From positions 310,001-374,000 of the forward strand of contig NZ_CP043575.1 of assembly GCF_014076495.1 (NCBI RefSeq): a stretch of 64,000 bases of DNA, read 5' to 3'. Source of the stretch: Comamonas koreensis. Its GTDB lineage: Bacteria > Pseudomonadota > Gammaproteobacteria > Burkholderiales > Burkholderiaceae_C. Under the pieces are notes generated by a model. The model was not told the DNA's origin. It was given only the letters and a program-made list of their open reading frames with translations, and did not search any database. Shown piece after piece: positions 1-64,000 of this stretch. Numbering within the stretch: the stretch's first letter is position 1; every line of letters starts with the position of its first letter. Both the position numbers and the translations under genes were made by a program.

Positions 1-1339
1 TGCTGCCCAGCAGCGCGGGGCCGAGCAGACCGCCCAGACTTTGGGTGACCGAGAACAGCACGACAAAGGTGACCATGTGGTCCAGCCCCTTGCCCAGCGC
101 GCGCTGGATGCCGATCATCATCACCGGCCCCATGAACAGCGCCGCCGAGAACGCGATCAGGAACTGGCTGAAGAAAAAGTCATGCGGACGGCTCAGGCTG
201 GTGGAGTGCAGATCCAGCCAGCCGCCCACGCCGATCAGCAGGATCGAGGTCAGGATCTGCGGCAGGATGGCCTGGGGGCTGAAGGTGGCAGCACCCACGA
301 TCACGCCCAGCAGCATGCCGACAAAAATGACGCCGTACAGCGCCTGCAGCTGCTCGGGCACCACGCCCATCGCGCGCAGCAGGCCGACCACGCCATAGTT
401 CTGCTCCGAGATCATGAAACGCATCATGATGGCGCCGGCCATGAAGGTCAGCGTCGTGGGGTGCATCAGCCAGCGCAGCTGGATCAGCGGCGTGCGCCGG
501 CTGTATTCCAGCAGGGCGGCCAGCGCAAACAGCACCAGCGACGCGATCAGCGCATAGGCCAGCCAGGGGGCGTTGAACCACCAAGCATTGACGCCCTGGG
601 CCAGCACCGCGCACAGCAGGCCCACCGCAGGCGCCACCAGCAGGAAGGTCACAAAATCCAGCGGCTCGAACACATGGATCTGCAGGCCGCGCGGCAGCTT
701 GAGCACCACCACGGCGGCAAAGGCCATCAGCGCCAGACCCGCCTCGAATGCATACAGATGGGGCCAGGGGTTGACGTTGACCAGCGAAGGCGACAGCACC
801 CAGGCCAGCGGCACGGCGATCGAGGACATGTTCATGCCCAGGATGAAGGCCGAGGGCACCTTGGAGGCCGGAAAGCCCTGCATCACATACATGACGGCCA
901 GCGAGGTGGTGGTGGCACCGGCAAAACCGGCGACGGCCCGCACCACGATGGACATGGTGTAGCCTTCGACAAACACGTGCAGCAGCGCCAAGAGCGCATA
1001 GATGCCCAGGCCCCATTCGGCAAACACCCGCAGGCCCAGCTGCTGGCGGCTTTTGAAGACCAGCAGGTTGGCCGTCACATTGACCATCACATAGGCCGCA
1101 GGCAGCCAGGCGGCCTCGACCGCTGTCAGGCCCAGCTGGCCCTGAATCGAGGTGAGGTTGGCCGTGACCAGGCCATTGCCCAGACCCCCAACCAGCCCGA
1201 CAAACAGACCCACCATGATGTAGGCAATGCGCCGGGGCAGCGTATGCTGCAGCCGCGCGGGCGAGCCCGGCAGCACGGGGCGCTCATGCGTCTCCCAATC
1301 CGGGGGTTGCTCGACATAGCGAAAGGCAGGCGCGTTCAT
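1..1339 (-). CDS. MFS transporter, drug:H+ antiporter type (3' end outside window)
   Basis: About 446 residues are visible, starting MNAPAFRYVEQPP; the C-terminus runs off the left edge. The chain is a series of hydrophobic helices, with an N-terminal soluble tail of about 35 residues and the first helix at IAYIMVGLFVGLVGG. The layout fits the DHA2-type 14-helix exporters of the major facilitator superfamily, which expel toxic compounds across the inner membrane using the proton gradient. The start codon overlaps the stop of the upstream TetR gene (ATGA, 1336-1339), so the two are translationally coupled and the pump is probably the regulator's target. The substrate cannot be told from sequence. 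A much longer antisense frame over the same stretch is a high-GC shadow. Confidence 0.8.
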   Translation of the reverse strand, partial: MNAPAFRYVEQPPDWETHERPVLPGSPARLQHTLPRRIAYIMVGLFVGLVGGLGNGLVTANLTSIQGQLGLTAVEAAWLPAAYVMVNVTANLLVFKSRQQLGLRVFAEWGLGIYALLALLHVFVEGYTMSIVVRAVAGFAGATTTSLAVMYVMQGFPASKVPSAFILGMNMSSIAVPLAWVLSPSLVNVNPWPHLYAFEAGLALMAFAAVVVLKLPRGLQIHVFEPLDFVTFLLVAPAVGLLCAVLAQGVNAWWFNAPWLAYALIASLVLFALAALLEYSRRTPLIQLRWLMHPTTLTFMAGAIMMRFMISEQNYGVVGLLRAMGVVPEQLQALYGVIFVGMLLGVIVGAATFSPQAILPQILTSILLIGVGGWLDLHSTSLSRPHDFFFSQFLIAFSAALFMGPVMMIGIQRALGKGLDHMVTFVVLFSVTQSLGGLLGPALLGS

Positions 1340-1920
1340 ACCGTCTCCCTGGCATCCATGCGCAGGCCCTCGGTGATCAGCTGCCAGGCGCGGTCGCTCA
1401 GCTGCAGGCGCTCGGCCGGCGTGCGGCCGCGCCGCGCCGCGCTGAACATGCCCACAATCAGCAGCAGATCAGCGCCCTGCAGATCCTCCCGGCAGCGCCC
1501 TGCCGCCTTGGCTTGCAGCAGCAAGGGCGTCACCAGCGCCAACAGGCGCGCGCGCAGGTCGACGACCAAGGGGTCATCGAGCGGCAGCGAGCGCCAGTAA
1601 TCGCTCAGCGGAACGGTCAGCACCGAGTCATGCGCCCAGAGGCGCAGAAACTCGAACAGCGCATCGGCATCACCCGTCTCACTCAAGGCATGGGCCTTGG
1701 CGGCCAGCCGCTCCAGGATATGGATCAGCAAGGCCCGCAGCAGCGCCGAGCGGTCCGCAAAATTGCGGTACAGCGTCGTGCGGCTCACCCCGGCGCGCTC
1801 GGCCACCACATCCAAAGCCACCGTCACCCCCTGCTCGGTAAACACATGCAGGGCCGCATCGAGCAACTGGCTGCGATGGGCCAGCGCATCACTGCGGGGT
1901 TGGCGTTCTTTGGTGGTCAT
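1336..1920 (-). CDS. TetR/AcrR-family transcriptional repressor
   Basis: 194 residues. An N-terminal helix-turn-helix at about residues 33-55 contains the typical core GVSRTTLYRNF, followed by a helical ligand-binding domain that ends near the C-terminus with the TetR_C-like stretch ADLLLIVGMFSAARRG. Family members repress an adjacent transporter and themselves until a small molecule binds. The gene is first in a two-gene unit and overlaps the MFS exporter by four bases. A palindrome 24 bases upstream of its start is a natural autoregulatory operator. The inducer is unknown. Confidence 0.88.
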   Translation of the reverse strand: MTTKERQPRSDALAHRSQLLDAALHVFTEQGVTVALDVVAERAGVSRTTLYRNFADRSALLRALLIHILERLAAKAHALSETGDADALFEFLRLWAHDSVLTVPLSDYWRSLPLDDPLVVDLRARLLALVTPLLLQAKAAGRCREDLQGADLLLIVGMFSAARRGRTPAERLQLSDRAWQLITEGLRMDARETV

Positions 1921-1943
1921 GGGGTGGAGGCAAAAGCATTAAA

Positions 1944-1959
1944 CGTACAAAACTGTACG
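1944..1959. promoter_or_regulatory. candidate TetR operator
   Basis: Perfect inverted repeat CGTACA-AAAC-TGTACG, 24-39 bases upstream of the tetR start codon. Its size and place fit a dimeric TetR binding site that would block tetR-MFS transcription. Assignment is by position only. Confidence 0.55.
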
Positions 1960-2063
1960 CTAATTTTTTCAGGCCTGCACAAACCCTGAGAGCATCAGGG
2001 TAAACCCGTGGGTGGTTTTATTTATAGATTTGTATTTTTTGGGCTGAACACTAATATCTATGA

Positions 2064-2567
2064 ATGCCTCGCCAAAATTCGCCGCCCTCGGACTACCCGG
2101 AAATCGTGCTGCAGCAGATCAAACAGCTGGGCCTGAACATTGCGATTGCACGCAAGCGTCGTGGTGAATCACAGGCGCAATGGGCCATGAGGCTGGGCGT
2201 TTCGCAACCCACAATGGCCCGTATCGAGCGTGGGGACCCATCCGTGGCCATGGCGTCCTATGTGATGTGCATCTGGTTGGTCAATCCACGCAGTTCTCTG
2301 GCGGAACTGATTGCGCCGCAGCATGACCATGGCGCGCTGGAGAAAGAAATAGCACGCGTCCGGAGCAAGCGCTCACTCGACAAGCAAGCCAACCTCTACA
2401 GTGCAAGCGCAAAGGAAGCTCCACCAGACGCGGGACCGCCTGGCCAAGCGGGGTCAGCCATTTCCCCGCTGAAAAAAATGTCATCCACACAGACAGGCCC
2501 TGGCTTTTCCAGCATCCACCCGGGTATTGCAGCGCTGCTGAACAAATCCCACCCAAATGAGCCATGA
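2064..2567 (+). CDS. XRE-family helix-turn-helix regulator (HipB-like), apparently without partner
   Basis: 167 residues. Residues 25-75 form a Cro/C1-type helix-turn-helix (ARKRRGESQAQWAMRLGVSQ followed by PTMARIERGDPS). The C-terminal half is polar and looks disordered. The GDPSVAM-type motif and the 'ARKRR' lead are typical of XRE proteins that precede hipA-like kinase genes. Here the next ATG overlaps the stop (ATGA), but that frame closes after 21 codons, so the usual partner seems lost. The upstream 100 bases are strikingly AT-rich compared with the neighbourhood. Family call is firm; a toxin-antitoxin role is inference. Confidence 0.75.
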   Translation: MPRQNSPPSDYPEIVLQQIKQLGLNIAIARKRRGESQAQWAMRLGVSQPTMARIERGDPSVAMASYVMCIWLVNPRSSLAELIAPQHDHGALEKEIARVRSKRSLDKQANLYSASAKEAPPDAGPPGQAGSAISPLKKMSSTQTGPGFSSIHPGIAALLNKSHPNEP

Positions 2568-2629
2568 GTGAACTCGCAGCCAGCATCGACCGCGACGCGC
2601 TCAGACGGCAAAGGCAGGCTTTTCTTTAA
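2564..2629 (+). pseudogene. 21-codon remnant overlapping the XRE stop
   Basis: An ATG overlaps the TGA of the XRE gene as ATGA and opens a frame reading MSELAASIDRDALRRQRQAF-L before TAA. Position and start coupling match where a hipA-like gene would begin, but no HipA sequence follows up to alr at 2715. It could be a decayed partner or a chance frame. Confidence 0.25.
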
Positions 2630-2714
2630 AGTCTGCGGGGCTGGAAGAGTCCTTCAACAACGAAGGCGCAGCGCCAACCCAGCCCTTGACGAATCTGCCT
2701 ATTTTTGAGGCATC

Positions 2715-3818
2715 TCAGCGCCCATCCACGACCACCGGCACCCGTGGCGCCACCGCGCACATCAGCTCATAGCCCACGGTGCCAGCGGCCTGGGCCACTT
2801 CGTCGATGGAGAGCACCGTGCCGTTGGCCGCGCGGCCCCAGAGGGTGACCTCGCTGCCCCAGCCCGCTTGGGGGATGTCCGTGAGGTCGACGGTCAGCAT
2901 GTCCATGCTGACCCGGCCGATCAGGCGCGAGCGCTGGCCGTCGACCAGCACGGGGGTGCCGTTGCCGCAGTGGCGCGGGTAGCCGTCGGCATAGCCGCAG
3001 GCGACGACGCCGATGCGCATGGGCTTGCCGGCGGTGAACGCCGAGCCATAGCCGACGGTGTCGCCGGGCTGCAGCTCCTGCACGCCGATGACCTTGGCCG
3101 ACAAGCTCATCGTCGGCTGCAGGCCCCAGTCATCTGCCGTTTGCAGCGGGTAATCGGGCGCGCTGCCGTAGAGCAGGATGCCGCCGCGCACCCAGTCGCC
3201 GCGCTCGCTGGCCGACATACCGGGGTTGCGCAGCATCGCGGCGCTGTTGCAGATGCTGCGCTCGCCGGGCAGGTCCAAGGTGGTCTGGTTGAACAGCGCC
3301 ATGGCCGCGCCAATGCCCTTGGCGGTGTCGGCATCGCTGAAATGGGTGATGAAGGAAATCTCGTCGACCTGGGGCAGCGCATTGAGCCGGGCCCAGGCCG
3401 AGCGGTAGCGCTCGGCGGTGAAGCCCAGGCGGTTCATGCCGGAGTTCATCTTCAAAAACACGCGGTGGGGCTGCTGGGTCTTGTGGGCGGCGAGCCAGTC
3501 GATCTGCTGGTCGCAGTGCACCGTGTGCCAGAGGTTCAGGCGCGAGCACAGCTCCAGGTCACGGGCATCGAAAACGCCTTCGAGCAGCAGGATCGGGCCG
3601 CGCCAGCCCAGATCGCGGATGCGCTGCGCCTCGGACGGCTCCAGCAGCGCAAAGCCGTCAGCGGCGCGCATGCCATCAAACACCTGCTCGATGCCATGGC
3701 CGTAAGCGTTTGCTTTCACCACACACCACAGCTTGGCGTCTTGGGCCGCCAGACGGGCACGTGCCAGGTTATGTTGCAAGGCAGCAGTGTGAATGGTGGC
3801 TAGAATGGGGCGCGGCAT
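2715..3818 (-). CDS. alr: alanine racemase
   Basis: 367 residues, normal family length. This cytoplasmic PLP enzyme interconverts L- and D-alanine for peptidoglycan. The PLP-binding lysine is K35 in the motif VVKANAYGHG, and the second catalytic base is the tyrosine of VGYGSAF in the C-terminal half. The TIM-barrel motif HFSDAD and the C-terminal DLTDIP/GYELMC segments also fit. It is transcribed divergently from lplT, a pairing common in Comamonadaceae. Whether this is the biosynthetic Alr or catabolic DadX paralogue cannot be settled from one locus; there is no dadA neighbour, which favours Alr. Confidence 0.95.
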   Translation of the reverse strand: MPRPILATIHTAALQHNLARARLAAQDAKLWCVVKANAYGHGIEQVFDGMRAADGFALLEPSEAQRIRDLGWRGPILLLEGVFDARDLELCSRLNLWHTVHCDQQIDWLAAHKTQQPHRVFLKMNSGMNRLGFTAERYRSAWARLNALPQVDEISFITHFSDADTAKGIGAAMALFNQTTLDLPGERSICNSAAMLRNPGMSASERGDWVRGGILLYGSAPDYPLQTADDWGLQPTMSLSAKVIGVQELQPGDTVGYGSAFTAGKPMRIGVVACGYADGYPRHCGNGTPVLVDGQRSRLIGRVSMDMLTVDLTDIPQAGWGSEVTLWGRAANGTVLSIDEVAQAAGTVGYELMCAVAPRVPVVVDGR

Positions 3819-3959
3819 GGCAAATACTCACAACAAGATTATGAAAACCCCTAGTATTCTGGCACCGTGCTTTCGCCCCTGCGTGCTATAACCTCGACTC
3901 CCTACACGCAGCTTACAAATTTCTCGCGCCATTAGCATCCCTTATCAGCCTCCCAACGA

Positions 3960-5264
3960 ATGAAGCGCGGTTTCTACACCATCATGTCGGCGCAGTTTTT
4001 CAGCTCGCTGGCTGACAACGCCCTGTTTGTCGTTGCCGTCGATCTGTTGATCAGCGCAGGCGCTGCGGAGTGGCAGCGTGCCGCCCTGGTGCCCATGTTC
4101 GCGCTGTTCTACGTGATCCTGGCACCGTTTGTGGGCGCCTTTGCCGATGCCTACCCCAAGGGGCAGGTGATGTTCATCAGCAATGCGATCAAGGTGATCG
4201 GCTGCCTGCTGATGCTGTTTGGCCACCACCCGCTGCTCGCCTATGCCGTCGTCGGCCTGGGCGCTGCCGCCTACTCCCCGGCCAAGTACGGCATCCTCAC
4301 CGAGCTGCTGCCGGCCAGCCAGCTGGTGCGGGCCAATGGCTGGATCGAGGGGCTGACCATTACCTCGATCATCCTGGGCGTGCTGCTGGGCGGCCAGCTG
4401 GTGGGCCCGCAGGTCTCGGGCTGGCTGCTGTCCTTTGATCTGCCCTTGATCGACACCCCCATTGATACCCCTTCCGAGGCGGCGATCTGCGTGATCGGTC
4501 TCTTGTACGCAGGTGCGGCCTGGTTCAATACCCGCATCCCCCGCACCAATACCAAGCTGGTTCCGCTGCGCCAGGACATGGAGCGCAGCATGTTCTCCAA
4601 CGTGATGGACCTGCTGCCCGACTTCTGGCGCTGCAACAGCCGCCTGTGGCGCGACAAGCTCGGCCAGATCTCGCTGTCGACCACCACCCTGTTCTGGGGC
4701 GTGTCGGGCAATCTGCGCTATATCGTGCTGGCCTGGAGTGCGGTGGCACTGGGCTACAGCACCACCAAGGCCTCGGCGCTGGTCGGCGTCGTCGCCATCG
4801 GCACGGCAGTTGGCGCCATCCTCGCTTCGATGCGTATGAAGCTCGACGGCGCCACGCGCGTGATCCCGCTGGGCATTGCGATGGGCCTGCTGGTGGTGTG
4901 CATGAACTTTATCCATAGCATCTGGCTGGCGGTGCCGTTTCTGGTGGTGCTGGGCGGCCTGGGTGGCTTTCTGGTGGTGCCGATGAACGCCCTGCTGCAG
5001 CACCGGGGCCACAACCTGATGGGCTCGGGCCGCTCGATTGCGGTGCAGAACTTCAACGAGCAGGCCTGCATCCTGGGCCTGGGTGTCGTCTACAGCATGT
5101 TCACCCGCTTTGGCATGTCGGCCTATGGCGCCATCACCTGCTTTGGCCTGCTGGTGGCCGGCATCATGTGGTGCATCCTGCTGTGGCACCGGCATAATTG
5201 CAAGCAGCATCCGCAGGAAGTCCAACGGCTGCTGGACATTGCCCGCCACGACCACCACCACTGA
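3960..5264 (+). CDS. lplT: lysophospholipid transporter LplT
   Basis: 434 residues, an MFS-fold membrane protein opening with FYTIMSAQFFSSLADNALF, the characteristic LplT N-terminus. LplT moves lysophospholipids from the outer to the inner leaflet of the inner membrane so that they can be re-acylated. In enteric bacteria it is joined to the acyltransferase gene aas; here no aas is adjacent, so acylation must be encoded elsewhere. The protein is about 35 residues longer than the E. coli one, mostly in a central loop. It is divergent from alr. Confidence 0.9.
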   Translation: MKRGFYTIMSAQFFSSLADNALFVVAVDLLISAGAAEWQRAALVPMFALFYVILAPFVGAFADAYPKGQVMFISNAIKVIGCLLMLFGHHPLLAYAVVGLGAAAYSPAKYGILTELLPASQLVRANGWIEGLTITSIILGVLLGGQLVGPQVSGWLLSFDLPLIDTPIDTPSEAAICVIGLLYAGAAWFNTRIPRTNTKLVPLRQDMERSMFSNVMDLLPDFWRCNSRLWRDKLGQISLSTTTLFWGVSGNLRYIVLAWSAVALGYSTTKASALVGVVAIGTAVGAILASMRMKLDGATRVIPLGIAMGLLVVCMNFIHSIWLAVPFLVVLGGLGGFLVVPMNALLQHRGHNLMGSGRSIAVQNFNEQACILGLGVVYSMFTRFGMSAYGAITCFGLLVAGIMWCILLWHRHNCKQHPQEVQRLLDIARHDHHH

Positions 5265-5374
5265 GTGATCCGCCGGTGGGCCTCGCGCCAAGCCCATCCG
5301 CCCCTCCTGCATCCCTTAGAAAAATTGAAAGCGGACAGCGCCTGTTGACCCCAGGCGCTGTTTCACATCGCCCC

Positions 5375-6256
5375 ATGCTCACCGCGCTGCCCTTTTTAGC
5401 CCTGATGACCAACGCCCTGATCTGGGGCACGATCTGGTGGCCGTTCCGCCAGCTGCAGGCCCTGGGAGTGCACCCGGTGCTGGGCACGGCCCTGGTCTAC
5501 CTGATCCTGTTTTGCGGGCTGCTGCTGGTCAAACCGGCGGCAGCGGCCATTGCCCGGCGCCACCCGCTGCTGCTGCTGCTGGCCTTTACCTCGGGCAGCA
5601 CCAATGTGCTGTTCAACTGGGCGGCCACCACCGGCGATGTGGTGCGCGTGGTGCTGCTGTTTTATCTGATGCCCGCCTGGTCGGTGCTGCTGGCCTGGTA
5701 CTTTCTGGGTGAAAAGCCCAACAAGTACTCCATCCTGCGCCTGGTGCTGGCCTTCAGCGGCGTGCTGATCGTGATGATTCCGGCCGGCGCCACCTGGCAG
5801 AGCCTGACAGCCAACCTTTCGCTGCCCGATGCGCTGGCCATTGTCGGGGGCTTTACCTTTGCTGGCACCAATGTGGTGTTGCGCAGCCAGTACCGCGTGC
5901 CGGGTGAGGCGCGCATGCTGGCCATGTTCTTCGGCGGCCTGGTGGCCGCCGGTGCCATGTCGGTGTTGGGCATCTCCCTGGGCCGCATGCCGGCCGTGCC
6001 CGATATCGCCTGGGGCTGGCCGCTGATGGTGCTGGTCGTCGCTGTGCTGATCATGCTGAGCAACTGGACCTTGCAATACGGCGCCTCGCGCCTGGCCGCC
6101 ACCACCGCAGCGGTGGTGATGCTGTCCGAGGTGGTCTTTGCCAGCGCCTCCAATGTGCTGATCGAGGGCACAGTGCTCTCGGGCCGCCTGCTGCTGGGCG
6201 GCGCGCTGGTGCTGTCGGCCTCGCTGATCGCGGCGCTGGAGTCGCGCCTGCCCTGA
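5375..6256 (+). CDS. EamA/DMT-family permease
   Basis: 293 residues from the ATG at 5375, with about ten hydrophobic helices arranged as two EamA repeats (roughly residues 8-140 and 150-288). The first helix carries TNALIWGTIWWPFRQLQ. DMT permeases export metabolites or amino acids across the inner membrane; substrate is not predictable. An in-frame extension back to 5198 would overlap lplT and lacks membrane character, so the internal ATG was chosen although no strong ribosome site precedes it. Confidence 0.85.
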   Translation: MLTALPFLALMTNALIWGTIWWPFRQLQALGVHPVLGTALVYLILFCGLLLVKPAAAAIARRHPLLLLLAFTSGSTNVLFNWAATTGDVVRVVLLFYLMPAWSVLLAWYFLGEKPNKYSILRLVLAFSGVLIVMIPAGATWQSLTANLSLPDALAIVGGFTFAGTNVVLRSQYRVPGEARMLAMFFGGLVAAGAMSVLGISLGRMPAVPDIAWGWPLMVLVVAVLIMLSNWTLQYGASRLAATTAAVVMLSEVVFASASNVLIEGTVLSGRLLLGGALVLSASLIAALESRLP

Positions 6257-6294
6257 GTGGCGCTGAACGAGGGTTAGCGACTAAGATAGCCGCC

Positions 6295-6792
6295 ATGCCC
6301 GCAACACCGCACACCATCCAGGACTTTGTTCTCCACGACGCCAGCGCCAAGCCCCTGCCGCTGTCGCGCTATGCCGGCCAGGTGGTGCTGGTGGTCAACA
6401 CGGCCACCGCCTGCGGCTTTACGCCGCAGCTCCAAGGGCTTGAAGCCTTGCAGCAACAGTATGGCCCCCAGGGCCTGCAGGTGCTGGGCCTGCCCTGCAA
6501 CCAGTTTGGCGCCCAGGCCCCCGGCAGCAACACCGAGATTGCGCAGTTTTGCGAGCTGAACTACCAGACGAGTTTCCCAAGCCTGGCCAAGGTGGAGGTC
6601 AACGGCCCGCACACCGACCCGCTGTTTGTCTGGCTCAAGGCGCAGGCCCCGGGCCTCCTGGGTGGGCGGATTCTGTGGAATTTCACCAAGTTTCTGGTCG
6701 GGCGCGATGGCCGCACGGTGCAGCGCTTTGCCCCGATGACCAAGCCGGCCAAGCTGGCAGCCGCTATCGAAAAAGCCCTGGCTGCTTCGTAA
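6295..6792 (+). CDS. glutathione peroxidase family thiol peroxidase
   Basis: 165 residues, thioredoxin fold. The peroxidatic cysteine is C40 in NTATACGFTPQ, the catalytic glutamine is Q74 in CNQFGAQ, and the Trp-Asn pair appears in ILWNFTKF. C86 in AQFCELNYQ sits where 2-Cys members keep the resolving cysteine, so the enzyme probably uses thioredoxin rather than glutathione, like BtuE-type proteins. It reduces hydrogen peroxide and organic hydroperoxides in the cytoplasm. No secretion signal is present. Confidence 0.92.
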   Translation: MPATPHTIQDFVLHDASAKPLPLSRYAGQVVLVVNTATACGFTPQLQGLEALQQQYGPQGLQVLGLPCNQFGAQAPGSNTEIAQFCELNYQTSFPSLAKVEVNGPHTDPLFVWLKAQAPGLLGGRILWNFTKFLVGRDGRTVQRFAPMTKPAKLAAAIEKALAAS

Positions 6793-6806
6793 ACACCGGC
6801 CGGCGC

Positions 6807-6932
6807 TCAGTCCATCAACGCCGTCTCCAGCCCGGCGGCAATGCTGGCCAGGCCCGCAATCACGCAGACCGCACCCCAGAACTTGCGCAGCCAGCGGCGA
6901 TTGCGCTGGGCTTGGGGGGTATCGGGCTTCAT
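6807..6932 (-). CDS. 41-residue single-span membrane peptide, unknown function
   Basis: A short frame starts at an ATG preceded by AAGGAGT with a 5-base spacer, an excellent ribosome site. The peptide begins MKPDTPQAQRNRRWLRKFWG, then a hydrophobic run AVCVIAGLASIAAGL and a short acidic tail. The basic segment before one helix predicts an inner-membrane peptide with its N-terminus inside. It is tail-to-tail with the peroxidase gene, 14 bases away. No family recognised. Confidence 0.6.
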   Translation of the reverse strand: MKPDTPQAQRNRRWLRKFWGAVCVIAGLASIAAGLETALMD

Positions 6933-7020
6933 GGCGTACTCCTTGCGCAGATGGTGGTCATCCGCAGGTCTCAGGAACTCAGTGTAAGCAGCGGCGGGTC
7001 AGCGAGCAAGCCAGGGGCAT

Positions 7021-7062
7021 AAAAAAAGCTGTCCACGCTCCAGAAGCGTGGGCAGCTTTTTG
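7021..7062 (-). terminator. Rho-independent terminator downstream of proQ
   Basis: Twelve-base stem (7028-7039 with 7045-7056, one G-T pair) with a five-base loop, flanked by an A7 tract on the left and a T5 tract on the right. It lies 17 bases beyond the proQ stop and could work in both directions. Confidence 0.85.
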
Positions 7063-7079
7063 CTGGGCGAATGCCGGGC

Positions 7080-8180
7080 TTATTCAGCAGCAGCGCTGTC
7101 GTCGGCCTTGGCAGCGGCCGGCTCGGCCGCATCGCCCTCGTCCGCCGCTTCGGGGGCCGCAGGGGCGGCTGCCGGGCGAGCAGCAATCGCCTGGGTCTGG
7201 GCGGCGCGGTGCAGGTGGCGCTCCACAGCAGCAGGGTGCATGCCGTACATATCGGCAAACTCGGCCACGCTCTTGCCGCTGGCGGCATGGGCGGTGGCCA
7301 GGGCCTCAGCCTTGGCATCGAACTCGGCTACTTCCTGCATGGCGGCAGCCAGCAGTGCCTGGGTCGCTTCATCCTTGACCTGGACCTTGGCCAGGAAGTC
7401 GTCGCGGCTCAGGTCGGACGCGATATAGGCCATGCCGATGCGGCGGCGCAGCTTGAGCTGCAGGTCTTCGCCGTCGCGCGGCTTGCGGCGGCGGAAGGAC
7501 TCCACCAGCGCATGGAACACGTGCTCGGGCGCCATCGCCTCGACGACCTGGCCTTGCAGGTCATGGCGGGGCTGGCCCATGGCCACGGCGTTGAGGTAGC
7601 GGGTCGAGCGGGTATGCAGGCCCAGGGCCACCTTCAGCTCATTCTTCTCGAAGGCATCGGGGTGGGCGGCCATCAGGTCCTGGAACACACCGCGCTTGAG
7701 CGGCAGCGGCTGGTCGCCAAACAGTGCAGGGTACAGACCGGCGAGCTTTTCCACCACGGGGTGGCGTGGGCGGGCAGGGGCCTTGGGCGCAGCGGGGGCC
7801 GCCTGGCCACCGTCACGGCGTGGACCACGGCCGCCGCCAGCGCCCTGGCCTTCGCGGCGTGCGCCATTGCCGGGCTTGTTGCTGCGGCGGGGCGCCTGGC
7901 CCGTGCGGGCGGGGCGCTCACTGCGCGCCTGGCGCTGCACCGGCGCGGCATCGGCTTCGACCGGGGCCGCTGGCGCAGCGGCCACTTCCAGCGCATGGCC
8001 CTTGGTGGCCGCGCGCAGCGCATCGGCCATGGCCGAGTTCAGCACCGGCGCTTGGCCTGAAGGGCGCTCGCGGCGCTCCTGCTTGGGCTGGCGACGCGTA
8101 TCACCGCCCGCTGCGGGCGCTGCCGCAGCTGGTGCCGGTGCGGAAGCATCAGAAGAGGTGGGGAGGGTCGGTTCGGTCAT
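7080..8180 (-). CDS. proQ: ProQ/FinO-domain RNA chaperone
   Basis: 366 residues from the ATG at 8180; an upstream in-frame start adds 17 residues but lacks support. Residues about 1-135 are a low-complexity, Ala/Pro/Arg-rich, positively charged tail. The FinO/ProQ fold follows (HPVVEKLAGLYPALFGDQPL to IASDLSRDDFLAKVQV), then another alanine-rich stretch. ProQ proteins bind structured small RNAs and mRNA 3' ends and protect them from RNases. The protein is longer than the 232-residue E. coli ProQ, with the added length in the disordered arms. It is monocistronic with a terminator. Confidence 0.88.
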   Translation of the reverse strand: MTEPTLPTSSDASAPAPAAAAPAAGGDTRRQPKQERRERPSGQAPVLNSAMADALRAATKGHALEVAAAPAAPVEADAAPVQRQARSERPARTGQAPRRSNKPGNGARREGQGAGGGRGPRRDGGQAAPAAPKAPARPRHPVVEKLAGLYPALFGDQPLPLKRGVFQDLMAAHPDAFEKNELKVALGLHTRSTRYLNAVAMGQPRHDLQGQVVEAMAPEHVFHALVESFRRRKPRDGEDLQLKLRRRIGMAYIASDLSRDDFLAKVQVKDEATQALLAAAMQEVAEFDAKAEALATAHAASGKSVAEFADMYGMHPAAVERHLHRAAQTQAIAARPAAAPAAPEAADEGDAAEPAAAKADDSAAAE

Positions 8181-8410
8181 AAACAGAGGCTGGCGCAGAA
8201 AAAAGTGCAGACCCGCCAAGAGCAGCTGCACCGGTAAAAAGCAAAACGCCCTGGATCACCCAAGGCAAGACTGCAAGTATAACGAATCAAGCCCATCGCC
8301 CGGTAAGCAGCTGCACACCGCAGCAGGGCTTTAGAACGGACGCAGACAAGGCCAGTTGCGCGCTTGCATCGCGCAGCCAGGCCACCCAGCAGCCCCGGCT
8401 TTGTCCTTTG

Positions 8411-9190
8411 TCAATAAGTGCCCGGATACTCGCCCCCATCGATCAGCCAGCTCTGCCCGGTCACATAGCCGGTGTGCTGCGATGCCAGGTAGGCGATCAG
8501 CGCGCCGACTTCTTCGGGCTGGCCAAAGCGGCCTGCGGGGTTGGCGGCCTCGCGGCTTTGACGCACCTGGGCCGGCGAGCGGCCGCTTTGCTGGGCGAGC
8601 TTGTGGATGTGGCGAGCCTGGGCATCGGTGTCGAACGCGCCGGGCAGCACATTGTTGATGGTGACGTTGTGGCGCACCGTCTGGCGAGCCAGGCCCGCGA
8701 CAAAGCCGACCAGTCCCGAACGCGCGCCGTTGGACAGGCCCAGCTCGGCATGCGCCGCCTTGACGCTGCGCGAGACGATATTGATGATGCGCCCATAGCC
8801 GCGCTGCTGCATGCCATCGACCACGCGGCGCATCATGTCGATGGGGCCGACCATCATCATGTCCAGCGCCTCGTGCCAGGTCTCATCGCTCCAGTCACGG
8901 AAGTCACCGGGCGGGTAGCCGTCCGAGTTGTTGACCAGAATGTCCGGCTGCGGGCAGGCAGCCAATGCCGCTTCGCGGCCCGCCTTCTTGGTGATGTCAG
9001 CCACCACATAGCGCACCGTGCGGCCACATTCGGCAGTCAAAGCCTGCGCTGCTGCCTGCAAGCTGCTTTCGGTGCGCGCGGCGATCACCACGTCCACCCC
9101 TTCCAGCGCCAGCTGGCGCGCGGCGGCATAGCCCATGCCCTTGCTGCCGCCCCAGACCAGCGCGGCCTTGCCCGTTAATCCCAGATCCAT
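8411..9190 (-). CDS. SDR-family oxidoreductase with atypical active site
   Basis: 259 residues from the ATG at 9190. The Rossmann fold carries the cofactor motif GGSKGMG near residue 15, NSDGYPP in place of the usual NNAG, and the C-terminal signature GQSWLIDGGEYPGTY. The catalytic YxxxK is missing: where classical SDRs read YxxSK this protein reads LGLSN within ELGLSNGARSG, although the preceding serine (IVSRS) is kept. Related atypical SDRs exist, but activity may differ from simple dehydrogenation. It is the last gene of the minus-strand operon that starts with the diiron oxidase, 11 bases after the reductase gene. Confidence 0.85.
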   Translation of the reverse strand: MDLGLTGKAALVWGGSKGMGYAAARQLALEGVDVVIAARTESSLQAAAQALTAECGRTVRYVVADITKKAGREAALAACPQPDILVNNSDGYPPGDFRDWSDETWHEALDMMMVGPIDMMRRVVDGMQQRGYGRIINIVSRSVKAAHAELGLSNGARSGLVGFVAGLARQTVRHNVTINNVLPGAFDTDAQARHIHKLAQQSGRSPAQVRQSREAANPAGRFGQPEEVGALIAYLASQHTGYVTGQSWLIDGGEYPGTY

Positions 9191-9201
9191 GGTGTGGTTC
9201 C

Positions 9202-10236
9202 TCAGCTTTGTTCGCTCAACTCGGCCACGGCGGCCGCTTCGTTCTGGAAGATGAAGCTGTCGCTGTAGATCTTGTCCAGCGCCGCGCCCGACAGCGCCAT
9301 CAGCGCCTTCGCATCGGCAATCATAGAGGGCGATCCGCACAGATAGATCGAATGCTCGGACAGGTCCTCGAAGTCCTCGGCAATGGCGTCCTGCACATAG
9401 CCACGCCGGCCGGTCCAGCGATCGGACGGGCGCGAGAGCACCGGCACAAAAGTGAACTCATAGAGCTGCCCGGCCCAGGCCGCGATCTCATCGAGCAAAT
9501 ACAGATCGGCCTCACTGCGCATGCCCCAGTAGAAGTGGATCGGCGGGCAGTCGGCATCGCCCAGCAGCGATTCAAGAATCGCCTTGATCGGCGCAAAGCC
9601 GGTGCCGGTGGCGGCAAACACCATCGGCTGGTAGTCCTGCGCGCGGTAGTAAAAGCTGCCGTGGGGCAGTTCCACCTCCAGCACATCGCCCACTGCCATC
9701 GTCGCCAGCAGGCCATCGGTAAAGCGCCCGCCGGCAATCCTGCGGATCTGCAGGCTGACGCGCCGGCCCTGCGGCGGCGTGGCCATCGAGAAGCTGCGGT
9801 ACGCGCCACCGGGCAGGCAGATGTTCAGGTACTGGCCGGGCACATAGCGCAGGCCATGGTCCTCGGGCAGGTCGAGCGCCAGGTGGTAGATATTGGGCGT
9901 GTGCATGCGCAGCTCGGCCACGGTGGCCTGCACGCGGGTGGGCGCGGAGCTGTCCGGCCCGGTCGCGATGCTGATGACCAGATCGGACTGCGCCCGGGCC
10001 TGGCAGGCCAGCGCATAGCCCTGGGTGTGCTCCTCTTCACCCATGGCCAGCGGCAGCTCGCCGTCGGCATAGGCAAACTCGCCCTCTTCGACCTTCATGC
10101 GGCAGCTGCCACAGCCGCCAAAGGTGCAGTCATGGGGCAGCGCCACGCCCTGGCGCGTGGCGGCGTCAAGCACCGATTCATCGGCACCCACGTCAAACGA
10201 TTGCTGCGTCTGCAGCCACTGTACGCGGTAGTTCAT
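9202..10236 (-). CDS. ferredoxin-NAD(P)H reductase with fused 2Fe-2S domain
   Basis: 344 residues. Residues 1-90 are a plant-type 2Fe-2S ferredoxin with ligands C37, C42, C45 and C78. Residues about 100-340 are an FNR-like module with the flavin motif RSFS and the nicotinamide site GTGFAPIKA. The architecture equals reductase components of bacterial oxygenases (phenol hydroxylase, benzoate dioxygenase and CDP-6-deoxyglucoseen reductase types), which pass electrons from NAD(P)H to an iron enzyme. Placement in the operon with a diiron oxidase, opposite two ferredoxins, supports an electron-supply role here. Confidence 0.9.
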   Translation of the reverse strand: MNYRVQWLQTQQSFDVGADESVLDAATRQGVALPHDCTFGGCGSCRMKVEEGEFAYADGELPLAMGEEEHTQGYALACQARAQSDLVISIATGPDSSAPTRVQATVAELRMHTPNIYHLALDLPEDHGLRYVPGQYLNICLPGGAYRSFSMATPPQGRRVSLQIRRIAGGRFTDGLLATMAVGDVLEVELPHGSFYYRAQDYQPMVFAATGTGFAPIKAILESLLGDADCPPIHFYWGMRSEADLYLLDEIAAWAGQLYEFTFVPVLSRPSDRWTGRRGYVQDAIAEDFEDLSEHSIYLCGSPSMIADAKALMALSGAALDKIYSDSFIFQNEAAAVAELSEQS

Positions 10237-10273
10237 CGCAGACCTCGTGCGCTATGCGCTGGTAGGTTGGTGC

Positions 10274-10750
10274 TTATTTCTTGATATCGGCCTGCACCAG
10301 CACATCGGCGGTGGCGCCCAGGTGGTCTTTCAGCGCCTGCAAGGCAGCCACGCCACAGGCGGTGTCCTGCTCGCCATTGCCGCCCGACAGGCCCACGCCG
10401 CCAATCACCTCGCCGTTGACGACGATGGGGTAGCCGCCAACGAAGACCGCAAACTTGCCCTCAAAGCTCCACTGGATGCCAAAGGCCTCGTTGCCCGGCA
10501 ACGCCGGCCCGTTGGGCAAGGTGTTGAACAGGTGCGTGGAGCGCTTGTGTCCCGCTGCCGTGAAGGCCTTGTTCCAGGCGATCTGCGGGCCGGTGACGCG
10601 GGCGCCATCCATGCGCTCGAGCACCAGCGGAAAGCCGCCTTCGTCGGTGATGCAGACCGTCTCGGTCACGCCAATTTCCTTGGCCTTGGCCAGCGCGGCC
10701 AGGGACATCACACGGGCTTCTGCCAGTTCCAGTTTCAGTGCGCTTTTCAT
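10274..10750 (-). CDS. GlcG/HbpS-family protein
   Basis: 158 residues with the family's features: an N-terminal helix, ITDEGGFPLVLERMDGA, and the glycine-rich end GGVGLSGGNGEQD. GlcG/HbpS proteins form oligomers, some bind heme or cobalamin-like cofactors, and many are encoded beside oxidoreductases; their molecular role is mostly unclear. It is third in the minus-strand operon, between the aldehyde dehydrogenase and the reductase. The glc genes at 20.5-23 kb have their own transcription unit, so this copy probably serves the diiron-oxidase pathway. Confidence 0.8.
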   Translation of the reverse strand: MKSALKLELAEARVMSLAALAKAKEIGVTETVCITDEGGFPLVLERMDGARVTGPQIAWNKAFTAAGHKRSTHLFNTLPNGPALPGNEAFGIQWSFEGKFAVFVGGYPIVVNGEVIGGVGLSGGNGEQDTACGVAALQALKDHLGATADVLVQADIKK

Positions 10751-10775
10751 CGTGTTTCCTCTTGCAGTCAGGGGT

Positions 10776-12233
10776 TCAGATACCGCGGTAGACGGTCTTG
10801 ATCTGGGTAAAAAATTCCAGGCCGGCGCGGCCGGACTCGCGGAAGGTGGAGGTGCTGGAGTTCTTCAGCCCGCCAAAGGGCGCATTGACCAGGTTGCCGG
10901 TGGTCGTGCGGTTGATCTTGACGGTGCCCGCCTGGATCTCGTTGGTGAACACATGCATGTAGCGCGGGTTCATCGTGACGATGCTGGCCGACAGGCCGTA
11001 CTGCGAGTCGTTGGCCTGGCGCAGCGCGTCGTCAAAGTCGGCGACTTCGATGATCGCCAGCACCGGGCCGAAGATCTCCTCCTGCGCAATGCGCATGCTG
11101 TTCTTCACATCGGTGAACACTGCGGGCGACAGGTAGTAGCCATGGTCGAACTCGCCGCCGGTGAGCCGCTCGCCGCCGCAGAGCCAGCGGGCCTCGCTCT
11201 TGCCGATGTCGATGTAGCGCTGCACGGTCTGCAGCTGCTTTTCCGTCGCCAAGGGGCCCAGGTCCATGCCCGGCGCCATGCCGTTGCCGATCTTGAGCTG
11301 GGACACGCGCGTGAGCAGCTTGTCGGTAAAGGCCGCCTTGACGCTGGGCACCACCAAGATGCGGCTGGTGCCGGTGCAGGCCTGGCCGGTGAGCGAGAAG
11401 CCGCCCTTGATCGCCAGGTCCACCGCCAGGTTGAGGTCGGCGTCCTCCATCACGATCAGTGGGTTCTTGCCGCCCAGCTCCATCTGCAAGCGGGTGGACA
11501 GGTGCACGGTGCGGTGGATCTGGGTGCCGGCCGTCGTCGAGCCGGTGAACGAGATCGCGCGGATGGCCTGCGAATTGGTGATCACCGGCCCCACCTCGCC
11601 AGCGCGGCCGGTGACGCAGTTGACCACGCCTGGCGGTACACCCGCCTGCTCCAGCGCCTCAACCAGGCGCAGACCCGAGAGCGGTGCATCCGACGAGGGC
11701 TTGAACACCACCGTGTTGCCGGTGATCAGCGCCGGCGCCAGCTTGCGCGCCGGGATGGACGCGGGGAAGTTCCAGGGCGAGATCACCGTCACCACGCCCA
11801 GCGGCTCGCGGTGGCTGAACACATGCATGTTGGCATCGTCCTGCGGGTAGGTCTCGCCGCCCAGGGTCTGGCCTTCGGTGGCATAAAAACGAAAGGTTTG
11901 TGCGCTGCGCAGAAACTCGTCGCGCGCCTGGCTCAGCTGCTTGCCCTCCTCGCGCGTCAGTTCCTGGGCAAACTGCTCCACGTTCTGCTCCAGGTAGCTG
12001 GCCGCATCGTTGAGGATCTTGGCGCGCTTGCCAATGGCCAGCTTGCGCCAGCCGTCAAAGGCCTTTTGCGCGGCCTGCACCGCCGCCTCGGCGTCAGCCG
12101 GGCCCGAGGCCTGAAAACGCCCCACCACATCGCGGGTATCGGCGGGGTTGAGGTTGTCAAAGGTGCTGCCCAGCAGGCAGGGCACCCAGGCGCCGTCGAT
12201 ATAGTTCAGAAACGTTTGCACGGTGTCGGCCAT
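10776..12233 (-). CDS. aldehyde dehydrogenase (NAD(P)-dependent)
   Basis: 485 residues from the ATG at 12233; upstream in-frame sequence overlaps the diiron oxidase gene and has no start support. The catalytic cysteine is C286 (GQACTGTSR), the general base E252 (MELGGKNP), and the cofactor region reads SPWNFPASIP and FTGSTTAG. It oxidises an aldehyde to the acid. Sequence style is near semialdehyde dehydrogenases of the alpha-ketoglutaric semialdehyde group, a weak hint. It is second in the operon behind the diiron oxidase and may act on the aldehyde released by it. Confidence 0.92.
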   Translation of the reverse strand: MADTVQTFLNYIDGAWVPCLLGSTFDNLNPADTRDVVGRFQASGPADAEAAVQAAQKAFDGWRKLAIGKRAKILNDAASYLEQNVEQFAQELTREEGKQLSQARDEFLRSAQTFRFYATEGQTLGGETYPQDDANMHVFSHREPLGVVTVISPWNFPASIPARKLAPALITGNTVVFKPSSDAPLSGLRLVEALEQAGVPPGVVNCVTGRAGEVGPVITNSQAIRAISFTGSTTAGTQIHRTVHLSTRLQMELGGKNPLIVMEDADLNLAVDLAIKGGFSLTGQACTGTSRILVVPSVKAAFTDKLLTRVSQLKIGNGMAPGMDLGPLATEKQLQTVQRYIDIGKSEARWLCGGERLTGGEFDHGYYLSPAVFTDVKNSMRIAQEEIFGPVLAIIEVADFDDALRQANDSQYGLSASIVTMNPRYMHVFTNEIQAGTVKINRTTTGNLVNAPFGGLKNSSTSTFRESGRAGLEFFTQIKTVYRGI

Positions 12234-12325
12234 GGTCGGGAGGTCTTGGAGGGGTGAGGGAGGTCGGTCACAGCGGCGGCCGCCAGGGGCGCGCCGCTGC
12301 GCGGGGCAAAGGGGTGCCGCCAGGC

Positions 12326-13063
12326 TCAGGCGGCCAGCAGCTCTTCCTGCGAGATTTGCAGGTCCTTGGCGACATAGTCGTGGTAGAGCGCCGTGGTGTA
12401 GAGCAGGCGCATCTGGGCACCGATCTCGCAGATGCGCAGGCATTTGGCTTGCAGCTCGGGCGTGTTGGCGTGCTCGAGCACGATCTGGTAGCCGCGCTCG
12501 CCATGGATTTCGTCAGAGACGATGTGCAGGTCAAAGAACTCGACCTCTTCATCGGTAAAGCCGTACTTGTCACGCAAGGTGGGCGTCTGCTTGCGGTAGA
12601 TCGACGGCACCTGCGACTCCAGGCCCACGACCAGGCCGGCCACCGCGACCACCGGGTCTTCGCGCATCGCAATCGCATAGCACCAGGACTGCAGGCCGCG
12701 TGTGGTGGGCGACATATTGTTGGGGTCCACGACGCGCTCGCGCGTCGTGCCGCAGGCTTCGGCAAAGCGGATCAGCAGATCGGTGTGGCGGTCGCCACCA
12801 ATCTCCTCCTCATACATATTGGCCAGCAGAAAGTCCTTGGCCTCTGTCATATGGTCTGGCGTGCGGGCATACAGATAGCCCAGGTAGTCGGCAAACGGGC
12901 CTACATAGTGGTAGTGGTTCTCGGCCCAGCGCGCCAGGTGCTCACGGCTCAGGCGGCCTGTGGCCCAGGCCACGCTGAAAGGGGCCTTGTTGGCGCTCTT
13001 GCCCTTGATGGCATTTTCAAGCGCAGCGCGGAATTCGTCGCGGTTCATCAATGTGCTGGTCAT
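12326..13063 (-). CDS. heme-oxygenase-like diiron oxidase (HDO; TenA/PqqC/CADD fold)
   Basis: 245 residues from the ATG at 13063, which has AGAGGA eight bases before it. The helical protein keeps the six-ligand pattern of heme-oxygenase-like diiron oxidases: E86 and H93 (EEEIGGDRH), E149 (VVGLES), and H180, D184, H187 (HIVSDEIH). Spacing closely matches that in Chlamydia CADD and relatives, whereas TenA thiaminases lack this set. Family members use O2 for C-C cleavage, N-oxygenation or desaturation. It is the first gene of its operon, downstream of a GntR-type palindrome, and is surrounded by ferredoxin, reductase and aldehyde dehydrogenase genes. The substrate is unknown. Confidence 0.8.
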   Translation of the reverse strand: MTSTLMNRDEFRAALENAIKGKSANKAPFSVAWATGRLSREHLARWAENHYHYVGPFADYLGYLYARTPDHMTEAKDFLLANMYEEEIGGDRHTDLLIRFAEACGTTRERVVDPNNMSPTTRGLQSWCYAIAMREDPVVAVAGLVVGLESQVPSIYRKQTPTLRDKYGFTDEEVEFFDLHIVSDEIHGERGYQIVLEHANTPELQAKCLRICEIGAQMRLLYTTALYHDYVAKDLQISQEELLAA

Positions 13064-13127
13064 GGCGGGTTCCTCTGAAATGTTGGAGTCGTCGCCCAAG
13101 TCAAACCGATCCAAGCGACGAAGTTAG

Positions 13128-13141
13128 AATACTGTATACAG
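13128..13141 (-). promoter_or_regulatory. candidate GntR operator A (upstream of diiron oxidase operon)
   Basis: Read on the minus strand as CTGTATACAGTATT, with a perfect ten-base palindrome core at 13132-13141. It lies about 65 bases upstream of the diiron oxidase start and closely resembles four other sites around this cluster. Confidence 0.65.
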
Positions 13142-13327
13142 AAAACATGGTCAATGTTTTCACACCCCATTCCGCCTCAGTGCTTACCCCTATCTCCAGC
13201 AAATCTCAGAGGTAAGCATCGTCTTCTCATAGCCACAATTCCTTGATATTCCATCATTTTCAGGTGCGCCAATGCAGCCCCAATTCCCACTGCATCAGGT
13301 TATCCCTAATACATCCACAACATCCGT

Positions 13328-13342
13328 TTGTATACAGTATAC
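13328..13342 (+). promoter_or_regulatory. candidate GntR operator B (upstream of ferredoxin operon)
   Basis: TTGTATACAGTATAC, a near-perfect inverted repeat ending 23 bases before the first ferredoxin start. The 302-base intergenic region 13064-13365 thus has one copy for each divergent operon. Confidence 0.68.
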
Positions 13343-13365
13343 GTAATTGCAATGCGGAGAAGCCC

Positions 13366-13731
13366 ATGCCCCAGATCACCTTTCACAAGAACGGCCAGAC
13401 CTTCCAAGGCGAGGTCAAGACCGGCGCCAACCTGGTGGTGCGCGCGGGGATCAAGCAGTTCCCCTATCCCCACCTGGCCTACCAGTGCGGCATGGGCAAG
13501 TGCGCCACCTGCGCCTGCAAGGTGCTGGCGGGGGCTGAGCACCTGCCGGCGCCGAACTGGAAAGAAAAGAAGCAGCTGGGCGCGCACCTGGACCAGGGCT
13601 TTCGCCTGGTCTGCCAGCTCTGGCCCGAGCAGGACCTGGAGCTGGAACAAGTGCCGCTGCCGGCCACCAACGCCGGCGCCGCCAGCGCCACCCAGCCCGC
13701 AGGCACAGCGCCCGCCACCCCTGCAGCCTGA
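13366..13731 (+). CDS. 2Fe-2S ferredoxin
   Basis: 121 residues from the ATG at 13366, with GCGGAGAAG just upstream. Ligands are C41, C46, C49 (CGMGKCATC) and C83 (RLVCQLW); an extra C51 follows. After residue 95 there is an Ala/Pro-rich tail. Plant-type ferredoxins carry one electron from a reductase to an oxygenase. It is the first gene of the plus-strand operon controlled by operator B and is a likely electron donor for the diiron oxidase. The aspartate/glutamate content is lower than in classical ferredoxins, so its redox partner may be specialised. Confidence 0.9.
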   Translation: MPQITFHKNGQTFQGEVKTGANLVVRAGIKQFPYPHLAYQCGMGKCATCACKVLAGAEHLPAPNWKEKKQLGAHLDQGFRLVCQLWPEQDLELEQVPLPATNAGAASATQPAGTAPATPAA

Positions 13732-13740
13732 GGAGCGCCC

Positions 13741-14070
13741 ATGTTTGTGATCTTGACCAGCAAGCCCGGCCAGTACCGCACGCAGGCCAATGCCGACATC
13801 AGCCTGCTCGAAGCCTGGGACTACCACTTTTGCGGCCGCCTGCTGGCCCACTTTGCCGTGGGCGAGTTGCTGCGCGAGACCAAGGTCCAGGTGATCGAGG
13901 ATGGCCCCGGCGGCACCACCAACCAGGTGCCATCCAAGTTTCTGGAGCGCTTTGACTCGCTGGAGCAAGCGCGTAGCGAGCTGCAGCACCTGTGCCAGTT
14001 CGGCGCGCTCGATGCCACCCTGACCCCGGCACCCCTCACCGCCCCGCCAGCCACCCCATCCGCTGCCTGA
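13741..14070 (+). CDS. 109-residue protein of unknown function between two ferredoxins
   Basis: Starts MFVILTSKPGQYRTQANADI, with a compact alpha/beta-like first 85 residues and an Ala/Pro/Thr-rich tail similar in composition to that of the preceding ferredoxin. Features include EAWDYHFCGRLLAHFAVGEL and a central EDGPGGTTNQVPSKF. I do not recognise a family. It has tight spacing to both ferredoxin genes (9 bases either side), so it is co-translated with them. It may be an oxygenase accessory or coupling protein, which is inference from position only. Confidence 0.7.
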   Translation: MFVILTSKPGQYRTQANADISLLEAWDYHFCGRLLAHFAVGELLRETKVQVIEDGPGGTTNQVPSKFLERFDSLEQARSELQHLCQFGALDATLTPAPLTAPPATPSAA

Positions 14071-14079
14071 TTGCCCCGT

Positions 14080-14370
14080 ATGCCCACCATCACCTTTGTC
14101 AGCAACGACAACAAGACCGTCGAAGCCCCGGAAAACAGCAACCTGCTGCGCGTGTCGCTGCGCGAGAAAGGCGGCATCCCCTTCAAATGCGGCGGGGGCC
14201 TGTGCGGCACCTGTAAATGCCGCATCGAGGAAGGACTGGCCCACACCGATGCCATCAAGGCCAAGGAGCGCAAGCATTTCAGCGACGAAGAGTTTGCCGC
14301 CGGCCACCGCCTGGCCTGCCAGACCTTTGTCAACGGCGACATCAAGGTCAGCTGGGTGCGACCCGCATGA
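14080..14370 (+). CDS. second 2Fe-2S ferredoxin
   Basis: 96 residues. Ligands C37, C42, C45 (KCGGGLCGTCKC) and C80 (RLACQTF). It differs clearly from the first ferredoxin and lacks the disordered tail, so the two are not a recent duplication. The ATG at 14080 is preferred to a TTG nine bases upstream. The stop overlaps the next gene as ATGA. Two distinct ferredoxins plus a reductase in one regulon suggests either two electron-transfer steps or two terminal enzymes. Confidence 0.9.
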   Translation: MPTITFVSNDNKTVEAPENSNLLRVSLREKGGIPFKCGGGLCGTCKCRIEEGLAHTDAIKAKERKHFSDEEFAAGHRLACQTFVNGDIKVSWVRPA

Positions 14371-15113
14371 GTGCCTGGACGGCGATGGCCGAGCAGCTCT
14401 CCTGGGGCCGCTACCTGGCCATGGGCCTGATGGTGCTCGCGGGCGCTGCGATGCAGGGCGTGGGCGGCCTGGGCTATGCGATGTTCTGCGCGCCGCTGGC
14501 GGCGATCTTTTTCCCCGAGCTGGTGCCCGGCCCGCTGCTGGCCGTGGGCGCGCCGCTGGCCTTGCTGGCCTATCTGCGCGAGCGCGAGGCGCTCAACCAC
14601 CAGGTCGCTGCCGCCACCTTGGTGGGCCGCGTCATCGGCACCTTTGCGGCCACCGGCCTGCTGGTGCTGTTCAGCACCCATGCGCTGTCCATTCTGTTTG
14701 CGGTGCTGATCCTGGCAGCCGTCTGCCTCAGCACCATGGGCTGGCGCGTGCAGCCCAGCACCACCAACCTGTCGATTGCCGGTGTGGCCAGCGGCATCAT
14801 GGGCACGATCACCGCCGCCGGCGGCCCGCCGTTTGCGATTGCGATGCAGCACCTGGCACCGGCGACGATGCGCTCGACGCTGGGCGTGGTCTTTTTTGCC
14901 GGCACCATCGTCTCGCTCAGCGCGCTGGCCTGGGTCGGCCGCATGGGCAGTGACCAGTGGCTGCTCAGCCTCGTGCTGCTGCCCTGGATGCTGGGCGGTT
15001 TTCTCGCCTCCAACCGCCTGGCCCGCCATATCTCCAAGGCCACCATCCGCCGCTGGCTGCTGGGCACCGCCGCCGTCAGCGCCTGCATCATCCTGCTGCG
15101 CGTCTGGCTCTGA
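14367..15113 (+). CDS. TauE/SafE-family membrane transporter
   Basis: 248 residues, about eight transmembrane helices, with the two half-repeats typical of the family (GAAMQGVGGLGYAMFCAPLA early and GIMGTITAAGGPPFAIAMQH late). TauE/SafE proteins move sulfite, sulfonates or organic acids out of, sometimes into, the cell. It is translationally coupled to the second ferredoxin (ATGA overlap). It may export a product of the pathway; the substrate cannot be read from sequence. Confidence 0.85.
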   Translation: MSAWTAMAEQLSWGRYLAMGLMVLAGAAMQGVGGLGYAMFCAPLAAIFFPELVPGPLLAVGAPLALLAYLREREALNHQVAAATLVGRVIGTFAATGLLVLFSTHALSILFAVLILAAVCLSTMGWRVQPSTTNLSIAGVASGIMGTITAAGGPPFAIAMQHLAPATMRSTLGVVFFAGTIVSLSALAWVGRMGSDQWLLSLVLLPWMLGGFLASNRLARHISKATIRRWLLGTAAVSACIILLRVWL

Positions 15114-15150
15114 GCGCATTCCCCCACCAACCCATCACCCCACACACACC

Positions 15151-16077
15151 ATGCTGCACATCACCGATGCCATGGTGGACACCCTGGTGTCCACCGACCA
15201 AGCCCTGCAGGCCATGCACCGCGCCTTTGCCGCCTTTGGGGCGGGCGAGGCAGCGATGCAAGCGCGCGAGCGCACCGATGCCGGGGGCGTCAAGCTGTCC
15301 ACGCTGGGGGCCGTCATCCCCGCGCAAGGGGTGACCGGCGCCAAGGTCTACACCACCATTGCCAGCCAGTTCAACTTTGTCATCCTGCTGTTTTCCACCG
15401 AGACTGGCGCGCCGCTGGCCACCTTGGATGCCAATGCGATCACGCGCCTGCGCACCGCCGCCACCACGGTGCTGGTGGCCCAGCACCTGGCGCCCGCCAA
15501 CGCGCGCCATCTGTTTTTGTGCGGCGCTGGCGTGCAGGGCCTCGCCCATGCGCAGCAGATGGTGCAGCAATTCGGGCTGCAGCGCATCGATGTGTTTGAC
15601 CCCTATGCGCCCAGCGGCCTTGAAGCACGCCTGGCGCAGCTCACCGGTTTGCCCGAGGCGCAGATCCGCCGCGTGGCGCACACCCAGGGCGTGGGCGAGG
15701 CCGACATCATCGTCACCGCCTCACGCGCCAAAGAGCCGCTGTTCAACGGCGCGCATGTCGCCCCCCATGCGCTGGTCGCCGCCATTGGCTCCAGCCTGCC
15801 CCACACCCGCGAGCTCGACGATGCCTTGCTGGCGCGCGCGCAGCTGATTGCGGTGGAATGGAAAAAGCAGGCAACGAGCGAAGCAGGCGACCTGGTGCTG
15901 GCCGACCCGGGTCTGTCGCTCGCAGACAAACTGGTGGAGCTGGGTGATATCGTCAGCGGCCGCCATGCCGTCAGCGCGCAGCCGGGCCTCCGGCTGTACA
16001 AGGCCGTGGGCGTGGGTTTGGAAGATATTGCGCTGGCTGGCGTGGCCTACCAGAACTACCTGGCCAGCCAATCGTAA
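15151..16077 (+). CDS. ornithine cyclodeaminase/mu-crystallin family protein
   Basis: 308 residues. N-terminal substrate domain with GGVKLSTLG and GAKVYTT, then a Rossmann domain with the dinucleotide motif CGAGVQGLAHAQ. Family members include ornithine cyclodeaminase, alanine dehydrogenase and ketimine reductases, all acting on the C-N bond of amino or imino acids. This is the last gene of the plus-strand ferredoxin operon, 37 bases after the TauE gene, with no clear ribosome site. Its presence hints that the pathway handles an amino acid or cyclic imine. Confidence 0.85.
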   Translation: MLHITDAMVDTLVSTDQALQAMHRAFAAFGAGEAAMQARERTDAGGVKLSTLGAVIPAQGVTGAKVYTTIASQFNFVILLFSTETGAPLATLDANAITRLRTAATTVLVAQHLAPANARHLFLCGAGVQGLAHAQQMVQQFGLQRIDVFDPYAPSGLEARLAQLTGLPEAQIRRVAHTQGVGEADIIVTASRAKEPLFNGAHVAPHALVAAIGSSLPHTRELDDALLARAQLIAVEWKKQATSEAGDLVLADPGLSLADKLVELGDIVSGRHAVSAQPGLRLYKAVGVGLEDIALAGVAYQNYLASQS

Positions 16078-16086
16078 ACGGGAAAC

Positions 16087-16740
16087 TCAGGGCTCGATGC
16101 CGGCCGCGTTGTAGATATGGCGCGCGGCCAGCAGGCCGGCCAGCTCGGGATCGCCCTTGATCACGGCGCGCAGGATGGCGGCATGCTCTTCCCAGTTCTG
16201 CGGCGCACGCGCCTGGCTGCGCGGCGCAAACAGCACCTCGGTGCGGTCGCGCAAGGACAGCATCACCTCTTGCAGCACCGAGTTGGCGGCAATCTTGCCC
16301 AGCGCCAGGTGGAACTTCTGGTTCAGCACAGCCAGCACATCGCCATCGCCGGAATGGGCGTTCTTGGTGCCTTCGGCCAGCAAGGCCTCCAGCGCGGCAA
16401 TCTGCTCGGGGTCATGGCGCTTGGCAGCCAGGCGTGCGTTGAGCGCCTCCAGGGTGGCGCGCACTTCGACCAGCTCGCGCAGCAGATCGCCATGGAACTT
16501 GGCAACCGAGGCACCGCGCCGGGGCTCGATGATCACCAGGCCGCTGGCCGCCAGCTGGCGCAAGGCCTCACGCACGGGCATGCGCGAGACGGAAAACTCC
16601 TCGGACAGACGCTCTTCCACCAGCCGCTCGCCCGAGGCCAGCTCGCCCGACATGATCTTCTCGCGCAAGGCCTCCACCAGCTGCTGGGTCAGCGGCGAGT
16701 GGTTGAGTCCAGGTTTTTTGTCTCCGTTGGCAATGGGCAT
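16087..16740 (-). CDS. GntR/FadR-family transcriptional regulator (FCD domain)
   Basis: 217 residues. Winged helix at about 15-75 (SGERLVEERLSEEFSVSRMP, VREALRQLAASGL), then an FCD effector domain with the metal-type ligand set N140, H144, H186 and H208. Such regulators usually repress catabolic genes until a carboxylate-type ligand binds. It stands inside the cluster, and palindromes of the GntR size class (TTGTATAC-N3-ATACAA) precede four neighbouring units, making it the probable regulator of the whole 8.4-20.5 kb region. Confidence 0.9.
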   Translation of the reverse strand: MPIANGDKKPGLNHSPLTQQLVEALREKIMSGELASGERLVEERLSEEFSVSRMPVREALRQLAASGLVIIEPRRGASVAKFHGDLLRELVEVRATLEALNARLAAKRHDPEQIAALEALLAEGTKNAHSGDGDVLAVLNQKFHLALGKIAANSVLQEVMLSLRDRTEVLFAPRSQARAPQNWEEHAAILRAVIKGDPELAGLLAARHIYNAAGIEP

Positions 16741-16860
16741 GAAAGTCGGTCCGTTGGGTACGTTGCAAGCCCCAGGGCCAGCGCATTGGCTGCAATGCGC
16801 CGCTCAGGGTCGCGCCCAGTTTACATGCCCAGCCAGGGTTTGCAGCGTCTTTGCCTTGCC

Positions 16861-16877
16861 TTGTATACAGAAATCTG
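16861..16877 (+). promoter_or_regulatory. partial GntR site C
   Basis: TTGTATACAGAAATCTG keeps the left half-site exactly but has a degenerate right half. It lies 120 bases upstream of the gntR start and just past the small gene at 16881, a sensible place for autoregulation. Weaker than sites A, B, E and F. Confidence 0.4.
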
Positions 16878-16880
16878 CGC

Positions 16881-17111
16881 TCAGCGCCGGGCGCGGCGGA
16901 TCTCGGCCAATGAGCGCGTATCTTGCAGTGCCTGGGCCCACAGACGCCCCGGCTCCAGCTCGGCCAGGCGCTTGGCCTGCCAGCGCACAAAGGCGTTTTC
17001 CACCGCCGACAACCAGCCCAGTGATGCCGGCAGCAAGGCTTGGCGGGGCTCACGCAGTACCAGCAGATCGTCTTGCTGGGCAACCACAGAGGGGGAAACA
17101 ATGTTCTTCAT
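16881..17111 (-). CDS. 76-residue protein of unknown function in the GntR regulon
   Basis: Starts MKNIVSPSVVAQQDDLLVLR at an ATG with CCAGGAG eight bases upstream. The protein is soluble and mostly helical, with a Trp-containing middle (GWLSAVENAFVRWQAKRLAE) and a basic end (RRARR). No signal peptide or membrane span. A GntR-type palindrome sits 35-51 bases upstream of its start. No family recognised; a small regulator or accessory protein is possible. Confidence 0.65.
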   Translation of the reverse strand: MKNIVSPSVVAQQDDLLVLREPRQALLPASLGWLSAVENAFVRWQAKRLAELEPGRLWAQALQDTRSLAEIRRARR

Positions 17112-17145
17112 GGAATAGCTCCTGGATAACCTAGTAATAACCCTA

Positions 17146-17162
17146 GTGTATCCAGTGTACAA
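17146..17162 (-). promoter_or_regulatory. candidate GntR operator F (upstream of the 76-residue gene)
   Basis: On the minus strand TTGTACACTGGATACAC, matching the TTGTATAC-N3-ATACAA consensus at 15 of 17 places if spacer bases are free. Lies 35 bases before the start at 17111. Confidence 0.55.
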
Positions 17163-17312
17163 ATCCATGTCCTTGATCTGGGTCCATAACCCTGCACTAT
17201 CCAAGCCTTTGATCCGTCTCGCAAATCCCCTAAAAAACAAGACTCTGACACCGCCATAGCGCCAGGCATGCAAAAGCCTTCATCGCACAAATGTGCCCTG
17301 ACATTTCCATTT

Positions 17313-17329
17313 TTGTATACGAAAACAGC
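17313..17329 (+). promoter_or_regulatory. partial GntR site D
   Basis: TTGTATACGAAAACAGC carries an exact left half-site with a poor right half, in the 347-base gene-free region 17112-17458 that otherwise holds sites F and E and AT-rich promoter-like sequence. Confidence 0.4.
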
Positions 17330-17407
17330 TTTTTTTCACATTTAACCCGGGTTCATCGCATGTTGCAATGCAATATTTCTGGTATTCCCTGATGATTTTT
17401 CGCATCA

Positions 17408-17424
17408 TTGTATTTAGTATACAA
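17408..17424 (+). promoter_or_regulatory. candidate GntR operator E (upstream of permease operon)
   Basis: TTGTATTTAGTATACAA, a 17-base inverted repeat that is the best fit to the consensus. It ends 34 bases before the permease start. Confidence 0.68.
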
Positions 17425-17458
17425 ATTGGCTGTTTAAACATACCAAGGAGTAGCCGCG

Positions 17459-18997
17459 ATGGATCCGTCAGTCTCTATAGGCCCTGCGCACTGGGCCTAC
17501 CTCGCCGGGGTGCTGGTCATCATTGTGACCATGGCCTTCCGTGCCAATGTGGTGGTGCCATCGATACTGGCCACCGTCGTCGTCGCCTTCGCCTGGAGCG
17601 GCAGCTTCATCACCGGGATTGGAAGCATATTTGGTGCCAGCATGGTGGCGGCCAAGGAGCTGTTCAACATCTTTCTGATCATTGCGCTGATGACAGCCTT
17701 GCTCAACGCGCTCAAGGACCTGGGCTCGGACATCCGCATGGTCAAGCCCTTCCGTGCGGTGATGAAAAATGGACACATCGCCTATTTCATCCTGGCGCTG
17801 GTCACCTACCTGATCTCGCTGTTCTTCTGGCCCACGCCGGCCGTACCCCTGGTCGCTGCCGTGCTGCTGCCGGCAGCGATTGCGGCGGGCCTGCCGCCCA
17901 TTGCAGGGGCAATGGCGATTGCGATTGCCGGCCAAGGCATGGCGCTGTCATCCGACTATGTGATTGGCGTGGCGCCGGGCATCAGCGCCAAGGCCGCTGG
18001 CGGCATCAGTGCGGTGGCGGTGGCCGACAAGGCGCTGCTGCTGTCCTGGGTGGTCGGCATGATTGCGCTGTTCCTGTCGTACTTCAAGGTGCGCAAGCTC
18101 ATCGTGCCCAGCGACAACGCGCTGCTGGAGCGCTGGGAGCTCAACCCCGCCGGCATCGACGCGCAGATGGAAGGGGCAGGGCCCTACGACAAGGCCGAGA
18201 TCGCCAAGGGCACCGCCCACGACGGCGACCTGGGCACCAACTCGGAGCTGGAAGCCGAGCTGCGCAAGACCCAGCCGCTGGCCTCGGCCTCCAAGCTGTT
18301 TGCCGTTGTCACGCCGCTGGCATTCTTGCTGGTGATTTTGGTGATGGTCGCGCCCAAGTTCACCAGCGCGGTGCCCGAGCTCAAGGGTGGCGATGCGGCC
18401 ATGCTGATCGGCGGCGTCGCTGCGCTGCTGATGATCTGGGCCACCACCGCCGCCCGGGGCTTTCGCAAGATGCTCGACGGCGCAGCTGACCACATCACCG
18501 ATGGCTTTGTGTTTGCGTTCAAGGCCATGGGCTCGGTGCTGCCGATTGCCGGCTTCTTCTTCATCGGCTCGGGCGAGACGGCTGGTGCCATCCTGGGCAT
18601 TGCACCGGGCACCACGCCGCCGAGCCTGCTGTTCGAGCTGGTGCAAGCCGGCCAGCACCTGATCCCGGACAGCCAGCTGCTGGTCTCGCTGGGGGTCCTC
18701 ATCATGGGCATGATCACCGGCATCGACGGCTCGGGCTTCTCCGGCCTGCCGCTGACCGGCACCATCGCCGGAGCACTGGGCCCGGCCTCGGGCATGGATG
18801 TGTCGGCCCTGGCCGCGCTGGGCCAGATGGGCGCGGTCTGGACGGGTGGCGGCACCTTGATCGCCTGGTCCTCGCTGATTGCGGTGGCAGGCTTTGCCCG
18901 CGTGAATGTGCTGGAGCTGGCCCGGGCGCTGCTGATACCGGTGGTGCTGGGCTTGCTGGCCGCAGTCTTCACCGCCGTGGCGCTCTGGGGCGGCTGA
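17459..18997 (+). CDS. multi-span permease, ion-transporter-superfamily-like
   Basis: 512 residues with roughly 12 hydrophobic helices and one long soluble loop (about residues 205-275, containing MEGAGPYDKAEIAKG). Start has AAGGAG eight bases before it. Helical pattern and motifs such as FFWPTPAVPLVAAVLLPAAI and the late GMITGIDGSGFSGLPLTGT resemble anion/dicarboxylate permeases of the IT superfamily, but I cannot assign a named family. It is led by operator E and followed one base later by the gamma-glutamyltransferase gene. It is the likely importer of the substrate of this regulon. Confidence 0.75.
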   Translation: MDPSVSIGPAHWAYLAGVLVIIVTMAFRANVVVPSILATVVVAFAWSGSFITGIGSIFGASMVAAKELFNIFLIIALMTALLNALKDLGSDIRMVKPFRAVMKNGHIAYFILALVTYLISLFFWPTPAVPLVAAVLLPAAIAAGLPPIAGAMAIAIAGQGMALSSDYVIGVAPGISAKAAGGISAVAVADKALLLSWVVGMIALFLSYFKVRKLIVPSDNALLERWELNPAGIDAQMEGAGPYDKAEIAKGTAHDGDLGTNSELEAELRKTQPLASASKLFAVVTPLAFLLVILVMVAPKFTSAVPELKGGDAAMLIGGVAALLMIWATTAARGFRKMLDGAADHITDGFVFAFKAMGSVLPIAGFFFIGSGETAGAILGIAPGTTPPSLLFELVQAGQHLIPDSQLLVSLGVLIMGMITGIDGSGFSGLPLTGTIAGALGPASGMDVSALAALGQMGAVWTGGGTLIAWSSLIAVAGFARVNVLELARALLIPVVLGLLAAVFTAVALWGG

Positions 18998-18998
18998 G

Positions 18999-20471
18999 AT
19001 GGCACAGCTGCACCACCAAGGCGCGCCCGGCGTGCTGGGCCGGGGCGCGATGCTGGCCACCGGCCACCCGCTGGCCGCAGCGGCCGCGCAGGCCCAGCTG
19101 CAGCAAGGCGGCTCAGCGGTCGATGCCGCGATTGCCGCCGATGCGGTGCTGGGCGTTGTCGAGCCCATGGCCACCGGCGTGGGCGGCGACCTGCTGGCGA
19201 TGCTGGTGCCGTCCGGCCAGGCGCCGCTGGCTTATAACGGCACCGGGCGTGCGCCCCAAGCTTTGACGGCGGCCCTGGTCGAGGCCCTGCCCCAGTGCCG
19301 CATCCCCGAGCGCCATCCGCTGTCCGTCACCACGCCCGGCGTGGTGCAAGGCTGGTGGGATCTGCACCAGCGTTTTGGCAAACGCCCCTGGGCGCAGCTG
19401 TTCGATGCCGCCGTGCAGGCCGCCAGCCAGGGCTTTGCGGTGGCCCCCGTTGCTGCGCGCGAATGGGCACTGTTCCAGCCGGTGATTGCCCGCGATGCGG
19501 CCAGCGCCGCCCTCTACCGCGCCGATGCCCCGCCGCGCGCTGGCGAGCAATTTGACAACCCGGCACTGGCCCGCTTGCTGCAAGCAGTCGCTGCGCAGGG
19601 GCCACAGGCCTTTTATGCGGGTGCCATCCCCGCCGCCTGCGCCGCTGCGGTGCAGGCAGCGGGCGGCGTGTTGGCCGCTGCGGATTTCAGCGCCCACCAG
19701 GGCAACTTCTGCACCCCAGTGAGCACCTCGTTTCGTGGCGCCACCATCCATGAATGCCCACCCAATACCCATGGTGTGGCGGTGCTGCATGCGCTGGCTG
19801 CCATGCAGGACCAGGCCATCGACATGGCCAGCGCTGCCACCCAGGTCGCGCTGGTGCAGGCGATGGAGGCAGCGATGGCCCATGCCCAGCAGACCGTGGC
19901 CGACCCGGCCGGTAACACCGTCTGCACCACCGTGGTCGATGGCGATGGCCTGGCCATCAGCCTGATGAGCAGCGTGTTCAAGCGCTTTGGCTCGGGCATT
20001 GGTGTGGCCGAAGGCGGCTTTGTGCTGCAGAACCGGGGCCATGGCTTTTCGCAACCCGGCCATATCAATGGGCCGGCGCCCGGCAAGCGCCCCTATCACA
20101 CGGTGGTGCCGGGAGCTGCCACACGCAATGGCCAATTCCTCGGCGTGTTTGGCGTGGTGGGCGGCGCCATGCAACCCCAAGGCCAGGTGCAGCTGCTGTG
20201 CCGCCTGCTGGCGGGCGGCGAGGCACCGCAGCCCGCGTTGAACCAGCCGCGCTGGCGCCTGGAAGGCGGCCGGGTGTTGGCGGTGGAGGCGGGCATGCCG
20301 CCCGCGATCACCGCCGCGCTGCGGGCCCAGGGCTACCGCGAGCCCAGCGGCGAAGGCGAGCTGGGGGGGCGCAGCGACTTTGGCGGCGCGCAGTGCATCT
20401 GGCGCCTGGCCGATGGACAGCTGTGCGGCGCCTCCGACCAACGCAAGGACGGCCTGGCGCTGGCCGTCTAA
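18999..20471 (+). CDS. gamma-glutamyltransferase family protein (Ntn hydrolase)
   Basis: 490 residues; members mature by autocleavage into two subunits. The probable nucleophile is the first Thr in NTVCTTVVDGDG at about residue 306, aligned to the TTH(F/Y)SVVD motif of classical enzymes. N-terminal features DAAIAADAVLGVVEP and GVGGDLLAM are typical. No signal peptide is seen, unlike periplasmic Ggt, so it probably works in the cytoplasm. Separated from the permease by one base, it may hydrolyse a gamma-glutamyl or other amide bond in the imported compound. Confidence 0.85.
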   Translation: MAQLHHQGAPGVLGRGAMLATGHPLAAAAAQAQLQQGGSAVDAAIAADAVLGVVEPMATGVGGDLLAMLVPSGQAPLAYNGTGRAPQALTAALVEALPQCRIPERHPLSVTTPGVVQGWWDLHQRFGKRPWAQLFDAAVQAASQGFAVAPVAAREWALFQPVIARDAASAALYRADAPPRAGEQFDNPALARLLQAVAAQGPQAFYAGAIPAACAAAVQAAGGVLAAADFSAHQGNFCTPVSTSFRGATIHECPPNTHGVAVLHALAAMQDQAIDMASAATQVALVQAMEAAMAHAQQTVADPAGNTVCTTVVDGDGLAISLMSSVFKRFGSGIGVAEGGFVLQNRGHGFSQPGHINGPAPGKRPYHTVVPGAATRNGQFLGVFGVVGGAMQPQGQVQLLCRLLAGGEAPQPALNQPRWRLEGGRVLAVEAGMPPAITAALRAQGYREPSGEGELGGRSDFGGAQCIWRLADGQLCGASDQRKDGLALAV

Positions 20472-20491
20472 GCGCTAGCAGCCGCCATCCA

Positions 20492-21757
20492 TCAGCGCTG
20501 GGGCTTTTGCGGCGCCAGCGCCTCGTCCACCACCTCGATCCAGTGGCGCACCGGCACATCGGTGCCCGATTGCAGGTGCGAGATGCAGCCGATGTTGGCC
20601 GACAGAATCGCGGCGGGCGGCGCATCGCTGCAGGCCTGGTTCAAGGTGCCGATCTTGCGGTCGCGCAGCTGGTGCGCAATCTCGGGCTGCAGCAGCGAAT
20701 AGGTGCCGGCCGAGCCGCAGCACAGGTGCGATTCCACCCGCGAGACGCGGATGTCAAAGCCCAGGCGACGCAGGCTCGTCTCCACCCCGCCGCGCAGCTT
20801 TTGGCCATGCTGCAAGGTGCAGGGCGGGTGGTAGGCCAGGGGGGCTTCAGGCAAGTTCAGCTGGCCCTGCAGGCGCTGCTCCAGCTCGGGCAGCATGTCG
20901 GGCAGCAGCTCGCAAAGGTCACGCGCCAATGCGCTAATGGCAGCGGCGCGCGCGGCATAGGCCGGGTCATGGCGCAGCAGGTGGCCGTAGTCCTTGACCA
21001 TCACGCCACAGCCAGAAGCCGTGGTCACAATGGCCTCGACCTGCTGGCTCTCCACATGGGGCCACCAGGCATCGATATTGGCGCGTGCCTGCGCCAGCGC
21101 GCCCTGCGGGTCGCTCAGATGTTGCTGCACCGCGCCGCAGCAGGCGGCGGCTGGGGTAATCAAGGTCTGGATGCCCACGGCATCGAGCACCCGGGCAGCG
21201 GCGGCATTGATATTGGGCAGCATCACCGGCTGCACGCAACCGGCCAGCATCAGCACCTTGCGCGCATGCGTGCGCGTGGGCCACTTGCCAGCACGCGGCA
21301 CGCGCGCCAGCTTGGCCTTGAGCGCAGCAGGCAGCACCGGGCGGGCCAGCCGCCCCAGCGCCAGCGCCGGTCCAAAGGCCTTGGAGACCATGCCCTTGCG
21401 CAGCGCCCAGCGCTGCAGGCGCTCGGCCGTCGGACGCTCGACCTTCTGGTCGACGATATGGCGGCCGATATCGAGCAGCTTGCCGTATTGCACGCCGCTG
21501 GGGCAGGTCGATTCGCAATTGCGGCAGGTCAGGCAGCGGTCCAGGTGGGTCTGGGTCTTGCGTGTGGGCTCCTGGCCCTCGAGCACCTGCTTGATCAGGT
21601 AGATACGGCCGCGCGGGCCATCGAGCTCATCGCCCAGCAGCTGGTAGGTGGGGCAGGTCGCGGTGCAAAAGCCGCAATGCACGCACTTGCGCAAAATGGC
21701 CTCGGCCTCCTGGCCTTCGGGGGTGTCTTTGAATTCGGGGGCTAATTGGGTTTGCAT
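20492..21757 (-). CDS. glcF: glycolate oxidase iron-sulfur subunit GlcF
   Basis: 421 residues. Two 4Fe-4S motifs near the N-terminus (CVHCGFCTATCP and CLTCRNCESTCP) and two CCG-type cysteine-rich domains in the C-terminal half (ACCGAVQQH, LCCGSAGTYS). GlcF carries electrons from the flavin subunits of glycolate oxidase to the quinone pool. It follows glcE by 33 bases on the minus strand and is convergent with the gamma-glutamyltransferase gene. The GlcD catalytic subunit is not next to it. Confidence 0.93.
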   Translation of the reverse strand: MQTQLAPEFKDTPEGQEAEAILRKCVHCGFCTATCPTYQLLGDELDGPRGRIYLIKQVLEGQEPTRKTQTHLDRCLTCRNCESTCPSGVQYGKLLDIGRHIVDQKVERPTAERLQRWALRKGMVSKAFGPALALGRLARPVLPAALKAKLARVPRAGKWPTRTHARKVLMLAGCVQPVMLPNINAAAARVLDAVGIQTLITPAAACCGAVQQHLSDPQGALAQARANIDAWWPHVESQQVEAIVTTASGCGVMVKDYGHLLRHDPAYAARAAAISALARDLCELLPDMLPELEQRLQGQLNLPEAPLAYHPPCTLQHGQKLRGGVETSLRRLGFDIRVSRVESHLCCGSAGTYSLLQPEIAHQLRDRKIGTLNQACSDAPPAAILSANIGCISHLQSGTDVPVRHWIEVVDEALAPQKPQR

Positions 21758-21790
21758 GGTGCAGGGGTGCCTCGATTAGCGGAGATGCGC

Positions 21791-22942
21791 TTAGCTCAAC
21801 GCCCAGTCGCCCAGGCGGCCGGGGTTGAAAATGCCATGGGGGTCAAACGCATGCTTGAGCCGCTGCTGCACCTGGCGCAGTGCGGGCGAGGCAGGCGTCA
21901 AACCAAAATCATCGGATGCGACCAGGCCCACCTGCGGGCCGGGCCTGAAGCACACGGCGCTGCCGCCCACACTGGTGGCCAGCGCCTGCAAGGCCTGGGC
22001 ATGCTGCATGGGGGCTTGCACCCAGCGCAGCGCGCCGCCCCATTCCATCAGCGGCTGCAGGCCTTCTTCGGTGCAGGGCAGCACCGGCGTCGTGGCCGGC
22101 AGCGACAGGCGCCACAGCGCGTGGCTCGGGTCCATGGCACTGAACCAGGGCAGCTGCTGCTCACGGCAGGCCAGCCAGGCGGCATCGGCCTGGCCGTGGT
22201 CCAGCATGGTGCCGCCCATGCCATCCAGGGCCGACTGCACAGCGGCCACCGCACCGCGCAACCGCACCAGCAGATGGCCTTGCTCACCGTCGCCCGATTG
22301 CTGCCACAGGCTGGCATTGATGGGCAGCGGCTTGGCGCGCCAGGCCGAGAGCTTGTCGAGTGCCTGCTGCGCCGTGCATTCGTAGTACAGGGTCGCTTGG
22401 GCGCGCTGCATCGGCAGCACCTTGAGGCTGATGTCGGTCAGCAGGCCCAGGGTGCCCCAGGCACCGGCCATCAGCCGCGACACGTCATAGCCCGCGACGT
22501 TCTTCATCACCTGGCCGCCAAAGCGCAGCAGCTCACCCTGGCCGTTGATCAGCTCCAGGCCCAGGATGTAGTCACGCACCGCGCCCACCGCCGCCCGCGA
22601 GGGGCCCGACAGGCCGGCCGCCACCATGCCGCCGACGGTGGCCTCCGGGCCAAAATGTGGCGGGTCAAAAGCCAGGCATTGGCCGCATTCGGCCAGGCTC
22701 GCCTCCAGCGCCGCCAGCGCTGTGCCGGCCCGCACGGTCACGACCAACTCACTGGGCTCGTAGCTGATGATGCCGCTGTAGCTGCGGGTGTCGAACACCT
22801 CGCCGCCCAGGCGCGCACCATAAAAATCCTTGCTGCCACCGCCCCGGATGCGCAGCGGCGTCTTGTGGGCATGCGCCGATCGAACGCGCTCCTGCCAGTC
22901 GAGCACGGTGGGGGAAAGAGAGGCAGCCACAGCTTGGTCCAT
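21791..22942 (-). CDS. glcE: glycolate oxidase FAD-binding subunit GlcE
   Basis: 383 residues with a PCMH-type FAD domain: RIRGGGSKDFYGA, a central EATVGGMVAAGLSGP and VKNVAGYDVSRL, and the C-terminal HGIFNPGR. GlcE pairs with GlcD and GlcF to oxidise glycolate to glyoxylate at the membrane. In E. coli the order is glcDEF; here the gene in front of glcE is an SMP-30 lactonase 70 bases away and no glcD is present. A GlcD-like oxidase is encoded at 57260. Confidence 0.93.
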   Translation of the reverse strand: MDQAVAASLSPTVLDWQERVRSAHAHKTPLRIRGGGSKDFYGARLGGEVFDTRSYSGIISYEPSELVVTVRAGTALAALEASLAECGQCLAFDPPHFGPEATVGGMVAAGLSGPSRAAVGAVRDYILGLELINGQGELLRFGGQVMKNVAGYDVSRLMAGAWGTLGLLTDISLKVLPMQRAQATLYYECTAQQALDKLSAWRAKPLPINASLWQQSGDGEQGHLLVRLRGAVAAVQSALDGMGGTMLDHGQADAAWLACREQQLPWFSAMDPSHALWRLSLPATTPVLPCTEEGLQPLMEWGGALRWVQAPMQHAQALQALATSVGGSAVCFRPGPQVGLVASDDFGLTPASPALRQVQQRLKHAFDPHGIFNPGRLGDWALS

Positions 22943-23012
22943 GGCCCCATGGTAGCGGCAGTTACGCCAGGCGTGCGGCGCTCAAGTTAGATGGGGGACT
23001 TTGAAGTACTTC

Positions 23013-23960
23013 TCAGAACCCATGCCCGATTTCCCGCCAAGGCTGGGTCGGCAGGCCGGCCACACCGGCGCGCATCGCAAACACGCAGCCCGACAGCGGC
23101 AGCTGGGCCAGCTCGTCGCGGCTGCGGCCGTGGCGGGCGGAGGTGACGTACAAGGTGCGGCCATCGCTGCCACCAAAGCAGGGCATCGTGGGGCAGAGCG
23201 CCGGCGTGTAGTGGCTGGCGAGGATGCGGCCTTGCGGGGAGATCTGCAGCACGCGCCCGCCCTCGTACATCGCGCACCAGTAGTTGCCTTCAACGTCCAC
23301 AGCGGCACCATCGGGCCGGCCGCCATAGCCGGGCTCGCCCGGGGTCCAGCCCTCGGGCTTGGCATCAAAGCGCATGAAGACTTCGCCCTCGCCTTGCGGA
23401 TAGCCGCTCACGTCGCAGGCGAATTTCTTGATCGTGTGGCTGGGGGTATCGGCCCAGTACATGGTGCGCCGGTCGGGCGACCAGGCCAGGCCATTGGCGT
23501 TGGAGACGCCATCTTGCACCTTGCGCACCGTCGTGGTGCCCGTCAGCCCATCGATGCAGTAGAGCGCGGCCACCGGTTGGCGCGGGCCGCTGGCGGGCTC
23601 GTGGATGGTGCCGACCCAGAAGCGGCCCTGCGCATCGCAGCGGCCATCGTTGCCGCGCTCGGTGGCCGGGTCGATCGGCAGGCGGGCGATGTCGTGCAGG
23701 GTACCGCCCCAGTGGGTGGCGCGGCAGATGCGGTCGCGCAGCACGACGATCCAGCCGTCCAGCGCGCCGCCGCTGCGGGCCGGCGCAATGCAGCCGGGCT
23801 CGGCGGGCATGTCCCAGCGGTCCATATAGCCCGATCCGGGCATCGTGCGCCACAGCTGTTTGCCAGCGACATCGACGCCATAGAGAACACCACCGCTGGC
23901 TTGCCAGAAAGGGGACTCCCCCAACGCAAAGGGCTGGCTGACCACGGTATGCCAGATCAT
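23013..23960 (-). CDS. SMP-30/gluconolactonase-family lactonase
   Basis: 315 residues, predicted six-bladed propeller. Metal ligands can be placed: glutamate in LGESPFW, asparagine in NANGLAWSPD and aspartate in GGSDGRTLYVTSA, with the family landmark YWADTPSHTI. Enzymes of this group hydrolyse sugar or aldonic acid lactones using Ca or Zn. It is in the same orientation upstream of glcEF and may share the transcript. The lactone substrate is unknown. Confidence 0.88.
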   Translation of the reverse strand: MIWHTVVSQPFALGESPFWQASGGVLYGVDVAGKQLWRTMPGSGYMDRWDMPAEPGCIAPARSGGALDGWIVVLRDRICRATHWGGTLHDIARLPIDPATERGNDGRCDAQGRFWVGTIHEPASGPRQPVAALYCIDGLTGTTTVRKVQDGVSNANGLAWSPDRRTMYWADTPSHTIKKFACDVSGYPQGEGEVFMRFDAKPEGWTPGEPGYGGRPDGAAVDVEGNYWCAMYEGGRVLQISPQGRILASHYTPALCPTMPCFGGSDGRTLYVTSARHGRSRDELAQLPLSGCVFAMRAGVAGLPTQPWREIGHGF

Positions 23961-24035
23961 GGCGTTCCTTTAGAAATGAATTGCATGGAAAACCCTAAGC
24001 ATTATCTGTGCCACCTGGCTTGCAGCGAGGCTGGC

Positions 24036-24503
24036 TTATGGAATATAGGACAGCGGCAAGGCGGTGGTGAACTTCAGCTCTTCCATCGCAAAGCTCGACG
24101 ACACATCGAGCAGCTGGGTATCGGCGATCAGGCGCTTGTAGACCTTGTCGTAGGCGGCGATATCGGGCACCACCACGCGCAGCAGGTAGTCCACCTCGCC
24201 GCTCATGCGGTAGAACTCGACCACCTCGGCAATGGCCGCCACTGCCGCACGAAAGCGCTCAAACCACTCCTGGCTGTGCGTGCTGGTGCGCACCGCCACA
24301 AACACCGTCACGCCCACATTGACCTTGTCGCGGTCCACCAGCGCCACCTGGCGCTTGATGACCCCGGCCTCCTTGAGCCGCTGGATACGGCGCCAGCAGG
24401 GCGTGGCCGACAGCCCGACCTGGGCCGCCAGATCGGCCACCTGGGTCTCCGCGTCGGCCTGCAGCAACTCCAGCAGTTTGCGGTCAATAGAATCCAATTT
24501 CAT
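24036..24503 (-). CDS. Lrp/AsnC-family regulator
   Basis: 155 residues from the ATG at 24503. N-terminal winged helix-turn-helix (LDSIDRKLLELLQADAETQV, VGLSATPCWRRIQRL) then the RAM ligand domain (FYRMSGEVDYLLRVVVPD). The spacing and RIQRLKEAGVI segment are classic. It is divergent from the cysteine desulfurase fusion, with 94 bases between starts. Lrp-type regulators of cysteine catabolism (DecR/CyuR, YbaO-like) adjoin their targets in the same way, so cysteine sensing is a fair guess. Confidence 0.92.
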   Translation of the reverse strand: MKLDSIDRKLLELLQADAETQVADLAAQVGLSATPCWRRIQRLKEAGVIKRQVALVDRDKVNVGVTVFVAVRTSTHSQEWFERFRAAVAAIAEVVEFYRMSGEVDYLLRVVVPDIAAYDKVYKRLIADTQLLDVSSSFAMEELKFTTALPLSYIP

Positions 24504-24597
24504 TTTTTTCCTATTTTCTGGAATAGAACTCCAATATTGTGCAGTAGCTGGCGAATTTTGCGACTGTATTCCCCGGCCCGGGCTGGACAATTTGGGC

Positions 24598-26850
24598 ATG
24601 GAAATCTACCTCGACGCCAACGCCACCACCCCCGTTCTCCCCCAAGCCCGCGCCGCCGCCCTGGCGGTGATGGCCGATGCCTACGGCAACCCCAGCAGCA
24701 TCCATGGCAGCGGCCTCAAGGCCCGCGCGCTGCTCGACGAAGCACGTGCCGCCGCGCGCCAGGTGCTGGGCGTGCCCAGCGGCCAGCTGCTGTTCACCAG
24801 CGGTGCGACCGAGGGCATCCAGACCGCCGTGCTGTCGGCGCTGAGCGCCCTGCGCCAGCGCCGCGAGGCCGGCGACAGCACTGTGCTGCAGCTGCTCTAT
24901 GGCGCGACCGAGCACAAGGCCGTGCCCGAGGCCCTCAAGCACTGGAACGCCGTACTCGGCCTGCACCTGCCGATTGCCGCCATCCCCGTGGGCCGCGATG
25001 GCCGCCATGACCTGGCCTGGCTGCGCGCGCAGGCACCCTCGGCCGGCCTGGTGTGCACGATGGCCGCCAACAACGAAACCGGCGTCATCAGCGACCTGGA
25101 CGGCATTGCCGATGCGCTGCGCGGCAGCCCGGCGCTGTGGCTGGTCGATGGCGTGCAGGCGCTGGGCAAGCTGGCGCTCAAGCCGGTAGAGCGCGGCATC
25201 GACTACGCGCCGTTCTCCGGCCACAAGCTCTATGCCCCCAAGGGCGTGGGCATGCTCTATGTGCGCGAGGGCGCGCCCTTTACCCCGCTGCTGGCCGGCG
25301 GCGGGCAGGAAGGCGCACTGCGCGCCGGCACCGAGAACATGGCCGGCATTGCCGCGCTGGGCGCCGTGCTGCGCGCGCTGCAGGACGGCAGCAGCTTTGC
25401 CAGCGCCGCCACGATGGCGGGCCACCGCAGCCAGCTCGAAGCCGCACTGCGCGAGGCCTTTGCCGGCCTGGTGTTCAATGCGCCGCCCGCGCTGTGCCTG
25501 CCCACCACGTTGAATTTTGCCGTGCCGGGCCTCAGCGCCAAGCTGCTGCTCGATCTGTTTGACGCTGCCGGCCTGCGGGTGAGTGGCGGCTCGGCCTGCA
25601 GTGCCAGCAAGGCGCAGCCCAGCTATGTGCTCGAGGCCATGGGCCTGCCCGCCTGGCAGACGGCCGCTGCGGTGCGCATGTCCTTTGGCGCGGCCGACCC
25701 GGCCGAGATGATCGCCGAGGCCTGCCAGCGCATCCGCGCCTGCGGCGCGGCACTGCGCGCGAACTGTCTGGTGGAAGCGCCTGAGGACACCGCCCATGGC
25801 ACAGCCCCGCTGCTGACGCGCTTTGTCGTTGACGGCGCCTGCTGCTACCTGCTGGCCGATGCTGCCAGCCAGCGCTGTGTGGTCGTCGATCCGCTGCCCG
25901 AGCTGGTCGAGCGCCTGGCGCAATGGCTGCGCTGCCGGGGCTTTACCCTGGCGGCCGTGCTCGATACCCACAGCCATGGCGACCATGCCTCATCGGCGGC
26001 CGAGCTGCGCGCTGCCGTTCCCGCTGCGCTGCAGGCCACGGGCGCGGTCGATGCGCTGGGCTGGCCCCAAGGCGCCACGCAGATCACGCTGGGCGCCTAC
26101 CGCTTAAGCCGCCTGGCGCTGCCCGGCCACACCGAAGACTCCACCGCCTACCTGCTGCATGAAGGCACTCAGCTGCAGCTGGCACTGGTGGGCGATACCG
26201 TGCTGCCCGGCGCGCTGGGCCGCAGCGATTTTGTGCAGAGCGCGCCGCTCGCCTATGCGGACAGCCTGCGCCTGTTGGCCCGGGCCGTGGGCCCGCAAAC
26301 CCTGCTGCTGCCCGGCCATGACTATGACAACCGCTTTGCCTGCACCTTGGCCGTTGAAGCTGCAGCCCAGCCGCTGCTGGCCGGCGTGCTGCAAGGCCAG
26401 CTCGATGCCGCCGCCTTTGCCGCTGCCAAGGCCGCGCTGGAGCAGGACCTGGCCCCCACCGCCTACCAGACAATGGCCTGCGGCGCCCGCGTCGATGCCG
26501 CCACGCCCGCCGTGTGTGTGGAGCTGCCCGTGGCCCGTGCCCAGGCGCTGCAGCAGGCGGGCAGCGCCGCGCTGCTGGTGGATGTGCGCGAGCCCTATGA
26601 ACAGCAGCTGGGCCAGGCGCCTGGCCTGGACGATGGCGCCAGCAGCCAGGCCGTGCCGCTGTCGGGCCTGCTCAATGCGCTGCCGCAGTGGCTGGCCTTG
26701 CCGGCCGATACCCCCGTGGTGTTTTACTGCCGCAGCGGCAACCGCAGCGCCCAGGCCGCCCATGCATTGCGCCGGCTGGGCCACCAACAGGCCTTCAGCG
26801 TGGCCGGCGGCCTGGCGCTGTGGCCAGAGCGCGCCACGGCATCCGTCTGA
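24598..26850 (+). CDS. fusion: cysteine desulfurase + persulfide-dioxygenase-like metallohydrolase + rhodanese
   Basis: 750 residues in one open frame starting MEIYLDANATTP. Residues 1-385 are a class V aminotransferase-fold cysteine desulfurase with PLP lysine K210 (SGHKLYAPKG) and persulfide cysteine C334 (GGSACSAS). Residues about 400-635 are a metallo-beta-lactamase fold of ETHE1 type with H458, H460, D462, H463, then H511, D533 and H574 (LPGHDYDN). Residues about 645-745 are a rhodanese with C711 in YCRSGNRS. The three activities form a route: cysteine sulfur becomes a persulfide, is oxidised to sulfite, and is transferred. The enclosing frame extends upstream but the ATG at 24598 begins the desulfurase homology. 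Divergent from lrp. Confidence 0.9.
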   Translation: MEIYLDANATTPVLPQARAAALAVMADAYGNPSSIHGSGLKARALLDEARAAARQVLGVPSGQLLFTSGATEGIQTAVLSALSALRQRREAGDSTVLQLLYGATEHKAVPEALKHWNAVLGLHLPIAAIPVGRDGRHDLAWLRAQAPSAGLVCTMAANNETGVISDLDGIADALRGSPALWLVDGVQALGKLALKPVERGIDYAPFSGHKLYAPKGVGMLYVREGAPFTPLLAGGGQEGALRAGTENMAGIAALGAVLRALQDGSSFASAATMAGHRSQLEAALREAFAGLVFNAPPALCLPTTLNFAVPGLSAKLLLDLFDAAGLRVSGGSACSASKAQPSYVLEAMGLPAWQTAAAVRMSFGAADPAEMIAEACQRIRACGAALRANCLVEAPEDTAHGTAPLLTRFVVDGACCYLLADAASQRCVVVDPLPELVERLAQWLRCRGFTLAAVLDTHSHGDHASSAAELRAAVPAALQATGAVDALGWPQGATQITLGAYRLSRLALPGHTEDSTAYLLHEGTQLQLALVGDTVLPGALGRSDFVQSAPLAYADSLRLLARAVGPQTLLLPGHDYDNRFACTLAVEAAAQPLLAGVLQGQLDAAAFAAAKAALEQDLAPTAYQTMACGARVDAATPAVCVELPVARAQALQQAGSAALLVDVREPYEQQLGQAPGLDDGASSQAVPLSGLLNALPQWLALPADTPVVFYCRSGNRSAQAAHALRRLGHQQAFSVAGGLALWPERATASV

Positions 26851-26880
26851 GAACGCATTTCAACCGCCAGCACGGCGCAT

Positions 26881-26916
26881 AAAAAAAGGCCGGCCGGGTT
26901 GTGCACCCGTCCGGCC
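26881..26916 (-). terminator. Rho-independent terminator of torF-glnK-amtB
   Basis: An A7 tract at 26881-26887 (T tract on the minus strand) follows a GC-rich stem, GGCCGG-CGGGT paired with ACCCG-CCGGCC around a short loop. It lies 22 bases beyond the amtB stop. Confidence 0.82.
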
Positions 26917-26938
26917 CCCCAAGGAGTATCCGCAAGAA

Positions 26939-28246
26939 TCAACGTCCGTAGGCCGCTTCGCCGTGGGAGGTGATGTCCAGGCCTTCGCGTTCGGCTTCTT
27001 CCGTCACACGCAGACCACCGGTCAGCAAACCTGCCACCTTGTACGAGATCCAGGCCACCACACCCGACCACACGATGGTGATCAGCACGCCCTTGGTTTG
27101 CACCCAGATCTGGTGGGCCATGTTGTAGCCTTCTGGCTCGACACCGCCGAGGCTGGAGGCGCAGAACACACCGGTCAGGATGGCACCCAGGATACCGCCC
27201 ACGCCGTGCACACCAAAGACGTCGCAGGTGTCATCGACCTTGAGCAGCCGCTTGAGACCGGACACACCCCACAGGCACAGAGCACCGGCGAGCAGACCCA
27301 TCACGATGGCACCCATGGGGCCGACAAAACCGGCGGCCGGGGTGATGACCACCAGGCCACCAACGGCACCCGAAGCGGCACCCAGCATTGAGGGCTTGCC
27401 CTTGTGCAGCGTCTCGCACACCAACCAGCTCACGCAGGCTGCGCCGGTGGCCACGATGGTGTTGATGAAGGCCAGGCCCGCAATACCGTTGGCAGCACCT
27501 GCCGAGCCGGCGTTGAAGCCGAACCAGCCCACCCACAGCAGCGATGCGCCCACCATGGTCAAGGTCAGGTTGTGCGGAGCCAGCGCTTCGCGGCCAAAGC
27601 CCAGGCGCTTGCCCAGCACATAGGAGCCCACCAGACCGGCCACACCGGCGTTGATGTGCACAACGGTGCCGCCGGCAAAGTCCAGCGCGCCATCCTTGCC
27701 CAGCAGACCACCGCCCCAGACCATGTGGGCAATCGGCAGGTAGCTGAAGGTGAACCACAGCACGGCGAAGATCATCACGGCCGCAAACTTGATGCGCTCG
27801 GCAAAGGCACCGACGATCAGCGCCACGGTGATGGCGGCGAACGTGGCCTGGAACGAGACGAACACATACTCCGGCACAGTCGCCATCGCACCCGACAAGG
27901 TATCGGGCGTGATGCCCATCAGGAACACCTTGCCGAAGTCGCCAAAGAAGTTGCCTTCACCGGAGAAGGTCAGCGAGTAGCCGTAGATGGTCCACAGCAC
28001 AGTGATCAGCGAGAAGATCGTGAACACCTGGGCCAGCACCGACAGCATGTTCTTGCTGCGCACCAGACCGCCATAGAACAGCGCCAGACCCGGGATGACC
28101 ATCAGGATCACCAGCATGGTCGAGGTCATGATCCAGGCGGTATCGCCTGCATTCAGAACGGGAGCTGCCGCATCGGCCGCAGCCGCGTTGCCCGCAGTGG
28201 CCAGTGCCACTGCCGCCAGCCCTGCCAAGGAAAGAAGTCGTCTCAT
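26939..28246 (-). CDS. amtB: ammonium transporter AmtB
   Basis: 435 residues from the ATG at 28246; a GTG nine bases upstream lies too close to the AAGG ribosome site. A cleavable signal peptide (MRRLLSLAGLAAVALATAGN) precedes eleven helices, beginning DTAWIMTSTMLVILMVIPGL and holding VHINAGVAGLVGSYVLG. AmtB is a trimeric inner-membrane ammonium channel blocked by GlnK. It is third in a torF-glnK-amtB unit, 65 bases after glnK, with a terminator behind it. Expression probably depends on nitrogen limitation through the sigma-54 promoter at 29482. Confidence 0.95.
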   Translation of the reverse strand: MRRLLSLAGLAAVALATAGNAAAADAAAPVLNAGDTAWIMTSTMLVILMVIPGLALFYGGLVRSKNMLSVLAQVFTIFSLITVLWTIYGYSLTFSGEGNFFGDFGKVFLMGITPDTLSGAMATVPEYVFVSFQATFAAITVALIVGAFAERIKFAAVMIFAVLWFTFSYLPIAHMVWGGGLLGKDGALDFAGGTVVHINAGVAGLVGSYVLGKRLGFGREALAPHNLTLTMVGASLLWVGWFGFNAGSAGAANGIAGLAFINTIVATGAACVSWLVCETLHKGKPSMLGAASGAVGGLVVITPAAGFVGPMGAIVMGLLAGALCLWGVSGLKRLLKVDDTCDVFGVHGVGGILGAILTGVFCASSLGGVEPEGYNMAHQIWVQTKGVLITIVWSGVVAWISYKVAGLLTGGLRVTEEAEREGLDITSHGEAAYGR

Positions 28247-28311
28247 GTTGTTCACACCTTCAAGATAAATTGGCTTGTTGCGCGCGCCTTGCCAGCGCGG
28301 AGCGCTGTTTT

Positions 28312-28674
<363 letters not shown>

Positions 28675-28693
28675 TTATTGCAGCGGCGCTGCG

Positions 28694-29431
28694 TCAAAAA
28701 GCCTTGGTCAGCGATACGATCGCGCGACCCTTGTTCACAAAGCCAAAGGCACCCGTCTTGTTGGCGCCCACCCAGGCAGCGCTCAGCGAGAAGCCATCAC
28801 CCAGGTCATAGGCACCGCCCACGCTGTAGTCCAGGTAGTTGGGCACGCCCAGGTCCTTGATGTCGCTGGAAAAGCGCGTATAGCCCACGGCCAGCTTCAA
28901 GGTCGTCTTGGGCGCCACTTCCTGGGCGAATGCCACATTCAGGTAACCGGTGTTGCGGCCCTTGTACGTGCTGTCGTACTTGGTGCCGGCCCAGCCAAAG
29001 TAATCCTTCGACACGGTGTGCGAGTACTTCACGGTCACGGGACCGTAGGTGCCCGAGCCATACAGTTCGGTGGTGTTGCCCAGCGTGTTGCCGGGGTAGA
29101 CATAGGTCAGCAGACCCACATCCCAATCCACATCAGCGGCCTTGAACTTGTAGCCACCGTAGAAATCCATCTCCAGCTTGTTGTTGTCGAGCCAGTCGAC
29201 GGTGGAGTTCCAGTTCCCCACATAAAAGCCGCTGTCGCCAAAGGCGTAGTCGACCCCTCCCTGGAGTGCGGGCTTGACCCATTGGGCACTAGAGGACTTC
29301 TGGTCCTGACCGCGGAACTTGTAGTTCGTGGTCACGCTCACATTGGCGGTCAGCTGCGCGCTTGCCACCATTGGCAGCGCCAGGAACGCTGCACCCGCCA
29401 CCACCATCCAGCCTCTGTTGCTCATTGCCAT
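28694..29431 (-). CDS. TorF-family putative outer-membrane porin
   Basis: 245 residues. Signal peptide MAMSNRGWMVVAGAAFLALP with cleavage after ASA, followed by amphipathic beta strands and a terminal phenylalanine (VSLTKAF), the outer-membrane insertion signature. AAGGAG sits seven bases before the start. The family is found ahead of glnK-amtB in many betaproteobacteria, so it probably lets ammonium or small nitrogen compounds through the outer membrane. It is first in the nitrogen operon, led by a sigma-54 promoter. Confidence 0.85.
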   Translation of the reverse strand: MAMSNRGWMVVAGAAFLALPMVASAQLTANVSVTTNYKFRGQDQKSSSAQWVKPALQGGVDYAFGDSGFYVGNWNSTVDWLDNNKLEMDFYGGYKFKAADVDWDVGLLTYVYPGNTLGNTTELYGSGTYGPVTVKYSHTVSKDYFGWAGTKYDSTYKGRNTGYLNVAFAQEVAPKTTLKLAVGYTRFSSDIKDLGVPNYLDYSVGGAYDLGDGFSLSAAWVGANKTGAFGFVNKGRAIVSLTKAF

Positions 29432-29481
29432 TGCCACACTCCTTGTTGATGAATTCGACCCATCCGTTTGTGGCAAGCACA

Positions 29482-29499
29482 ATGCACAGAGCGTGCCAA
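29482..29499 (-). promoter_or_regulatory. sigma-54 promoter of torF-glnK-amtB
   Basis: On the minus strand TTGGCACGCTCTGTGCAT: a near-perfect -24 element TTGGCACG, correct GG-N10-GC spacing, and a -12 element GTGCA. The predicted start point is about 40 bases before the torF ATG. An NtrC-type palindrome lies about 240 bases upstream. Confidence 0.78.
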
Positions 29500-29714
29500 A
29501 CCCAGCGCTACCCGCTGCGTTGCGCGCACCAGACAAGCGCAGCGCGCTATATTTTTTTGCAAATGCTTACGTTCTGAGCCGCCACAGGGCGGCCGGGGGC
29601 GCGGGATGGCAGGCCGGCGCCGCCGCCACGCCTTCCCCGGGCTGTCGCCACTTGTTGCTGCCAGCGACTTTTGCGATGCTGGTGGCAGCCGTGCCTCCAA
29701 GAGGTGCTTCGCAA

Positions 29715-29731
29715 TGCACCAAAAAGGTGCA
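29715..29731. promoter_or_regulatory. NtrC-type enhancer site
   Basis: TGCACCAAAAAGGTGCA, a perfect 17-base inverted repeat equal to the NtrC consensus TGCAC-N7-GTGCA. Lies 216 bases upstream of the sigma-54 promoter, and also just upstream of the comM start on the other strand. The 321-base gap 29432-29752 holds this site, the promoter and nothing else recognised. Confidence 0.78.
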
Positions 29732-29752
29732 AAACAACAAGGAAGCCCGCCC

Positions 29753-31297
29753 ATGAGTCTCGCCGTGGTGCACAGCCGGGCCCTGGTCGGGCTCACCGGC
29801 CATCCCGTCAGCGTCGAAGTCCATCTGGCCAATGGCCTGCCCAGCTTTACCCTGGTCGGCCTGGCCGATCTGGAAGTGAAGGAAGCGCGTGAGCGTGTGC
29901 GCTCAGCGCTGCAAAACAGCGGGCTGGAGTTTCCGCACAACAAACGCATCACCGTCAACCTGGCACCGGCCGATCTGCCCAAGGAGTCGGGCCGCTACGA
30001 CCTGGCCATCGCGGTCGGCATTCTGGCGGCCAGCGGCGCTATCGATGCGGACCGGCTCAAGGACTATGAATTTGCCGGCGAGCTGTCGCTGTCGGGTGCA
30101 TTGCGCCCGGTGCGCGGCGCGCTGGCCGCCAGCATGGACCTGCACCAGCGCGGCCAGCAGGTGCGCCAGGTGCTGCCCCCGGGCAGTGCAGAGGATGCCG
30201 CCCTGGTGCCCGATGCCGAGGTCTACCGCGCCAGCCACCTGCTGGACGTGGTGCAGCACTTTGCGCCCCAGGCCGCCAGCGCCGAGCCCGATGCAGCGCC
30301 CAGCCAGTGGCAGCGCATGCCCGCCCAGCCCCGCCCGCCCGAGGCCCCCGGCGCCGACATGGCCGATGTCAAAGGCCAGGCGGCCAGCAAGCGGGTGCTG
30401 GAGATCGCTGCCGCAGGCGGCCACAACCTGCTGATGCTGGGCGCACCGGGCGCTGGCAAATCGATGCTGGCCCAGCGCTTTGCCGGCCTGCTGCCGCCCT
30501 TGAGCGTGGCCGAGGCGCTGGAGAACGCCGCCGTGCACAGCCTGGTCGGCAGCTTTGATGCCCAGCGCTGGGGCCAGCGCAGCACGATGGCGCCGCACCA
30601 CACCGCCAGCGCCGTGGCCCTGGTGGGCGGCGGCAGTCCGCCCCGGCCCGGTGCGATATCGCTGGCCCATTGCGGCGTGCTGTTTTTGGACGAACTGCCC
30701 GAGTTCCCGCGCAGCGCGCTCGAAGCACTGCGCGAGCCGCTGGAGACCGGCCAGATCAGCATCGCCCGCGCCGCGCAGCAGGCCACCTTTCCCGCCCGCT
30801 TCCAACTGATTGCCGCGATGAACCCCTGCCCCTGCGGTTTTCGGGGCTCGCGCCAGCGCGCCTGCCGCTGCTCGCCCGACCAGGTCAGCCGCTACCAGGC
30901 CCGCATCAGCGGCCCCTTGCTCGACCGCATTGACCTGCACCTGGAAGTCAGCCCCCTGCCCGCCGATGAGCTGCTGACCGCCCCGGCCGGCGAATCGACC
31001 GCCACTATCCGCGAGCGGGTGACCGCTGCCCGCGCCCGGTCACTGCAGCGCCAGGGCATGCTCAACCAGCAGCTGCAAGGCCAGGCGCTCGACGATTACT
31101 GCCATGCCGAGCCCGCTGCGCTGCAGCTGCTGCAAACCGCCGCCGCCCAGCTGGCCTGGTCGGCACGCGGCATCCATCGCAGCTTGCGTGTGGCGCGCTC
31201 GATTGCGGATCTCGCGCAGTCGGAGACCATCAGCCCGGCCCATGTGGCCGAGGCGGTGCAGTACCGGCGGGCGCTGCTGGGCAGCAGCGGCATGTAG
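29753..31297 (+). CDS. comM: ComM/YifB-family Mg-chelatase-like AAA+ ATPase
   Basis: 514 residues from the ATG at 29753; the frame is open further upstream but conserved sequence begins MSLAVVHSRALVGL. N-terminal Lon-S5-like domain (GLPSFTLVGLADLEVKEARE), Walker A GAPGAGKS, Walker B LFLDELPEF, sensor region MNPCPCGF and the C-terminal helical part. ComM is a hexameric helicase that drives branch migration during natural transformation. The first 24 bases carry an NtrC-type palindrome just before the start, probably belonging to the opposite operon. Confidence 0.93.
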   Translation: MSLAVVHSRALVGLTGHPVSVEVHLANGLPSFTLVGLADLEVKEARERVRSALQNSGLEFPHNKRITVNLAPADLPKESGRYDLAIAVGILAASGAIDADRLKDYEFAGELSLSGALRPVRGALAASMDLHQRGQQVRQVLPPGSAEDAALVPDAEVYRASHLLDVVQHFAPQAASAEPDAAPSQWQRMPAQPRPPEAPGADMADVKGQAASKRVLEIAAAGGHNLLMLGAPGAGKSMLAQRFAGLLPPLSVAEALENAAVHSLVGSFDAQRWGQRSTMAPHHTASAVALVGGGSPPRPGAISLAHCGVLFLDELPEFPRSALEALREPLETGQISIARAAQQATFPARFQLIAAMNPCPCGFRGSRQRACRCSPDQVSRYQARISGPLLDRIDLHLEVSPLPADELLTAPAGESTATIRERVTAARARSLQRQGMLNQQLQGQALDDYCHAEPAALQLLQTAAAQLAWSARGIHRSLRVARSIADLAQSETISPAHVAEAVQYRRALLGSSGM

Positions 31298-31302
31298 GCA
31301 GC

Positions 31303-31331
31303 ACATGCACGCGGGCAGCGCTGCCGCATGT
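31303..31331 (+). terminator. hairpin after comM, possible weak terminator
   Basis: ACATGC pairs with GCATGT around a GGCAGCGCTGCC core, six bases after the comM stop. No T tract follows, so it may stabilise mRNA rather than terminate. Confidence 0.35.
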
Positions 31332-31458
31332 CCACCCTTATGCAGAAAACGCGTTTAGTAAGTCAGAAAAATTAGTTCCTCCCGCAACGCTGACTTCGCA
31401 CAATCCCCCTTTTGCGCCGCGCAGCCCTGCTGCGAACGGCGGTTTTTTGAAAGCGGAT

Positions 31459-32691
31459 ATGGGCGTGAGCAAATTGGGTCAGTGGCGGGTCTTGGGCGTG
31501 GCGGCAGCGTCGCTTTGTGTGGTGGCCGGTGCCAGTGCGGCAGGTGCAGCCAGTGCCCCCAGCGGCGCCCCCATCCGTATCGGCTTGCTGGCCCCGCTGA
31601 CCGGATCGGGTGGCGCCTATGGCAAGGAAGAGGAAACGGCGGCCAAGGCAGCCGCAGCCCATATCAATGCACATGGCGGTGTGCTGGGCCGTCCGCTGGA
31701 GATCGTCGTCGCCGATGACGAGACCACGCCCACAGCCGGCGTGTCGGCCGCGCGCAAACTGATTGATGTGGATGGCGTAGTAGCGATCACCGGCGTGTGG
31801 AGCAGCGCGGTGGCGCTGGCCGTGCGCCCGGTGGCACTCGAGAAGAGTGTTGCGCTGCTGCCCGTGGGCTCGGCCGATGAGCTGACCGAGGGCGACAACA
31901 AGGGCCTGGTCTGGCGCTTCCAGACCAATGGCAAGAACTGGGGCCAGGCCTTTGCCAATGTGGCCTACAAGGATGGCGCGAGGACCGCCTCCATCCTGGT
32001 GCTGCAGACGCCCTTCACGCTCAGCACCGTCAAGCCCTTTGCCGAGCGCTTTGCGCAGCAAGGCGGCAAGGTGCTTGACACCCTCTACTTCAACCCCAAC
32101 CAGCCCTCGTACCGGGCCGAGGTGGAAAAGATCTTCAGCAAGAAGCCCGATGCGGTCTTCCTGCCCAGCTATATCCCCGAGTTCAGCGCCATCGTGCGCG
32201 AGATCTACCGCAGCGGCTACGAAAGCAAGCTCTACACCTTCAGCCATGCGGCCGACAGCGGCGGCAAGTTTGTGCAGAACGTGGGCAAGGCCGCCGCCGA
32301 AGGCGTGAACCATGTGCAGGCCACGCCGGTGGGCAACAACGCCAGCTACCAGCTCTACCTCAAGCAAACGCAGCAGCCCGAAGGCACCATCGTCGCCTTT
32401 GGCGCCAATGTGTTTGACGAGATCAATGTGCTGGCGCTGGCCATCGAAAAAGCCAAGAGCGCCAAGGCGGCCGACTTCAGCAAGGAAATCGCCAATGTGG
32501 TCAACACCAAAGGTCCCGATGTGCACGACCCCGTGCAGGGCCTGCAGCTGATTCGCGCAGGCAAGCCTTTCCGCTATTCCGGCGCGACGGCGGACTTCCG
32601 CTTTGCGCCCAATGGCGACCAGGTGGACCTGGACTACGGCCACTACCGCGTGCTCAACGGCGTGAGCAAGCTGGTGGGCACCACCAAATGA
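31459..32691 (+). CDS. branched-chain-amino-acid-type ABC substrate-binding protein
   Basis: 410 residues from the ATG at 31459. Signal peptide with a hydrophobic core VLGVAAASLCVVAGASA, then a periplasmic-binding type I fold beginning IRIGLLAPLTGSGGAYGKE. The family collects small amino acids, amides or aromatic acids. It is the first gene of a complete Liv-type importer, and its stop overlaps the first ATPase start (ATGA). A TTG twelve bases upstream is an alternative start. Confidence 0.92.
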   Translation: MGVSKLGQWRVLGVAAASLCVVAGASAAGAASAPSGAPIRIGLLAPLTGSGGAYGKEEETAAKAAAAHINAHGGVLGRPLEIVVADDETTPTAGVSAARKLIDVDGVVAITGVWSSAVALAVRPVALEKSVALLPVGSADELTEGDNKGLVWRFQTNGKNWGQAFANVAYKDGARTASILVLQTPFTLSTVKPFAERFAQQGGKVLDTLYFNPNQPSYRAEVEKIFSKKPDAVFLPSYIPEFSAIVREIYRSGYESKLYTFSHAADSGGKFVQNVGKAAAEGVNHVQATPVGNNASYQLYLKQTQQPEGTIVAFGANVFDEINVLALAIEKAKSAKAADFSKEIANVVNTKGPDVHDPVQGLQLIRAGKPFRYSGATADFRFAPNGDQVDLDYGHYRVLNGVSKLVGTTK

Positions 32692-33464
32692 GCCTGCAGA
32701 CAGACGATCTGCTCAGGGTTCAGGATGTTCATGTAGGTTTTGGTGAATTCACCGCGCTGGACGGTGCCCACCTGCGCATTGCGCGCGGCGGCATCACCGG
32801 CATGGTGGGGCCCAATGGTGCGGGCAAGTCCACCTTGTTCAACGTGCTGGGCGGCCAGCAGGCCCACCAGGGCGGCCGGGTGCTGTTCGACGGCCAGGAC
32901 ATCACGCACTGGTCCGTGCACCGCCGCGCCCAGGCCGGGCTCACCCGCACTTTTCAGATCTCGCGCGAGATGGGCGCGCTCACGGTGCTGGAGAACCTGC
33001 TGCTCGCCGCTCCCCAGCAGCCCGGCGAAAAGCTCTGGCATGCGCTGCTGAACACGGCGGCCGCCCGCCAGCACGAAGCCCAGGCGATGGCACAAGCCCA
33101 GTCCCTGCTCGAGCGCGTGGGGCTGTGGCGCCTGGCGCATGACCGGGCCGACAGCCTCTCGGGCGGCCAGAAGAAACTGCTGGAGCTGTGCCGCGCGCTG
33201 ATGCTCAAGCCCCGGCTGGTGCTGCTCGACGAGCCGGCGGCCGGCGTCAACCCGGTGCTGGTCGGCGAGATTGCGGACTTCATCCGCAGCCTGCAGGCCG
33301 AAGGCATGAGTTTTGCCATTGTGGAACACAACATGGACATGATTGCCGCGCTGTGCGACCCGGTGTATGTGCTGGCCCAGGGCAAGGTGCTGACCCAGGG
33401 CAGCTTTGCCCAGGTGTCTGCCAACGCGCTGGTGGTCGAGGCCTACCTCGGAGGTGTGGCATGA
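32688..33464 (+). CDS. Liv-type ABC transporter ATPase (LivG-like)
   Basis: 258 residues. Walker A GPNGAGKST, signature LSGGQKKLLE, Walker B LVLLDEPAAGVNP and a BCAAT-type C-terminal tail. LivG-class subunits energise branched-chain amino-acid-type importers together with a LivF partner. Start overlaps the binding protein stop and its stop overlaps the LivF-like start, both as ATGA. The operon then codes for two permeases, an AhpD-like protein and a flavin monooxygenase. Confidence 0.93.
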   Translation: MSLQTDDLLRVQDVHVGFGEFTALDGAHLRIARGGITGMVGPNGAGKSTLFNVLGGQQAHQGGRVLFDGQDITHWSVHRRAQAGLTRTFQISREMGALTVLENLLLAAPQQPGEKLWHALLNTAAARQHEAQAMAQAQSLLERVGLWRLAHDRADSLSGGQKKLLELCRALMLKPRLVLLDEPAAGVNPVLVGEIADFIRSLQAEGMSFAIVEHNMDMIAALCDPVYVLAQGKVLTQGSFAQVSANALVVEAYLGGVA

Positions 33465-34183
33465 GCGCCGAACTGCGTCTGGACAGCGTCGTGGCCGGCT
33501 ACGGCGCGCGCGCCGTACTGCATGCCGTGAGTCTGGATGTCGCACCCGGCTCCAGCCTGGTGGTCGTCGGCCCCAATGGCTCGGGCAAATCCACCTTGAT
33601 GCGCGTCGTGACCGGGCTGATCCGCCCGCAGTCGGGCCGCGTCATCTGGGATGGCCGCGACATCACCGCCCTCGATGCGCCGGGCCGCGCACGCCTGGGG
33701 CTGGGCTATGTGCCGCAGGAGGCCAATGTGTTCCGCAACCTCTCGGTGCTGGACAACCTCAAGCTCGGCCATGAGTTCATCGCCAGCGGTGGCGCCAGGG
33801 CCTTGCGCGAGCGGCTCGATGCGGTGCTGGCGCTGTTTCCCGAGATCGTTCCCAAGCTGAACGTGGCCGCTGGCTTGCTCAGCGGCGGCCAGCGGCAGAT
33901 GGTGGCCATGGGCGCGGCGCTGATGCCCTCACCCCGGCTGCTGGCGCTCGATGAGCCCTCGGCGGGCCTGTCGCCGCTGAATGCATCGCGCCTGTTTGAC
34001 GTGGTGCAGCGCGTGGCGCACACCGGGGTCACCTTGTTCATGATCGAGCAGAACACCCGCCTGGGTCTGGCCGCTGCCGACCGGGGCCTGGTGCTGGTCG
34101 CCGGCCAGGTGCGGGCACGCGCGCCCAGCCAGGAGCTGCTGGCCAACGGCCAGCTGCAAAGTCTTTATCTGGGAGCGCACTGA
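33461..34183 (+). CDS. Liv-type ABC transporter ATPase (LivF-like)
   Basis: 240 residues from the ATG at 33461. Walker A GPNGSGKST, signature LSGGQRQMVAM, Walker B LLALDEPSAGLSP. It forms the ATPase pair with the preceding LivG-like protein. The longer frame reading from 33188 overlaps that gene and is not real. The stop and the next start share one base (TGATG). Confidence 0.93.
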   Translation: MSAELRLDSVVAGYGARAVLHAVSLDVAPGSSLVVVGPNGSGKSTLMRVVTGLIRPQSGRVIWDGRDITALDAPGRARLGLGYVPQEANVFRNLSVLDNLKLGHEFIASGGARALRERLDAVLALFPEIVPKLNVAAGLLSGGQRQMVAMGAALMPSPRLLALDEPSAGLSPLNASRLFDVVQRVAHTGVTLFMIEQNTRLGLAAADRGLVLVAGQVRARAPSQELLANGQLQSLYLGAH

Positions 34184-35046
34184 TGCTGGCGCAACTCATC
34201 TTCAACGGCCTGGTATCGGGCCTGCTCATTGCGTTGCCGGCCTTGTCGCTGGCCTTGATTTTCAGCGTGCTGCGCTTTGCCAACTACGCCATTGGCGCGA
34301 TGGTGACCACCGGCGCGTACCTGGTCTATGCCTTCAACGGCCCGCTGGGCTGGCCGCTGCCGCTGGCGGTGGCCGCCGGCATGGCGCTCAGCGTTGCGCT
34401 TTCGCTGCTGCTCGACCGGCTGGTGTTTGCGCCGCTGCGCGGGCGCTCGGGCGTCACCTTGCTGGTGGCCTCGATCGGCCTGGGCCTGGTGCTGGAGAAC
34501 CTGGTGCGCCTGGTCGCCGGCAATGCGCCGCGCGGCTTTGGTGTGGAGATTGCCCGGCCCGCGCGCCTGCTCGGCCTGCGCGTCAACCAGGAGCAGCTCA
34601 TCACCCTGGTCTGCGTGCTGGTGGCGCTGGCGCTCGTGTGGCTGGTGTTCCGCTTCACGCGCCTGGGCCGGGCCATGCAGGCGGTGGCCGACAACCCCGA
34701 TCTGGCGGACGTGCGCGGCATCTCGCGCAAAAAGGTGACGGCCGCGGTCTGGGCGCTGGCCGCCGCAATGGCGACCTTGTCGGGCGTGCTGATCGGGCTC
34801 GATTCGAATGTGGATCCGCAAATGGGTTGGAACTACCTGTTGCCGGTCTTTACCGCAGCCATTCTGGGCGGTATCGGCAGCCCGATGGCGGCAGTGGCGG
34901 GCGCGCTGCTGCTGGGCGTGACCGAAGAGCTGGCCACCCTGTTGCTGCCGCCCCACTACCGCACGGTGGTGGCCTTTGGGGTCATGGCCTTGCTGCTGCT
35001 GCTGCGCCCGCAGGGTCTCTTTGGTGCCAAGTGGGTGCGCAAATGA
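34183..35046 (+). CDS. Liv-type ABC permease (LivH-like)
   Basis: 287 residues, about eight membrane helices. Family markers are FNGLVSGLLIALPALSLALI, LRFANYAIGAMVTTGAYLV and the coupling region GRAMQAVADNPDLADVRGI. It forms half of the membrane channel for the importer encoded around it. Overlaps LivF by one base and LivM by four. Confidence 0.92.
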   Translation: MLAQLIFNGLVSGLLIALPALSLALIFSVLRFANYAIGAMVTTGAYLVYAFNGPLGWPLPLAVAAGMALSVALSLLLDRLVFAPLRGRSGVTLLVASIGLGLVLENLVRLVAGNAPRGFGVEIARPARLLGLRVNQEQLITLVCVLVALALVWLVFRFTRLGRAMQAVADNPDLADVRGISRKKVTAAVWALAAAMATLSGVLIGLDSNVDPQMGWNYLLPVFTAAILGGIGSPMAAVAGALLLGVTEELATLLLPPHYRTVVAFGVMALLLLLRPQGLFGAKWVRK

Positions 35047-35948
35047 CAAGCTATCTGATTGCAACCCTGGTGCTGGTGGTCATCGCCACCTTGTCGGGCC
35101 TGGCGCTGAACCTGCAGTGGGGCCTGGGTGGCCTGGTTAATTTTGGCCTGTTCGGCTTTTATATGCTGGGCGCCTATGCCTGCAGCCTGCTGCAGATGCA
35201 GGGCCTGCCGCCGCTCGCTGCCATGCTGCTGGCGCTGCTGCTGACGGCAGCGGCCAGTGCGCTGGTCAGCTTGATATCCGTACGGCTGAGCGAGGACTAC
35301 CTGGCCATCGTCACCTTGGGCTTTGCCGAATCGCTGCGGCTCTTTATCAGCTACGAGGAATGGCTGACCCGGGGCACCTTGGGCATCCCCAACATCGTGC
35401 GGCCTTTTGCCGAGCTGGTGCCCAGCGCCTGGCGCGACCTGTTCTTTCTGGGCTTTTGCCTGGTCTGGCTGGCGCTGGTGTTTGTGGTGCTGCAGCGCCT
35501 GGCGCGCTCGCCCTTTGGCCGCCTGCTGCGCGCCACGCGCGAGGACGCGGGCGTGGCCGAGGCGCTGGGCAAGAACGTGCTCTGGGTGCGGGCGCGCAGC
35601 TTTGCGCTGGGCGGCGCCATCCTGGGCATTGCCGGCAGCCTGCACGCCTTCTACTACACCTATATCGACCCGACCCAGTTCAGCACCATCTTGACGGCCT
35701 ACGCCTTCATGGCTGTGATCCTGGGTGGGCGCGGTAGCCATGCCGGCGTGCTGGTTGCCGGCTTCACGGTGATCCTGCTGCTGGAGGGCAGCCGCATGCT
35801 GGCCGGCGTCGTGCCCTGGCTCGATGGCACGCAGCTGGCCGCCATCCGCCTGTCGCTGGTGGGCCTGCTGCTGCTGGCGATGCTGATCTTCAAACCCAAC
35901 GGCCTGCTGCCGGAGTACCGGCTCGGCCCCCGCTCTCAAGGAAAATAG
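35043..35948 (+). CDS. Liv-type ABC permease (LivM-like)
   Basis: 301 residues from the ATG at 35043, with helices and the LivM markers LNLQWGLGGLVNFGLFGFYM and GRLLRATREDAGVAEALG. It completes the transporter: binding protein, two ATPases, two permeases in one operon. The next gene, an AhpD-like protein, starts two bases after its stop, so import and catabolic genes are on one transcript. Confidence 0.92.
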   Translation: MTSYLIATLVLVVIATLSGLALNLQWGLGGLVNFGLFGFYMLGAYACSLLQMQGLPPLAAMLLALLLTAAASALVSLISVRLSEDYLAIVTLGFAESLRLFISYEEWLTRGTLGIPNIVRPFAELVPSAWRDLFFLGFCLVWLALVFVVLQRLARSPFGRLLRATREDAGVAEALGKNVLWVRARSFALGGAILGIAGSLHAFYYTYIDPTQFSTILTAYAFMAVILGGRGSHAGVLVAGFTVILLLEGSRMLAGVVPWLDGTQLAAIRLSLVGLLLLAMLIFKPNGLLPEYRLGPRSQGK

Positions 35949-35950
35949 CC

Positions 35951-36514
35951 ATGTCCCGAATCACCCGCAAATCCCGCGACGACCTGCCCGCCGCAGAGCA
36001 GCCGCTGTGGGACCGCATGCTGGCCGCTGGCGACTTTGCCGACCAGGCCGGCGTCATGGCGCAGCGCCTGCCGATCTTCTCGCAGACCTGGGCGCTGCTG
36101 CTGCAGCTGGGCCAGGAAGCGGTGCTGCCCAGGCGCTACACCGAGCTGGCCATCGTTACCGTCTCGCTGCTCAATGCATGCGAGTACTGCATCGACCACC
36201 ATGGGCCCAAGCTGCTCGTCGAAGGCCTGTCAGAACAAGGCGTACAAAGCCTGCTGGACTATGCCAGCCACCCCGAGCTGGGCGAGGTGGACCGCCTGGT
36301 GGTGGAATACGCGATCACCGTGACCCGCAACTGGAGCCAGACGCGCGACGAGATCTTTGTGCGCCTGCACCAGCATTTCAGCGAAGCGCAGATTGTGGAA
36401 CTAACCTGGCGCACCGCGCTGTGCGGCGCCTTCAACCGCTTCAACGACATTCTGCAGGTGCAGACCGCGCCCCTGGCCAGCGCTGCGGCCAGCGCGGCCA
36501 CTGCGCAAGTCTGA
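35951..36514 (+). CDS. carboxymuconolactone decarboxylase/AhpD-like protein
   Basis: 187 residues, all-helical AhpD fold. The redox motif is intact: C77-x2-C80-x3-H84 (ACEYCIDHHG). Such proteins reduce peroxides or protect flavin enzymes, and often occur beside flavin monooxygenases that leak hydrogen peroxide. It lies between the Liv-type importer and a luciferase-like monooxygenase, in keeping with that role. Confidence 0.85.
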   Translation: MSRITRKSRDDLPAAEQPLWDRMLAAGDFADQAGVMAQRLPIFSQTWALLLQLGQEAVLPRRYTELAIVTVSLLNACEYCIDHHGPKLLVEGLSEQGVQSLLDYASHPELGEVDRLVVEYAITVTRNWSQTRDEIFVRLHQHFSEAQIVELTWRTALCGAFNRFNDILQVQTAPLASAAASAATAQV

Positions 36515-36536
36515 GCACCTGGAGGGATTCCATCGC

Positions 36537-37910
36537 ATGAGCAGACAGCCTCGGCGTGAACTGCGCCTCAACAGCTTCCAGATGGCCGCGCCCTCCCACA
36601 ACTGGGCCGGCCTGTGGAAGCACCCGCGCGACAACCAGGCGCAATACCACCAGTTGCGCTACTGGGCAGACATGGCCCGCACGGCAGAGCGCGGCCTGCT
36701 CGACGGCATCTTTATCGCCGATGTGTTCGGCATCTACGACGTCTACGCCGGCAATGCCGATGCGGCGCTGGTGGCAGGGGCCCAGTCCCCGCAGCTCGAC
36801 CCGACGATGCTCATCTCGGCCATGGCCCTGGTGACCGAGCACATCGGTTTTGGCGTGACAGCCAGCCTCAGCAACGACCACCCCTTCTCCTTCGCACGGC
36901 GCTTTGGCACCCTGGACCACCTGACCAACGGCCGCCTGGGCTGGAACATCGTCACCGGCTACCTGGAAAGCGGCGCGCGCGGCCTGGGCCGCGATAGCTT
37001 GCGCGACCATGACGAGCGCTACGAAGTAGCCGAAGACTTCATGGCCGCGATCTACCAGCTCTGGGAAGGCAGCTGGGAGGCCGGTGCTGCCGTGCGCGAC
37101 AAGGACAGCGGCGTGTTCACACACCCCGAGCGCGTGCATGCCGTCGCCCATGACGGCCCCTACTACCGCGTGCATGGCCGGGCGCTGGCCGAGCCCTCAC
37201 CCCAGCGCACACCCCTGCTGTACCAGGCTGGCAGCTCCGCGCGCGGCCAGCAGTTTGCCGGCCGCCATGCCGAGGCCTGCTTTATCAACGGCCCCACACC
37301 AGCGGCAGCGGCCAAATCGGTGAAGGCCTTGCGCGAATCAGCCCGCAAAGCCGGGCGCGATCCCTACGATCTGCTCACCCTGCTGGGCGCCACCGTGATC
37401 GTTGCGCCGACGACCGCTGAATCCCAGGACCTGCGCGACGACTACCGCCGCTACCTGGACAGCGCCGGCCAGCTGGCGCTGGTCTCGGGCTGGACCGGCA
37501 TGGACCTGTCCCAGCTGGGTCTGGACGATGTGCTGCCCTTTGCCAAGACCAATGCCATACAGTCCACCGTCGAGCACCTCACGCGCAACACGCCACAGCC
37601 GCCCAAGGTCCGCGATCTGCTGGATTTCAGCCCCGTCGGTGCGCGCGCACCGGTCTTCATCGGCTCGCCGGTTGATGTGGCCGACCAGATGGCCCATTGG
37701 GTCGCCGAGAGCGATATCGACGGCTTCAACCTTGTGCGCACCGTCATGCCCGAGAGCCTGGACGCCATCGTCGACCTGCTGATCCCCGAGCTGCAAAACC
37801 GGGGCATGTTCAAGACGCGCTATGCGCAAGGGACACTGCGCGAAAAGCTGTTCCCGGCAGGGGGCAAGCTGCTGCCGGCCAGCCATCCGGGCGCCGCCTA
37901 CCGGCGCTGA
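36537..37910 (+). CDS. LLM-class flavin monooxygenase (NtaA/SnaA/DszA family)
   Basis: 457 residues. TIM-barrel flavin enzyme with family landmarks RTAERGLLDGIFIADVFGIY, DPTMLISAMALVTEHIGFG, FARRFGTLDHLTNGRLGWN and IVTGYLESGARGLG. NtaA-type enzymes use reduced FMN from a partner reductase to oxygenate chelators such as nitrilotriacetate or organosulfur compounds. No flavin reductase gene is adjacent. Last gene of the operon; it may attack the compound imported by the Liv-type transporter. Substrate unknown. Confidence 0.9.
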   Translation: MSRQPRRELRLNSFQMAAPSHNWAGLWKHPRDNQAQYHQLRYWADMARTAERGLLDGIFIADVFGIYDVYAGNADAALVAGAQSPQLDPTMLISAMALVTEHIGFGVTASLSNDHPFSFARRFGTLDHLTNGRLGWNIVTGYLESGARGLGRDSLRDHDERYEVAEDFMAAIYQLWEGSWEAGAAVRDKDSGVFTHPERVHAVAHDGPYYRVHGRALAEPSPQRTPLLYQAGSSARGQQFAGRHAEACFINGPTPAAAAKSVKALRESARKAGRDPYDLLTLLGATVIVAPTTAESQDLRDDYRRYLDSAGQLALVSGWTGMDLSQLGLDDVLPFAKTNAIQSTVEHLTRNTPQPPKVRDLLDFSPVGARAPVFIGSPVDVADQMAHWVAESDIDGFNLVRTVMPESLDAIVDLLIPELQNRGMFKTRYAQGTLREKLFPAGGKLLPASHPGAAYRR

Positions 37911-37942
37911 TGTTCCAGCAGACGGCCACAAGGACCACCCAC

Positions 37943-37984
37943 AAAAAACAACCCCCACCACCCGGAAACAGGCGATGGGGGTTG
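37943..37984 (-). terminator. Rho-independent terminator of the LysR-led minus operon
   Basis: CAACCCCCA (37949-37957) pairs with TGGGGGTTG (37976-37984); an A6 tract on the left is the T tract of a minus-strand transcript. Lies 24 bases past the stop at 38008, between two convergent operons. Confidence 0.8.
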
Positions 37985-38007
37985 GCACATCAGCGCAGAC
38001 AGCCGCT

Positions 38008-38619
38008 TTAGGCTTCCGGCATCAGCGGCTCGCCCAGGTTCAGCATCAGGCGGTTGGCCCAGGCAAAGATCGCGTCCGAGTGCAGGAGGTCCAGCACCTC
38101 GCCGTCGTTCAGGCCCTCGGCCTTGAGCGCATCGATGTCGGCGGCGTTGATGGCGGCGGGCTGCTCGGTGATCTTGATCGAGAACTGCACGATGGCCTTT
38201 TCACGCGCCGTGGTGCCGGCGGTGGCGGGCTCTTCGAACACCTGGGCGATGGTGTCGCTGCGCTTGGCCAGCTGCTCAAAGCGCTGCGCATGGACCGACG
38301 CGCAGTAGACGCAGCCGTTGATGCGCGAGACCACGGTGGAGCCCAGCTCACGCTCGGCACGCGAGAGGCCGCCGGGCGCATACATGATGGCGTTGAAGGC
38401 GGTGGAGCGCTCGCGCAGGATCAGCGGCTGGTGCACCAGGAACAGGTAGTAGTCCGAGGTCTTGGCCTTGGGGTGGCTTTCTTCGAGCACGGCCATCTGG
38501 TCGGGCGTGGCCTGGCCCAGCTGGACCACATCCAGCCAGGCCTTCCACTCCAGCGATTCGTTGGTAAAGCCGTGGGCGCGGATGACCTGGGCGGGTTGGA
38601 ATGCGGCGGGCGTGCTCAT
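38008..38619 (-). CDS. alkylhydroperoxidase-domain (AhpD-like) protein
   Basis: 203 residues. Active motif C103-x2-C106-x3-H110 (GCVYCASVHAQ). The protein resembles the family named 'alkylhydroperoxidase domain protein, Avi_7169', which by NCBI naming travels with a CMD partner and an ABC importer. Its start overlaps the stop of that partner gene (ATGA). Last gene in the LysR-led operon. Likely a peroxide-clearing function or an enzyme on a hydroperoxide intermediate. Confidence 0.85.
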   Translation of the reverse strand: MSTPAAFQPAQVIRAHGFTNESLEWKAWLDVVQLGQATPDQMAVLEESHPKAKTSDYYLFLVHQPLILRERSTAFNAIMYAPGGLSRAERELGSTVVSRINGCVYCASVHAQRFEQLAKRSDTIAQVFEEPATAGTTAREKAIVQFSIKITEQPAAINAADIDALKAEGLNDGEVLDLLHSDAIFAWANRLMLNLGEPLMPEA

Positions 38620-39134
38620 GCGGTGGCCTCCTCGGATGCTTTCATGGCTTGCAGGCCGGCGACAAGGCGGACCTGGTAGGAGAGAAACGCGATCAGCTGC
38701 GACAGCGCCACAACGGCCGGGGTGCTGATGCCTGCGGCTGGCAGGGTTTCCAGCGCCGCCTTGTCGCCCTCGATCGGGTTCTCGATCAGGGTGCGGGTAA
38801 AGGCCAGCATGGCGGCCAGGCGCGGGTCTTGCGCATCCTGGGGCTGGCCGGTCTCGGCGACGGCGATCAGTGCAGCATCGACTGCCAGCTGCTGCAGGCG
38901 TTCGCGGTAGTGGGCAACCAGCTCGGGCGCAGGGGTCAGGCGGCAGGCGTAGAGCGCAACCAGCAGGCGCTCGGCCAGGCTGATGCCCGGCAGCGCCGGA
39001 TCAAACAGCGCCTGGTAGCTGCCCTGGGTGGCGGCCACCACCTTTTCACGCTGGTGGCGCGCCGCATAGGTGCGGCTGCCCGGTGCCAGACCGACCAGCC
39101 GGTCGATCAGGTCATCGCTGGGGGATGTGGACAT
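38616..39134 (-). CDS. CMD-fold protein lacking the CxxC motif
   Basis: 172 residues, all-helical. It aligns in style with 'CMD domain protein, Avi_7170 family'. Where AhpD has CxxCxxxH it has YACRLTPAPEL, so thiol chemistry is lost and it probably pairs with the following CxxC-bearing protein. It begins 16 bases after the hydrolase gene ends and overlaps its partner by four bases. Confidence 0.8.
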   Translation of the reverse strand: MSTSPSDDLIDRLVGLAPGSRTYAARHQREKVVAATQGSYQALFDPALPGISLAERLLVALYACRLTPAPELVAHYRERLQQLAVDAALIAVAETGQPQDAQDPRLAAMLAFTRTLIENPIEGDKAALETLPAAGISTPAVVALSQLIAFLSYQVRLVAGLQAMKASEEATA

Positions 39135-39150
39135 GCAAGACTCCTTGGAT

Positions 39151-40458
39151 TTATGGTTGTGCAGCGCCGGCCTTGGCCGCCACCGCGCGTTCTAGAAACT
39201 GCAGCACGCCCTGCCAGGACGCGGCATCGGCATGGGCGTTGTCGGCCGGGTTGCCACCGCCGGTGCTGACCTTGCCCGAGACCGGGTGCGCGTAGACCAG
39301 CTGCGTGGTCGGCACATAGGGGAACAGGATCGCGTGGCCGGCGCGCTCAAAGTCCAGCCACTGCACATCGTGCGGGTGCTGCACCTCGGCCAGCTTGTCG
39401 CGCACCATCTGCGAATACACGCTCGACGGCCAGGAGCCATCGTCGGTGGCCGACAGCAGCATCACCGGGCCCTGGATGCGCTCGACCGGGATGCGCGCAC
39501 GCGCCACGGCCTCGGCATCAAGCAAGGCGGTGCGCATCGCGCGCTCATGGCGGTGGGGCGATGGACCTTCGTCAAACGGTGCCCAGCTGGCTGTGCGGTT
39601 GTTCTCCCAGATGTGGGTCAGCGGTTTGCCGCCCAGCAGCCAGGTTGGGCCTTCGCGCCCCACCTGCGGGTCGCAGGCGTTCTGGCCGCTGTGCACAAAG
39701 GCGCTGGGCACATAGCCCACCACGGCCGATACCTGCTGCGCAAAGGTGGCCCCCAGCAGCAGCACCAATTCCCCCCCGCGCGACTGGCCGCTGAGCGCGA
39801 CAAAGTCATGCGCCGGTTGCACCGTGCGGCGCAGCCATTGCAGGCCTTTTTCAAAATACTCCAACGGGGTGTTGGAGATGTAGGGCGACAGGCCAGGCGC
39901 CTTGAAATACGCCAGCGCAAAGGCCGCATAGCCGCGCGATGCATAGAGCGCCGCGCGCGGCTCATTGATGCCGCCGCCCGAGCCGTTGACGATCATCACC
40001 GCCGGGTGCGGGCCGGCGCCAGCGGGCAGGTACAGGGTACCGACCAGCCCGTCCTCGCGCACCTCGCGGCGGGTCACGCCGGGGGCTGCGAGCTGCTGGC
40101 TCAAGCTTGCCTGCGCCTGCGCAGTGCCTGTGCTGGCCTGCAAGGTCGTCAGCAGCGCATCGGTCACCGGCTGGTTGAACAGCTCGCGGCTGGTGGATGC
40201 CACCGGGCTTTGCGACCAGACCAGACCCATGCCATCGGCACCGGCATAGCTGCCGGAGACGGGCGCATCGCGGCGCAGATCTACCGTCCCCTTAGCATCG
40301 GCGATGAAACGCGCCTGCGCGCGCCACAGCACGCCGCTGCGCGGGGTCTCGGCAGTCACCTCCACCGCCTCACCGGGCTGGGCGCCTTCGATACGGATGT
40401 GGCGTGCCACATCGATCAGCGCGTCCGCCTGGTCCATCGTGATGGACAGCTGGGCCAT
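39151..40458 (-). CDS. acyl-CoA thioesterase/BAAT-like alpha/beta hydrolase
   Basis: 435 residues. N-terminal beta domain with VEVTAETPRSG (the bile-acid-CoA:amino-acid N-acyltransferase N-domain style), then an alpha/beta hydrolase with GxSxG-type nucleophile in ALSGQSRGGELVLL, and an oxyanion region VNGSGGGINEPRA. Family members hydrolyse acyl-thioesters or transfer acyl groups. It shares one base with the preceding binding-protein gene (TGATG). A role in releasing an acyl product or taking up conjugates is possible. Confidence 0.8.
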   Translation of the reverse strand: MAQLSITMDQADALIDVARHIRIEGAQPGEAVEVTAETPRSGVLWRAQARFIADAKGTVDLRRDAPVSGSYAGADGMGLVWSQSPVASTSRELFNQPVTDALLTTLQASTGTAQAQASLSQQLAAPGVTRREVREDGLVGTLYLPAGAGPHPAVMIVNGSGGGINEPRAALYASRGYAAFALAYFKAPGLSPYISNTPLEYFEKGLQWLRRTVQPAHDFVALSGQSRGGELVLLLGATFAQQVSAVVGYVPSAFVHSGQNACDPQVGREGPTWLLGGKPLTHIWENNRTASWAPFDEGPSPHRHERAMRTALLDAEAVARARIPVERIQGPVMLLSATDDGSWPSSVYSQMVRDKLAEVQHPHDVQWLDFERAGHAILFPYVPTTQLVYAHPVSGKVSTGGGNPADNAHADAASWQGVLQFLERAVAAKAGAAQP

Positions 40459-42026
40459 CAGGGTGCCACCTTGGTCACCATCGATGCGGTGGTGCGGTCG
40501 CTGCTGAACGGGGTGACCTTCAGGCCCTTCTTCGCGGCCCAGATATTGCGGTAGTGGAACAGCGGGATGATGCCCACATCATCGGACACCACCTTGGCCG
40601 ACTGGCGCAGGATGCTCTCGCGCTTGGCCATGTCGAACTCTTCGGTGGATTCGGTCAGCGCCTTGTCCACGGCCGGGTTGCTGTAGTGGCCCCAGTTGGA
40701 GGCGCCCAAGCCCTTCTTGGCATCGACCGTGGCCAGCACGTTCACCAGCGCATAGCTGGCCTCACCGGTGCCATTGCCCCAGGCCAGCATGCTCATCGCA
40801 TATTCGTTCTTGTTGGCGCGGCCCGAGTACACGGCCCAAGGCACCACCTCCACCTGGGTCTTCACGCCAATGCGGGTCCAGAACTGGGCCACCACCTGGG
40901 CGGTTTCCGGGCCTTGTGGGTAGCGGTCGTTGGGCACATGCATGGTCAGCTTGAAGCCTTCGGGGAAGCCGGCATCGGCCAGCAGCTTCTTGGCCTTGGC
41001 GGCATCAAAAGGAATGTTCTTGATGTCGGGGTTGTAGCCATAGGTGTTCTTGGGCATCCACTGGTTGGCCTCGGTGGCCGCGTCCTGCAGGATGCGGTCC
41101 ACGATGGCGCCCCGGTTGATCGCCAGGTTCAGCGCCTCACGCACGCGCTGGTCCAGCAGCGGGTTCTTAGGCAAAGGCTTGCCGGCGTTGTCGGTGATGA
41201 AGGCATTGGGCGCCGGGTTGAAGCTGGGCTGCAGCAGCATCACGCGCAGGCCGTCGTAGGGGTAGACGGTGACATTGGGCGCATTCTTCAGGCGCGCGAG
41301 ATCAGAGACCGAGACCTTGTCGATCACATCCACATCGCCGGCCAGCAGCGCAGCGGTGCGCGATGCGGCATTGTTGATGTAGCGGTAGTTGACCTTGTCC
41401 CAGATCGGCTTGTCACCCCAGTAGCCATCGTTGCGCTGCATCACCACGCGGTCGCCTGGCGTGTAGGACACCCATTTGTAAGGGCCCGAGCCGACCATGG
41501 CCTTGCCCGAGTTGTAGTCTTCGGTGGCCGATTTTTCGCCCACATGCTTGCTGACGATGTGCACCGAGGCCAGGTTCAGCGGCAGATCGGGGTTGGGGAT
41601 GTTGGTCTTGATGATCAGCGTGTGCGGGTCCTTGGCCGTCACCGATTCGACGGTGCGCAGGTAGCCGGCAAAGGTGGCCACGCTGCCGGGCACGGCGCGG
41701 GCGCGCTGGTAGGAGTAGATGACGTCCTCGGCGCTGAAGGCCTTGCCGTCCTGCCACTTCACATCAGTGCGCAGCTTGAACTCCCAGGTCTTGGGGTCCA
41801 GGTTCTTCCAGCTCGCAGCCAGGCCGGGCTGCAGCTTGTTGTGGTTGTTCTGCACCAGCAGATCCCAGAAATGCAGGTCCACCGAGCGGTCGCCGGCATG
41901 GTTGTTGAGCTGGGGGTCCATCGACGAGACCGGGTCGGCAAAGCCGATGTTCAAGGTCTGCGCATGGGCAGCCAGGCCAGCGCCCATCAGGGCAGCGGTG
42001 AGGGAAGAGACGATGATGCGTTTCAT
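40458..42026 (-). CDS. dipeptide-type ABC substrate-binding protein
   Basis: 522 residues. Signal peptide MKRIIVSSLTAALMGAGLAA ending AHA, then a family-5 binding protein (LNIGFADPVSSMDPQLNNHA, HFWDLLVQNN). Such proteins load peptides, sugars or glycosides onto Dpp/Opp-type permeases. Unlike most operons, it comes after both permeases and both ATPases. Start chosen 39 bases into the open frame because the signal peptide begins there. Confidence 0.92.
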   Translation of the reverse strand: MKRIIVSSLTAALMGAGLAAHAQTLNIGFADPVSSMDPQLNNHAGDRSVDLHFWDLLVQNNHNKLQPGLAASWKNLDPKTWEFKLRTDVKWQDGKAFSAEDVIYSYQRARAVPGSVATFAGYLRTVESVTAKDPHTLIIKTNIPNPDLPLNLASVHIVSKHVGEKSATEDYNSGKAMVGSGPYKWVSYTPGDRVVMQRNDGYWGDKPIWDKVNYRYINNAASRTAALLAGDVDVIDKVSVSDLARLKNAPNVTVYPYDGLRVMLLQPSFNPAPNAFITDNAGKPLPKNPLLDQRVREALNLAINRGAIVDRILQDAATEANQWMPKNTYGYNPDIKNIPFDAAKAKKLLADAGFPEGFKLTMHVPNDRYPQGPETAQVVAQFWTRIGVKTQVEVVPWAVYSGRANKNEYAMSMLAWGNGTGEASYALVNVLATVDAKKGLGASNWGHYSNPAVDKALTESTEEFDMAKRESILRQSAKVVSDDVGIIPLFHYRNIWAAKKGLKVTPFSSDRTTASMVTKVAP

Positions 42027-42098
42027 GGCGAACTCCTGGTGAAACTGTGAAAACGGTTCGAACAAATACGGAGAAAAAGGCGGCGCTCAGCTGAGCGC

Positions 42099-44157
<2,059 letters not shown>

Positions 44158-44161
<4 letters not shown>

Positions 44162-45096
44162 CGGGTGTTCCTCGGGTTCAGGACATCGCGCAGGCGGTCG
44201 CCCACCAGGTTGATCGCCACGATGGTGACCAGCAGCGCAATGCCGGGGTAGAAGCTGATCCAGTACTGGCCCGAGAGCATGAACTGGTAGCCGTTGGAGA
44301 TCAGCAGGCCCAGCGAAGGCTCGGTCACCGGCACGCCCAGGCCCAGAAAGCTCAGGGTGGCCTCCAGGGTGATGGCGCGGGCGATCTGCAGGGTGCCGAT
44401 CACGATCAGCGGCGGCAGGCAGTTGGGCAGGATGTGGCGCACCATGATGCGCCAGTTGGGGATGTCCAGGCAGCGCGCCGCCTCGACATACTCGCGCCGG
44501 CGCTCGACCAGGGCCTGGCCGCGTGCCGTGCGGGCGTAGTAGGCCCATTCCAGGATCACCAGGGTCAGCACCACATTGCCCACGCCCTTGCCCAGGTAGG
44601 CGAGGATCATCATCGCCACCAGGATCGAGGGGAAGGACAGGATCAGGTCCACCACGCGCATGATGATCGTGTCGGTCTTGCCACCGGCATAGGCGGCCAG
44701 CAGGCCCAGCAAGGTGCCCACCACGCCGGCAATCAGCGCCGAGCCCACGCCCACCAGCAGGCTGATGCGCAGGCCGTAGAGAATCGCCGAGTACAGATCG
44801 CGCCCCTGGCCATCGGTGCCCAGCAGGTAGTGGAAGCTGGCCAGCCCATTGGCTGAGCCCGGCGGCTGGCGCGCATCGAGCACATCGAGCTGCTGCAGGT
44901 CATAGGGGTTCTGCGGCGTGATCCAGGGCGCGACGAGCGCCGCCAGGATCAGCACGACGGCGACGATCAGGCCAAACAGCGCCAGGCGCGAGGCCAGAAA
45001 ATCGGCCACATGCGCGCGCCAGGGCGAAGGCTGGCGCAGCGCCGCGGCCGGGGCCGTGCCCACGGGGGCGTTGGCAGGGGTGTTGGTGCCGCTCAT
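44158..45096 (-). CDS. Opp/Dpp-type ABC permease (DppC-like)
   Basis: 312 residues from the ATG at 45096. N-terminal soluble tail then six helices; DppC markers are LLGTDGQGRDLYSAILYGLRI and the EAA loop EYVEAARCLDIPNWRIMVRH. Forms the channel with the DppB-like permease. Four-base overlaps on both sides. Confidence 0.92.
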
Positions 45097-46067
45097 GCTG
45101 CGCCCTCCAGGCGCACGCGGGGGTCGAGCACCTTGTACAAGATATCCACGATCAGATTGAGCGTGACAAACAGGCAGACCACCACCACCAGGTAGGAGAC
45201 GATGACGGGACGGTCCAGCGCATTGATGCTGTCCAGAATCAATTTGCCAGCGCCCGGCCAGGAGAAGATGCTCTCGGTCACCACCGCAAAGGCGATGGTC
45301 GAGCCCAGCTCCAGGCCCAGCACGGTGACCAGCGGAATCATCGTATTGCGCAGCACATGCAGGCCCACCACACGCAGCGGCGACAGGCCCTTGGCGCGGG
45401 CAAACTTCACATAGTCGAGCGGCAGCACCTCGCGCACACCGGCGCGCGTCAAACGGATCACCAGCGAGATCTTGAACAGCGACAGGTTGATCGCAGGCAG
45501 CAGCATGTGTCGCAGGCCATCGGTGGTCAGAAACGACCACTGCGCGCCCAGGAACTCCACCGTCTGGCCGCGCCCGCTCGACGGCAGCATGCCCAGCGAC
45601 ACGCTGAAGGTCATGATCAGCATCAGGCCGACCCAGAACGTGGGCAGCGAAAAGCCCACGATGCTGCCGGCCATGATGGATTTGGAAAACCAGCTCTCGG
45701 GGTAGAGGCCGGCCAGCAAACCCAGCGGCACGCCCAGCACCACGGCGATGACCAGCGCGGCAATCGCCAGCTCCAGGGTTGCGGGCAGGCGCTGCAAAAT
45801 CAGCTCGATCGCCGGCACGTTGTAGACAAAGCTCACGCCCAGGTTGCCCTGCAGCGCGCCGCCGACAAAGCCCAGGTACTGGCGCCACAGCGGCTGGTCA
45901 AAGCCCAGCTGGGCGATGATGCGCGCGCGCTCGACCTGGTCCACGTCCTGGCCGATGAGGATATCGACCGGGTTGCCGATGGCATGCAGTCCGACGAAGA
46001 CGATGACCGTCATCAGCAGCACCACCACCACGGCCTGCACAAGGCGGCGCAGCAGCCAGCCGATCAT
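45093..46067 (-). CDS. Opp/Dpp-type ABC permease (DppB-like)
   Basis: 324 residues. Begins with the typical first helix RLVQAVVVVLLMTVIVFVGL and has the EAA loop of DppB proteins (LDYVKFARAKGLSPLRVVGL). Start overlaps the flavin monooxygenase stop (ATGA). With DppC, two ATPases and the binding protein at 40458 it completes an importer. Confidence 0.92.
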   Translation of the reverse strand: MIGWLLRRLVQAVVVVLLMTVIVFVGLHAIGNPVDILIGQDVDQVERARIIAQLGFDQPLWRQYLGFVGGALQGNLGVSFVYNVPAIELILQRLPATLELAIAALVIAVVLGVPLGLLAGLYPESWFSKSIMAGSIVGFSLPTFWVGLMLIMTFSVSLGMLPSSGRGQTVEFLGAQWSFLTTDGLRHMLLPAINLSLFKISLVIRLTRAGVREVLPLDYVKFARAKGLSPLRVVGLHVLRNTMIPLVTVLGLELGSTIAFAVVTESIFSWPGAGKLILDSINALDRPVIVSYLVVVVCLFVTLNLIVDILYKVLDPRVRLEGAA

Positions 46068-47551
46068 GGTGCGCCCGCCTTGTCCAGCAGTGCGGTGGCC
46101 TGGCCAGGTGGTTCAGCCGGCGTCCACTCATCGCCAAACACCTCGGGGTCGCTGAAGGCCTGCAGCTTCTCGAAATGCCACTGCACATCTTCGGCATACA
46201 GGCGGCTGCTGATGCCCTGTGCCAGGCGCTCGGCGCCCACGCTGATCGCAGGAATATCGCCGGACACCGTGCCATGCGTCAGCGCGGCCGGGTAGGAGAA
46301 CGCATGGATGCGCTCCAGCCCCGGGCAGGCGCCGGGAATCTTTTGCTGCAGCTCGAAGGCCGGGCCCAGGTCGGGCGAATCGGACAGCTCCTGGTCGTCC
46401 TCGCCCTCGGGGTGGCGGTAGCGGTCGCCCCAGTTGCGCACATGGGCGGCAAAGGGCGCAAACTCGCTGCGCGCATTCCAGTCGATGCGAAAGCCGGTGG
46501 AGAACACGACAAAGTCCAGGTGGAACACGCCCTTGGAGGTATGGACGCGGATCTCGTCGCCGGTCCATTCCATGCGCTCGATCGCGCAGCCCAGGTTGAA
46601 GCGGGCATTGGCATGGCGCGAGACGCGCAAGGTGCTGCCCCGGGGTGGCGGCACCTGCTGCACATTGATGTAGTGGCGGATCTTCCACTTCCAGTCGTCG
46701 GGCAGCTGCAGGTGGCCATGGGTCAGGCCCGGGCTGCCGGCACCCTTGCCCTTGTTGACGCGGGGAATGTCGTTGCGGCGGATCAGCAGATCAACGCTGG
46801 CCGCGCCGCTCTCCAGCGCCGTCGCTGCGCTGTCCATCGCCGAGGCACCGGCCCCCACCACGCCGATACGCTGGCCAGCCAGTTGGGCGTAATCGGTGCT
46901 GTCTGACGAATGGGCCCAACGGTCGCGCGGCAGGCTGCGTGCCATCTCGGGCACATAAGCGCCGCCCAGGCCGTCGCGGCCGGTGGCCAGCACCACATGG
47001 CGCGCCAGCACCTTGCGTGCGCCGCCGGGCGTCTCCAGATCGAGCTGCACCACGCCATCGGCGCCGCGTGGGCGCACGGCCAGCACCTTGTGGCCGTTGT
47101 GCACCGGCAGCGCCAGCACCTGGCGGTACCAGCGCAGGTAGTCCATCCACTGCAGGCGCGGGATCTTGTCGAGCGCCTCCCAGGCCTCCAGGCCGAACTG
47201 CGACTCGAACCAGGCGCGGAATGTGAGCGCCGGTTTGCCCAGCGCCGGGCCGGTGAGCTGCTTGGGTGAGCGCAGCGTTTCCATGCGCGCCGTCGTCGCC
47301 CAGGGGCCTTCAAAGCCCGCCGGCGACTGGTCAAAGATCTCGGCCGGCACGCCCATGAAGCGCAGCGCCGCGCATGCGGCCAGGCCCGACATGCCGCCGC
47401 CGATGATGGCCACGGGCAGCACCGGCTCGCCCTCCAGCGCGGTCTCGGGCAGCCAGTCCTTGGCGGGCAGGTCCAGCCAGGCCAGGTCCTGGCGCACCCG
47501 GGCTTCGAGTGCGGCCAGCCCCTGGGGCGGCAGTAAGCGTTCGTCGTTCAT
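46064..47551 (-). CDS. FAD/NAD(P)-dependent flavin monooxygenase-like protein
   Basis: 495 residues from the ATG at 47551; a TTG 15 bases upstream is less likely. FAD-binding motif IIGGGMSGLAACAAL at about residue 50 and a second dinucleotide motif GVVGAGASAMDSAATAL at about 235 are the two Rossmann sites of class B monooxygenases, and VVFSTGF is a late family landmark. It follows lysR by 11 bases and precedes the dipeptide-type importer. It probably oxygenates an imported compound. The exact substrate class cannot be read from the motifs. Confidence 0.85.
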   Translation of the reverse strand: MNDERLLPPQGLAALEARVRQDLAWLDLPAKDWLPETALEGEPVLPVAIIGGGMSGLAACAALRFMGVPAEIFDQSPAGFEGPWATTARMETLRSPKQLTGPALGKPALTFRAWFESQFGLEAWEALDKIPRLQWMDYLRWYRQVLALPVHNGHKVLAVRPRGADGVVQLDLETPGGARKVLARHVVLATGRDGLGGAYVPEMARSLPRDRWAHSSDSTDYAQLAGQRIGVVGAGASAMDSAATALESGAASVDLLIRRNDIPRVNKGKGAGSPGLTHGHLQLPDDWKWKIRHYINVQQVPPPRGSTLRVSRHANARFNLGCAIERMEWTGDEIRVHTSKGVFHLDFVVFSTGFRIDWNARSEFAPFAAHVRNWGDRYRHPEGEDDQELSDSPDLGPAFELQQKIPGACPGLERIHAFSYPAALTHGTVSGDIPAISVGAERLAQGISSRLYAEDVQWHFEKLQAFSDPEVFGDEWTPAEPPGQATALLDKAGAP

Positions 47552-47562
47552 GCGTGGTTCTC

Positions 47563-48564
47563 TCAAAATTCTGGTGTGCCCGCAGCGGGCCGCTGGCCCT
47601 CGGGCAGCATTTCTTCCAGCAGCGCGGCGTGGGCGCGTGCGTCATGCAGTACAAAGCCGGGCAGCAGCGCCTGCGCCACCTCGGTCAAGGCCTGGCACAG
47701 CGCATCCATCGCAGGCGTACACGGCGTGGCCTGCTGGCTGACCACGCCAAACAAAAACGGGATCTCGGTATCGAGCGGGCGTACCACCACGCCTTGCAAA
47801 GGCAGGCCCAGCGCCGTCACCGGCTCCAGCACCGACACGCCCAGGCCGGCGCGCACGGCGGCCATCGCATTGACCGAAGCATTGGTTTCCATGAACTGGG
47901 TCTCGCCCGGCTGCGCGCCCGGGCGGGCAGCGGCAAAGGCTTCATCGAGGCGGCCACGCAAGCGGTAGGGGTTGGCCATGGTGATGATGCGGCGCTCGGC
48001 CAGTGCCAAAAGCGGCACCACGTCCAGCGCGGCCAGTGGGTCCGCTTCGGGCAGCACCGCCACGCAGGGCGCGCGGCCAATCCAGTGCACCTGCAGGCCC
48101 CGGTGCTCCAGCGGCAGGCTGCTCACGCCCAGCTGGGCGGCCCCCGTCAGCACGCCTTGCGCCACCTGCTCGGGCGAGGCGCTGCGCAGCTGGATGTGCG
48201 AGATGCTCTGCGCCATCGCGCCTTCGAGCCGCGCCAGCGCCGCAGGTACCAGGCCCGCGGCCAGCGCCGGCGTGGCCAGCAGGTTCAGCGGGCGTTGGCT
48301 GCCGCCTGCAATCTCGCGGGCACGCTGGCGGATCTGTTGCAGGCTGTGCAGCGCATGGGCCACATCCTCGTACAGCAAAAAGCCTTGTTCATTCGGGGTA
48401 ATGCGCGGGCCGTTGCGGCTGAACAGCGCGTAACCAATCTCCTGCTCCAGCTCCTGCACCAGGCGGCTGATCGCGGGCTGCGAGCGGCCCAGCATGCGCC
48501 CGGCGGCCGTCACGCTGCCGGTCGAGATCACGGCCGCGAAGGCCTCAAGCTGGCGAAGTTCCAT
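47563..48564 (-). CDS. LysR-family transcriptional regulator
   Basis: 333 residues from the ATG at 48564. Winged helix-turn-helix at residues 1-60 (MELRQLEAFAAVISTGSVTA, GRSQPAISRLVQELE), then the periplasmic-binding-like effector domain. It is the first gene of the minus-strand operon and is followed by the monooxygenase gene in the same direction, which is unusual since most LysR genes are divergent from targets. A perfect 7+7 palindrome just upstream may be its own operator. Confidence 0.92.
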   Translation of the reverse strand: MELRQLEAFAAVISTGSVTAAGRMLGRSQPAISRLVQELEQEIGYALFSRNGPRITPNEQGFLLYEDVAHALHSLQQIRQRAREIAGGSQRPLNLLATPALAAGLVPAALARLEGAMAQSISHIQLRSASPEQVAQGVLTGAAQLGVSSLPLEHRGLQVHWIGRAPCVAVLPEADPLAALDVVPLLALAERRIITMANPYRLRGRLDEAFAAARPGAQPGETQFMETNASVNAMAAVRAGLGVSVLEPVTALGLPLQGVVVRPLDTEIPFLFGVVSQQATPCTPAMDALCQALTEVAQALLPGFVLHDARAHAALLEEMLPEGQRPAAGTPEF

Positions 48565-48571
48565 GGGTATT

Positions 48572-48590
48572 GAATGCGAAAACCGCATTC
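48572..48590. promoter_or_regulatory. candidate LysR operator
   Basis: GAATGCG-AAAAC-CGCATTC, perfect seven-base arms, 8-26 bases upstream of the lysR start. Position overlaps the ribosome-binding region, consistent with autorepression of lysR and its operon. Confidence 0.55.
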
Positions 48591-48694
48591 TGAGCTATCG
48601 AGTATGCAATCCACAAATACTAAATAGACATATCCAAATAGCAGAAGCGTATTTACCCGAGTACCAGGCGACCTGCGCTATGCCGTAGCCACGC

Positions 48695-48717
48695 AAAAAA
48701 GGGAGCATGCGCTCCCT
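48695..48717 (-). terminator. Rho-independent terminator after trpB
   Basis: GGGAGC-GCAT-GCTCCC stem read on the minus strand, then a T6 tract (A6 at 48695-48700). Lies about 40 bases past the trpB stop. The 194-base gap 48565-48758 has only this and the LysR operator plus AT-rich sequence. Confidence 0.85.
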
Positions 48718-48758
48718 GCGTGACGGCCGTTTCCGGCTGCTTCTAGCTCAAAACTCGC

Positions 48759-49967
48759 TCAGAGCCCCAGCTTCTTGGCCACATAATCGGCGTCCTTGTC
48801 GCCCCGGCCCGAGAGGTTGACGAGGATGTTCACCCCCTTGTCCAGCTGCGGCGCGATACCCATGGCCCAGGCGACGGCATGGGCGCTTTCGAGCGCCGGG
48901 ATGATGCCCTCGACCCGCGACAGGGTCATGAAGGCGTTGAGGCAGGCCTGGTCGTCCACGGCTTGGTAATCGACCCGGCCCAGGTCCTTCAAGTAGCTGT
49001 GCTGCGGGCCCACGCCGGGGTAGTCCAGGCCCGAAGCGATGGAATGCACGGCCGCAGGGCTGCCATCGGCGTTCTCCAGCACATAGCATTTCATGCCATG
49101 GATGGCGCCGGGCTTGCCCACCGACAAGGTGGCGGCATGCTTGCCCGGCTGGTCCACGCCCTCGCCCGCTGGCTCCACGCCCACTAGCTTGACACTGGCA
49201 TCGGGCAGAAAGGCCGTAAAGATGCCCATCGCATTGGAGCCACCGCCCACGCAGGCGGCCACATAGTCGGGCAGCTTGCCGTGCCGGGTCTGGAACTGCT
49301 CGCGCGCCTCGCGCCCGACGATGGACTGGAAGTCGCGCACCATCTTCGGAAACGGGTGCGGGCCCACCACCGAGCCGATCGCATACAGGTAGTTCGTCGG
49401 GTCCTTGAGGTATTCCTCAAACGCGCTGTCCACCGCCTCCTTCAGAGTCGCCTGGCCAAAGGTCACCGGCACCAGCTTGCAGCCCAGGATGCGCATCTTG
49501 GTGACATTGGGGTGCTCTTTTTCGATATCGACCTGGCCCATGTGGATCTCGCAGGGGATGCCCACCAGCGCGCAGGCGGTGGCCAGCGCCACGCCATGCT
49601 GGCCGGCGCCGGTCTCGGCAATCACCTTGGTCTTGCCCATGAACTTGGCCAGCAGCGCCTCGCCCAGGCAGTGGTTGATCTTGTGCGCCCCCGTGTGGTT
49701 GAGGTCCTCGCGCTTCAAATGGATCTGCGCGCCGCCCAGCTGCTCTGACAAACGGCGGGCATGGAAGATCGGGCTGGGGCGGCCCACATAGTCCTGGAAC
49801 AGCTGCTGGAGTTCGTCCTGGAAGTCCTGGCGCTGCACGATCTGCTCGTAGGCCTCGGCGATGTCGTCCATGGCCTTTTTCAGATGCGGGGGCACCAGCT
49901 GGCCGCCGTAGTCACCAAAGAAACCGTTGGCATCGGGCATCTCAGCAAAGTTCATCATGGTTGTCAT
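48759..49967 (-). CDS. trpB: tryptophan synthase beta subunit (lone copy)
   Basis: 402 residues from the ATG at 49967, near the length of E. coli TrpB (397). PLP lysine in [18 protein letters not shown], substrate-binding ETGAGQHG and phosphate-binding GGGSNAMG are all present, so it should be active. TrpB joins indole and serine to make tryptophan in complex with TrpA. There is no trpA or other trp gene within the window and a terminator follows directly. It could be the main gene with separated partners or a second paralogue. Confidence 0.92.
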
Positions 49968-50059
49968 AGGCTGCTTTATCTCTGTGAAGGCAAAGCTTGT
50001 TGATACCACAGCACTCCAGGCAAAACCTTGCAGGTTTTCCCGATGCCACAATAGCTGCC

Positions 50060-51574
50060 ATGAAAGCTGACGCCGTTCGTGACATCGCCCTGGCCCATGC
50101 CATCGAGACCTCACCGCCCCATGAGGCCCTGCCCAGCGCTGCGCGCTGCGAGGCCATCACGCAGGAGGTGCTGCACACCTTGGGCAAGCCCGCGCTGGGT
50201 GGCAAGGCCGGCCAGGCCGCCTTTGCCCAGTTTCTGCAGCTGCGCGCCAAGCGCATCATCCAGGCCAGCCAGTTGCCCGCTGATGTGCGCCAGCTGTGGC
50301 AGCATGCCCCGGGCCTGGCGCACTGGGCACCGCTGGCGATCGGCCTGCTGGCGCTGTGCCTTGGCTTTGCCAGCCACCGCATTACCGATCCGCACCGGGT
50401 CGATCTGATGTCGCTGTCGCTGATGGGCATCGTGCTGTGGAACCTGCTGATGTACACCGTGCTCTTGCTGCGCAGCCTGCTGCGCCTGGCACGGCGCCAG
50501 CCAGCGCGCGTGGCGCCCTGGGAGCCCACACAGCCCACGCCAGCCGGCACGGCACCCAGCGCGGCTGCTGCCGATGAGCACCCCGGCTGGATCGCCCGCC
50601 TGCGCGGCAAGGCCATGCCTGCGCTGCGCGGCAGCGGCCTGCGCAAGATGGCGCTGCGCTTTGAGCGCAACTGGTGGCAGGCCAGCGAAGGGGTGCGCAA
50701 TGCGCAATGGCTGCTGTGGCTGCACCTGGGCGCGGCGCTGGTCGCCGTGGGCGCACTGGCCTCGCTCTGGCTCACGGGCCTCACCAAGGAATACCAGGTC
50801 GGCTGGGAGAGCACCTTCCTGTCGGCCCCGCAGGTGCAGCACTGGCTCAACCTCCTGTTCGCCCCCACCCAATGGCTGCAGTGGACGACGCCCTGGAGCC
50901 TGACCGATATCCAGGCGCTGCAAGGCTGGGTGAGCAGCAGCCTGCCCGCGGCGCCATCGGCCCCGGCAACCCAGGCCATGGCAGCCCCCGCCTCCGGTGT
51001 CGGCGCGCGCTGGGTCTGGGCCTATACCGCCTTGCTGGGCGCCACCGTGGTGGTACCGCGTGTGCTGCTGGCGCTATGGCAAGGGCTGCGCGCGCGCTGG
51101 CGCAGCCAGCACCTGCAGCTGCCGCTGAACCAGGCCTACTTTGCCCGGCTGCAGCGCGACTTTGGCGGCCTGGCCACGCGCCTGGTGCTGCTGCCGTTCA
51201 GCATGGATGTGACGCCCGAGCGGCGCGCCGCGATCGACCACTTTGCGACCGATCTGTATGGCGCCGGCGCCCATGTCGACTGGCTGCCGACGCTGGCCTA
51301 TGGCGCTGCGCTGCCGGCCGTCGATTTGGCGCCCGCTGCGCAGGCCATTGCGCTCATCAACCTGTCAGCCACGCCCGAGGCCGAGGTACATGGCGAGCTG
51401 CTGGCCCAGCTGCGCAGCCGCTTTGGCGCCAACGGCCAGCTCTGGCTCTGGGCCAGTGACTTTGCCGCCCGCAATGCCGGCGCCCCCCGCCGCCTGCAGG
51501 AGCGCGAAGCGCTGTGGCAGGAATTTGCCCAGCAGCACGGCTTCAACGCGCAGCTGATCACCACCGGCACCTGA
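50060..51574 (+). CDS. DUF2868-family membrane protein
   Basis: 504 residues from the ATG at 50060. Predicted transmembrane pairs at about residues 93-110 and 120-140, another near 225-245, and one near 320-345, with soluble regions between and after. It is followed 13 bases later by a DUF3482 GTPase-like gene; these two families are neighbours in many proteobacteria. Function is not established; a membrane anchor or partner of the GTPase is a reasonable inference. Divergent from trpB. Confidence 0.75.
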
Positions 51575-51587
51575 CGAGACCCGCACG

Positions 51588-53192
51588 ATGACCGAGATGA
51601 CGAACGCCCCCCCACTCCCCGCCGCTGTGCCGCAGGCAGCGGATGCAGCCAACGACCAGACCATCGCCTGGTGCCTGCTGTCGCACACCAATATCGGCAA
51701 GACCACCCTGGCCCGCACCCTGGTCGCCGAGGACATTGGCGAAGTCCAGGACGCCGCCCATGTCACCAGCCAATCGCAGCGATACCTGCTGCAGCGCACC
51801 GAGCAAGGCGATGAACTGTGGCTCTGGGACACGCCGGGTTTTGGCGATTCGGTGCGGCTCTACAACCGCTTGAAGCAGCAGGGCAACCCGCTGGGCTGGT
51901 TTCTGTCCAATGTCTGGGACCGCTGGCGCGACAAGCCCTTCTACATGAGCCAGCGCGCCTTGCAGGCCGCGCGTGACCATGCCGATGTGATGCTCTACCT
52001 GGTCAATGCCGCCGAAGACCCGGCCGACGCCGGTTACTGGGCCAGCGAGATGCGCATCCTGCAGTGGATGGACAAGCCCGTGCTGGTGCTACTCAACCAG
52101 ATCGGCAGTGACACCACAGCCACCCAAACCGCCGCCGACCTGCAGCGCTGGCGCGCGGCGACGGCCGAGTTTGCCGGCACCGTGCGCTCGGTGCAGGTGC
52201 TCGATGCCTTCACGCGCAGCTGGTGGCATGAAAAGCAGGTGATGCAGTCCATCGCGCCGCTGCTGCCCGATGCCAAGCAGCCGGCTTACCAGCGCCTCTT
52301 GCAAACCCGCGCACAGCGCCAGCAAGCGCGCGAAGCGGCCAGCCTGCAGGCCCTGGCCGAGCAGCTGCTGCTGGCGGCCACTGCGCAGGAGACCGTGCAG
52401 ACCAGCGACAACAAGCTCTGGCAGCGCGCCTGGAGCAAGGTGAGCGGCTCGGTTGCACAGGCCATCCGTGGCAGTGGTCCTGAGGGCGCCGAGCTCAGCC
52501 CCGAGCAGACCGCCGCGATGCAACGCCTGACCCAGTCCCTGCAGCAGGCCGACCTGGCCAGCACCCAGGCGCTGCTGGCGCTGCACCAGCTCGATGGCCA
52601 GGCGGCCAGCCAGATCCAGCAGCAGCTCAAGGACCACCTGAAAACCAGCACACCGCTGGATCCGCAGACGGCCAGCCTCTGGGGCGCGCTCACGGCTGGT
52701 GCTGCAACCGGCCTGGGCGCCGATATGGTGGCCGGCGGCATGACCTTGGGCGCAGGCGCGCTGGTGGGCGCCTTGGTGGGTGCCGTAACCTTTGCCGGTG
52801 CCGCCTGGAGCGCCAACAAGATGTTTGACCAGCAGGCCCAGCGCTTTCACCTCTCGCCCGAGTACCTGAGCGCCTTGACCGGCCAGCTGCTGCTCAAGTA
52901 CCTGGTGATCTCGCACTTTGGCCGGGGACGCGGGCGCTACACCAGCCCCAGCGCGCCGGCGCAGTGGAGCGAGGCCGTGCAGGCCGCCGTGCAGCACCGC
53001 GCCACCCAATGGCAGCAGCAGTGGAAGGCGCTGGGCAGCCTGGCCGCCGATGCCGGTTTGAGCGACGAGGCGCGCGCCGCCCACTTGCAGGCGCTGCAGC
53101 TGCAGCTCGGTGAATGCCTGCACCAGGCGCTAGGCCGCCTGTACCCCGACATGGATCGACCGGCAGGCAGTGCTCATGCCAACAATCAATAA
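51588..53192 (+). CDS. DUF3482-family GTPase-like protein
   Basis: 534 residues. N-terminal small GTPase fold: a G1-like site SHTNIGKTTLAR, switch II DTPGFGDSVRLYN and a G4-like LLNQIGSD in place of NKxD, so nucleotide specificity may be altered. The middle is a long coiled helical region (LQTRAQRQQAREAASLQALA), then a glycine-rich hydrophobic hairpin (AGAATGLGADMVAGGMTLGA) that could touch the membrane. Paired with the DUF2868 gene. This looks like a dynamin- or YfjP-style membrane GTPase, but the role is unknown. Confidence 0.75.
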   Translation: MTEMTNAPPLPAAVPQAADAANDQTIAWCLLSHTNIGKTTLARTLVAEDIGEVQDAAHVTSQSQRYLLQRTEQGDELWLWDTPGFGDSVRLYNRLKQQGNPLGWFLSNVWDRWRDKPFYMSQRALQAARDHADVMLYLVNAAEDPADAGYWASEMRILQWMDKPVLVLLNQIGSDTTATQTAADLQRWRAATAEFAGTVRSVQVLDAFTRSWWHEKQVMQSIAPLLPDAKQPAYQRLLQTRAQRQQAREAASLQALAEQLLLAATAQETVQTSDNKLWQRAWSKVSGSVAQAIRGSGPEGAELSPEQTAAMQRLTQSLQQADLASTQALLALHQLDGQAASQIQQQLKDHLKTSTPLDPQTASLWGALTAGAATGLGADMVAGGMTLGAGALVGALVGAVTFAGAAWSANKMFDQQAQRFHLSPEYLSALTGQLLLKYLVISHFGRGRGRYTSPSAPAQWSEAVQAAVQHRATQWQQQWKALGSLAADAGLSDEARAAHLQALQLQLGECLHQALGRLYPDMDRPAGSAHANNQ

Positions 53193-53335
53193 AAACAAGC
53201 AATTACAAAATTAATGACGATAAAAAACATATATCCGCATTGACCCGGTTGTTTTTTGCAGGTGCCCGTCGCAGCATGGGGGTGCCATGGCCCTGAGGCC
53301 CGGCATCCCTTGCAACAAAACGACAGGAGAGTTCT

Positions 53336-53689
53336 ATGCGCAATACCTGGAAAGCCTGGATCAGCGGTATCGCCCTGTGCAGCACAGCGGCAGTTTTTGC
53401 CCAGACACCGGCAGCGGGCACGGCACCTGCGGCCAAACCAGCCCCTGCCGCCAAGGCCGCGCCGGCGGCCCCCGCAGCAGCAGCGCCAGCGGCCGCTGCC
53501 GACAAGGCCAAGACCCCCGCCCCTGGCGGCGGTGCCGGCAAGGTCTGGGCCAATACCAGCTCCAAGATCTACCACTGCCAAGGTGACCGCTACTACGGCA
53601 CCACCAAGCAAGGCGAGTACATGACGGTGGCAGATGCGAAAGCCAAGGGCATCCAACCGGCCAAGGGCAGCAAGGCTTGCAACAGCTGA
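53336..53689 (+). CDS. small secreted Ala/Pro-rich protein
   Basis: 117 residues. Signal peptide MRNTWKAWISGIALCSTAAV ending VFAQ, a flexible Ala/Pro/Lys linker of about 45 residues, and a compact end with two cysteines (KIYHCQGDRYYGTTKQGEYM then KGSKACNS) that could form a disulfide. Similar YH(C)xG..YYG.T..GxYM domains occur in small exported proteins, sometimes called sunset-type domains; that link is from memory and tentative. A strong terminator follows. Confidence 0.7.
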   Translation: MRNTWKAWISGIALCSTAAVFAQTPAAGTAPAAKPAPAAKAAPAAPAAAAPAAAADKAKTPAPGGGAGKVWANTSSKIYHCQGDRYYGTTKQGEYMTVADAKAKGIQPAKGSKACNS

Positions 53690-53714
53690 TCGGCGCCGCC
53701 CCGCACCACCCAGA

Positions 53715-53740
53715 CCCTGCGCAAACCCGCAGGGTTTTTT
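53715..53740 (+). terminator. Rho-independent terminator
   Basis: CCCTGCG (53715-53721) pairs with CGCAGGG (53728-53734) with a six-base loop, followed by T6. Lies 25 bases after the secreted-protein gene; the T tract reaches the stop codon of the opposite permease gene. Confidence 0.88.
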
Positions 53741-55640
53741 ACGCTGCCCGGCGCTGCACCAGCCACTGCCACCAGCGCTTGCCGTAGCCGGCAATGCCCT
53801 GGGGGAACAGCAAGACCAGCAGCAGAATCACCGCGCCCAAGGTGGCACGCCAGTAGTCGGTGTTGCGCGCCATGGCGTCATGCAGCCAGGTAAAGCTGAA
53901 GGCGCCCAGAATCGGCCCCACCAAGGTCTGCACACCGCCCAGCAGCACCATGACCAGGCCATCGACGGACTTGGCCACCGACATGGTCTCGGGCGAGATG
54001 CTGCCCTTGGAGAACGCAAACAAGGCGCCCGCCAGCCCGGCCACCGAGGCAGCCAGCACAAAGCCCATCCACTGCACCCGCGCCACCGCAATGCCGATGG
54101 CCTCGGCGCGCAGCGGTGCGTCGCGGCTGGCACGCAGCGCATAGCCCAGCGGCGCATACAGCACCCGCCACAGCGCCAGCACGCCAGCGGTGGCCAGCAG
54201 CAGGGTCAGCAGGTAGAACCAGCGCTTGTCCTCCAGCCAGGCCGCCGGCCAGACACCCGTGAGGCCATTGCTGCCCCCGGTGACCGAATCCCACTGGAAG
54301 GTGGTAGCCCAGATGATCTGCGCAAAGGCCAGGGTCAGCATCGAGAAATACACGCCCGTCAGCCGCACCGCAAACCAGCCGGTCAACAGGCCGCCCAAGG
54401 CCGCCAGCAGTGGCGCCAGCAGCAGCGCCCACAGCATCGGCAGGCCCGCCGCGTTCAGCAGCAGCGCCGCACCATAGGCGCCCAGGCCAAAGAAGGCCGC
54501 ATGGCCAAAGGAATGGAGACCTGCCGGCCCCATCAAGAAATGCAGGCTGGTCGCAAACAGCGCGGCAATGACCAGGTCCACCATAAGCACCAGGGTGTAG
54601 GACTGCGCATCGACCGCCCAGGGCAGCGCCAGCAAGGCCAGCAGCACAGCAGCTCCCACGGCTTTCAAGGCAGGCGGGGGGGCGCGCAGCGGCTGCTCGC
54701 GCAGGCCCTGGCTGCGGCTCGCGGCCTGCGGCTTGCCCAGCAGGCCCCAGGGGCGCAGCACCAGCACCACGGCCATCACCAAAAAGTCCGCCACCAAGGT
54801 CAGCTGCGGAAACGCAATATCGATACCGGCGATCTGCACCACGCCCAGCCAGATGCACAGCGCCTTGACGGTGGACACCAGCAGTGCCGCGACAAAGGCA
54901 CCGGTGAGCGAGCCCATGCCGCCGACCACCACCACGACAAAGGCCGAGCCAATGGTCTGCAGATCGAGCTCCAGGGTGGCCGGTTCGCGCGGCAGCTGCA
55001 GCGCGCCGCCCAGCCCGGCCAGCGCGGCGCCCAGCGCAAACACCGCCGTGAACAGCCAGGCCTGGCGCACGCCCAAAGCGCCCACCATTTCGCGGTCCTG
55101 CGTGGCGGCGCGCACCAGCATGCCAAAGCGGCTGCGGTGCAGCAGCAGCCAGGTGGCACCCAGCACCAGTGGGCCCACCGCGATCAAGAACAGGTCATAG
55201 CTTGGAAAGGCGCGGCCCAGGATATCGACCGCGCCGCCCAGCCCCGGCGCGCGCGGGCCCAGCAGCTCATCGGGCCCGCACAGCCACAGCACCGCATCCT
55301 TGATCACTAGCACCAGCGCAAATGTGGCGAGCAGCTGAAACAGCTCGGGCGCCTTGTAAATGCGGCGCAGCAGCAGCACCTCCACCACACCGCCCAGCAG
55401 CCCGACGGCGATGGCCGACAGCGGCAGCGACAGCCAAAAACCCCAGCCGCCCCCAAGGGGCGCCATGGCCTCGGCCAGCGCATAGGCCGCGTACAGCCCC
55501 ACCATGTAAAAGGACCCATGCGCAAAGTTGACGATGCGGCAGACGCCAAAAATCAGCGACAGCCCGGCGGCCACCAGAAACAGCGACGAGGCGCCGGCCA
55601 GGCCATTGAGCAGTTGCACCAGCAGACCGGAAAAACTCAT
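53739..55640 (-). CDS. fused LivH-LivM-type ABC permease
   Basis: 633 residues from the ATG at 55640. The N-terminal half (about 1-300) is a LivH-type permease (SLFLVAAGLSLIFGVCRIVN) and the C-terminal half is LivM-type (LHFLMGPAGLHSFGHAAFFG, EAIGIAVARVQWMGFV), so both channel halves are in one chain with about 16 helices. It follows a binding-protein gene by 111 bases. No LivG/LivF ATPases are present nearby; they must come from elsewhere or be shared. Confidence 0.9.
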   Translation of the reverse strand: MSFSGLLVQLLNGLAGASSLFLVAAGLSLIFGVCRIVNFAHGSFYMVGLYAAYALAEAMAPLGGGWGFWLSLPLSAIAVGLLGGVVEVLLLRRIYKAPELFQLLATFALVLVIKDAVLWLCGPDELLGPRAPGLGGAVDILGRAFPSYDLFLIAVGPLVLGATWLLLHRSRFGMLVRAATQDREMVGALGVRQAWLFTAVFALGAALAGLGGALQLPREPATLELDLQTIGSAFVVVVVGGMGSLTGAFVAALLVSTVKALCIWLGVVQIAGIDIAFPQLTLVADFLVMAVVLVLRPWGLLGKPQAASRSQGLREQPLRAPPPALKAVGAAVLLALLALPWAVDAQSYTLVLMVDLVIAALFATSLHFLMGPAGLHSFGHAAFFGLGAYGAALLLNAAGLPMLWALLLAPLLAALGGLLTGWFAVRLTGVYFSMLTLAFAQIIWATTFQWDSVTGGSNGLTGVWPAAWLEDKRWFYLLTLLLATAGVLALWRVLYAPLGYALRASRDAPLRAEAIGIAVARVQWMGFVLAASVAGLAGALFAFSKGSISPETMSVAKSVDGLVMVLLGGVQTLVGPILGAFSFTWLHDAMARNTDYWRATLGAVILLLVLLFPQGIAGYGKRWWQWLVQRRAA

Positions 55641-55751
55641 GCGCCTCCCTGCGCTTGTCGCCATGCCTGGCCGTCTTGCCGCCCCAGCCAGCGGGGCATG
55701 CGCGCCCACCGACCTGCGGCGCTTGCGGGGGCCAGGCAGCGTTCCATCAGC

Positions 55752-56966
55752 TTACTGCGGGCGCATCTTGCGCACTTCGTCATCGCTGGGCAGGTAGTCC
55801 TTGCCATCGCGGTAGACATAGTCCACCAGCTCGCCCTTGCCGCCCACGTTCTTGAGCTTGCCCACATAGGCGCCCATGGTCGATTGGTGGTCCTGCGCGC
55901 GCCAGGTGATCGGGCCAAACGGCGACACGACCTGCAGGCCTTCAAAGGCCTTGATCAGCGCCTCGGTGTCAGTGTTGCCGGCCTTCTTGATGCCCTCGGC
56001 CAGCGACTTGATGCCGGCATAGCCAACGACCGAGCCCTGGCGCGGGTAGTCCTTGTACTTGGCCTGGTAGGCGTCGAAGAAGGCCTTGTGCTCGGGCGTC
56101 TTCAGCGTGTGCACGGGGTAGCCGGTGACGATCCAGCCATTGGGCGTTTCGGCCTTGAGCGTGTCCAGGTATTCGGGCTCGCCGCTCAAAACGCTGACGA
56201 CCTCGCGGTCCTTGAACAGGCCGCGCGTATTGCCCTCGCGCACAAACTTGGTCAGGTCGGTGGCAAACAGCACATTGAAGATCGCATCGGGCTTGGCATC
56301 GGCCAGCGCCTGCACGACGCTGCCGGCATCGACCTTGCCCAGCACGGTGGCCTGCTCGGTGACGAACTCCACATCGGGCTGGGCCGCCTTCATCTTGGCC
56401 TTGAAGGTGGCGACTGAGGACTGGCCGTACTCGTAGTTGGGGTAGACGAGAGCCCAGCGCTTTTTCTTGAGCTTGAGCGCCTCTTCGACCAGCATCGACA
56501 CCTGCATGTAGGTGGAGGGGCGCAGGCGGAAGGTGTAGGCGTTGCCATTGCTCCAGACCATCTTGTCCGTCAGCGGCTCGGTAGCAAGGTAGAAGAACTT
56601 GCGCTGCTTGGCAAAATCGGTCAGTGCCATGCCGGTGTTCGACAGAAAGCCGCCGGCCAGCACATCGACCTTTTCGCGCGCGATCAGCTCCTCGGCCACG
56701 CGCACGGTATCGCCCGGGTTGGCATTGTCGTCGCGCGTGATCAGCTCGAGCTTCTTGCCGTTCACGCCGCCTGCGCGGTTGACTTCGTCCACCGCCAGCT
56801 CCATGCCGCGCTTGTAGGGCTCCAAAAAAGCGGGCTGGTTCTTGTAGCTGTTGATCTCACCGATCTTGATGACACCGGCCGCCTGGGCAGCCGAGGCCCC
56901 CAGAACAGCGAGCACCAGCGCACTGGCCGTGCGGGACAACAGACGGTAGCGGGCAGAAATAGGCAT
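55752..56966 (-). CDS. ABC-type branched-chain amino-acid-like substrate-binding protein
   Basis: 404 residues from the ATG at 56966 with GGAG upstream. Signal peptide with core SALVLAVLGASAAQA, then GVIKIGEINSYKNQPAFLEP and YKRGMELAVDEVNRAGGVNG, the type I periplasmic binding fold. Such proteins bind amino acids or aromatic/aliphatic acids. It feeds the fused permease downstream. It is divergent from the FAD oxidase operon at 57260, with 293 bases between. Confidence 0.9.
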   Translation of the reverse strand: MPISARYRLLSRTASALVLAVLGASAAQAAGVIKIGEINSYKNQPAFLEPYKRGMELAVDEVNRAGGVNGKKLELITRDDNANPGDTVRVAEELIAREKVDVLAGGFLSNTGMALTDFAKQRKFFYLATEPLTDKMVWSNGNAYTFRLRPSTYMQVSMLVEEALKLKKKRWALVYPNYEYGQSSVATFKAKMKAAQPDVEFVTEQATVLGKVDAGSVVQALADAKPDAIFNVLFATDLTKFVREGNTRGLFKDREVVSVLSGEPEYLDTLKAETPNGWIVTGYPVHTLKTPEHKAFFDAYQAKYKDYPRQGSVVGYAGIKSLAEGIKKAGNTDTEALIKAFEGLQVVSPFGPITWRAQDHQSTMGAYVGKLKNVGGKGELVDYVYRDGKDYLPSDDEVRKMRPQ

Positions 56967-57198
56967 GCAAAAGTCTCCAGGTGAGACCGGCCCCACAGCG
57001 GAGGCAGGCGCTGACAGTCAGGCCGCTATTGTGACGGCTTCCGCGCGCTGTGAACGCCCCGAGCTGCAAAGGGCTGCCCGCATGCGGATGCAGATTCGTT
57101 TTTGACCGCTTGGTGCGACAGGTTTTGCGGCCTGCGGCGCCCTAGCCAGATTTTGACTAATTGCCATTCGATCACATGTATTCGTATTTCATCTAATA

Positions 57199-57218
57199 CT
57201 AATCTTATTAAGAATTAG
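57199..57218. promoter_or_regulatory. candidate operator before the hydroxyacid operon
   Basis: CTAAT-CTTA-T-TAAG-A-ATTAG, two nested inverted repeats, 41 bases upstream of the FAD oxidase start in an AT-rich stretch. The rest of the 293-base intergenic region 56967-57259 shows no gene or other element. Regulator not identified; no regulator gene is next to it. Confidence 0.5.
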
Positions 57219-57259
57219 CGATCATCGGTTCCTCTCCCAGACTTTGGACCCGTGGGCAT

Positions 57260-58690
57260 ATGGCATTGATTCAGACCTTCATCGCGTTGCTTGGTGATAG
57301 CGCAGTTCTCCGCAGCCAGCAGGACCTGGCCGGCCATGTGACCGACTGGCGCGGCCGCTACCAGGGCCAGGCCCAGTGCGTGCTGTTCCCGTCGACGACG
57401 GCGCAGGTGGCGGAGGTGGTCCGGATCTGCCATGCAGCGCAGGTGCCGGTCGTGGCCCAGGGCGGCAATACCAGCCTCTGCGAAGGCGCGATTCCGCGTG
57501 CCGATCTGCCCGAGACCGTGGTCATCAACCTGGGCCGCATGCGCCAGGTGCGCGCGGTCGATCCGGCCAACAACTCGATGGTGGTCGATGCCGGCTGCGT
57601 GTTGCAGACCGTGCAGGAGACCGCCCGCAGCCATGGGCGCCTCTACCCGGTGAGCCTGGGCGCCGAAGGCTCCTGCCAGATCGGCGGCAATATCGCAACC
57701 AATGCCGGCGGCACGGGCGTGCTGCGCTATGGCAATACCCGCGAGAACGTGCTGGGCCTCGAAGTGGTGCTGCCCGATGGCCGCATCTGGGAAGGGCTCT
57801 ACGGCCTGCGCAAGAACAACACCGGCTTTGATCTCAAGCATTTGTTCATTGGCTCAGAAGGCACGCTGGGCATCATTACCGGCGCCACGCTCAAGCTCCA
57901 CCCGCTGCCCACGGCGCGGGCGATGGCCTGGCTGGCGGTGGAATCGCCCCAGGCGGCCATCGCCATGCTGGCCCGGTTCCAGAGCCGCTGCAGTGCCTCG
58001 CTGTCGGCTTTCGAGATGCTCAACGATGTGCAGCTGAACATTGTGCTGGGCCATGTGGCCGACCGCCGCGCGCCTCTCAGCCCCAGCTACCCCTGGCATG
58101 TGCTGGTGGAGCTGACCGACACCTGTGACGAGGCGCTGCTGTCCGCTGCGCTCGAAGAGACGCTGTCGGCCGCCGCCGAAGAGGGCCTGCTGCTGGATGC
58201 GGCCATCGCCACCAATGGCAAGCAACAGGCCGACTGGTGGGAGGTGCGCCACAGCGTCTCCGAAGGCAACAAGAAGGCCGGCATCGGCATCAACACCGAC
58301 CCGGCGGTGCCGCTGTCGGCCATCCCGGCGTTCATCACCCAGGCGACGGCCGCCGCGCACGGCATCGTGCCGGGCGCGCCGATCATCATCGTGGCCCACC
58401 TGGGCGACGGCAATGTGCACTTCATCCCGCAGATGCAGTTTGCGCAGTGGCAGGCGCTCTCGCCCGCTGAGCAGGACCAGCTCTCGCACCGCGTCAAGCA
58501 GGCCGTCAACGAAGTGGCCTGCGCGCTGGCTGGCACCTTCAGCGCCGAGCATGGCATCGGCCAGGTGCTGACCGACGAGATGGCGCTGTTCAAGCCCGCC
58601 GTCGAGCTCGATCTGATGCAGGCCATCAAACGCGCCATCGATCCGCAGCAGCGCTTCAACCCCGGGCGCCTGCTGCCGCCCGCTCCCTGA
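57260..58690 (+). CDS. FAD-linked oxidase, GlcD/D-2-hydroxyacid dehydrogenase family
   Basis: 476 residues. N-terminal FAD_binding_4 domain (VVAQGGNTSLCEGA, IGGNIATNAGGTGVLRYGNT, GSEGTLGIIT) and C-terminal oxidase domain with the metal-binding HLGDGNVHF and the signature SAEHGIG. It oxidises a D-2-hydroxy acid such as D-lactate, glycolate or D-2-hydroxyglutarate, donating electrons to flavin partners. It leads an operon with a transporter, a DapA-family lyase and an FMN hydroxyacid oxidase. It is the only GlcD-like protein visible in the window. Confidence 0.9.
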   Translation: MALIQTFIALLGDSAVLRSQQDLAGHVTDWRGRYQGQAQCVLFPSTTAQVAEVVRICHAAQVPVVAQGGNTSLCEGAIPRADLPETVVINLGRMRQVRAVDPANNSMVVDAGCVLQTVQETARSHGRLYPVSLGAEGSCQIGGNIATNAGGTGVLRYGNTRENVLGLEVVLPDGRIWEGLYGLRKNNTGFDLKHLFIGSEGTLGIITGATLKLHPLPTARAMAWLAVESPQAAIAMLARFQSRCSASLSAFEMLNDVQLNIVLGHVADRRAPLSPSYPWHVLVELTDTCDEALLSAALEETLSAAAEEGLLLDAAIATNGKQQADWWEVRHSVSEGNKKAGIGINTDPAVPLSAIPAFITQATAAAHGIVPGAPIIIVAHLGDGNVHFIPQMQFAQWQALSPAEQDQLSHRVKQAVNEVACALAGTFSAEHGIGQVLTDEMALFKPAVELDLMQAIKRAIDPQQRFNPGRLLPPAP

Positions 58691-58740
58691 TCCCCTCCCT
58701 CCCTTGACTTCCCCTGCCTCTTCCTTCGAAAGGACACTTT

Positions 58741-59817
58741 ATGACTGAGATCACTACCTCCCGTCGCACCGCACTGAAGGCGGCCGTGGCTGGCGCAGGC
58801 CTGATTGCTGCACCTGCCGTACTGCGCTATGCCCGTGCCACGTCCAAGCGTATCGTGGTGCGTGATGACGGCGGTATCTACACCAAGGCCTATGGCGCGG
58901 TGTACTACAAGCCTTTCACGCAGAAGACCGGCATCGAAGTGGTGGGGGTGCAGGCAACGGCCGAGCCCGTGGCGCAGATCCGCAGCATGGTCGAGACCAA
59001 GAACTACACCTGGGACATGGCCAAGATCAGCCAGCCGGCCATCCTGCTGCTGACCGAAGGCGGCAAGGTGCTGCTGGAAAAGCACGGCCTGGAAAACGAC
59101 CCCTTCGTCAAGACCATCCCGGCGCAGTACATGTCGCCCTACGGCGTGGGCACCAATGTCTACAGCACCGTGCTGGCCTACCGCGAAGAGGCTTTCAAGG
59201 GCCGCGCCGCGCCCAAGTCCTGGGCCGATTTCTGGAACGTCAAGGACTTCCCCGGCCGCCGTGGCATCCGCAAGCACCCGTTTGACACGCTGGAGCAGGC
59301 GGCGATGGCCTCGGGCGTGTCTGCTGCGCAGCTGTACCCGCTGGATCTGGACCGCGCCTTCAAGGCCCTGGACCAGATCAAGCCCAAGATCGATGTCTGG
59401 TGGAACTCCGGCGCCCAGGTCGAGCAGATGCTCAAGTCCGGCGAAGTCGACATGATCGCCACCTGGGTGTCGCGGCCGCAATCGGCCAATGCCGATGGCG
59501 CCAAGATCGGCATCGTCTGGAACCAGAACATCTGGGGCGTGGACAGCTGGTCCATCCTGGCGGGCACGCCCAATGCCGACGCCTGCCGCGAGTTCATCAA
59601 GTTCGCGTCCGAGCCCCAGCGCATGGCCTCGCTGACCCAGTACTTTGCCGCCGGCGTGACCCAGCCAGAAGCGTTCAAGTTCATCAAGCCCGAGCTGGCC
59701 AAGGAATCGCCCACCTATCCCGACAACATCAAGAACGGCGTGCAGATCGATGCCAAGTACTGGGTGGCCAACCAGGCTGCAGTGATCGAGAAGTTCAACG
59801 GCTGGGTGCTCAAGTAA
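58741..59817 (+). CDS. Tat-exported ABC substrate-binding protein (PotD-like)
   Basis: 358 residues. Twin-arginine signal TSRRTALKAAVAGAGLIAAP, so the protein is exported folded. The mature part starts about residue 34 with KRIVVRDDGGIYTKAYGAVY, a family-1 binding protein like those of spermidine/putrescine and related importers. A cofactor- or metal-dependent fold could explain the Tat route. First transporter gene, followed by a large intergenic hairpin and then the ATPase. Confidence 0.88.
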   Translation: MTEITTSRRTALKAAVAGAGLIAAPAVLRYARATSKRIVVRDDGGIYTKAYGAVYYKPFTQKTGIEVVGVQATAEPVAQIRSMVETKNYTWDMAKISQPAILLLTEGGKVLLEKHGLENDPFVKTIPAQYMSPYGVGTNVYSTVLAYREEAFKGRAAPKSWADFWNVKDFPGRRGIRKHPFDTLEQAAMASGVSAAQLYPLDLDRAFKALDQIKPKIDVWWNSGAQVEQMLKSGEVDMIATWVSRPQSANADGAKIGIVWNQNIWGVDSWSILAGTPNADACREFIKFASEPQRMASLTQYFAAGVTQPEAFKFIKPELAKESPTYPDNIKNGVQIDAKYWVANQAAVIEKFNGWVLK

Positions 59818-59841
59818 GCGCTGCGCGCCAGTGATGACCAA

Positions 59842-59883
59842 GCCTGCTGAGGCACGGCACACCGTGCCAGCCTCAGCACAGGC
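59842..59883 (+). repeat. long intergenic hairpin between binding protein and ATPase genes
   Basis: GCCTG-TGAGGC at 59842-59853 pairs with GCCTCA and CAGGC to 59883, with an inner stem GGCACGG/CCGTGCC. No T tract. Hairpins in this place usually protect the 3' end of a binding-protein mRNA and keep the downstream ATPase and permease expressed at a lower level. Confidence 0.7.
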
Positions 59884-59930
59884 ACCACCAGGTTGATTCG
59901 TTGCAGCACGGTGCAATGGAGAAGATTGAA

Positions 59931-61025
59931 ATGAAGAATATAAAACTGTCGATTGCGGGCTTGACCAAGCGCTATGGCTCCTTTGTCGCGCTGCACCCTA
60001 CCAACCTGGAAGTGCCCGAGGGCGAGTTCCTGACCTTGCTGGGCCCTTCGGGCTCGGGCAAGACCACCTTGCTGAGCATGATCGCCGGCCTGTCCGTGCC
60101 CGATGGCGGCCAGCTGCTGATCAACGGCAAGGATGTGACCTATGGCGCGCCCTATGAGCGCGACATCGGCATGGTGTTCCAGAACTATGCGCTGTTCCCG
60201 CACATGACGATTGCCGAGAACATCGCCTTTCCGCTGAAGATGCGCAAGCTCGACCGCGCCACCGCGATGAAGCGCGCCATGGAGGCGCTGGAGCTGGTGC
60301 ACCTGCCCCATGTGGCGCAGCGTTTTCCCAAAGAGTTGTCGGGCGGCCAGCAGCAGCGCATTGCACTGGCGCGCTGCCTGGTCTACAAGCCCTCGATTGT
60401 GCTGATGGACGAGCCCCTGGGCGCCCTGGACAAGAAGCTGCGCGAACACATGCAGCTGGAGATCAAGCGCATCCACCGCGAGGCCGGCACCACCATCGTC
60501 TATGTGACCCACGACCAGGAAGAGGCGATGACCATGTCGGACCGCATCTGCCTGATGAACGGCGGCCGCATCGAGCAGCTGGGCTCGCCCGCAGACCTGT
60601 ACTTCCGCCCGCGCACGCCCTTTGTGGCCGATTTTCTGGGCGAGAGCAATCTGTTCAAGGGCACCGTCGTTGCCAGCCAGGCCGGCCAGGCCCGCGTCGC
60701 CTTGAACGGCACCAACACCGAGCTGCTGGCCTCGGCCGACCAGCCGCTGGCCACCGGCGCCAAGGTCTGCGTGATGGTGCGCCCGCAGAACATGGCCGCC
60801 GCCGCTGCGGCCCAGGGCGCCAGCGAGCGCTTCAGCGGCCAGCTGCTCGATACGATGATCACCGGCAGCCTCACCAAGCTCTACCTGAAGGCGCCTGCAC
60901 TCAGCACCGAGCCGGTGGTGCTGTCCTTCCCCACCTCCATTGCCAAGCATGACCACGCAGTGGGCAGCACCTTGGACTTTGGCTGGTCCAGCAGCGACGC
61001 CGTCGCCGTGCCGGAGCCCGCATGA
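59931..61025 (+). CDS. PotA-like ABC transporter ATPase
   Basis: 364 residues from the ATG at 59931, preceded by GGAG with a nine-base gap; ATG 59916 and TTG 59901 are other options. Walker A GPSGSGKTT, Q-loop VFQNYALFPHM, signature LSGGQQQRIALA, Walker B VLMDEPLGALDKK, and a C-terminal TOBE-like domain. Belongs to the spermidine/putrescine-type group. Overlaps the permease gene by four bases. Confidence 0.92.
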   Translation: MKNIKLSIAGLTKRYGSFVALHPTNLEVPEGEFLTLLGPSGSGKTTLLSMIAGLSVPDGGQLLINGKDVTYGAPYERDIGMVFQNYALFPHMTIAENIAFPLKMRKLDRATAMKRAMEALELVHLPHVAQRFPKELSGGQQQRIALARCLVYKPSIVLMDEPLGALDKKLREHMQLEIKRIHREAGTTIVYVTHDQEEAMTMSDRICLMNGGRIEQLGSPADLYFRPRTPFVADFLGESNLFKGTVVASQAGQARVALNGTNTELLASADQPLATGAKVCVMVRPQNMAAAAAAQGASERFSGQLLDTMITGSLTKLYLKAPALSTEPVVLSFPTSIAKHDHAVGSTLDFGWSSSDAVAVPEPA

Positions 61026-62785
61026 ACAGCGCCGCCACCCCCCGCGCCGCCTGGGTGAGGCCGCTGATGATGGCCGCACCGCTGGTCATGCTGTTTCTGG
61101 TGCTGCTGGTCTACCCCGTGGGCCAATTGCTGCTGCTGAGCATCTACAGCGACGGCAGCTTCAAGTGGAACAACTACAGCCAGCTGTTCAGCTCTTCGGT
61201 CTACCTGGATACCATGTGGATCACCTTGAAGATCTCGCTGGTCACGGCGCTCTTGTCCATCGTGGGCGGCTACCCGATTGCCTACCTGGTCTCGTCGCTG
61301 CAAAAGGATAAGAAAAGCCGCTGGGTGTTCTGGATTCTGCTGTCGTTCTGGACCAGCTTTCTGGTGCGCGCCTTCGCCTGGATCGTTGTGCTGGGCCGCA
61401 ATGGCCTGGCCAACCAGCTGCTGCTGGCGCTGGGCCTGCAGGATGCGCCGTCGAACATGCTCTACAGCTTTGGCGCCGTGCTCGTGGGCATGGTCCATGC
61501 GCTGATGCCGCTGGCCGTGCTGACCATGCTCTCGGTGATGGAGAACATCGACCGCAACCTGCCGCGTGCCGCGCTCACCTTGGGTGCCCGCCCGGGCACG
61601 GCGTTCTGGCGCGTGTACTTTCCTCTGTCCATGCCCGGCGTGGCTGCGGGCGCGATCATGGTCTTTGTCACCGCCGTGGGCTTTTTCATCGTGCCGCAGC
61701 TGCTGGGTGGCCGCAAGGAGACCATGATCACCCAGCTGATCATCGAGCAGGTGATGCAGGTGATGAACTGGGGCTTTGCCGGCGCCATCTCGGTGCTGCT
61801 GCTGATCGTCGTGCTGATCGTGTTTGCGATCTATGACAAGGTGCTGGGTCTGTCGACGATGACGGGCGCGCAGTCGGACAAGAGCAACCACAGCAGCGGT
61901 TTCATGCGCCAGCTGTCCGAGATGGTGCTGGGCCTGCTCGGCAGCATCAGCGACCGGCTGATTGCGCTGGTGCCGCGCTCGCGCAAACGCGATCTGCAGC
62001 AGGGGGATTCCTTCGTGCTGCGCGCCAGCGTGGTGGCCCTCTTGGTGTTCCTGAGCGTGCCTGCGCTCTTGATGATCCCCATCTCGTTTGCCGACAAATC
62101 GGGCCTGAACTGGCCGCCCCAGGGCTTTACCCTGCAGCACTACCAGGACATGCTGGCCTCGCCGCTGTGGATCAACGCCACCGTGCGCAGCTTTGTCGTG
62201 GGCTTTTTTGCCGCGCTGGCCGCCATGGCTGTGGGCACGCCAGTGGCCTTCTTGCTGGTGCGCGGCCAGATGCGCGGCAAGGCCTTGCTGCTGGCCTTTG
62301 TGCTGTCGCCGCTGATCATCCCGCGCATGATCATTGCCGTGGGAATGTTCTATTTCTTCTCCAAGGTGGGCCTGGTGGGCACCTCGCTGGGCCTGGTGCT
62401 GGGCCATACCGTCATCGCCATCCCCTATGTGGTGATGACGATGATGGCCGTGCTGCGCAACTACGACACGCGCCTGGACATGGCCGCCCAGAGCCTGGGC
62501 GCGCGCCCCTGGCAGACCTTGCGCTACGTGACCTTCCCGATCATTGCCGCCGGCCTGACCTCGTCCTTCCTGTTTGCCTTTGCCACCTCGTTTGACGAGC
62601 TGACCATCTCGCTGTTTGCCTCGGGGGGCCTGAGCTCCACCCTGCCCAAGCAGTTCTGGGATGAAGTGACATTGCAGATCTCGCCGGTGATCGCCGCCGT
62701 CTCGACCTGCCTGTTCGCCTTCATCGGCATTTTGATCACCTGTGCGGACTGGCTGCGTCGCCGCTCCGCCGCTTCTTTGAATTGA
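61022..62785 (+). CDS. fused PotB-PotC-type ABC permease
   Basis: 587 residues. The two permease halves are joined: residues about 15-275 (PotB-like, with RAALTLGARPGTAFWRVYFP) and about 320-580 (PotC-like, with AAQSLGARPWQTLRYVTFPI), each with six helices and an EAA loop. This is a second fused permease in the window besides the Liv-type one. Works with the Tat-exported binding protein and the ATPase. Confidence 0.92.
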   Translation: MNSAATPRAAWVRPLMMAAPLVMLFLVLLVYPVGQLLLLSIYSDGSFKWNNYSQLFSSSVYLDTMWITLKISLVTALLSIVGGYPIAYLVSSLQKDKKSRWVFWILLSFWTSFLVRAFAWIVVLGRNGLANQLLLALGLQDAPSNMLYSFGAVLVGMVHALMPLAVLTMLSVMENIDRNLPRAALTLGARPGTAFWRVYFPLSMPGVAAGAIMVFVTAVGFFIVPQLLGGRKETMITQLIIEQVMQVMNWGFAGAISVLLLIVVLIVFAIYDKVLGLSTMTGAQSDKSNHSSGFMRQLSEMVLGLLGSISDRLIALVPRSRKRDLQQGDSFVLRASVVALLVFLSVPALLMIPISFADKSGLNWPPQGFTLQHYQDMLASPLWINATVRSFVVGFFAALAAMAVGTPVAFLLVRGQMRGKALLLAFVLSPLIIPRMIIAVGMFYFFSKVGLVGTSLGLVLGHTVIAIPYVVMTMMAVLRNYDTRLDMAAQSLGARPWQTLRYVTFPIIAAGLTSSFLFAFATSFDELTISLFASGGLSSTLPKQFWDEVTLQISPVIAAVSTCLFAFIGILITCADWLRRRSAASLN

Positions 62786-62791
62786 TGAACC

Positions 62792-63706
62792 ATGACTACA
62801 CGTATCACCTCTGAGCAACTCCGCGGCATCTTCCCGGCACTGGCCACGCCCGTGACCGCCGACGGCCAGATCGACACCCAGGCCGTGCGTGCGCTGCTCG
62901 CCCACCTGCAAGGCAGCGGCATCAGCGGCACCGTGCCGCTGGGTGGCACCGGCGAGTACGGCGCCCTGTCGCGCGCCGAGCGGGCCCGCATGGTGGCCAC
63001 GGTGCGCGAGCACCAGGCCGCCGACCTGCCGGTGCTGGCCGGCGTGCTCGACCCCGGCTACCACGACGCCATTGCCTCGGGCCAGGCGCTGGCCGATGCC
63101 GGCGCCGACGCGCTGATGCTGCTCACACCGTACTACACCACGCCATCGCAGCAAGGCATCCGCGACTACTTCATGCGCTATGCCGATGCCTCGCCGCTGC
63201 CCGTGGTGATCTACGAGATCCCTTACCGCACCCGCATCTCGATTGCGCCCGAAGTGCTGCACGAGCTCTCGCGCCACGAGAACATCATCGGCATGAAGGC
63301 CTGCAACACCGACATGTACCACTTCCTCAAGGTGGTCCAGGGCGTGGATGCCAGCTTTGCGGTGCTGAGCGGCGAGGACACCATCTTCCCCGCGCAGATG
63401 CTCTGCGGCGCCCAGGGCGGCATCATCGTGACGGCCAACCTGCTGCCCAAGACCTGGACCCGCATGTACGCGCTGCTGACCAGCGGCAAGACCGAAGAAG
63501 CGCTGGCCCTGCACCAGGAGCTGATTGGCCTCTTGGACCTGGCTTTTGCCGAAACCAACCCCGGCCCGATGAAGTCGGTCTGGGACCTGGTGGGTGTGCA
63601 GGCCCCGCACCTGCTGGCCCCGCTGGTCGATTGCAACCCCGATCTGTCCGCCCGCCTGCGCCAGGCGCTGACAGTGCGGCTGCAGGCCGAGCGCCAGCTG
63701 GCCTGA
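62792..63706 (+). CDS. dihydrodipicolinate synthase family (DapA/NanA-like) lyase or aldolase
   Basis: 304 residues, TIM barrel. N-terminal GGTGEYGALS matches the GTTGE loop, the Schiff-base lysine is in IIGMKACNTD and the catalytic tyrosine in YEIPYRTR. Family members are pyruvate-dependent aldolases, lyases or dehydratases. The KACN context differs from the KDSS of DapA itself, so another substrate is likely. Starts six bases after the permease stop, suggesting it acts on the imported compound. Confidence 0.88.
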   Translation: MTTRITSEQLRGIFPALATPVTADGQIDTQAVRALLAHLQGSGISGTVPLGGTGEYGALSRAERARMVATVREHQAADLPVLAGVLDPGYHDAIASGQALADAGADALMLLTPYYTTPSQQGIRDYFMRYADASPLPVVIYEIPYRTRISIAPEVLHELSRHENIIGMKACNTDMYHFLKVVQGVDASFAVLSGEDTIFPAQMLCGAQGGIIVTANLLPKTWTRMYALLTSGKTEEALALHQELIGLLDLAFAETNPGPMKSVWDLVGVQAPHLLAPLVDCNPDLSARLRQALTVRLQAERQLA

Positions 63707-63719
63707 CCGGGCACCCGCG

Positions 63720-64000
63720 ATGCTGCCCGCCATCAAAGACTACCGCGTGCTGGCCCGCCAGCGCCTGTCCCGCTTTGCCTTTGACTACCTCGAAGGCGGC
63801 GCCGAAGACGGCCGCAGCATGGCACGTAACCTCGCCTCCTGGGGCGATGTCACCTTCTTGCCGCGCGCCATGGTCGATGTCAGCCAGGTGGACACCAGCA
63901 TCACCTTGTTTGGCCGCAAGCAGGCCATGCCGGCCTTTGTCGGGCCCACCGGGCTCAACGGCCTGTACTGGCCCCAGGCCGAGCAGGTGCTGGCCCGCGC
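63720..64000 (+). CDS. FMN-dependent alpha-hydroxy-acid oxidase (3' end outside window)
   Basis: 93 complete codons are visible, starting MLPAIKDYRVLARQRLSRFA followed by FDYLEGGAEDG, the N-terminus of the LldD/glycolate oxidase/mandelate dehydrogenase family. FDYLEGGA and the later FVGPTGLNGLYWP are family landmarks. The enzyme oxidises an L-2-hydroxy acid. It follows the DapA-like gene by 13 bases. The complementary FAD oxidase at 57260 is of the D-acid type, so the operon may handle both enantiomers. Confidence 0.85.
   Translation, partial: MLPAIKDYRVLARQRLSRFAFDYLEGGAEDGRSMARNLASWGDVTFLPRAMVDVSQVDTSITLFGRKQAMPAFVGPTGLNGLYWPQAEQVLAR

Follow-up and report, generated by a model that had tools for sequence, protein, structure and literature searches.

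A heme-oxygenase-like diiron oxidase (HDO) encoded on a Comamonas chromosome lies among genes for redox partners, transport and regulation, which raises the question of what the oxidase does there. According to a 2026 review, about a dozen HDOs have been functionally validated, mainly in natural-product or cofactor synthesis; fatty and amino acids are the main substrates of those characterised, and new routes to the functions of the remaining HDOs are deemed key. We analysed the window, meaning the whole 64-kb stretch of DNA around the locus, and assigned protein families with the Pfam and NCBIfam profile libraries.

Organization of the locus

An earlier sequence-only reading had described a cluster of fourteen genes, and our analysis confirmed it at 8411..20471, in about four transcription units. 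The minus strand carries the HDO unit (HDO, aldehyde dehydrogenase [ALDH], GlcG-like protein, reductase, SDR) and gntR with a 76-aa gene before it. The plus strand carries the ferredoxin 1 unit (ferredoxin 1, a 109-aa protein [P109], ferredoxin 2, TauE, an ornithine cyclodeaminase-like enzyme [OCD]) and the importer unit (importer, GGT-like protein).

A shared operator-like palindrome

The word GTATAC occurred six times in the window, compared to 0.96 expected under a first-order Markov model. All six occurrences (13134, 13330, 13337, 16863, 17315 and 17417) sit in three gaps of the cluster that sum to 789 bp. With at most one mismatch allowed, TGTATACA matched the window nine times, whereas 100 shuffles averaged 3.11 matches and two of them reached nine. 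Six of the nine matches in the window were inside the cluster. Operator-like sites were located before HDO (13127..13141, with TGTATACA at 13133-13140), before ferredoxin 1 (13328..13342, two overlapping sites, TTGTATACAGTATAC), upstream of gntR (16861..16870) and twice before the importer (17313..17322 and 17416..17424). The 76-aa gene and the importer have a common upstream gap in which the two exact sites are closer to the importer; an imperfect site at 17147, TGTATCCA, is the only one near the 76-aa gene. Because site 16863 falls between the 76-aa gene and gntR, gntR may form a separate unit. The claim that one palindrome serves four units stands as to the shared site, with the refinement that the 76-aa gene has only an imperfect copy and that the units number four or five.

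The site was also found in related clusters. Among 36 cluster loci, many of them closely related and hence not independent, TGTATAC or GTATACA was present in 97 of 209 gaps upstream of regulon genes versus 13 of 276 other gaps. By gene, the gap upstream of HDO carried it in 36/39 cases, that of the importer in 33/35, that of TauE in 14/15 and that of GntR in 26/34. A search of the L078 stretch found no operator site. Scanning the Comamonas genome itself gave eight more places with TTGTATACA outside the cluster, without a clear link to it. These results support the earlier proposal of a single regulon, and related genomes did not show the genes in unlinked, differently regulated units.

The diiron oxidase

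The HDO (12326..13063, minus strand, 245 aa) belongs to Pfam Haem_oxygenas_2. Residues E86, H93, E149, H180, D184 and H187 align with the CADD-type structures 1rcw and 9pj4 at the positions of the CADD metal ligands; all six were invariant across the 15 sequences aligned. The Tyr of the PFY/TFY motif in 1rcw and 9pj4, presumably the sacrificial Tyr that is cut out of CADD, is Ser in the window HDO and in all 12 orthologues aligned (at least 78% identity), which argues against a self-sacrificing 4-aminobenzoate (pABA) synthase. Assignment as a CADD-type pABA synthase (TIGR04305, 96.8 bits, cut-off 200) or as PqqC (TIGR02111, 48 bits, cut-off 240) was likewise rejected. The review gives the superfamily a ligand set of three His and three carboxylates. 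With that set and a predicted heme-oxygenase fold, both as judged from alignment, the protein falls within the superfamily and is CADD/PqqC-related.

N-oxygenation is among the known HDO reactions in the review, and the enzyme could oxidise an amine to the hydroxylamine, oxime or nitro level, with other enzymes degrading the product. However, the nearest solved sequences were CADD/pABA synthase and PqqC, and none of the 15 molecules listed was named an N-oxygenase; we regard an N-oxygenase as quite unlikely.

Proposed electron supply

In multicomponent dioxygenases of catabolic operons, electrons pass from NADH through a reductase and a ferredoxin to the oxygenase. The cluster encodes an NADH:ferredoxin-type reductase resembling BenC and MmoC (9202..10236, minus strand, 344 aa), with Pfam Fer2, FAD and NAD domains. 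Of the 30 clusters mapped in genera other than Comamonas, 28 had an orthologue, at 51-64% identity. It scored 215.9 bits against NF040810 (cut-off 430) and was not assigned as BenC proper. Two [2Fe-2S] ferredoxins are encoded on the plus strand, both with Pfam Fer2: ferredoxin 1 (13366..13731, 121 aa), whose translation contains a CX4CX2C...C motif, and ferredoxin 2 (14080..14370, 96 aa), whose L018 orthologue forms a fusion protein with an alpha/beta hydrolase. Between them lies the family-less P109 (13741..14070, plus strand). It had no Pfam or NCBIfam match at E 0.001 and none in Pfam at E 10, and 82 homologues were found. Its model (pLDDT 84.2) predicts a beta-rich fold, for which fold comparison gave no convincing match.

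Possible aldehyde handling

The GlcG/HbpS-like DUF336 protein (10274..10750, minus strand, 158 aa; Pfam HbpS-like) was encoded in 35 of 35 related clusters. In an alignment to 6bws, for which we inferred a constant chain-numbering offset of 20, its K61, S122 and D129 correspond to K57, S114 and D121 of EfgA. EfgA binds formaldehyde and these three residues are implicated (PMC8153426). The same source describes the trio as largely conserved across DUF336 proteins, so its presence is not proof of aldehyde binding by GlcG. The adjoining ALDH (10776..12233, minus strand, 485 aa) has alpha-ketoglutaric-semialdehyde dehydrogenase as its nearest model. Although this model (NF042993) was the top one of the 25 listed, the score of 553 bits against a cut-off of 770 led us to reject GucD proper.

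Transport and regulation

The importer (17459..18997, plus strand, 512 aa) had no Pfam or NCBIfam match at E 0.001 and none in Pfam at E 10. It shows the fold shared by the ion-transporter superfamily, and its fold matches were equally carboxylate, sulfate and arsenite carriers, with an isethionate TRAP channel among them. The two clusters without the importer, L018 and L078, contain TctC receptors. The importer fold and these receptors make a small organic anion the probable import substrate.

The ferredoxin 1 unit also encodes a TauE/SafE-type exporter (14367..15113, plus strand, 248 aa; Pfam TauE), found in 13 of 22 Cupriavidus clusters and 4 of 8 clusters from other genera. Membership in this family, together with the isethionate channel, would suit breakdown of an organosulfonate or other sulfur compound, with sulfite freed by the HDO or a partner and exported by TauE. 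In L020, moreover, genes near HDO encode a small CXXCH-motif protein and a sulfite-dehydrogenase-like molybdopterin oxidoreductase that includes a Mo-co dimerisation domain. However, TauE is absent from 9/22 Cupriavidus and 4/8 other-genus clusters, the importer folds match carboxylate and arsenite carriers as well as sulfate carriers, and the molybdoprotein occurs in the single locus L020. L022 belongs to the genus of L020, but there the three large genes that precede HDO encode a chemoreceptor, a carrier of the MFS type and a SpecificRecomb protein. We consider sulfur catabolism very unlikely.

The regulator (16087..16740, minus strand, 217 aa) matched Pfam GntR and FCD with 73.8 and 90.9 bits, both above the gathering score. 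The 76-aa protein (P76; 16881..17111, minus strand) has no family (no Pfam or NCBIfam match at E 0.001, none in Pfam at E 10), and its relatives were seen in Comamonas and L017, a presumed Bordetella.

Other enzymes and the gamma-glutamyl question

The OCD (15151..16077, plus strand, 308 aa; Pfam OCD_Mu_crystall, the ornithine cyclodeaminase / mu-crystallin family) aligned with 3hdj, a 'probable ornithine cyclodeaminase', at 303 bits. No specific enzyme name could be given: none of the 13 NCBIfam models matched reached its cut-off, the best being NF004793 (126.6 bits, cut-off 322). OCD was present in 22/22 Cupriavidus clusters and in 3/8 from other genera, and the idea of a nitrogen-containing substrate rests on this gene. 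The atypical SDR (8411..9190, minus strand, 259 aa; Pfam adh_short_C2) reached the cut-off of none of the NCBIfam models listed (25 of 211). It was 86-98% identical in 5/5 Comamonas loci and found in 0/30 clusters outside Comamonas, and thus drops out of the conserved part of the set in which it had been included.

A gamma-glutamyl substrate had also been considered. The GGT-family Ntn hydrolase (18999..20471, plus strand, 490 aa; Pfam G_glu_transpept) is acylase-like, with 2nlz, a 'cephalosporin acylase', as its best structure match. It keeps the catalytic Thr: in the alignment to 2e0w, Thr307 falls at the nucleophile, T391 (Ala in that entry). The gamma-glutamyl pocket, formed in the E. coli enzyme by R114, D433, S462 and S463, is replaced: compared with 2e0w, Thr stands in place of the Arg of FREMAP, Gly in place of the second Asp of MDDFS, and His and Thr in place of the two Ser of RPLSS. 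With 254 bits against TIGR00066 (cut-off 357.85), gamma-glutamyltransferase was rejected. The gene was found in 5/5 Comamonas, 4/22 Cupriavidus (64-65% identity; adjoining ferredoxin 2 or one gene away) and 0/8 other-genus clusters. Both the pocket and this distribution argue against a gamma-glutamyl substrate.

Conservation across genomes

We mapped 5 Comamonas clusters, 22 from the genus taken as Cupriavidus and 8 from other genera. The core is HDO, the two [2Fe-2S] ferredoxins and the DUF336/GlcG protein; its usual companions are P109, the BenC-like reductase, ALDH, the anion importer and the GntR/FCD regulator. HDO was present in 55 of 60 Cupriavidus genomes. The 22 mapped Cupriavidus clusters, chosen because they contain HDO, all had ferredoxin 1, P109, ferredoxin 2, GlcG, ALDH, reductase, importer and OCD as well. 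Across 399 genomes of the order, ten had an HDO of at least 78% identity and nine of these also matched the P109 profile, in line with the expected linkage of HDO, the two ferredoxins and P109. The L018 and L078 stretches lack the reductase, ALDH and importer, and L078 also lacks P109 and GntR; these parts are perhaps supplied from elsewhere, or the scheme proposed below is perhaps wrong. In the distant genome L115, HDO (45% identity) and GlcG (53%) are still adjacent, beside a related GntR regulator, and the HDO-GlcG pair may therefore be the oldest unit.

The gene content bears on whether the locus is instead a biosynthetic island, in which the HDO would modify a fatty or amino acid to give a metabolite that TauE or, in Caballeronia, an MFS protein secretes. 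Characterised HDOs, in the review, serve mainly synthesis on such acids; exporter-type genes (TauE, and an MFS gene in L056) are at hand, and AMP-binding ligases lie near the distant L115 and L116 clusters. Yet peptide-forming, ligase, polyketide and acyl-carrier genes are all absent from the recurring set (flanks identified in part), HDO is spread through 55 of those 60 Cupriavidus genomes, and an anion importer, ALDH and GntR/FCD regulator suit uptake and breakdown better. A biosynthetic role thus appears unlikely.

Word searches of the literature, judged on the matches listed and reaching few subscription journals, found no description of this gene set and no known pathway with an assigned substrate that it matches. 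Given that scope, a known pathway could have been missed, but the importer, P109 and P76 have no Pfam or NCBIfam family model, and we think this, too, rather improbable.

Proposed pathway

Gene families, intact ligands, a shared operator and conserved linkage are evident at the level of sequence. We think it somewhat probable that the cluster is a catabolic regulon, induced by its substrate, that serves to import and degrade a small organic anion: the HDO would draw electrons from NADH by way of the reductase and ferredoxins, and an aldehyde intermediate would be oxidised. The GntR/FCD regulator would repress the units from TTGTATACAA-like sites as long as its ligand is absent. The anion, a carboxylate and possibly an N-acyl compound or imino/amino acid, would enter through the importer of the ion-transporter superfamily. 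The BenC-like reductase would take electrons from NADH and pass them, via one or both ferredoxins, to the HDO, which would activate O2 and then hydroxylate or cleave the substrate. The product would decay to an aldehyde, bound or guarded by the DUF336/GlcG protein and oxidised by ALDH to an acid for central metabolism. The other half of the substrate may yield an imine or amino acid for the OCD-like enzyme to remove, and a hydrolase of varying kind may take off an acyl or ester cap: Comamonas and some Cupriavidus have a GGT-family acylase, and two other clusters have an esterase or alpha/beta hydrolase. TauE would export an anionic by-product. We infer the direction (catabolism rather than synthesis), the electron route, the aldehyde intermediate, the order of steps and the hydrolase roles.

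On a balanced judgement, the cluster could be the first catabolic HDO system, with an HDO clade, a reductase and two private ferredoxins and a DUF336 aldehyde-handling partner, serving a widespread, unrecognised degradation of small organic anions. If the catabolic reading is true, the system would test whether HDOs can serve catabolism as multicomponent oxygenases supplied by ferredoxins, and would assign roles to the Pfam-less importer family, the 109-aa family and the DUF336 protein. The HDO clade is common in a well-studied genus, and because transporter, regulator and redox partners adjoin it, the substrate should be findable by simple growth or induction screens.

Comparison with known systems

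Similar to the acylase-like GGT branch (2nlz), to which HpxW also belongs, the cluster protein has the sequence family and the catalytic Thr; its pocket residues are not of the gamma-glutamyl type. The reductase resembles those of ring-hydroxylating dioxygenase systems (BenC, AntC; ThnA3/ThnA4), BenC most of all. The ThnA3/ThnA4 chain follows reductase-ferredoxin-oxygenase logic in catabolism. However, the terminal oxygenase of those systems is a Rieske protein, whereas here it is an HDO, and the reductase is below the BenC cut-off.

EfgA and other DUF336 proteins (GlcG, the PduO C-domain, NahX) are of the same family as the cluster GlcG, which has the formaldehyde-implicated trio of EfgA. The match to EfgA is only 57.2 bits, and the cluster protein differs in its linkage to an HDO and in a function that is predicted. 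The 4-aminobenzoate synthases CADD and NePabS are the closest solved relatives of the HDO (9pj4, 71.9 bits; 1rcw, 64.4 bits; 15 molecules listed in the sequence comparison) and have an identical six-ligand pattern. They carry the motif Tyr where the window HDO has Ser, and the latter lies in a catabolic-looking operon with redox partners.

The mangotoxin pair MboA-MboB provides a likeness in redox supply: the HDO MboA is encoded with a dedicated NAD(P)H reductase, its redox partner, that carries flavin and Fe2S2 (PMC13185094). MboA forms an alkyne on a peptide in biosynthesis, whereas the window HDO has a catabolic-looking setting. Compared to MboA-MboB, the cluster has two extra ferredoxins, P109, GlcG, ALDH, an importer and a regulator.

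Cluster layout and family assignment

The cluster comprises 14 genes in about four units at 8411-20471. One minus-strand unit encodes a heme-oxygenase-like diiron oxidase (HDO), an aldehyde dehydrogenase (ALDH), a GlcG-like protein, a BenC-like reductase and an SDR; the other carries the GntR/FCD regulator gene gntR, preceded by a 76-aa gene. The plus-strand units are ferredoxin 1-P109-ferredoxin 2-TauE-OCD (P109, a 109-aa protein; TauE, an exporter; OCD, an ornithine cyclodeaminase-like enzyme) and importer-GGT-like hydrolase (gamma-glutamyltransferase family). The genome is one contig of 5,217,190 bases, and counterparts in C. koreensis locus L003 were 98% (HDO) and 99% (ALDH) identical.

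Families were assigned with Pfam and NCBIfam. Among the matches listed (the best 25 where there were more), no cluster protein reached the cut-off of an NCBIfam model, so no named equivalog could be assigned to any of them. Directly after the cluster lie glcF and glcE (20492-22942; above NCBIfam cut-offs), a position seen among the mapped clusters in Comamonas loci only. The next gene (23013-23960) encodes an SMP-30/gluconolactonase-like protein and is not glcD. Further on, 24598-26850 encodes a 750-aa protein with class-V aminotransferase, metallo-beta-lactamase and rhodanese domains.

Palindrome footprint

GTATAC occurred six times in the 64-kb window against 0.96 expected, all six within three cluster gaps of 789 bp combined. 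The footprint of the palindrome with flanking T or A was then scored in 36 loci: the window, five other Comamonas, 22 Cupriavidus and eight from other genera. L102 and L105, which duplicate L057 and L055 respectively, and L025, which was too short, were left out, and a gap between divergent genes counted for both. Sites were found upstream of HDO in 36/39 gaps, the importer in 33/35, TauE in 14/15, gntR in 26/34 and the 76-aa gene in 5/6, the last sharing its gap with the importer. Frequencies were 10/33 for ferredoxin 1, which is often internal to a unit, 9/25 for OCD and 3/23 for ALDH; gaps upstream of the reductase, GlcG, ferredoxin 2, P109 and GGT-like genes together had none in 40. In total, 97 of 209 regulon-upstream gaps carried a site compared to 13 of 276 other gaps. 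Where gene order differed, sites still stood at unit starts; the most reduced cluster, L078, had no operator site. Though the loci are not independent, the footprint is strong sequence-level evidence for one regulon, and it bears out the sequence-only reading that the fourteen genes, in four units, share a palindrome and a regulon.

Elsewhere in the window's own genome (L083, C1:411477), a perfect TTGTATACAA palindrome precedes the gene of an SDF-family dicarboxylate carrier by ~20-25 bases, with one TenA-family and one RidA-family gene alongside.

Another small protein, of 55-77 residues and containing a GQQLL-H-ARRDAVRHATPL-P-like stretch, was present in or beside the regulon in 23/35 loci searched (21/33 minus two duplicate records). 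Examples are L055:16847-17023, L019:1681-1848, L021:961-1137, L020:8377-8601, L022:8590-8823 and L023:11748-11894. The two copies searched had no Pfam match, and in several loci an operator site lay ~30-35 bases upstream. Comamonas and L017 (taken as Bordetella) have an unrelated 76-80-aa protein in its place.

Core and variable parts

Parts were counted in 30 clusters outside Comamonas (22 Cupriavidus, eight other genera); because clusters were fetched for HDO or P109, the counts show linkage, not cluster frequency. HDO, both ferredoxins and GlcG were each present in 30/30, P109 in 29, GntR, ALDH, reductase and importer each in 28, OCD in 25, TauE in 17, a close GGT-like gene in four and the SDR in none. 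Clusters L018 and L078, from other genera, lacked ALDH, reductase and importer, and both had TctC-type receptors. Identities outside Comamonas were 79-94% (HDO), 73-89% (GlcG), 66-77% (ALDH), 51-64% (reductase) and 39-63% (P109). HDO being the most conserved part suggests one fixed reaction.

Three Cupriavidus clusters (L094, L095, L107) had two HDO copies in opposite orientation, ~3-4 kb apart, with a GGT-like gene. Near HDO, L020:6633-8190 encodes a sulfite-dehydrogenase-like molybdoprotein (Oxidored_molyb and Mo-co_dimer) and a small CXXCH protein. At L115, an HDO of only 45% identity still precedes genes for GlcG (53%) and a GntR regulator (55%); a hydrolase, SDRs and a protein with a Rieske domain are encoded nearby.

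Distribution

The P109 profile matched 9/399 order genomes and 4/398 phylum genomes. Of these four, three also belonged to the set of 399, and the fourth, G668, was new and lay outside the order. HDO of at least 78% identity was found in 10/399 order genomes, with 16 more matched at 26-32% only, and in 4/398 phylum genomes, with a fifth at 47% (E limit 1e-40). Among 199 genomes of G668's order, an HDO match at E 1e-60 occurred in G668 itself only. Of the listed relatives, 0/2 same-genus and 0/9 same-family genomes had HDO at 78% or above; five Comamonas besides the window nevertheless carry the cluster. Since HDO was found in 55/60 genomes of the genus taken as Cupriavidus (two matches shortened) and sparsely in the other samples, the cluster is, by sequence matching, near-universal in Cupriavidus and patchy elsewhere.

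Oxidase, transport and proposed pathway

By sequence, the closest solved structures to HDO were CADD-type self-sacrificing pABA synthases, with PqqC next. All six ligands were invariant in 15/15 aligned sequences, and what we take to be the sacrificial Tyr of the CADD kind is Ser in the window HDO and 12 orthologues. The predicted ligands thus make the enzyme an HDO, and both pABA synthase and PqqC were rejected.

Even with an E limit of 10, no Pfam family matched the importer. Of 7993 candidates scored, 2923 were relatives with E no higher than 1e-10, and the importer's AlphaFold model matched proteins of the ion-transporter superfamily that carry dicarboxylates, citrate, sulfate, arsenite and sialic acid. 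In alignment, GlcG retains three residues that PMC8153426 implicates in formaldehyde binding by EfgA.

Associated hydrolases varied. A more distant GGT-family gene (30%) adjoins the reductase in L024, and an alpha/beta hydrolase adjoins ferredoxin 2 in the Caballeronia cluster L056. The two are fused in a single 442-aa protein at L018:8614-9942, with a carboxylesterase nearby; in many mapped clusters no hydrolase was recognised. Because the hydrolase changes kind, these sequences suggest removal of an acyl or ester cap; the gamma-glutamyl substrate raised earlier was not supported.

On balance we lean slightly towards a catabolic pathway in which, in the order we infer, the importer would take in a small anion, the ferredoxin-fed HDO would act on it and an aldehyde would be an intermediate. 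Given the OCD-like enzyme, the substrate may contain nitrogen, as the sequence-only reading suggested. An idea prompted by the abstract of PMC4814904 is that one ferredoxin may serve signalling instead of electron carriage.

Comparison with known systems

No paper listed in word searches of open-access literature dealt with this gene set. Taken singly, HDOs, BenC-like chains and GntR regulons belong to known kinds; as far as we found, their combination in one conserved, apparently catabolic unit is new. A 2026 review puts the number of validated HDOs at about a dozen, with substrates that are predominantly fatty or amino acids; the word "ferredoxin" is absent from it, and the legend to a figure gives MboB as MboA's redox partner (PMC13108848). 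According to PMC13185094, MboAB may be the first pair of an HDO and its dedicated redox partner to be characterised, and MboB uses NAD(P)H, a flavin and an Fe2S2 cluster. The cluster reductase is of the same broad kind as MboB, and with two extra ferredoxins the cluster goes one step further than MboAB.
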